Origin: a virus
DNA: 23,686 bases
Virus record (IMG/VR): IMGVR_UViG_3300045996_001876
Span: 1 to 23,686 of that record
Direction: 5' to 3' (one strand)
Positions within the stretch are counted from its first letter, which is position 1, and each line of letters opens with the position of its first letter. The notes below the pieces were generated by a model. That model did not search any database, had not been told where the DNA came from, and saw only the letters and a list, made by a program, of their open reading frames with translations. A program made the translations under genes and the position numbers. Positions 1 to 23,686 of the stretch are shown in pieces.

Positions 1-153
1 ATCCGCCAGCAGCTCGACGACACCCGAGCCGACCTCGACGTCGTCCAGGACAACCTGCGCCGGGCCTACTCCACCGCCGGCCACCTCGCCCACCACGTGC
101 CCCTGGGCTACGACGGCGCCGGCGTCATCCGCTCCCCCGACTGGGAGGTGTGA
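1..153 (+). CDS. 3' end of an unrecognised small phage protein
   Basis: Frame 1 is open from the first base to a TGA at 151-153, so the gene begins outside the window. The visible 50 residues start with a charged, coiled-coil-like helix (QQLDDTRADLDVVQDNLRRA) and end in PDWEV. No family is recognised. The next gene starts at GTG 150 and overlaps this stop by four bases, which indicates translational coupling in one operon. The frame has strong actinobacterial codon bias (third-position G/C), which supports real coding. Confidence 0.6.
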   Translation: MRQQLDDTRADLDVVQDNLRRAYSTAGHLAHHVPLGYDGAGVIRSPDWEV

Positions 154-395
154 ACGTGCCGGAACAGGCGTGGTGGAGCGGGGACAACGGCCCCGTTCAC
201 GGGCCGTGGCACCTCACCGCCACCGAGCACGCCGAGCTGCACGAGCAGCTCGGCGCGCTCGACCCCCTGCGCACCTGGATCGCCGAGCAGGGCTGGCACC
301 CCGACGAGCTGCTGTGCACCTGGCACGTCGGAGGCCCGATCGGCTTCCTGCGCAACGAGCCCCCTCGGCCACCGCGTCGAGGATCAACCGAATGA
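150..395 (+). CDS. hypothetical 81-aa phage protein
   Basis: The GTG start overlaps the preceding stop (GTGA), the usual arrangement for coupled phage genes. The product is acidic in the middle and rich in Trp and His (EQAWW, GPWHL, QGWHPDEL, CTWHVGG), with a basic Pro/Arg C-terminus (PPRPPRRG). There is no signal peptide or membrane segment and no family is recognised. It lies in the small-gene cluster upstream of the terminator at 1154-1194, so an accessory role during the early programme is likely, but that comes from position alone. Confidence 0.6.
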   Translation: MNVPEQAWWSGDNGPVHGPWHLTATEHAELHEQLGALDPLRTWIAEQGWHPDELLCTWHVGGPIGFLRNEPPRPPRRGSTE

Positions 396-409
396 GAGAG
401 GAAACCGTT

Positions 410-937
410 ATGTACCCACAAGCCCGTGACCTCGAAGCGGAGGCCAGACAGCAGCGGCGCAACGAGCTGGCCAGGCTCATCCTGGAGGCGCGCGAGAGCC
501 AGGAGGACTCGCAGGTCCTCTGCGGCCCGACCTGCCAGCACACGCCGACGCGAGGCTGCGCCGAGAGCTACGCCGTGGTCGAGCGGCAGCTGCTCGCGCG
601 CCTGGCCGAACTCGAGCAGGAGGCACCCGAGCGCGCCGAGTACGAGCGCCGCGCCGTGGTGCTCGCGCTGTGGCTCAAGGCGCGCGCCTACCTCGGCCAC
701 CAGCCCGCCGTGATCGCCTACAACGACGAGACCCCGGGGATGCAGGGCTGGCCGGTCATGTACGTGAACCACCCCTACGGCCAGGCCACCTGGCACGTCC
801 ACCCGCTCGACCTGCACCTGTTCCTGCCCTGGGTGCCGATCGTCGAGCGCGAGGACGCCCGCGCCCGGTGGCGCACCCAGACCGCAGCCGCCGAGGTCGA
901 CCAGCTGGGCACCCTGCTCCGCTCCGAGCTGAACTAG
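410..937 (+). CDS. hypothetical 175-aa protein, Trp/His-rich C-terminal half
   Basis: ATG 410 was chosen because GAGAGAGGAAA at 394-404 is a good ribosome-binding site. An in-frame ATG at 392 overlaps the previous stop and is the alternative, and the frame further upstream belongs to another gene. The N-terminal half is helical and charged with three cysteines (LCGPTCQHTPTRGC). The C-terminal half has a compact conserved-looking core (GWPVMYVNHPYGQATWHVHP), the kind of segment seen in uncharacterised actinophage proteins. No enzymatic motif is visible. It is cotranscribed with its neighbours. Confidence 0.65.
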   Translation: MYPQARDLEAEARQQRRNELARLILEARESQEDSQVLCGPTCQHTPTRGCAESYAVVERQLLARLAELEQEAPERAEYERRAVVLALWLKARAYLGHQPAVIAYNDETPGMQGWPVMYVNHPYGQATWHVHPLDLHLFLPWVPIVEREDARARWRTQTAAAEVDQLGTLLRSELN

Positions 938-948
938 GAAGGACGATC

Positions 949-1119
949 ATGGCCAACCGCCAGCCCAAGCCGCAGCAACAGCCCGCCGAGACCCCGCTGT
1001 GCCGCAACTGTCCCGACAACCACCCGTGCGCCAAGTGCCGGACGAACCGCGACCGGCTCGGCCACAACGAGCAGTACTGCTCGGCTTGCCAGGACTACAT
1101 CGAGCACTTCGGCCTCTGA
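949..1119 (+). CDS. 56-aa triple-CxxC zinc-finger-like protein
   Basis: ATG 949 follows the site AGGAAGGA 936-943, which overlaps the stop of the preceding gene. The protein has three CxxC knuckles at residues 18-21, 27-30 and 44-47, with His25 and His39 between them, after a Gln/Pro-rich N-terminus. This suggests a small zinc-binding fold that could bind nucleic acid or protein. It is the last gene before the terminator hairpin at 1154-1194. The function is unknown. The zinc assignment is inference from cysteine spacing. Confidence 0.65.
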   Translation: MANRQPKPQQQPAETPLCRNCPDNHPCAKCRTNRDRLGHNEQYCSACQDYIEHFGL

Positions 1120-1153
1120 GCTGATCGGCTCAACAGGTACACCTGAACACAGC

Positions 1154-1194
1154 AGCAGCCCCGCGCGGACCCCGGAAGATCGCGCGGGGCTGCT
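1154..1194 (+). terminator. intrinsic terminator of the upstream small-gene operon
   Basis: A perfect 14-bp GC-rich stem (AGCAGCCCCGCGCG at 1154-1167 with its complement at 1181-1194) encloses a 13-nt loop. It sits 35 bases after the last stop codon of the upstream operon. No strong T run follows, which is common for actinobacterial terminators. Confidence 0.75.
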
Positions 1195-1199
1195 CGCTG

Positions 1200-1238
1200 C
1201 GGTGAGTAGCCGCGCCCCTCAGCAGCTGCTACTCACCG
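1200..1238. repeat. 11-bp inverted repeat after the terminator
   Basis: CGGTGAGTAGC (1200-1210) is perfectly complementary to GCTACTCACCG (1228-1238) across a 17-nt spacer. The palindrome AGCAGCTGCT (1221-1230) overlaps the right arm and would compete with it. This may be a second terminator hairpin or a protein-binding site. Which one cannot be decided from sequence. Confidence 0.55.
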
Positions 1239-1248
1239 GTAGCCCACA

Positions 1249-1264
1249 TCGAACCTACGTTCGA
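1249..1264. promoter_or_regulatory. perfect LexA operator (SOS box)
   Basis: The sequence TCGAACCTACGTTCGA is a perfect dyad TCGAAC-N4-GTTCGA, identical to the consensus LexA operator of mycobacteria and related actinobacteria. It lies in a gene-free control region 147 bases ahead of the ATG of the 365-aa regulator and downstream of the hairpins that close the previous operon. A possible promoter overlaps it: TCGAAC 1249-1254 as a poor -35, a 16-bp spacer, and GATGAT 1271-1276 as a -10. Bound host LexA would cover this -35. The operator match is seen. LexA control of the downstream gene is inferred. Confidence 0.8.
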
Positions 1265-1410
1265 CGCTGGGATGATCGCTCAACTCGACGTTTACGTTTC
1301 AACATCTGTGGGAACTGGGGTGGAATATCACGCTAATGGACCAATGACGTTGTAACTCAGCGTGTTGACAGGCAACCTGGCGACTGAACGGAGCCGGGGA
1401 GCGTGACCAT
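1265..1410 (+). promoter_or_regulatory. gene-free promoter/leader region of the 365-aa regulator
   Basis: This stretch is richer in A/T than the coding DNA around it and contains no plausible gene. It holds a tandem ACGTTT repeat (1288-1299) and a consensus -35 TTGACA at 1365-1370. No convincing -10 hexamer lies 16-18 bases after that TTGACA. The ribosome-binding site GGGGAG at 1396-1401 precedes the ATG at 1411. The whole 1120-1410 gap also contains a small dyad CAGGT-AC-ACCTG at 1134-1145. Confidence 0.45.
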
Positions 1411-2508
1411 ATGGACGAAGACACCATCACCTGCGCCGTCGTCAGCTGCATCGCGCCCCTCGCGACACGCGGACTGCTGTGCATCACCCACACGCAGGAA
1501 CTTGAGACCGCACTACGGCGGATCGTCGCCCTCGAAGACGATCTCGACATCACCATCAGCCGCCAGGCCGTGCTCAACGAGCACACCGGTGGCGGCCGCC
1601 CGGCCGAACGCCCGCTGCCGTTCCACTGGGACGGCAGCGACACCCAGTGGACCCTGCGCAGCACCGCGACGCGCTGGGCCGAGGACGTCGCGGCCACGGC
1701 CGGCCGAACGATCAACTGGGACACCGTGCGCGTGCCGGCCCGGCCACGGCACGCCTGGGGCCACCGCGTCGCCCTGCCCGAGCGGACCGTCGAGAACGTC
1801 AACCCCCGCACCGGCGCGACCACCACGCTGACCCTGCCCGAGCTGCGCCACGACGACCCGGCCGCACTGCCCCACCGGCCCGGCCCCGCGGCCCGCGCGG
1901 CCACCTGGCTGCTCAAGCCCTACCGGCTCGACACCTACCCGCAGATCGCCCAGCTGTTCGACGAGATCACCTTCGTCGCCGGCCGGACGCAGCACGTCAT
2001 CGACCGGGCCCCGACCCGCTGGTACGCCGGCGGCTGCGACCTGTGCGGCACCGCGATGTACGGCCGCCCCGAGGCCGGCACGGTGCTCTGCCCGAACCCG
2101 GCCTGCGTGGTCGAGGTCCAGCCCGAGCACTGCAGCGTGCACGAGCGGCCTGGCCCCTGGTGCGACAGCCGCTGCGACATCACCGACCAGGTCCTCGCCC
2201 GCACCCGCTACGACCTGGCCGAGCGCCGGGCCTGGCTGCTCGACGCCGCCGAGGACTACCTCGCCACCGCCACCGAGGCCAGCCGCGCCGTCGCCCTGCT
2301 CGACGGCCACGAGATCAAGGCCGAGACCATCCGCACCTGGATGAGCCGCGGCGAGCTCGACGTGGACTACACCCACCCCGAGAACGATCCGAGGCTCAAC
2401 GCCCGGATCCGGACCAACCCTGACGGCTCGCCGCGACTCGTGGGTCGAGTGCGGCTGGGAGACGTCATCGCGAGAGCGCGGCGTGTTGCAGCACGGCCTG
2501 CCTCGTAA
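1411..2508 (+). CDS. zinc-finger/helix-turn-helix DNA-binding regulator
   Basis: This 365-aa soluble protein starts at an ATG preceded by GGGGAG. It has an N-terminal Cys/His cluster (C8, C13, C24, H27) and a zinc-ribbon-like pair (C209xxC212 with C227 and C232). Further His/Cys residues (H240, C241, H244, C251, C255) follow. A C-terminal helix-turn-helix of MerR/AlpA type spans about residues 286-316 (IKAETIRTWMSRGEL), followed by a short basic tail. It is the first gene after the SOS box and the only gene between that box and the late-gene leader, a position suited to a transcription regulator. I infer an activator or antiterminator of late genes. DNA binding is supported by the motifs, but the specific role is not shown. 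Confidence 0.65.
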   Translation: MDEDTITCAVVSCIAPLATRGLLCITHTQELETALRRIVALEDDLDITISRQAVLNEHTGGGRPAERPLPFHWDGSDTQWTLRSTATRWAEDVAATAGRTINWDTVRVPARPRHAWGHRVALPERTVENVNPRTGATTTLTLPELRHDDPAALPHRPGPAARAATWLLKPYRLDTYPQIAQLFDEITFVAGRTQHVIDRAPTRWYAGGCDLCGTAMYGRPEAGTVLCPNPACVVEVQPEHCSVHERPGPWCDSRCDITDQVLARTRYDLAERRAWLLDAAEDYLATATEASRAVALLDGHEIKAETIRTWMSRGELDVDYTHPENDPRLNARIRTNPDGSPRLVGRVRLGDVIARARRVAARPAS

Positions 2509-2532
2509 AGAGAGCTGCTTGACAGCCTCTCT
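2509..2532. promoter_or_regulatory. inverted repeat enclosing a TTGACA element
   Basis: AGAGAG (2509-2514) pairs with CTCTCT (2527-2532), extended by CTG/CAG (2515-2517 with 2523-2525) around one bulged C. The dyad starts at the base after the regulator stop and encloses a consensus -35 TTGACA at 2519-2524. No good -10 follows at 16-18 bp. This could be an activator-dependent promoter/operator or an RNA hairpin. Confidence 0.4.
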
Positions 2533-2590
2533 GACCTCGTGAAACGCTAGATGTCCGAGCCAGAGGTGTGCGTGTCAGCAGCCGCACGGG

Positions 2591-2620
2591 AGCCCCCGCA
2601 GTCCACAGGACGCGGGGGCT
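2591..2620 (+). terminator. leader terminator ahead of the late genes
   Basis: A perfect 9-bp stem AGCCCCCGC/GCGGGGGCT (2591-2599 with 2612-2620) has a 12-nt loop and is followed by TCGTGCTGTTC. It lies before the first downstream gene (ATG 2653), not after a gene, so it would stop transcripts coming from the 2519 region before the structural genes. This is the position expected of a regulated leader terminator. Confidence 0.65.
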
Positions 2621-2652
2621 TCGTGCTGTTCACGATCCCCAGGGGGTGCCTC

Positions 2653-2883
2653 ATGCCCCTGCGGCAGATGCTGATCCTGCGCGAACTGCGCCGCGTGTGC
2701 GCGCAGCTCGACCACCACCTGCAGCGCGCCGTCGACTGCATCGCCTCCCCCGCGTTCGCGCCACCCGAGCGCGCCGCCCAGGCCGACCAGGCGCACCTGC
2801 AGCTCGTCCACGTCCACCGCCTGCTGGCCCGCCGCGACGAGCTGCTGCTCGACCTCGCCGGGCAGCTCCGCCGCACCAGCTGA
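2653..2883 (+). CDS. hypothetical 76-aa helical protein
   Basis: ATG 2653 was chosen because AGGGGGTG (2641-2648) is a suitable ribosome-binding site. The in-frame ATG at 2551 would put the terminator hairpin inside the gene. The product is predicted mostly alpha-helical with regularly spaced Leu, His and Arg (LILRELRRVCAQLDHHLQRA, then LQLVHVHRLLARRDELLLDL), consistent with a helical hairpin or small coiled coil. No family is recognised. It is directly upstream of the Acb2/Tad1-like gene (14 bases apart), so the two are probably translated from the same message. Confidence 0.6.
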   Translation: MPLRQMLILRELRRVCAQLDHHLQRAVDCIASPAFAPPERAAQADQAHLQLVHVHRLLARRDELLLDLAGQLRRTS

Positions 2884-2897
2884 CCCCAGGAGCAGCC

Positions 2898-3152
2898 GTG
2901 CTCAACACCCGCGGGCACCACCCCAGCGTGAGCCACTTCGCGCACCTGTTCGACCACGACCACCTGCCGCCGCACCTGGCCGCGGTCAGCCGGCTGTTCC
3001 ACGACCTCGCCCAGCGGCTGCTCGACGTGCTGAGCGACGGACCCGAGCTGGTCGCCGGGCTGCGCAAGCTCGTCGAGGCCAAGGACTGCGCCGTGCGCCA
3101 GCTGCTCGTCGACGAGCAGGCCCGCGAGGACAACGCCCACCAGCTGCTCTGA
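2898..3152 (+). CDS. probable Acb2/Tad1-like cyclic-nucleotide sponge (anti-CBASS)
   Basis: GTG 2898 follows AGGAG (2888-2892). The 84-aa protein has two predicted helices. One is a HLPPHLAAVSRLFHDLAQRL segment (residues 22-41). The other is an ExxxxLRKLxEAKDCAVR segment (residues 50-67), with PD/DG-type residues at the turn. This order resembles the small Acb2/Tad1 helical-hairpin domain, whose characterised members bind and sequester cyclic di- and trinucleotides made by CBASS or Thoeris immunity. A place among small accessory genes at the head of the late operon suits a counter-defence gene. The assignment is from recalled family pattern, not a search. An unrelated helical protein is the alternative. 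Confidence 0.5.
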   Translation: MLNTRGHHPSVSHFAHLFDHDHLPPHLAAVSRLFHDLAQRLLDVLSDGPELVAGLRKLVEAKDCAVRQLLVDEQAREDNAHQLL

Positions 3153-3170
3153 CCCCCCTTCCCCCGACCA

Positions 3171-3230
3171 GCACCAGGGCGCGGCCGGCAGCGGCCGCAC
3201 GACCCCAGGCGGCGCCCCGCGCCCTGGTGC
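3171..3230 (+). terminator. 14-bp hairpin between accessory genes
   Basis: GCACCAGGGCGCGG (3171-3184) is perfectly complementary to 3217-3230, with a 32-nt loop. A second hairpin (GCGGCC 3181-3186 with GGCCGC 3193-3198) overlaps the left arm and is mutually exclusive with it. No T run follows. This may be a terminator or an RNA processing/attenuation structure between the sponge-like gene and the next gene. Confidence 0.5.
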
Positions 3231-3256
3231 CACCACCACGACAGGAGGTCCGCGCC

Positions 3257-3703
3257 GTGCTGCTGAACATGCCCGAGCGCGAGTACCGGACCAACCATCC
3301 CACCGGCCTGCGCCTCCCGGTCGCCCTCACCATCGGCGGCCGCGACCTGCCCCTCGGCCACCTGCAGGTGGACCTGCCCGTCACCGAGGGCAGGATCGCC
3401 GCCGCGCTGGCCGAGCTGCTCCGCGCGGCCGCGGCCACGCTCGTCGGCGGCCGCGACGGCTGGCCCCGGCAGTGCTGGCAGGTCGGCGACGTCGTGCCCT
3501 TGCTCGGCAGCGCCGCGCAGGGCACCGTCGCCCAGGTCGACGTCGTCGGCCGGCGGTACCTCGTCGACGTCGGCAGCGCCACGCCGGTGTGGATCCGCTG
3601 GGCCGACGTCGACCTCCTGCAGTCCGCCGTCGCGATCAGCGCCGACCAGGTCCGCATCGTGTTCGACGAGATCGGACGCGGCGGCCGCCGCGTCACCCGC
3701 TGA
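3257..3703 (+). CDS. hypothetical 148-aa protein with a small beta-barrel-like segment
   Basis: GTG 3257 is preceded by a near-perfect site AGGAGGTC (3243-3250). Residues ~75-115 (VGDVVPLLGS, GTVAQVDVVGRRYLVDVG, VWIRWADVDLL) alternate like a small SH3/KOW-type barrel that could bind nucleic acid or protein. The N-terminal part is Leu/Ala-rich. There is no signal peptide, and no specific family is recognised. It is one of a run of accessory genes between the leader terminator and the HNH gene. Confidence 0.6.
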   Translation: MLLNMPEREYRTNHPTGLRLPVALTIGGRDLPLGHLQVDLPVTEGRIAAALAELLRAAAATLVGGRDGWPRQCWQVGDVVPLLGSAAQGTVAQVDVVGRRYLVDVGSATPVWIRWADVDLLQSAVAISADQVRIVFDEIGRGGRRVTR

Positions 3704-3719
3704 TCCCCCGGAGGTTCCC

Positions 3720-4061
3720 GTGCTGCTCGCCCTCGTGCTCGTCCTCGTCGCCGTGCTCGCGGCCCTGCTGGGCTGGGGAGTGGCCCAGCTCGCGCTCGGC
3801 GTCTGGCTCGCGCGACACCCGCTGACCGCCGAGTTCATGCGCGCCGAGATCGCCCACGACCGCAGGGCCAAGGCCAAGCCCAAGGGGGTGAAGGGGATCA
3901 AGATCCCCGACGACCTGCCCAAGGCCCCGGCCGGCCCGGCGATGGGCGTGCGAACCCGTCCGGCCGACCAGTACACGATCGGCGACGACCAGCTGTGGAA
4001 GCGCAGGGAGTACCTGAACGGCGGTCACCTCATGTGGCCGCCGCGTATCGACCTGTCCTGA
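3720..4061 (+). CDS. small membrane protein with one N-terminal transmembrane segment
   Basis: GTG 3720 follows CGGAGG (3710-3715), 17 bases after the previous stop. The first ~30 residues are almost entirely hydrophobic (LLALVLVLVAVLAALLGWGV), a signal anchor without an evident cleavage site. A basic, Lys/Pro-rich region (RRAKAKPKGVKGIKIPDDLP) and a polar tail of 113 aa total follow. The topology is probably N-out/C-in. It could act in superinfection exclusion or as a lysis accessory, but nothing in the sequence fixes this. Confidence 0.6.
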   Translation: MLLALVLVLVAVLAALLGWGVAQLALGVWLARHPLTAEFMRAEIAHDRRAKAKPKGVKGIKIPDDLPKAPAGPAMGVRTRPADQYTIGDDQLWKRREYLNGGHLMWPPRIDLS

Positions 4062-4076
4062 GATGGGCGGTGTGCG

Positions 4077-4247
4077 ATGCCTCTCCTCAACCCCGATGGG
4101 TACCGAGTCCGCGGCTATCGGATCATCGTGTACCTGGTCTGGACGCACATCGGCATCTCGCTGAAGTGGCACCGACTGCGCCCAGGACTCCACGCTGAGC
4201 TGGCGATCGGCCCGCTGGTCGTGACGGCGTGGCCGGACGACGACTGA
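4077..4247 (+). CDS. hypothetical 56-aa protein
   Basis: This short frame runs from ATG 4077 to TGA 4245-4247. It starts MPLLNPDGYRVRGYRIIVYL, continues with a hydrophobic and Trp-containing middle, and ends in an acidic AWPDDD tail. The ribosome-binding site is weak (GGGCGG upstream). The stop overlaps the next ATG by one base (TGATG), which argues that both are translated. No family is recognised. The strand pattern suggests a small beta-rich protein. Confidence 0.5.
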   Translation: MPLLNPDGYRVRGYRIIVYLVWTHIGISLKWHRLRPGLHAELAIGPLVVTAWPDDD

Positions 4248-4420
4248 TGCGACTGCGACGCCGGTGCTCGGCGCGACACCACACCTACTACCGCGTGCGG
4301 TGCCGACTCGACCGAGAGCACACCGGCCGTCACCGGTTCGGCGCCCTGCACGTGGGGCACCTGGTGATCGACGTCGACGCCGTCCTGCCGCTGCGCACCG
4401 TGCCACCGGCCACGCCGTAG
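4247..4420 (+). CDS. 57-aa Cys/His mini-protein
   Basis: ATG 4247 overlaps the preceding stop (TGATG), so translation is probably coupled. The N-terminal half carries a Cys/His cluster (C7, H11, C19, H25, H29) within a strongly basic context, including DREHTGRH, a pattern typical of small actinobacterial zinc-binding proteins. The C-terminal half is hydrophobic (LHVGHLVIDVDAVLPL). It sits 12 bases before the HNH endonuclease gene. DNA or RNA binding is plausible, and the function is unknown. Confidence 0.55.
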   Translation: MRLRRRCSARHHTYYRVRCRLDREHTGRHRFGALHVGHLVIDVDAVLPLRTVPPATP

Positions 4421-4432
4421 CGGAGGTGCGCC

Positions 4433-4807
4433 GTGCCGCTGCGTCTGTGCCTGGACTGCGGAGTCATCGCCGAGGGCAGCCGCTGCCCGCAGCACGCGGC
4501 CGAGCGCGAACGGCAGCGCACCAGCGCGAAGCGGCAGCGCCGACCCGCCGCCGACCAGGCCGAGCGCGCACGCCGCGCCGCGGTGGTCGACGAGTGGGTG
4601 CGCACCCGCGGCTACGTCTGCCCCGGCTGGCGCCGCGAACCGCACGCCTCGGTCGACCTGACTGCGGACCACGTGGTCGCTGTCGCTGCTGGCGGTCGCG
4701 AGGACGGCGAGCTGGGGGTGCTGTGCCGTGCCTGCAACGGCAGCAAGGGAGCCAGAGGCGCACCCGAGGGGCCGACCTGCGGTGCTGATCGTCGCTCGAC
4801 GAGCTGA
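4433..4807 (+). CDS. HNH endonuclease
   Basis: GTG 4433 follows GGAGGTG (4422-4428). This 124-aa nuclease has an N-terminal zinc knuckle (C6xxC9 with C18xxH21), a basic linker rich in Arg/Ala, and a C-terminal HNH core. The core has Cys63, TADHVVAVAAGG with catalytic His80, and LCRACNGSKG with C98xxC101-N102. HNH proteins next to terminase genes help the terminase cut DNA at the cos ends in HK97-type phages. The position directly before the terminase genes fits that role, with the presumed recognition region lying just downstream. Confidence 0.88.
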   Translation: MPLRLCLDCGVIAEGSRCPQHAAERERQRTSAKRQRRPAADQAERARRAAVVDEWVRTRGYVCPGWRREPHASVDLTADHVVAVAAGGREDGELGVLCRACNGSKGARGAPEGPTCGADRRSTS

Positions 4808-4824
4808 TCCGACGCAGTGAGCAA

Positions 4825-4867
4825 CCCTCTGACCTGCGGTTACGCAGAGGGGGTGGGGGGTCTTTTT
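4825..4867 (+). terminator. hairpin followed by T5, first tandem unit
   Basis: CCCTCTG (4825-4831) pairs with CAGAGGG (4845-4851), followed by a G-rich stretch and TTTTT at 4863-4867. It may terminate transcription after the HNH gene, but the T run is 11 bases from the stem, so it is a weaker candidate than the next one. Confidence 0.4.
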
Positions 4868-4887
4868 CCGTTCTGACCTGCGGATAC

Positions 4888-4915
4888 GGGACCCCGCTAA
4901 AGGGTGCCTTTTTTT
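4888..4915 (+). terminator. intrinsic terminator with T7 run before the terminase genes
   Basis: GG-G-ACCC (4888-4894) pairs with GGGT-G-CC (4902-4908), with one internal G-G mismatch and a 7-nt loop. TTTTTTT at 4909-4915 follows immediately. A run of seven T is rare in DNA this GC-rich. The element ends about 55 bases before the small terminase start. Confidence 0.5.
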
Positions 4916-4970
4916 CTGTACGGGTCTGGGGATTTTCGACCCACCTGCGAGCTGACCGGGGGTGATCGCC

Positions 4971-5552
4971 GTGGCCGGCATGGGGCCTGCACCGACTGGG
5001 AACGCCAGGCGCCGCAACTCCGCGCCCACGTTCACCCAGCTCCCCGCCGAGGGGCGCGACGCGCCGCCACCTGTGTGGCCACTCGGCCCAGACGTCCACC
5101 TGCAGGCACGCCTGCAGGTCCAGCTCGGCAAGGTCGACCGCCTGGAGTGCGCCGAGGCTGACGGCAAAGACGTCGAGGCGCAGCTCGATCGGGCGCGTGA
5201 GCAGGTCCTCGTGCTGCAGCACACGATCCGGATCCAGGCCGAGGCCGAGGCCGAGCTGTGGGCACAGCTCTGGGCCACGCCCCAGGCCGTGCAGTGGGAG
5301 CGCCTGCGGTGGATCCGCGACGTCGCGCAGTACACCCGCTGGAAAGTGCTCGGCGAGGCCGGCGACCTCAAGTCCAGCCAGGAGGCGCGGCAGCTCGGCG
5401 ACCGGCTCGGCCTCACCCCGCTGGCCATGCTGCGGCTGCGCTGGCAGGTCGTAGCCGACGAGGTCGGCGAGCAGCGCCAGACCAAGAAGACCACTGCGCG
5501 CAAGACGCCGGCGCGGCGGCCGCGGCTCAAGGCCGTCGATCCCGGCACCTGA
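4971..5552 (+). CDS. terS: terminase small subunit
   Basis: GTG 4971 was chosen because CCGGGGGTGATC lies just ahead and because the resulting start (MAGMGPAPTGNARRRNSAP) matches the usual N-terminus of actinophage small terminases. GTG 4962 is in frame but adds atypical residues. The 193-aa protein then has the typical LPAEGRDAPPPVWP segment, long helices (residues ~50-160) and a basic Lys/Arg C-terminal tail (KKTTARKTPARRPRLK). It recognises packaging sites and loads the large terminase. It is directly upstream of the large subunit gene and downstream of the repeat region it may bind. Confidence 0.82.
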   Translation: MAGMGPAPTGNARRRNSAPTFTQLPAEGRDAPPPVWPLGPDVHLQARLQVQLGKVDRLECAEADGKDVEAQLDRAREQVLVLQHTIRIQAEAEAELWAQLWATPQAVQWERLRWIRDVAQYTRWKVLGEAGDLKSSQEARQLGDRLGLTPLAMLRLRWQVVADEVGEQRQTKKTTARKTPARRPRLKAVDPGT

Positions 5553-5573
5553 CCAGCGAGCCGGGGGTGAACC

Positions 5574-7238
5574 GTGCCCTGGCGAGGACCACAGGAAGAG
5601 GGGGAGTTCCCGACCCTGGGCTACGCGATCGGCGAGTGGATCGAGGCCCACTGCATCATCCCGGACGGCCCGAAGCTCGGACAGCCGTACCTGCTCACCG
5701 ACGAGATGTGGCTGCACCTGCTTTGGTCCTACCGGCTACACCCGGACGCGCCCGGCGACGCAGCCGCTGACGCGCACTACTACCGCGGCGACCAGCTGGT
5801 GCGCCCACAGAAGTGGGGCAAAGACCCGTTCAACGCCGCACGCTGCAGCGCGCACGCCCTGGGCCCCGTGCAGTTCGGCGGCTGGGACGCCCAGGGCGAG
5901 CCGGTCGCGGTCCCGCACCCCTCGCCCTGGGTCGGCATCGCCGCGACCACCGAGACGCAGACGGACAACACCTTCCGGCCGCTTTACACGATGCTGACCG
6001 AGGGCCCGCTCGCCGACACACCTGGCCTCGACGTGGGGCTGGCGGAGATCAAACTCCCCGGTGTCGGGTGGATCGACCCGCTGACCAGCTCGGCGAGCGG
6101 CAAGCTCGGCGGCCGCTTCACCTACGTCAGCCTGACCGAACCAGGGTTGCTCGTCGGCACCGGTCGCACCGGCGGAGTCACGTTCGCGAGAGTGCTCAAG
6201 CGCAACGTCGGCGGCATGAACGGCATGTGGTCGGAGATCACGAACCCGTGGGATCCGACCGAAAACTCCGCGTCCCAGCTGACCTACGAGGCCAAGGCCC
6301 CCGACGTCTACATCAACTTTCGGCAGCCCCGGCGCCGGGTGGAGCTCGCCGACACCGAGGCCGTGCTCCGCGAGATCATCTACCTGTACGGCGACTCGAT
6401 CCGCGACCGCGGCGGCTGGGTCTCCCCGAAGCGGATCCTGGCCGACGTCCAAGACTCCGCAGCCGGTGAGGCCGAAGTCCGCAGGTTCTTCCTGCAGGAG
6501 ATCATCGGCGGCACCCGGTCGGCAGTTACCGAGGAGCGCTGGCGGGCGCTCGCCCGCACCGACGATCCGCTGCGGCCCAAGGAGTCCGTAGCCCTCGGGT
6601 TCGACGGTTCGCGCTCGCGCGACGCCACAGCGATCCGGATCTGCCGCCTGCGCGACGGCCGGCTGTTCCACGGTCGCGTGTGGATCCCCGAGGACCACGG
6701 CGGCAAGGTGCCACGCCTGCAGGTGCACCAGGCATTCCTCGACTACTTCGAGGTCTACGACGTCCACGTGGTGTTCGCCGACCCCTACAAGTGGCAGGAG
6801 TACCTCGACGTCTGGTCGGGCCTGTGGCCGAACAAGATCGTCGAGTTTCCGACGAACGTTGAGCGCCGCATGGACGAGGTCGTGCAGCGGTTCCTCACCG
6901 GTGTCGACTCCGGCGAGCTGACCCATGACGGCAACGAGTTGTCCACCCGGCACGCGCTGGACGCCGCGCTGGTCAAGGGCAAGCGCAAGCCCGGCCGCGA
7001 GGGCGACGAGAAGGACGGCGTCCCGCAGCACTACCTGTCGGTGGGCAAGAAGCGGTCCGATGCGCTGATCGACGACTTCGTCGCCGGCCTGCTCGCCGGA
7101 CACGCCCGCGGCTACGCGATCGAGCACGGTGCCCTGGTCGCCGACAACGCCCCGCCGGCGGCCGTGCGCGTCGAGCAGACCAGCGACGCGACACCGCACA
7201 ACTTCTGGCGCCCGAGTGGCCGCCTCGATCTTGGATGA
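5574..7238 (+). CDS. terL: terminase large subunit
   Basis: GTG 5574 follows GGGGGTGA. This 554-aa packaging motor is of the HK97 Terminase_1 type. The N-terminal ATPase domain carries an atypical Walker A at residues 78-85 (PQKWGKDP), as in other actinophage terminases. The coupling segment is RFTYVSLTEPGLLVGTGRTGG. The C-terminal RNase H-like nuclease has Asp344 (GFDGSRSRDATAIR), Asp403 (VVFADPYKWQEYLD) and an Asp in SDALIDDFVAGLL (496-501). It cuts concatemeric DNA and translocates it into the prohead through the portal encoded downstream. Length is normal and the frame is intact. Confidence 0.93.
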   Translation: MPWRGPQEEGEFPTLGYAIGEWIEAHCIIPDGPKLGQPYLLTDEMWLHLLWSYRLHPDAPGDAAADAHYYRGDQLVRPQKWGKDPFNAARCSAHALGPVQFGGWDAQGEPVAVPHPSPWVGIAATTETQTDNTFRPLYTMLTEGPLADTPGLDVGLAEIKLPGVGWIDPLTSSASGKLGGRFTYVSLTEPGLLVGTGRTGGVTFARVLKRNVGGMNGMWSEITNPWDPTENSASQLTYEAKAPDVYINFRQPRRRVELADTEAVLREIIYLYGDSIRDRGGWVSPKRILADVQDSAAGEAEVRRFFLQEIIGGTRSAVTEERWRALARTDDPLRPKESVALGFDGSRSRDATAIRICRLRDGRLFHGRVWIPEDHGGKVPRLQVHQAFLDYFEVYDVHVVFADPYKWQEYLDVWSGLWPNKIVEFPTNVERRMDEVVQRFLTGVDSGELTHDGNELSTRHALDAALVKGKRKPGREGDEKDGVPQHYLSVGKKRSDALIDDFVAGLLAGHARGYAIEHGALVADNAPPAAVRVEQTSDATPHNFWRPSGRLDLG

Positions 7239-7251
7239 GAGGACGGCCGTC

Positions 7252-7542
7252 GTGGTCACCATCCGCATTCCCGCGCCCCCCAGAGGGGCCGTGTCCAACG
7301 CACTCGGCCTGGCCGGTGTGACGGGCCTGGCCGTGGCTTCCGGGGGCCTGGTGGGCAACTGGTGGCTCAGCGGCCTGGTCGCATCGCTCGTGCTGATCGG
7401 CATGGCGGCCGTGGCCCACTACGGCCAGGCCGACGAGCACCAGGCCGTCGACGTCCCCGCGGCCGCGCCCAACGCCGGCGTCGACCAGACCCGCGCCGAG
7501 CGCCGCCGTCCCCACGACATCGACCTGACAGCGGGGGACTGA
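7252..7542 (+). CDS. small membrane protein between terminase and portal
   Basis: GTG 7252 follows GAGAGGA. Upstream, the frame would run inside the terminase gene, so this start is preferred. The 96-aa product has two hydrophobic segments (ALGLAGVTGLAVASGGLVGN and WLSGLVASLVLIGMAAVAHY) joined by a very short turn. This suggests a helical hairpin in the membrane. A polar, acidic-to-basic C-terminus follows. A membrane protein in the packaging block is unusual. A superinfection-exclusion role is possible, but the function is unknown. Confidence 0.6.
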   Translation: MVTIRIPAPPRGAVSNALGLAGVTGLAVASGGLVGNWWLSGLVASLVLIGMAAVAHYGQADEHQAVDVPAAAPNAGVDQTRAERRRPHDIDLTAGD

Positions 7543-7543
7543 C

Positions 7544-8980
7544 GTGGCCAGCTTGTTCTTCCCCCCGGCCCGCGGCCGCCCGGCCCGCGCGAGCGAGGCC
7601 AGCCCGGCGCAGATCGCCGCGACCGGAGCGCACGGTGCCGGCGGGTACGGCGTCGACCCGGTCGACGGCGACACCGGCTGGCAGCGCACCGGTGGCGGCC
7701 CGCGCGAGGTCCCCGTCTACACCCGCGAGAAGGCGCGCACGTTCTCGATCGCCGCCTACCGCTACAACCCGATGGCACGGGCGATCATCGACACCTACAC
7801 CTCGTTCTGCGTCGGCGACACCGGCGTGCAGGTTGAGGCCAGCAACCCGGAGGTGCAGCGCCACGCGGACCGGTTCTGGACCGACCCGCGCAACCGACTC
7901 GGCGAGCACCAGGAGTTGATGTTCCGCGACGGGCTGCTCAACGGGGAGCAGCTCCTGGAGCTGATGACCGGCGAGCTGTCCGGCGTGGTGCGGTACTGCC
8001 CGGTCGACACCAGCGCGATCACCGAGATCACCAACCTCGGCGGCAACCCGCTGTGGCCGGAACACGCGCACTTCCGCGAGGACTCGATCCCGCTCGTCGG
8101 AGTCGACGACCGCACGGGCCTGCGCACCGGCAGGGCGCTGTGGTGGGCGCCGTGGAAGACCACGCTGAGCGACACCCGCTCGCAGCCGTTCCTGTCCACC
8201 GTCGTGGACTGGCTCGACTCCTACGACACGATCATCTCCAACCTCATCGACCGCACCGCGCTCGCGCGCTACATCGTGTGGGACGTCGAGGTCGAGGGCA
8301 CGCAGGACGACGTCGACGCCTACGTCAAGGCGCGCGGCGGCACCCGGATCCCCCGGTCCGGCACCGTCGAGGTCCACAACCACAAGGTCAAGTGGAACCC
8401 CAAGGTCGCGCAGACCGGCGCGTACGAGGACAGCGCGGCCGCGCGCAACGTGCTCACCCTCGCGGCCGCCGGATCTGGCCTGGCGAAGACCTGGCTGGCT
8501 GATCCCGAGGACAGCAACCGGGCCACGTCGCTGAGCATGGCCGAGCCGGTGCGCCGCCGCGTGCAGGGCGTCCAGAAGCTGTGGTTGGCCCACCAGACCG
8601 AGCTGGTGCGCTACGCCGTCGATCAGGGCGTGCGCGCCCGGCGCCTGCCCGCGCTCGTCGACAGCGTCGACTCCCGCACCGGCGCCCGGTTCCAGATCCC
8701 CGCGGCCGAGGCCGTGCGGGTCCAGGGCCCCGAGGTCGCGGCCGCCGACGCGCAGATCACCGCCCAGGTCCTGCTCAACCTGTCCACCGGCCTGGAGAAG
8801 CTCGTCGAGCAGCGCCTGCTCTCCCGCGAGGGAGCCAGCCTCGCCGCCCGGCGCGCCTGGGAGTCCTACATGGGCGTGCCCTACGTCGCCGAGCTCGACA
8901 GCGGCGACACCGACCGCGACGAGATCGCCGACCACGTCGACAGCACTCAGGTATCCACGGCCGAGCCCGGCGACGCCTGA
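7544..8980 (+). CDS. portal protein
   Basis: GTG 7544 starts one base after the previous stop, and GCGGGGGA lies just upstream. The 478-aa protein has the typical portal order. First comes an N-terminal helical segment (YNPMARAIIDTYTSFCVGDTG), then a stem/wing region with FRDGLLNGEQLLELMTGELSG and VVRYCPVDTSAITEI. The clip and crown part is rich in helices (SRTGARFQIPAAEAVRVQGP, QITAQVLLNLSTGLEKLVEQRLLS). The C-terminal WESYMGVPYVAEL and acidic tail are also typical. It forms the dodecameric ring at one vertex, docks terminase and later joins the adaptor. Order terL - portal - protease/capsid supports it. Confidence 0.88.
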   Translation: MASLFFPPARGRPARASEASPAQIAATGAHGAGGYGVDPVDGDTGWQRTGGGPREVPVYTREKARTFSIAAYRYNPMARAIIDTYTSFCVGDTGVQVEASNPEVQRHADRFWTDPRNRLGEHQELMFRDGLLNGEQLLELMTGELSGVVRYCPVDTSAITEITNLGGNPLWPEHAHFREDSIPLVGVDDRTGLRTGRALWWAPWKTTLSDTRSQPFLSTVVDWLDSYDTIISNLIDRTALARYIVWDVEVEGTQDDVDAYVKARGGTRIPRSGTVEVHNHKVKWNPKVAQTGAYEDSAAARNVLTLAAAGSGLAKTWLADPEDSNRATSLSMAEPVRRRVQGVQKLWLAHQTELVRYAVDQGVRARRLPALVDSVDSRTGARFQIPAAEAVRVQGPEVAAADAQITAQVLLNLSTGLEKLVEQRLLSREGASLAARRAWESYMGVPYVAELDSGDTDRDEIADHVDSTQVSTAEPGDA

Positions 8981-9020
8981 CCCCCACCACCCGAACCACA
9001 CCCCCGAGGGGAGTTTCGCC

Positions 9021-9488
9021 ATGCCCGAAATCCGCGAGCAGGTCGCCCAGGCCCTCGGGGCGAAGGACCGCGAGATCGTCGAGATCCAGTACACGTCGGA
9101 GCTGTCTGGCTACCTGGTGACCCTGCACGACGACTCGGTGCTGCTCGTCACCGACGAGGGCTCTGTCATCTACCCCGTCCCCACACGCACCATCATCGGC
9201 GAGCACGGTCCGGAGCTCTGGTTCCCCGACGAGGCCGTTAACGGGGAGACCTCGCCGCCGGCCGATCTGGACGCCGCGCTGATGCTGTCGCCCGCCGACT
9301 CGGTGCAGGCCGCTGTGCTCAGCGCCGCCGACATCGTCCCGGTGGGCACGGTCGAGGTCGTGCTCGCCTGGGTCGGCGAGGACCAGGACCGTGCACGCCG
9401 CGCCCTGGCGGCCGAGAACGAGCGCGACAAGCCGCGCGCCGGCGTCACCGCGGTCCTGCAGCTCCTGGTCGACGGCGGTGACGAGTGA
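9021..9488 (+). CDS. hypothetical 155-aa head-region protein with a GExGPELWFP motif
   Basis: ATG 9021 follows GAGGGGAG. The N-terminal half alternates like a beta-rich domain (LSGYLVTLHDDSVLLVTDEG, TRTIIGEHGPELWFPDEAV). The C-terminal third (VGTVEVVLAWVGEDQDRARR) is the helical segment often found in actinophage proteins next to the portal. The motif GEHGPELWFP strongly resembles the GEQGPELIFP motif near the end of this phage's tape measure protein (18297-18326), which is unexpected in a head gene. It overlaps the start of the capsid fusion gene by four bases. The function is unknown. Confidence 0.7.
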   Translation: MPEIREQVAQALGAKDREIVEIQYTSELSGYLVTLHDDSVLLVTDEGSVIYPVPTRTIIGEHGPELWFPDEAVNGETSPPADLDAALMLSPADSVQAAVLSAADIVPVGTVEVVLAWVGEDQDRARRALAAENERDKPRAGVTAVLQLLVDGGDE

Positions 9489-11899
9489 GCGCCCCGAACA
9501 CCAGCGCCGCGGCCGAGGCCCTCGTCAACGGCGCGCGGTCCTACAGCGACCGCAGCGAGCTGGTGCGCCGCGCCCTGCGGCAGCGCCTGCAGCTCGAAGC
9601 TGGAGACGGCTACTGCTGGGTCTGGCCGGTCGACCTCACCGACACTGACGTGGTCTACGAGGTCGGCGACCAGCTCTGGCAGTGCGGCTACACGATCGCC
9701 GACGACGGCGAGGTCACCCTCGGCGCGCCGGTCAAGGTCGCCCGGTCCTACGTGGTCGTCGCGGCCGCCGAGGAGGACGCCGTCGAGCTGTCCAGCGCGA
9801 TGGAGTCCGCCCAGCGCGGTGAGCGCGATCACCTCGTCGGACACGTCCTGGAGGCCAAGGCCGCCACGTCGAGCAGCGGCGGCCGCCAGTTCCGCGTGCG
9901 GATCATCGCCGTGGGCGACTCGCTCAACGGGAACAGGTACCCCGAGGCCGTGCTCGCGGCCGCTGTGGGCCTCTACGAGGGCGCCCAGGCGTTCAACCGC
10001 CACCGCACCCCGGAGGAGCTGCACAGCGGCACCACCGAGGGCCTGGTCGGCTACTACCGCAACGTCGTGGCCTCGGCCGAGGGCCTCGACGCCGACCTGC
10101 ACCTGCTGCCCAGCGCCACCGCCACGGCCGAGGCCCTGGACGCCGCGCTCGCCGTCCAGGCGGACGGGCTGAGCACCGGCGTCGGCATCTCCCACGACGT
10201 GCTCGGAACTTTCCGCGCCGTCACCGAGAACGGCCAGTCCGTCCGCGAGGCCACGGCGATCACCCACGTGTTCAGCGCCGACGTCGTCAGCGCACCGGCC
10301 GCTGGAGGCATGGCGCACCGCGTCGTCGCCGGTGGCATCCACATCGACCTGGCCTCTGACCAGCAGAAGTCACGTCCCCTCCAGCCCGCGCGTGCGGGAG
10401 AGACCACCGAGGAGTCCCGCATGTCCGCTCCCACCCCGTCCCCCGAGGCCCTGGCGGCCGCGCTCGCCGCGCTGAGCCCCGAGCAGCTCTCCGCCGCTGG
10501 TCTGCAGCGCACCGGCGAGTCCGCCGCGGCCGCCGTGCCCGCGCAGCGCGCCACCGAGGCCGAGCTGTCGTTCCCCAAGACGGGGTTCGTCGCCCGCACC
10601 ATGATCTCGGCGGCCGTGGCCGAGGCCGGCCTGCCCGCCGCGCTCGTCCCCGACCTGACCGCGGCGCTGCCCGAGCAGGTCACCGAGTCGGTCGTCGCCG
10701 CGCAGCTCGCCGTGCTGCAGCGCGCCGTCGAGGCCGTCGAGCGCGAGGGCCTCACCCCGCGCACCGCGAGGACCGAGGTGACGCAGGAGGCCCACGACAA
10801 GAAGGTCCAGGCCCTCGACGACTTCTTCACGCCGAACAAGGCCGGCGGCTACCGGTCGTTCAAGGAGGCGTTCGTCGACTTCACTGGCCGCGCGCCCAAG
10901 GCGTTCGACGAGGACTTCAACCGCACCATCCTGCGTGAGAGCCTCGGCATGACCGGCAGCTACGACTCCGCGCGGGCCTCGGAAGGGCTGGACACGACGA
11001 GCTGGGCGCAGATCCTCGGCGACTCGGTCACCCGGCGCATGGTCGCCGAGTACGCCCGGCCGAACCTGCAGACCTGGCGCATGATCGTCAGCTCGACCCC
11101 GAGCGTGAACGACTTCCGGGACCAGAAGATCGACAGGATGGGCGGGTACGGGACGCTGCCGACCGTCGCCCAGGGCGCGGCCTACACGGCGCTGACCAGC
11201 CCCACCGACGAGGAAGCCACCTACGCGCTGACCAAGCGCGGCGGCACCGAGGCGATCACGTTCGAGATGATCGCCAACGACGACGTCCGCGCGATCAGCC
11301 GGATCCCGGTGAAGCTGGGCCTGGCCGCCGCGCAGACCCTCTACCGGTTCGTGTGGGGGATGCTGCCCGCGAACGCCGCGACCAGCTACGACGCGGTCGC
11401 GCTGTTCCACGCCTCGCACGCCAACACCGACGTGTCCTCGCCGCTGTCGCAGTCCACGCTCGCCGTGGCACGGCGCAAGATGGGCGTGCAGGCCGCCTAC
11501 GGCGACGCCTCCGACGTGCTGTCGATCGAGCCCGCGTTCCTGGTCGTGCCCGCCTCGCTGGAGGAGCAGGCGTACAAGCTCTGCACCTCGGCCGTGGCGG
11601 TGCCGGCGTCCGGTGAGTCCTCGGACATGCCGAACATCAACCAGGGCCTCACCCCGATCAAGGTCCCGTACTGGACGGACCAGGACGACTGGTTCCTCAT
11701 CGCGGACCCGGGCCTGTGCCCGACGATCGAGGTCGGCTTCTACCAGGGCCAGCAGGAGCCGAGCCTGTTCACGCAGGCCGACCCGAGCGTCGGCTCGGTG
11801 TGGGACACCGACAAGATGCAGCTCAAAATCCGCCACATCTACTCCGGCACCGTGCTGGAGCACCGCGGCATGTACCGCGGTGTCGGCGGCGCGAGCTGA
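9485..11899 (+). CDS. capsid maturation protease - scaffold - major capsid fusion
   Basis: GTG 9485 overlaps the previous stop (GTGA). The 804-aa polyprotein has three parts. Residues ~115-290 form a prohead protease: RIIAVGDSLNGNRYPEAVL, a candidate catalytic His173 in FNRHRTPEE, and a candidate Ser in GLSTGVGIS (230-236). Residues ~313-435 form an Ala/Glu-rich helical scaffold. Residues ~440-804 are the major capsid domain: FNRTILRESLG, NDFRDQKIDRMGGYGTLPT, LFHASHANTDVS, IRHIYSGTVLEHRGMYRGV. An in-frame start at 10421 probably makes scaffold-capsid alone. Cleavage by the protease would release the mature capsid subunit. Separate genes are the commoner arrangement. Confidence 0.88.
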   Translation: MSAPNTSAAAEALVNGARSYSDRSELVRRALRQRLQLEAGDGYCWVWPVDLTDTDVVYEVGDQLWQCGYTIADDGEVTLGAPVKVARSYVVVAAAEEDAVELSSAMESAQRGERDHLVGHVLEAKAATSSSGGRQFRVRIIAVGDSLNGNRYPEAVLAAAVGLYEGAQAFNRHRTPEELHSGTTEGLVGYYRNVVASAEGLDADLHLLPSATATAEALDAALAVQADGLSTGVGISHDVLGTFRAVTENGQSVREATAITHVFSADVVSAPAAGGMAHRVVAGGIHIDLASDQQKSRPLQPARAGETTEESRMSAPTPSPEALAAALAALSPEQLSAAGLQRTGESAAAAVPAQRATEAELSFPKTGFVARTMISAAVAEAGLPAALVPDLTAALPEQVTESVVAAQLAVLQRAVEAVEREGLTPRTARTEVTQEAHDKKVQALDDFFTPNKAGGYRSFKEAFVDFTGRAPKAFDEDFNRTILRESLGMTGSYDSARASEGLDTTSWAQILGDSVTRRMVAEYARPNLQTWRMIVSSTPSVNDFRDQKIDRMGGYGTLPTVAQGAAYTALTSPTDEEATYALTKRGGTEAITFEMIANDDVRAISRIPVKLGLAAAQTLYRFVWGMLPANAATSYDAVALFHASHANTDVSSPLSQSTLAVARRKMGVQAAYGDASDVLSIEPAFLVVPASLEEQAYKLCTSAVAVPASGESSDMPNINQGLTPIKVPYWTDQDDWFLIADPGLCPTIEVGFYQGQQEPSLFTQADPSVGSVWDTDKMQLKIRHIYSGTVLEHRGMYRGVGGAS
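10409..10423 (+). promoter_or_regulatory. internal ribosome-binding site and start for scaffold-capsid
   Basis: GAGGAG at 10409-10414 lies six bases upstream of ATG 10421-10423, in frame with the fusion gene (codon 313). The product would be 492 aa beginning MSAPTPSPEALAAAL, close in style to the full-length start MSAPNTSAAAEALVN. The boundary falls exactly between the protease domain and the helical scaffold, as with lambda C and Nu3. Confidence 0.65.
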
Positions 11900-11904
11900 C
11901 CGGA

Positions 11905-11937
11905 CGGGCCCGCGTGCACCTGGTGCGCGCGGGCCCG
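11905..11937 (+). terminator. terminator hairpin after the capsid gene
   Basis: CGGGCCCGCGTGCAC (11905-11919) pairs with 11923-11937 in a 15-bp stem containing one G-T wobble, with a 3-nt loop, followed by CTGCTGTCC. It begins five bases after the capsid stop. Such an element after the capsid gene lowers downstream expression, giving an excess of capsid message. Confidence 0.75.
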
Positions 11938-11977
11938 CTGCTGTCCCCTCCCACACCAGCAGGCAGGAGGCCCTGCG

Positions 11978-12265
11978 ATGGGCAGTCATCTCCGGTCCGT
12001 GGCCCTCACCGGCGCCACCCAGACCGTGCGCACCGCCGAGACGATCTACCGGGGGTTCACGCTCCGCGAGACCGGCGGCACGGAGCCCGCAGTGGTGCGG
12101 ATCTTCGACGCCACCAGCGCCACCGGCGTGCTGCTCGACAGCGTCGCCCTGGAGGCCGGCACGTCCCTGTCGGTGACCTACCCCGCGGGGATCTGGGCGA
12201 CCACCGGCGTGCACGTCGAGATCACCGGCACCGGCGTCGTCGAAGGATCCCTCCGGATCGAGTGA
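11978..12265 (+). CDS. small beta-rich head protein, possible decoration protein
   Basis: ATG 11978 follows AGGAGG, a near-perfect site, 40 bases after the terminator hairpin. The 95-aa product is rich in Thr/Val/Ala with alternating beta strands (SVALTGATQTVRTAET, FTLRETGGTEPAVVRIFD, GVHVEITGTGVVEGSLRIE), typical of small beta-barrel proteins. Its place directly behind the major capsid gene is where decoration or head-stabilising proteins are usually coded. A role on the capsid surface is inferred from position and fold type only. Confidence 0.6.
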   Translation: MGSHLRSVALTGATQTVRTAETIYRGFTLRETGGTEPAVVRIFDATSATGVLLDSVALEAGTSLSVTYPAGIWATTGVHVEITGTGVVEGSLRIE

Positions 12266-12279
12266 GCAGGAGGTCCGCT

Positions 12280-12471
12280 GTGACACGACGTCCCTGCAGG
12301 CTGCTGCAAGTCGGCAAGGACGACGACGGCACCTGGTCCTGGTTCTGCCGCCGCTGCCGCCGACGCGAGTCCGGCCTGAACCGGCCGCGCGCCCTGCGCC
12401 GAGCCGAGGAACACCTCGACGTGCACGAGACGTTCGGGCTGCGGCCCCTCAGGGAGGTGTCCTCGTGCTGA
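12280..12471 (+). CDS. 63-aa C2H2-like zinc-finger protein in the head operon
   Basis: GTG 12280 follows AGGAGGT, and the gene overlaps the start of the adaptor gene by seven bases. The product has C23xxC26 and H45xxxH49, a C-x2-C-x18-H-x3-H pattern. A very basic segment (CRRCRRRESGLNRPRALRRA) lies between and around the ligands, with an amphipathic helix carrying the histidines. This suggests a single zinc finger able to bind nucleic acid. It sits in a purely structural block. The function is unknown. Confidence 0.65.
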   Translation: MTRRPCRLLQVGKDDDGTWSWFCRRCRRRESGLNRPRALRRAEEHLDVHETFGLRPLREVSSC

Positions 12472-13418
12472 TCCGCGTGGCACGCACCGCGGCCGCGGTG
12501 CTGGAGCACCGCTTCCAGGTCGGCGAGACGGCCGTCGAGGTCGACCCGTCGACCTCGGTCACCGTCGCGCTCGTCGACGCCAACGGCGTGCCGGTCACCT
12601 CCGGCGCCGCCACGGCCGAGGGCAACGCGTACTCGTTCCCGCTGCCGCCGCAGGCCCAGCTCACCGAGCTGACGGCGACCTGGACCGGCACGATCGACGG
12701 CAACGCCGTGGTCGAGGTCGACCAGGTCGAGATCGTGGGCGCGCACTACTGGAGCATCGCCGAGGCCCGCGCCTCCGACGCCACGCTGGCCAACGCGCAG
12801 AAGTACCCGGCCGCCGACCTGCTGGCCACCCGCGTGGAGGTCGAGCAGGAGTGCGAGCGGATCTGCGGCCGCGCGTTCGTCCCGCGCTACCGGCGCGCGG
12901 TCCTCGACGGCACCGGCACCACCGAGCTGCTGCTGCCCGATCCGGACGTGCGCCGCATCCGCGCCGTGCGCCTGGCCCCGCGCGTGGACAGGCCGTTCGT
13001 GGCCCTCACCGAGGCGCAGCTCGCCGCGCTCGTCGAGCGCGGCGACCGGGTGCTGCGCCGCGTCGACGGCTCGGTGTGGACCGAGGGCTACGCCAACGTG
13101 GTCGTCGAGTACGAGCACGGGATGAACGCCCCGCCCACCGACCTGCTGCGCGCCACGAAGCAGCGCTTGCGCCACCGTCTGAACATGCAGATGTCGGCGA
13201 TCCCGGACCGCGCGGTGTCCTACTCCACCGAGGGCGGCGCGACCTACCGGCTGTCCACCCCGGACGCCTACTCCACCGGCATCCCGGACATCGACGCCGT
13301 CTACAGCGGATGGTCCCTGCGGCCGAGCAGCGACGGCAACGGCCAGTCCGGACCGGCCTCGCGCAGCCTGAACTTCGACCCGCAGCGACACTCGTTGTTC
13401 CACGGAGGTGAGCGATGA
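12465..13418 (+). CDS. head-tail adaptor (connector) with N-terminal Ig-like domain
   Basis: GTG 12465 lies within the end of the zinc-finger gene, and GGGAGGTGT is upstream. The first ~90 residues form a beta-rich Ig-like domain (VEVDPSTSVTVALVDANGVP, TELTATWTGTIDGNAVVEVD). The remainder is like gp6-type adaptors: an N-terminal helix (ADLLATRVEVEQECERICG), a YRRAVLDGTGTTELLLPDPD strand core, VVVEYEHGMNAPPTDLLRAT, and a C-terminal flexible tail. It binds beneath the portal ring and connects head to tail. The stop overlaps the next ATG by four bases. Confidence 0.78.
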   Translation: MLIRVARTAAAVLEHRFQVGETAVEVDPSTSVTVALVDANGVPVTSGAATAEGNAYSFPLPPQAQLTELTATWTGTIDGNAVVEVDQVEIVGAHYWSIAEARASDATLANAQKYPAADLLATRVEVEQECERICGRAFVPRYRRAVLDGTGTTELLLPDPDVRRIRAVRLAPRVDRPFVALTEAQLAALVERGDRVLRRVDGSVWTEGYANVVVEYEHGMNAPPTDLLRATKQRLRHRLNMQMSAIPDRAVSYSTEGGATYRLSTPDAYSTGIPDIDAVYSGWSLRPSSDGNGQSGPASRSLNFDPQRHSLFHGGER

Positions 13419-13867
13419 GCGGGACGAACCTCGTGGCGATCAAGCGCGCCGTGTTCGAGCGCTTGGCCGCCGCGCAGCAGCTCGCAGACATGGGCGCCGA
13501 GGTCGCCTACGCGTTCAACCCCCGGTCCCAGCCCCGGATCTACGTCTACCTGGGCGCGGGCACCTTCGAGCAGGAGTACATCACCCTGCGCGGCGGAGGC
13601 AACCGCGTGCCGCGCGAGGAGGTCGCGTTCATCTCGGCCTACGTCGAGGTGTGGGAGCCGGGCAGCAACATGCTCGACCTCGACCAGCAGGCCGTCGAGA
13701 TGGGCACGGTGCTGGAGGAGATCCTCGCCGCCGACGCGAACCTCGACGACCTGCCTGGGGTGGTCTACGGCGGTGTCAGCGGCGGCGACCTGGTCCAGGA
13801 GCACACCGACTCAGGCGCCGGCGTGACGCTGGAGTACCGGCTGCGCTTCGTCTCACGCCTCAACTGA
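13415..13867 (+). CDS. tail terminator protein
   Basis: ATG 13415 overlaps the previous stop (ATGA). The 150-aa protein begins with a helix (VAIKRAVFERLAAAQQLADM). Beta strands follow: RIYVYLGAGTFEQEYITLRG, and RVPREEVAFISAYVEVWEPG with the Glu-Glu pair that usually precedes the strand. A second helix (LDLDQQAVEMGTVLEEILAAD) and a C-terminal strand (GVTLEYRLRFVSRL) complete the alpha/beta order of gpU-like tail terminators. It would cap the tail tube and fix its end. No separate head-closure protein is recognised, so this gene could alternatively fill that role. Confidence 0.65.
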   Translation: MSGTNLVAIKRAVFERLAAAQQLADMGAEVAYAFNPRSQPRIYVYLGAGTFEQEYITLRGGGNRVPREEVAFISAYVEVWEPGSNMLDLDQQAVEMGTVLEEILAADANLDDLPGVVYGGVSGGDLVQEHTDSGAGVTLEYRLRFVSRLN

Positions 13868-13886
13868 GTCCCCACCCCACGTCATC

Positions 13887-13918
13887 ACCAGCCCCGGCCG
13901 TGCGCGGTCGGGGCTGGT
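13887..13918 (+). terminator. terminator hairpin after the tail terminator gene
   Basis: ACCAGCCCCGGCCG (13887-13900) pairs with CGGTCGGGGCTGGT (13905-13918), 14 bp with one G-T wobble, around the tetraloop TGCG. It is followed by CCCGTCTGC. It lies 20 bases after the stop and 21 bases before the next start, and would partially separate head and tail expression. Confidence 0.75.
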
Positions 13919-13938
13919 CCCGTCTGCAGGAGGCAGCC

Positions 13939-14130
13939 GTGTCCGTGCGACGCATCGTCTACCTCGGTCCGCACGCGGAGGTCTCCATCCCGGCCCTGGC
14001 CGGTGTGGTCGTCCAGCGCGGCGTGCCGATCTCCACCGCCCCCGACCTCACCGAGCGACTGCTGCGCCAGTCCACCTGGTCCGAGGTCCCCACGCCCCCC
14101 AAGACCAAGGCCAAGGAGGTGACGAGCTGA
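13939..14130 (+). CDS. hypothetical 63-aa protein between tail terminator and tail tube
   Basis: GTG 13939 follows GCAGGAGGCAGCC, a strong site directly behind the terminator hairpin. The protein (VRRIVYLGPHAEVSIPALAG, then VVVQRGVPISTAPDLTERLL) reads as a small beta-rich domain, ending in a Lys-rich tail (PPKTKAKEVTS). Similar short proteins commonly precede the tail tube gene in actinophages and have no established role. The stop overlaps the tail tube start by one base. Confidence 0.65.
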   Translation: MSVRRIVYLGPHAEVSIPALAGVVVQRGVPISTAPDLTERLLRQSTWSEVPTPPKTKAKEVTS

Positions 14131-15101
14131 TGGGCATCCCCAGCGGACTCGCCGCGCAGGTCGGCGCCGCCGACGAGACGGTCTACGGCACCCCCGCCGA
14201 GGCCAGCAAGTTCTTCGAGTTCATCCAGGAGAGCCTCAAGCTCGACGTCAAGCGGATGGAGTCGGCGGCGATCCGCGCCGGAACCCGCGTCATGCGCTCC
14301 GACGACTGGCTGCCCGGCGAGCGCGCCGTGGCCGGCTCGCTGGACCTGGAGCTGAGCACCAAGGGCCTCGGGTTCTGGCTCGGGCACTCGTTCGGCAGCG
14401 TGGTCACCAGCCAGCCCGACGTCGGCGCCTCCCCCACCGTCTACAAGCACACGTTCGTCCCCGGTGACCTGCCGGGAACGTTCACCGTGCAGGTCGGCCG
14501 GCCCACCACCGCGGGCGTCGTCGAGCCGTTCACCTACACCGGGTGCCAGGTGAAGGACTGGGAGCTGGGCGTCGACGTCGGCGGCATCGCCACGCTCAAG
14601 CTCGGCATCATCGGCCGCGACGAGCTGCTCACGGAGGACCTGGCCGAGCCGGTCTACCCCACCGGCAGCACGCTGCTGTCGTTCGTGCGCGGCACCGTCA
14701 CAGTCGGCGGCTCCCCCTCGTCCATCAAGAAGTTCTCGGTGAAGGGCGTCACCGGCCTGGACGACGCGCGCTACGCGATCGGCAGCGCCCTGCGCGACGA
14801 GCCGCTGGAGAACGACCTGCGCGACATCAGCGGCTCCTTCGAGGCCGAGTTCGACAGCACCGTCGACTACGCCCGGTTCGTCGCCGGCAGCGAGGCCGAG
14901 ATCGTGCTGGAGCTGCAGGGACCGGTGATCGAGGACGCGATCCGCTACAGCATCAAAATCACGCTGAACGCCCGGTTCGACGGCGAAACGCCCAGCGTCG
15001 GGGACCGGGGCGTCGTGCAACGCAGCGTGCCGTTCAAGGTCGTCGACAACGGCACCCTGTCGGCGCGCGTGGAGTACACGACCACCGACGTCCTGCCGTA
15101 G
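14130..15101 (+). CDS. major tail tube protein
   Basis: ATG 14130 overlaps the preceding stop (TGATG). The 323-aa protein starts GLAAQVGAADETVYGTPAEA, typical of tail tube proteins. It continues with beta-strand-rich stretches (SLDLELSTKGLGFWLGHSFG, FTYTGCQVKDWELGVDVGGI, GSFEAEFDSTVDYARFVAGS) and ends SARVEYTTTDVLP. It forms the hexameric ring stack of the siphovirus tail. Order is consistent: after the tail terminator and before the chaperones and tape measure. Length is at the upper end of the usual range. Confidence 0.85.
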   Translation: MGIPSGLAAQVGAADETVYGTPAEASKFFEFIQESLKLDVKRMESAAIRAGTRVMRSDDWLPGERAVAGSLDLELSTKGLGFWLGHSFGSVVTSQPDVGASPTVYKHTFVPGDLPGTFTVQVGRPTTAGVVEPFTYTGCQVKDWELGVDVGGIATLKLGIIGRDELLTEDLAEPVYPTGSTLLSFVRGTVTVGGSPSSIKKFSVKGVTGLDDARYAIGSALRDEPLENDLRDISGSFEAEFDSTVDYARFVAGSEAEIVLELQGPVIEDAIRYSIKITLNARFDGETPSVGDRGVVQRSVPFKVVDNGTLSARVEYTTTDVLP

Positions 15102-15113
15102 GACCGGCCCGTC

Positions 15114-15677
15114 GTGGCGCGCCGCATCGCAGGCACGGAGGACTTCACCCGCCTGGCGCGCGACCTCAAGGCTGCCGGCACCACCGGCAAGGGTCTGCGC
15201 CGCGAGCTGGGCAAGGCCCTGCGCAAGGGCACCGCACCGCTGGTCGACGAAGCGCGCCGCAACGTGCAGGGCCTTGAGGTCCGGGGCGTGCGCGGCGGCG
15301 CGTCAGCCCGCGCCGCTCGCGCCGCCCGCGCTCTGGGCAAGCGCAAGCGCGTCACCGACAAGGCCCGGATGCGAGCGCACCGCGGCTCTGGCCTGCGCGC
15401 CACAGTCGCCCGCTCGGTGTCCGCAACCGTCGACACCGGCGGCGCGACAGCACGCCTGCGCGTGCGCGCCGCCCAGGCCAAGATGCCTCCCGACCAGCGC
15501 AAACTGCCCCGCTACCTGAACAGGGGCAGCTGGCGGCATCCGGTGTTCGGCCGCGACCCCTGGGTCGAGCAGACCGCACCGCCCGCCTGGTTCGACGACG
15601 CCGGCGCACGCAAGGGCCCGCAGGTCCGCGACAACGCCGTCCAGGTCGTCGGCGAGTACCTCGGAAAGTTGCTCTGA
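15114..15677 (+). CDS. HK97 gp10-like tail completion/minor tail protein
   Basis: GTG 15114 starts 12 bases after the tail tube stop. The 187-aa product is strongly basic, with an N-terminal helical region (LARDLKAAGTTGKGLRRELG) and an Ala/Arg-rich basic segment. A C-terminal core (LPRYLNRGSWRHPVFGRDPW, then VEQTAPPAWFDDA) is characteristic of gp10-like proteins. These link tail tube and head-proximal end. It lies downstream of the tube gene, whereas in HK97 the gp10 gene lies upstream. Confidence 0.68.
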   Translation: MARRIAGTEDFTRLARDLKAAGTTGKGLRRELGKALRKGTAPLVDEARRNVQGLEVRGVRGGASARAARAARALGKRKRVTDKARMRAHRGSGLRATVARSVSATVDTGGATARLRVRAAQAKMPPDQRKLPRYLNRGSWRHPVFGRDPWVEQTAPPAWFDDAGARKGPQVRDNAVQVVGEYLGKLL

Positions 15678-15699
15678 GACAACAGAAGGAAGGGTTGGC

Positions 15700-16050
15700 A
15701 TGGCCACGCTCACGCTCAAGGACGTGGGGGAGTTCCCGTTCGACCGAACGCGGCTCACCAACGTCGAGGCCCTGCTGCTGGAGAAGGTCTCCGGCCGCCG
15801 CCTCGCCGACATCGTCGAGGACTTCAACGAGCGCAAGGGGCCTCTGGGGCTCACCGCGTTCCTGTGGCTGGCCATGCGCCGCGCCGGTCACCACGTGGCC
15901 TACACCGAGTTCGAGTTCAACATCGCCGATGTGGTCTACGACCTCAGCGACGAGGACGTCGACGCCCGCCCGCCGGCGGAGGTGACGCCGGACCCTCCGG
16001 CCGCCGCCGCAGCGTCGGCGCGAAAGAGGGCTGGCTCGAAGCCGAGCTAG
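15700..16050 (+). CDS. tail assembly chaperone (gpG-like)
   Basis: ATG 15700 follows AGAAGGAAGGG, a good site. The 116-aa protein has a compact N-terminal half (TLTLKDVGEFPFDRTRLTNV, EALLLEKVSGRRLADIVEDF), a helical middle (GLTAFLWLAMRRAGHHVAYT) and an Ala/Pro/Lys-rich tail (DPPAAAAASARKRAGSKPS). This is the G-type chaperone that binds the tape measure during tail assembly. The tail is the expected site of a -1 frameshift into the next frame, producing the longer GT form. Confidence 0.82.
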   Translation: MATLTLKDVGEFPFDRTRLTNVEALLLEKVSGRRLADIVEDFNERKGPLGLTAFLWLAMRRAGHHVAYTEFEFNIADVVYDLSDEDVDARPPAEVTPDPPAAAAASARKRAGSKPS

Positions 16051-16184
16051 CCCTCTACCGCGCGCGGTTCTGGCTGCACCTGCACACCGACCCGCGGCGG
16101 CTGGACGAGCTGACCCACCACGACTACCTCCTGGGTCGCGACCTGATCGACGCGATCGAGACGGCACGGCAGCAGGGGAGGTGA
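16026..16184 (+). CDS. frameshift extension of the chaperone (gpT-like)
   Basis: This region in the -1 frame has no start of its own that makes sense. It encodes a gpT-like segment (LEAELALYRARFWLHLHTDP, then RRLDELTHHDYLLGRDL). It would join the upstream chaperone by a -1 slip near 16021-16027 (codons CGA AAG, where AAG can re-pair as AAA). The fused product would be about 161 aa: 109 residues in the first frame and 52 in the second. The slippery sequence is not a perfect X-XXY-YYZ heptamer, so the exact slip site is an inference. Confidence 0.6.
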   Translation, partial: EGWLEAELALYRARFWLHLHTDPRRLDELTHHDYLLGRDLIDAIETARQQGR

Positions 16185-16190
16185 TCCCCG

Positions 16191-18521
16191 GTGGCCACTC
16201 GTGACCTGGTCTTCACGATCCTCGGGATCGACAAGGGCAGCGAGCCGCTCGACGACGTCGGCGCGGCCGCGGACCGCACGGCCAAGCGCCTCGACAGCTT
16301 CGGCTCGACCAGCACCAAGGTCCTGGCCGCGCTGCCCGTGGCGGCCGCGGGTGCCGGTGTCATCACCGGTGGCGCTCTCGGCCTGGTGGGTGCCGGGTTC
16401 GTGGGCCTGGGCGCCGTGATCCTCAAGAGCAACGAGGAGGTCAGCAACTCCTGGGGCGACACGGTCGACACGATCGTCGAGGGTGCCGAGGAGGCCGCCG
16501 AGCCGCTGGTCGGGCCGCTGTCCGACGCGGCCGATCAGGTCAGCGGGGCGTTCACCGAGCTCAAGCCACAGCTGCGCGAGGCGTTCGCCGAGAGCGTCCC
16601 CGCGGTCCGTCAGCTCACGGCCGGTGTGATCGAGTTCTCCGGCAACGCCATGCCAGGGTTCGTCACCGCTGTGCGGGCTGGACAGTCCACGGTCGGTGGC
16701 TTCCGAGTGCTGCTCGGCGAGGCCGGCGAGGGCGTCAGCGACTTCTTCACGGGCGTGTCCACCGGTGCCGACTCCTCCGGGCAGATCCTCGCCTCGGTCG
16801 GCGGCATCACCCGCGACCTGCTCGGCTTCACCGGCAACTTCGTCGCGATGCTGTCCAACGAGGGCGTCGGCACCGTCGACGACTTCGAGCAGGTCCTCGG
16901 GCAGCTGCTGGGCACCGCCGAGGACCTCGGCGGCAGCGGCCTGCCGATCCTGTTCGGCTCGGCCTCGACCGTGCTCGACGTGGTGTCGCAGCTCCTGACC
17001 ATCGTCGGCCCCCTGGCCCCCGCGCTCGGCGCGGTCGGCGGTGTCGCGATCACGACGGCGGCCGGCCTCCGGCTGCTCACCCCTGCGGCGACCGTGCTCA
17101 CCGGCCTGGGCGACCGGATCCAGAACGTCTCGACCCGCAGCGGCTCGGCCCAGGGTGCCGTGCGCGGCCTCGGCTCGGGCGTGAGCGCGCTCGGTGCCTA
17201 CGGTGCCGTGGCCGGCGCGTCGCTGCTCGGCCTCAACGCCGCGATCGAGATGGTCTACGGGTCGTCCGACGAGCTGGCCGCGCAGCTCATGGCCGGCGGC
17301 AACGCCGCCGACTTCGCGCGGACCAAGCTCTCCGCCAACGACGCCGTCGTGCGCGTTCTCGACGAGTCGGTCGCCGGTCTCGGCGGCGCGCTCAAGTTCT
17401 TCATCCCGACCTCGCAGGACGCGGCGGCCGCGGTGGACCAGCAGCGCGCGTCGATGTCGCTGCTGGAGCGCTCGCAGATCGACGTCAAGGCGGCCCAGAA
17501 CGAGTACCTGCAGGCCGTCGAGCGCCACGGCCCGGCATCCGACCAGGCCACGGCCGCATCGGTGATGCTGGCCCACCAGCAGAGCCTGCTGGAGGACGCG
17601 CAGTACCAGGCCGCCACGGCCACCAGGACGCTGACCGATCGGATGCTGGAGCAGCAGCAGCTGTCCCTCGGCCTGGCCACCGACAACCTGAACCTCAGGA
17701 TCGCGGAGAACGCCTACAGCGAGGCCGTGAAGGCCACCGCGACCGCGACACGCGACAAGGGCGCGGCGAGCCAGGAGGCCGTGTCAGCGCGCCTGCAGGA
17801 GGAGTCCGCCGCGTTGCGGGTCATCTCCGCAGTGCAGCAGGAAAGCCTGGCGCACTACGCGAACAAGGGCAGCCAGGAGGCGCAGACCGCGGCGACCGGC
17901 GCGGCGAACGCCAAGGCCCTGGAGCTGGCCGCGAGCATCCAGGGCCCGGTTACCGGCGCCCTGGCCACGTTCATCGGCAACATGGACGGCTCGGCGCTGT
18001 CCGCGCAGGGCGCGACCAGGTCGATCGACGACACCGGCGCCGCCGTCATCCGCCTGGACGACGGAAAGATCATCACCATCGAGGCCAAGGACCTGGCCAC
18101 GGCGACGATCAACGGGATCCAGGGAAGCGTCAACTCCCTGCAGGGCAGGACGATCGACATCCTCATCCGGCAGACCGTCACCACCACGACCACCCCCGGA
18201 CAGTCCACGATCGACTTCTCCAACCCGGCCGCGAACCTGCCGCCCGGCCGCGCCCGCGGTGGACCGGTCGAGGCCGGCCAGCCCTACGTGGTCGGCGAGC
18301 AGGGACCGGAGCTGATCTTCCCCGTCGAGGACGGCTTCGTCGCCACCGCCAGCGAGACCCGGCAGATCATGTCCGGCGGCCGCACCGACTCGGTGCGCGC
18401 GGTCGGCGGCACCGGCGGCCGCGAGGTGCACCACCACTACCACCTCACCGTCCACGCGGGTAACTCCGTGATCGACCTCCAGGACCAGTACCGGCGGATG
18501 CAGATGCTGGAGGGGGTCTGA
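16191..18521 (+). CDS. tape measure protein
   Basis: GTG 16191 lies just after GGGGAGGTGATC. The 776-aa protein has an N-terminal helix and DVGAAADRTAKRLDSFGSTS. Glycine/alanine-rich hydrophobic stretches follow at residues ~45-80 and ~275-300 (VLAALPVAAAGAGVITGGAL, APALGAVGGVAITTAAGLRL). Long helical regions follow, and the C-terminus is characteristic (GGPVEAGQPYVVGEQGPELI, then FPVEDGF). It sets tail length: by the common rule of ~1.5 angstrom per residue, about 115 nm. Its place directly behind the chaperones is diagnostic. The stop overlaps the next start by one base. Confidence 0.92.
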   Translation: MATRDLVFTILGIDKGSEPLDDVGAAADRTAKRLDSFGSTSTKVLAALPVAAAGAGVITGGALGLVGAGFVGLGAVILKSNEEVSNSWGDTVDTIVEGAEEAAEPLVGPLSDAADQVSGAFTELKPQLREAFAESVPAVRQLTAGVIEFSGNAMPGFVTAVRAGQSTVGGFRVLLGEAGEGVSDFFTGVSTGADSSGQILASVGGITRDLLGFTGNFVAMLSNEGVGTVDDFEQVLGQLLGTAEDLGGSGLPILFGSASTVLDVVSQLLTIVGPLAPALGAVGGVAITTAAGLRLLTPAATVLTGLGDRIQNVSTRSGSAQGAVRGLGSGVSALGAYGAVAGASLLGLNAAIEMVYGSSDELAAQLMAGGNAADFARTKLSANDAVVRVLDESVAGLGGALKFFIPTSQDAAAAVDQQRASMSLLERSQIDVKAAQNEYLQAVERHGPASDQATAASVMLAHQQSLLEDAQYQAATATRTLTDRMLEQQQLSLGLATDNLNLRIAENAYSEAVKATATATRDKGAASQEAVSARLQEESAALRVISAVQQESLAHYANKGSQEAQTAATGAANAKALELAASIQGPVTGALATFIGNMDGSALSAQGATRSIDDTGAAVIRLDDGKIITIEAKDLATATINGIQGSVNSLQGRTIDILIRQTVTTTTTPGQSTIDFSNPAANLPPGRARGGPVEAGQPYVVGEQGPELIFPVEDGFVATASETRQIMSGGRTDSVRAVGGTGGREVHHHYHLTVHAGNSVIDLQDQYRRMQMLEGV

Positions 18522-19384
18522 TGGCGGCCGAGGTCCTCACGTGGATCGACCCCGACGGCACCGAGCTGGAGCTGTACGTCGACTGGAACGTCAACGGCCG
18601 GTTCATGCCTCCGGTCTCCTACGAAGAGGGGACCGTGCCCGGCCAGCCCGGTGCCCGGTTCCGCTCGGTCCGGCACGGGCCGCGCGACTTCGTGCTTCCC
18701 GTCCGGATCGCCGATCAGGACCCGGCGGTGCTGCGCACCCTGCTGCGCAGCGTCGTGCGATCGATGGACCCGACCCGCGGTGCCGGCCGGATCCGGGTGG
18801 CCAGCCCGGCAGGTGACCAGCGCGAGATCACCTGCCGGTACGTCTCCGGCCTGGAGATGCCCGAGCGCCTGGGCGACACCAGCGGCCCCGGTGTGCAGTG
18901 GGCGTCCCCGGTGTTCCGCGCCCACGACCCCTACTGGGCCGACGTCGCCGACACCGTCGACCTGTTCGGCCTCGGCGCCCGGCCGTCGTTCTTCCCGTTC
19001 TTCCCGCTGCGGCTGAGCCGGTCCTCCGTGTTCGCGGAGGCCAGCGTCATCAACGGCGGCGACGTCGCCACCTGGCCGGTCTGGCAGATCACCGGCCCCG
19101 GCAGCATCATCTCCGCCCGCAACCTCACCACCGGCAGGTCCTGGACGCTGAGCCTCGCCCTGGGCGCGGGTGAGCGGATCTACGTCGACACCAGGCCAGG
19201 CCGCAAGACCGCGCGCCTGAACGACCCCGTCGACGGGGTCAGCGTGTTCACCGCCTTCACGGCCATGCCGAGCCTGTGGCCGCTGGCCCCCGGCAACAAC
19301 GCGCTCCGGATCGAGATGTCCTCCGCCGTCAGCGGCCAGTCCGAGGTGCAGCTGGCACGCCGGCACCTGTACCTGAGCGCGTGA
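18521..19384 (+). CDS. distal tail protein (Dit)
   Basis: ATG 18521 overlaps the tape measure stop (TGATG). The 287-aa protein begins with a beta-strand domain (TWIDPDGTELELYVDWNVNG). The typical Dit core follows: GQPGARFRSVRHGPRDFVLP, VRSMDPTRGAGRIRVASPAG and FRAHDPYWAD. A galectin-like C-terminal domain follows (ATWPVWQITGPGSIISARNL, SLALGAGERIYVDTRPG). It forms the ring at the tail tip and holds the hub and receptor-binding proteins encoded next. Confidence 0.85.
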   Translation: MAAEVLTWIDPDGTELELYVDWNVNGRFMPPVSYEEGTVPGQPGARFRSVRHGPRDFVLPVRIADQDPAVLRTLLRSVVRSMDPTRGAGRIRVASPAGDQREITCRYVSGLEMPERLGDTSGPGVQWASPVFRAHDPYWADVADTVDLFGLGARPSFFPFFPLRLSRSSVFAEASVINGGDVATWPVWQITGPGSIISARNLTTGRSWTLSLALGAGERIYVDTRPGRKTARLNDPVDGVSVFTAFTAMPSLWPLAPGNNALRIEMSSAVSGQSEVQLARRHLYLSA

Positions 19385-19394
19385 GGGGGCACCG

Positions 19395-20549
19395 GTGACC
19401 ACGCCAGAACCAACTCCCGTGCCCAGGTGGACCGCCTACGTTCGCAGTCCGCAGCTGGAGATCACCGCTCAGATCGACGACTTCGACAGCCTGGAGCTCC
19501 GGCCCAAGCACAACGACGTCGGGGCCTGGGTGCTCGACCTCGACGGCCGCCTGCCCGTGGTCGCCGAGCTGCTGCGCCCCGGTGCCGGCATCGTGGTCAC
19601 CCGCGACGACCAGCTCCCTGCGGTGCTGTCGGGACCGGTGGTCAAGCGCCACGGCCGCCGCACCGGCGACACCCACACCGTCACCCTGTCCGGCCTGACC
19701 GACGACGTGTGGCTGCGCCGCCGTCTGGCCCACCCGCAACCGGCCACCGACACCGCGCCGTACAGCACCGCGGCCTACGACGTGCGCACCGGCATCGCGT
19801 CGACCGTGATGCGGCAGTACGTCGACGTCAACGCCGCCGCCGGCGCGATCCTGCCGCGCCGTGTCCTCGGCCTGGCTCTCGGCGGCGACCTGCTGATCGG
19901 CGGCACCGTCACCGGCCGCGGCCGGTGGCAGACGCTGCTGGAGCTGCTGCAGGAACTGGCGCTCGCCGCGGACCTGGGCTTCCGCGTGCGCCAGAACGGC
20001 GCGACGCTGCAGTTCGACGTCTACGCGCCGACCGACCGCTCGGCCAGCGTCCGGTTCTCCGACGAGCTCGGCAACCTCGGGGACTACGAGTACGACGGCA
20101 CCGCCCCGACCTGCAACTACCCCTACGTCGGGGGTGGTGGTGAGGGCACCGCGCGCGTCATCCACGAAGCACCGGACTCCGCCAGCATCGTGGACTGGCA
20201 GCGCATCGAGAGCTTCGTCGACCGGCGCGACACCACCGCCCCCGACGAGCTGAGCCAGGCCGCGGAGAAGGCGACCACCGAGGGCGCCGCCACGGTCGGC
20301 ATGTCGCTGACCCCCATCGACACCCCGGACCAGCGGTTCGGCCAGCACTACGACCTGGGCGACCGGGTCAGCGCGGTCCTGGAGGACGTCGAGCTGACCG
20401 AGGTCCTCACCGAGGTCCGCATCGTGCTCAACGCCTCCGGCCAGCAGGTCCTGCCCACCGTGGGCGTCCCCGACCGCCAGGGCGTGCTCGCCGTGCTCGA
20501 CAAGCTCGCGCGCCTAGACCGGCGCATGACGAACGTGGAACGGAGGTAA
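19395..20549 (+). CDS. Gp37-like tail hub protein
   Basis: GTG 19395 begins 10 bases after the Dit stop. The 384-aa protein matches the layout of the siphovirus ReqiPepy6 Gp37-like family. The N-terminal domain has YVRSPQLEITAQIDDFDSLE and SGPVVKRHGRRTGDTHTVTL. A middle domain has TLLELLQELALAADLGFRVR and QNGATLQFDVYAPTD. The C-terminal domain has FGQHYDLGDRVSAVLEDVEL and a coiled-coil-like end (VLDKLARLDRRMTNVERR). It would form the baseplate hub at the tail tip. No catalytic motif is visible. Confidence 0.82.
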   Translation: MTTPEPTPVPRWTAYVRSPQLEITAQIDDFDSLELRPKHNDVGAWVLDLDGRLPVVAELLRPGAGIVVTRDDQLPAVLSGPVVKRHGRRTGDTHTVTLSGLTDDVWLRRRLAHPQPATDTAPYSTAAYDVRTGIASTVMRQYVDVNAAAGAILPRRVLGLALGGDLLIGGTVTGRGRWQTLLELLQELALAADLGFRVRQNGATLQFDVYAPTDRSASVRFSDELGNLGDYEYDGTAPTCNYPYVGGGGEGTARVIHEAPDSASIVDWQRIESFVDRRDTTAPDELSQAAEKATTEGAATVGMSLTPIDTPDQRFGQHYDLGDRVSAVLEDVELTEVLTEVRIVLNASGQQVLPTVGVPDRQGVLAVLDKLARLDRRMTNVERR

Positions 20550-20554
20550 CCGCC

Positions 20555-21487
20555 GTGGCTGTTGCAGCCGATTCCTACGCCCCGTTCGCGACCGGGGCCG
20601 GCGCCGACACCGGTGAGGAGACCTGGCGCAGCTTTATGAAATACGCGCTCGGCGGGGACGGGGTCATCGTCGGCGCGGGCCTGGACGTCGAGCCGTTCGC
20701 CGACTCCACCGGGATGCAGGTCAAGCTCCGCACCGGCGAGGTCTGGATCCAGGGCCACTGGGGCAAGGTCAGCACCACCAAGGTGTTGCCGATCACCAAC
20801 AACAGCTCAGGCAGCACCCGCCTGGACCGTGTCGTCGCGCGCTGCGATTTCGACGCAGACCGGATCGAGTTCGACGTGCTGCCCGGCCTGCCCGGCACTG
20901 GCGTGCCGCTGGCCCCGACGCAGAACACCTCGCGGTGGGAGATCCCGCTCGGCACCGTCACCGTCCCCACCGGCTCGGTCACCATCGCCGCCACCCGGAT
21001 GCTCGACGAGCGCCCGCCGGTCGGCGGACCGCTGCGGTACAAGACCACGCTCACCACCGCGCACGGCACCGTCGTGCTCGGCACCGGCGGCGAGGCGTTC
21101 ACCTACTGGGAGCGCCGCGGGCCCAAGGCCATTCGGGTCGGCGGGACGATCAAGTTCGGCGGCGCGGGCCTCGACGCCTCCTACGACGCGATCAGCATCG
21201 CCCTGCCCGCCGGCATCAAGACCGTCACCCAGTACGAGCAGGTCGGCTGGGCGAAGCTCTGGACCCCCAGCACCAGCACCTCCTGGTGGGGCCAGGTGTT
21301 CGTGCCGAGCGACAGCAGCACGATCCAGCCGTGGTTCGCCTTCGCCAACGACATCGGCGACATGCAGCCCTGGCAGGCGGCCAACGCCGCTGGTGTCACG
21401 GGCACCGGGATCCCCGAGATCGCAGGCCAGTACTCCGTGCAGCAGAACGGCAACATCACGTTCGGCGCCGACATCAACATCCAGTAG
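20555..21487 (+). CDS. minor tail / receptor-binding protein candidate
   Basis: GTG 20555 follows CGGAGGTAA. The N-terminal domain of the 310-aa protein (TGMQVKLRTGEVWIQGHWGK, RLDRVVARCDFDADRIEFDV) is the type that attaches baseplate proteins to the hub. The C-terminal half is aromatic- and Ser/Thr-rich (TYWERRGPKAIRVGGTIKFG, WAKLWTPSTSTSWWGQVFVP, and a final QNGNITFGADINIQ), typical of exposed receptor-binding regions. It is the last tail gene before lysis genes. Host-recognition function is inferred from position and composition. Confidence 0.65.
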   Translation: MAVAADSYAPFATGAGADTGEETWRSFMKYALGGDGVIVGAGLDVEPFADSTGMQVKLRTGEVWIQGHWGKVSTTKVLPITNNSSGSTRLDRVVARCDFDADRIEFDVLPGLPGTGVPLAPTQNTSRWEIPLGTVTVPTGSVTIAATRMLDERPPVGGPLRYKTTLTTAHGTVVLGTGGEAFTYWERRGPKAIRVGGTIKFGGAGLDASYDAISIALPAGIKTVTQYEQVGWAKLWTPSTSTSWWGQVFVPSDSSTIQPWFAFANDIGDMQPWQAANAAGVTGTGIPEIAGQYSVQQNGNITFGADINIQ

Positions 21488-21502
21488 GGAGGACCTGCTG
21501 TG

Positions 21503-21769
21503 ATGGACGACCAGCTCGCGCACGGCCTGGGCCGCATCGAGGGCAAGCTCGACCGGATCGACGACAAGCTCGATTCCCACGCCGTGCAGCTGGCGCAGCA
21601 CGGCGTCCGGCTCGACCGTGTCGAGCGCGACGTCGGCGACCTCAAGGCCGACACCACCCACAGCGTCCGGCAGGGCATGACCGTGCGCGGCGCGCTCCTG
21701 GTCGCCATCTCCGGCGCTGGGGTGTCCACCGTCCTGGGCCTGCTCATCCAGCTGCTCAACGCGCGCTGA
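21503..21769 (+). CDS. XhlA-like coiled-coil membrane protein
   Basis: The ribosome-binding site AGGGAGGA (21486-21493) could serve either GTG 21500 or ATG 21503. ATG is used here, giving 88 aa. The N-terminal two thirds form heptad-like helices (IEGKLDRIDDKLDSHAVQLA, RLDRVERDVGDLKADT), and the C-terminus has one membrane segment (RGALLVAISGAGVSTVLGLL). This is the layout of XhlA/hemolysin-type lysis proteins that cooperate with a holin. It is 45 bases upstream of the endolysin gene. A structural tail role is a weaker alternative. Confidence 0.7.
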   Translation: MDDQLAHGLGRIEGKLDRIDDKLDSHAVQLAQHGVRLDRVERDVGDLKADTTHSVRQGMTVRGALLVAISGAGVSTVLGLLIQLLNAR

Positions 21770-21814
21770 CGCGCGGAGCACCCGCTCCCCACTCCCACAA
21801 CCCCGAGGTGAACC

Positions 21815-22870
21815 GTGCCGTCCAGAGGCATCGACATCTTCCGCATCTACCAGACCGTCACCAACTGGCGCGCCGTGCGCGACTCCGGCGTCGAGTACTG
21901 CTGGATCAAGGCCACCAACGGCACGCGCATCGCGTTCGGCAACGACGCGGCGCGCACCCCGGCGCCGGCCGATCCGACCGTCGCCGGGTGCCGCAGCGTC
22001 GGCATCGCGCCTGGCCTGTACGCCTACGCGCTGCCCGGTGACGCCGTCGCCCAGGCGGACGCGTTCGCCAACGAGGTGATCCGGCTCGGCTGCCGGGGGC
22101 AGGGCACCCTGCCCCCGGCGCTCGACCTGGAGGAGCCCGGCACGAAGGACGCGTCCTGGGCCCAGCGGTTCCTGCGTCGGCTGCAGGAGCGCATCGGCCA
22201 GCAGCGCGTCGCGATCTACCTCAGCGCGTCGTGGGCGGCCGACCTGCGCCCCGACACCTGGAACATCCCCGGCCTGATCATCTGGATCGCCGCCTACGGC
22301 AGCAACAACGGCCGCCGCGGCGCGATCCCCTACTACCGCGGCCGCACCGACGTGCACCAGTTCACCTCGGTGGGCCTGCACCTGGTGCGCGGCATCAGTT
22401 CTGGCGGCCTCGACGTCAACGAGGCCGACATCGCACTCAGCACCCTGCTGGGCGGAGAGGAAGACGACATGTTCGACGACAGCGACCGCGCCAAGCTCGA
22501 CCGGGTCAACGCGTTCCTGGCCGAGTCCGAGAACGCGCCGGGCGGGCAGACCGTGCACGACGCGATCTGGCGCAACGGCGACGCCCTGGCGCAGGTCCTG
22601 GCCAAGCAGGACGCGCAGACCGAGGTCCTGGCGACCATCGCCCAGAACCCCAACGTGACCGTCGACGAGCTCGGCGAGCGCATCGACCTGGCGGTCAACC
22701 GCTCCACCGCCGGCCTGTCCGAGCGCATCAGCTCCGACCTGACCGTGCGTCTGCTCGACCTCGTCGCCGGGGCCGTGCGCGACGTGGTCGGCGAGGACAA
22801 CGAGCACCAGGCCCAGCGCGTCGTCGAGATCGTCGGCGAGAAGCTCGCCGCGCAGTCCACCGAGGACTGA
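21815..22870 (+). CDS. endolysin, GH25 lysozyme
   Basis: GTG 21815 is preceded by CGAGGTGAACC. Residues ~1-215 of 351 form a GH25 muramidase: GIDIFRIYQ with Asp7, VEYCWIKATNGT, LPPALDLEEPG with acidic catalytic residues Asp104 and Glu106, VAIYLSASWAADL, LIIWIAAYG and VHQFTSVG. It cleaves the glycan strands of peptidoglycan. The C-terminal ~133 residues are helical (AIWRNGDALAQVLAKQDAQT, VDELGERIDLAVNRSTAG) and resemble no known wall-binding domain. They may bind or oligomerise. There is no signal peptide, so release depends on the neighbouring holins. An internal start at 22469 may make this part alone. Confidence 0.88.
   Translation: MPSRGIDIFRIYQTVTNWRAVRDSGVEYCWIKATNGTRIAFGNDAARTPAPADPTVAGCRSVGIAPGLYAYALPGDAVAQADAFANEVIRLGCRGQGTLPPALDLEEPGTKDASWAQRFLRRLQERIGQQRVAIYLSASWAADLRPDTWNIPGLIIWIAAYGSNNGRRGAIPYYRGRTDVHQFTSVGLHLVRGISSGGLDVNEADIALSTLLGGEEDDMFDDSDRAKLDRVNAFLAESENAPGGQTVHDAIWRNGDALAQVLAKQDAQTEVLATIAQNPNVTVDELGERIDLAVNRSTAGLSERISSDLTVRLLDLVAGAVRDVVGEDNEHQAQRVVEIVGEKLAAQSTED
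22454..22471 (+). promoter_or_regulatory. internal ribosome-binding site and start in the endolysin gene
   Basis: GGAGAGG at 22454-22460 lies eight bases before ATG 22469-22471, in frame with the endolysin (codon 219). The product would be 133 aa starting MFDDSDRAKLDRVNAFLAES. The start falls at the junction of the catalytic and C-terminal regions. Several known endolysins make an extra C-terminal chain in this way. Confidence 0.55.
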
Positions 22871-22922
22871 CGCCGGCACCGCTTCACCAACTCCCCCACC
22901 ACCCACCCTCGGAAGGGGACCC

Positions 22923-23252
22923 GTGCACAACCTCCTGACGTCCGTCATCCGCACCGGCCTGCCGTACGCCTGGGCCTGGCTGGCCACCTACCTGAGCACC
23001 CTCGGCGTGGTCGACCAGACCGCGGCCGCGGGCGTCGTCGCCTGGGGCGAGTCCGTCACCAGCGCCGTGGTGCTCGCCGCGGGCACCGCGCTCTACGTGC
23101 TCGCCCGCCTGGTGGAGACCAGGGTGCCCGCCGCGCTGCGGAAGCTCGGCGTGTCCGACGAGATCGCCGGGCCGATCGTCCGCGTGCTCACCACCCTGCT
23201 GCTCGGCACTCCCGCGGCCCCGGTCTACCCCGGAGCTGCGGCCGCGAAGTAG
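22923..23252 (+). CDS. holin-like membrane protein
   Basis: GTG 22923 follows GGAAGGGG. The 109-aa protein has two or three hydrophobic segments (TGLPYAWAWLATYLSTLGVV, AAGVVAWGESVTSAVVLAAG, and a weaker one near IVRVLTTLLLGTPAAP). Polar, charged segments lie between them (ARLVETRVPAALRKLGVSDE). Directly following the endolysin and closed by a strong terminator, it is the best holin candidate. The XhlA-like protein upstream of the endolysin may be its partner. The functional assignment rests on topology and context. Confidence 0.72.
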   Translation: MHNLLTSVIRTGLPYAWAWLATYLSTLGVVDQTAAAGVVAWGESVTSAVVLAAGTALYVLARLVETRVPAALRKLGVSDEIAGPIVRVLTTLLLGTPAAPVYPGAAAAK

Positions 23253-23270
23253 GCCACCCCGCACGGCCCT

Positions 23271-23309
23271 GGGCCCCCTCGCTCGCGCACTGCGCGGGGG
23301 AGGGGGCCC
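23271..23309 (+). terminator. strong terminator at the end of the late operon
   Basis: GGGCCCCCTC (23271-23280) pairs perfectly with GAGGGGGCCC (23300-23309), and the stem continues inward with one mismatch. TTTCGTG follows. It lies 18 bases after the holin stop and ends the structural/lysis block. Confidence 0.82.
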
Positions 23310-23356
23310 TTTCGTGCGTTCACCGTCGTTTCAGTGCAGACCGAAAGGAGTCCCCC

Positions 23357-23581
23357 GTGGCACGAGTCGGACGTCCCCGCGCCGCCACCGAGGCGAACGT
23401 CCAGTCCTGGACGATCAAGGAGACGGCAGCTCTTCTGCGCATTTCCACGCGCACCGTCGAGCGGCTCGTCGGCGCCGGGGCGCTGGAGAGCTACCGCGTC
23501 GGCCGAGCGGTCCGGATCTGGGCCCGGTCGGTCCTGGCGTACCAGGAGGGGCACCGACTGGAGCCGACACCAGCCGACTGA
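23357..23581 (+). CDS. excisionase-type helix-turn-helix protein
   Basis: GTG 23357 follows AAAGGAG. The 74-aa protein has a winged helix-turn-helix of the HTH_17/excisionase type: WTIKETAALLRISTRTVERL, then VGAGALESYRVGRAVRIWAR, then a VLAYQEGH end. It binds DNA and could serve as a recombination directionality factor or a transcription regulator. It stands after the late terminator and before a perfect inverted repeat, so it may be a separate unit. No integrase is visible in the window. Confidence 0.75.
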   Translation: MARVGRPRAATEANVQSWTIKETAALLRISTRTVERLVGAGALESYRVGRAVRIWARSVLAYQEGHRLEPTPAD

Positions 23582-23613
23582 CGACACCACCCGATCGGAT
23601 CGCGCACTGGTGC

Positions 23614-23649
23614 TCTGGGTTCCGCTAACTTTACTTAGCGGAACCCAGA
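23614..23649. repeat. perfect 15-bp inverted repeat with 6-nt loop
   Basis: TCTGGGTTCCGCTAA (23614-23628) is exactly complementary to TTAGCGGAACCCAGA (23635-23649), with loop CTTTAC between. It lies 32 bases after the stop of the HTH gene and has less G/C than its surroundings. No T run follows on either strand. It could be a bidirectional terminator or a protein/recombinase site. The remaining bases 23650-23686 hold no visible gene. Confidence 0.7.
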
Positions 23650-23686
23650 ACGAGATGGGTTCACGACCCCGAAAGCGGGCCCCGTG

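Follow-up and report, generated by a model that had tools for sequence, protein, structure and literature searches.

Phage genes are known to be controlled directly by LexA in GIL01, CTX, 186 tum, N15, and SaPI operon I (PMC4551915 and references therein). LexA control of phage genes in an actinobacterium has been shown via ChIP-seq in Streptomyces venezuelae, where the motif is tCGAAC-N4-GNNCGa with an unconstrained spacer, ChIP-seq-supported LexA boxes occur at positions -157 to -182 from start codons, some of them before strongly induced prophage genes, and prophage genes are among the most strongly induced LexA targets, responding strongly to mitomycin C (PMC9380542). Apart from the model mycobacteriophages, little is known about DNA-damage sensing by actinobacterial prophages.

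Here, we analyzed a stretch of 23,686 nucleotides (the window; positions 1 to 23,686 of the IMG/VR record IMGVR_UViG_3300045996_001876) from a contig of 27,297 bases that is phage throughout where annotated, and in which a perfect SOS box precedes a gene that is probably a late-gene regulator. Our literature searches, with subscription papers mostly outside their reach, found no actinophage in which a late regulator is preceded by a LexA box. As LexA is already known to control phage genes, we take the target and the position described here to be a new variation on this control.

The SOS box and its conservation in related phages

The sequence TCGAACCTACGTTCGA at positions 1249 to 1264 (no strand assigned) is a perfect TCGAAC-N4-GTTCGA dyad, and the motif scan bears out the exact consensus match claimed in the sequence-only reading. 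This is the only site in the window with fewer than two mismatches; four further sites match with two. When the 291-nt intergenic region from 1120 to 1410 was shuffled with its dinucleotides preserved, a perfect box appeared in one of 20,000 shuffles, and in five the best match had one mismatch. The box starts 162 nt 5' of the ATG at 1411 and lies in a true intergenic gap, 3' of a hairpin at 1154-1194.

Close orthologues of the product of gene 1411-2508, a member of the family phrog_908, are encoded by four further phages and share 44-55% identity with members of the set. These are IMGVR_UViG_3300010045_000001 (L040, also L119), found by a TerL search; a phage of Lentzea sp. NBRC 102530 (L118), found by a protein-alignment scan of genomes; IMGVR_UViG_3300045996_002019 (L172), found by a protein-alignment scan; and IMGVR_UViG_3300003972_000019 (L167), found first by its DNA motif alone. 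Comparison of the box position in related prophages, a check proposed together with the initial reading, places the box at the same spot before the same gene in all four close orthologues. The core CGAAC-N4-GTTCG is intact in the five phages, with the box starting at -162 from the ATG in the window and at -157, -174, -174, and -173 in the relatives, while the spacers vary (CTAC, TAAG, GCGT, GCGT, and ACTT), as does most of the neighboring sequence. For the three relatives found via protein homology alone, the shuffles place the core no more than 20 nt away from -162 at frequencies of 1.25e-4, 1.0e-4, and 0.5e-4. No other box with one mismatch or less is present in the L040 record, the L167 record, or the whole Lentzea contig.

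A composite pattern, GCTAC-N6-GTA-N2-9-TCGAAC-N4-GTTCG, was scanned blind over 2.9 million IMG/VR viral contigs and gave four hits, of which two (L167 and the already known L040 phage) precede a phrog_908 gene. The remaining two, L168 and L169, are not before such a gene and were set aside as chance-like. The distant phrog_908 loci that were checked, in Gordonia and Rhodococcus phages, in Pseudonocardiaceae, and on other viral contigs, have no box with one mismatch or less before the gene. This makes the box a feature of the window lineage and not of the phrog_908 family. Among the candidates rejected, a two-mismatch site in L125 lies further upstream, within or adjoining the neighboring coding region, and a three-mismatch site in L037 is as expected by chance. 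A first single-protein scan of the viral contigs with the 1411-2508 product gave no match, and it took the TerL query and later alignments to find relatives. The host-family search returned remote phrog_908 members only, a class-wide sample of 395 genomes contributed no additional close relative, and no close relative of the window lineage turned up in the phage collection searched.

Host LexA boxes and the layout of the control region

The genome of the actinobacterial host, 3,428,888 bases with the prophage included, contains three perfect boxes, against none for a reversed control motif, and 27 boxes against 10 when one mismatch is allowed. One of the three perfect sites is the phage box, and the remaining two, at C34:8514 (before a small adjacent gene) and C34:9714 (directly before the gene of a dnaE2-like error-prone DNA polymerase), belong to a canonical SOS locus. 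Four boxes with one mismatch each lie 150-280 bp upstream of the host lexA gene (C99:34355; TIGR00498 score 248.6 bits, cut-off 111). For recA (C99:52919-53704, minus strand), GCGAACACGTGTTCGA is located about 175 bp upstream of the domain match. Since the same motif stands before host lexA, recA, and dnaE2, the host LexA very probably reads TCGAAC-N4-GTTCGA, as judged from these sites. A perfect box lies about 260 bp upstream of the Lentzea lexA gene, so a second identified host appears to read the same motif. The phage spacers CTAC and TAAG are unlike the ACAC/ACAT-like spacers of the host's own boxes, which counts against the explanation as a LexA operator. Taken on its sequence context, the site at 1249-1264 is strongly supported as a putative host LexA box placed to control 1411-2508. 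Of the initial claim that LexA controls a phage regulator, it is this placement that stands, based on the host SOS genes with the motif and on the position kept in five diverged phages.

Upstream of the box, the G+C hairpin at 1154-1194 (plus strand) is terminator-like, has no U run, and separates the early genes on its 5' side from the control region; the consensus terminator scan missed it because it lacks a T run. The segment 1151-1200 folds at -35.7 kcal/mol, and hairpins at the same place have values of -46.6 in L040 and -40.2 in L167, the fold in L118 being weaker. An Rfam search of the window gave no match. A second dyad, GCTAC-N6-GTAGC, lies just 5' of the box at 1228-1243 (no strand assigned). 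In each of the five phages, its GCTAC-N6-GTA part precedes the box by 18-26 nt, and the exact 9-base form occurs in the window at 1228-1243 only. In Lentzea, an extra exact copy of this dyad (GCTACCGGGCAGTAG, L118:7621) is located 5' of the hairpin.

Five blocks are conserved in the control region: the dyad, the box, a [T/G]ATCG block, a CGTTTCA/CAATGG region, and a TTGTCACGC block, two of which could belong to promoters. The [T/G]ATCG block follows the box at offsets of 10, 10, 11, 11, and 21 in the five phages, and in the window it provides a possible -10 element, GATCGC, at 1274-1279 (plus strand; TATCGG or TATCGT in relatives). If it serves as the -10, 9-20 nt after the box, the box would cover the -35 region. 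The consensus promoter scan called no promoter in the control region, and the weakness by consensus of the putative box-adjacent promoter was counted against our best explanation. A possible second, proximal promoter may lie at 1350-1378 (plus strand), with TTGTAA in the window and TTGTCACGC in the four relatives, within a TTGT-AC block conserved in all five phages (window form TTGTAACTC). This promoter-like TTGTCAC block is about 85-100 bp 3' of the box and was likewise counted against LexA repression. The effect of LexA would depend on which promoter is used: a LexA dimer at -162 would repress the box-adjacent one but perhaps not the proximal one, and it would be in a poor position to block transcription if the TTGTCAC block were the sole promoter. 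We dropped a PafBC-type interpretation of this block, as the TAnnnT that should accompany it is missing.

A candidate late-gene regulator and its putative target

The genes of the window are ordered as early genes, hairpin 1154-1194, control region, 1411-2508, and then late genes. Gene 1411-2508 (plus strand) encodes a 365-aa protein that matches PHROG 908 (E=1.4e-24) and has an N-terminal C-x4-C-x10-C-x2-H cluster, a middle C-x2-C...C-x4-C cluster, and a C-terminal MerR/Xis-like HTH. This layout agrees with the initial description of the box as being in the control region of a zinc-finger/HTH gene. Cysteines 8, 13, 24, 209, 212, 227, and 232 (numbering of the window protein) are invariant and common to 11 homologues. 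The family member of a Gordonia phage is annotated as "MerR-like HTH". Confidence in the AlphaFold model is moderate (pLDDT 73, pTM 0.48), and a Foldseek search with it found no PDB match (best E 0.48). The product has no Pfam or NCBIfam match, PHROG 908 has no assigned function, and no recognized family in Pfam, NCBIfam, or PHROG ties phrog_908 to a known late regulator or to a Q/antiterminator.

The family member of the Rhodococcus phages Sleepyhead and Whack and of Gordonia phages lies toward the end of the rightward early operon, as one of its last genes, and near the right end of the genome; a RuvC-like/Holliday-junction resolvase gene stands directly or shortly before it. The end of the early operon near the right end of the genome is the position of the late-gene regulator in many phages. 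The product of 1411-2508 is probably a late-gene regulator, as its HTH, its gene position, and the conserved promoter directly 3' suggest; the initial claim that the gene is a phage regulator holds to the extent that these features imply it.

The putative target of this protein is a promoter-like element, TTGACA-N6-CTGACC, at 2519-2547 (plus strand), which is conserved in the relatives and is a candidate late promoter, perhaps with a regulator site in its spacer. TTGAC-N6-9-CT(G/C)ACC or a similar sequence is directly 3' of the phrog_908 gene in the window, L040, L118, L167, and L172, and the strict form TTGA[AC]-N6-9-CTGACC was counted at about eight distinct sites across 1.28 Mb of retrieved loci, with five of these sites 3' of a phrog_908 gene, including those of Sleepyhead and Whack. 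Beyond the element come a short conserved stretch (in most, AGCTNTGCC), a G+C hairpin, and finally the late genes. The hairpin of the window, at 2591-2620 (plus strand), is tR'-like and folds at -30.6 kcal/mol, and a matching inverted repeat is found at its place in L118, L167, L172, and L040, the folded stretch of L040 being off-center. Pfam and PHROG matches identify the late genes (HNH, TerL, portal, capsid, and tail genes) at 4433-20549 (plus strand).

Several further observations were made in these regions. TTGA-N6-9-CTGACC is also present 3' of phrog_908 genes in distant actinophages, at L154:3490 and L155:4231. In Lentzea, the phrog_908 gene, the promoter-like element, and the hairpin form a tandem duplicate (L118:7971-10400), with the promoter/hairpin copies at L118:9001-9130 and 10270-10400, one after each gene, and the SOS box before the first copy only. 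Among the late genes, 9485-11899 encodes a capsid protein of 804 aa that matches Phage_capsid_4 over its C-terminal third and head-maturation protease/capsid PHROGs over a longer stretch; it resembles a fused protease and capsid, and its best matches in the phage collection are outside the actinophages. Gene 4962-5552 (196 aa), between HNH and TerL, matches phrog_226 "minor tail protein" and, weakly, Pfam Terminase_7; it is probably the small terminase, so the phrog_226 label may be wrong.

Proposed mechanism, alternatives, and known systems

We consider it likely that a host LexA operator represses the promoter of 1411-2508 and that the product is a late regulator which acts at 2519-2547 and opens the late genes. 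In the lysogen, LexA bound at 1249-1264 would keep 1411-2508 off. DNA damage would lead to RecA-stimulated self-cleavage of LexA, which would free the promoter and allow the 1411-2508 protein to be made, and this protein would act on 2519-2547, either by activation or by read-through of the hairpin at 2591-2620. The packaging, head, and tail genes would then be transcribed, and DNA damage would directly release the late program. This is our best explanation of the box, its conservation at a fixed position, the host SOS boxes, and the order of gene, promoter, and hairpin, all of which are observed, and from which we infer LexA binding, repression, and the function and mode of the late regulator. 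On a broader scale, we tentatively suggest, as a possibility that may well prove incorrect, a temperate actinophage lineage in which the late regulator has been shifted from the early operon to its own LexA-controlled unit, host SOS directly licensing late transcription via a Q-like, unrelated zinc-cluster/HTH protein at a CTGACC-bearing promoter.

The initial reading had gone further, proposing that lytic growth is tied to DNA damage without needing repressor cleavage. This part goes beyond what the sequence supports: the immunity system of the window phage lies off the contig, and the relatives carry a GntR/UTRA regulator (phrog_10724), together with an integrase and an Xis-like HTH protein, in a region that the contig of the window phage does not include. 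The phrog_10724 gene is upstream of a replication gene at L118:2255-3061 and L119:781-1617. Targeted domain searches of the relatives' contigs found no cI-type repressor among the genes searched, which are part of the gene set, and the GntR/UTRA protein is possibly the repressor of the related phages in place of a cI-type protein.

The site could be a LexA operator and the gene not a late regulator, acting instead as, for instance, an antirepressor or an excision or replication factor, so that SOS would work on the lysis-lysogeny switch. Most known LexA-controlled phage genes are in fact antirepressors (186 tum, N15, and Gifsy, as cited in PMC4551915), and a family with no assigned function leaves room for such a role. 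We regard it as unlikely, however, given that the gene adjoins the late operon, that it follows resolvase genes in other phages, and that a conserved promoter and hairpin are immediately 3' and were duplicated along with the gene in Lentzea. The box probably acts on a late regulator and not on the choice between lysis and lysogeny as such.

It is also conceivable, although improbable, that the dyad merely resembles a LexA box and is the operator of a phage-encoded regulator, such as the GntR/UTRA protein or the gene's own product. The spacers unlike those of host LexA sites, the second conserved dyad, GCTAC-N6-GTA, adjoining the box, and the GntR/UTRA regulator of the relatives would all fit such an operator, whereas the identity of the motif with the boxes of host lexA, dnaE2, and recA and of Lentzea lexA, its absence from the more distant family members examined, and the lack of more copies near GntR or replication genes argue for LexA. 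That the match is a functionless coincidence is scarcely credible: a 12-base match is possible in large collections, but its position is shared by five diverged phages, and three independent relatives each have a shuffle frequency of about 1e-4.

Our preferred reading, a LexA operator before a late regulator, gives phrog_908, whose function was so far unassigned, a late-regulator hypothesis and a candidate target promoter, and it presents a conserved, testable candidate LexA operator in a phage lineage. The sequence of regulator gene, promoter with a conserved spacer element, hairpin, and late genes is similar to that of Q, pR', and tR' in lambda, a likeness drawn here from sequence only; lambda Q itself is without direct LexA control, and no sequence relation of the 1411-2508 product to Q was found. 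In 186 (Tum), N15 (AntC), the Salmonella Gifsy/Fels antirepressors, and SaPI operon I, a single LexA-controlled promoter couples induction or packaging to SOS, in a manner to which our locus can be likened, but the target here is probably a late regulator; it is not a known antirepressor, nor is it directly a packaging operon. In GIL01 of Bacillus thuringiensis, host LexA with gp7 at SOS boxes directly represses phage transcription (PMC4551915), as is predicted here. GIL01, however, is a tectivirus that does not integrate, its lysogenic promoter P1 contains several boxes, and a LexA co-factor is required (PMC4551915), whereas the window lineage is integrase-bearing and siphophage-like, with one box and a candidate late regulator. 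The S. venezuelae prophage targets vnz_21525/21545/21550 (PMC9380542) share with our locus an actinobacterial LexA, the 16-bp motif, and a similar distance from the start codon; they are a tail-fiber gene and hypothetical genes, while the box described here precedes a conserved HTH/zinc-cluster gene before the late operon, kept in a defined lineage.
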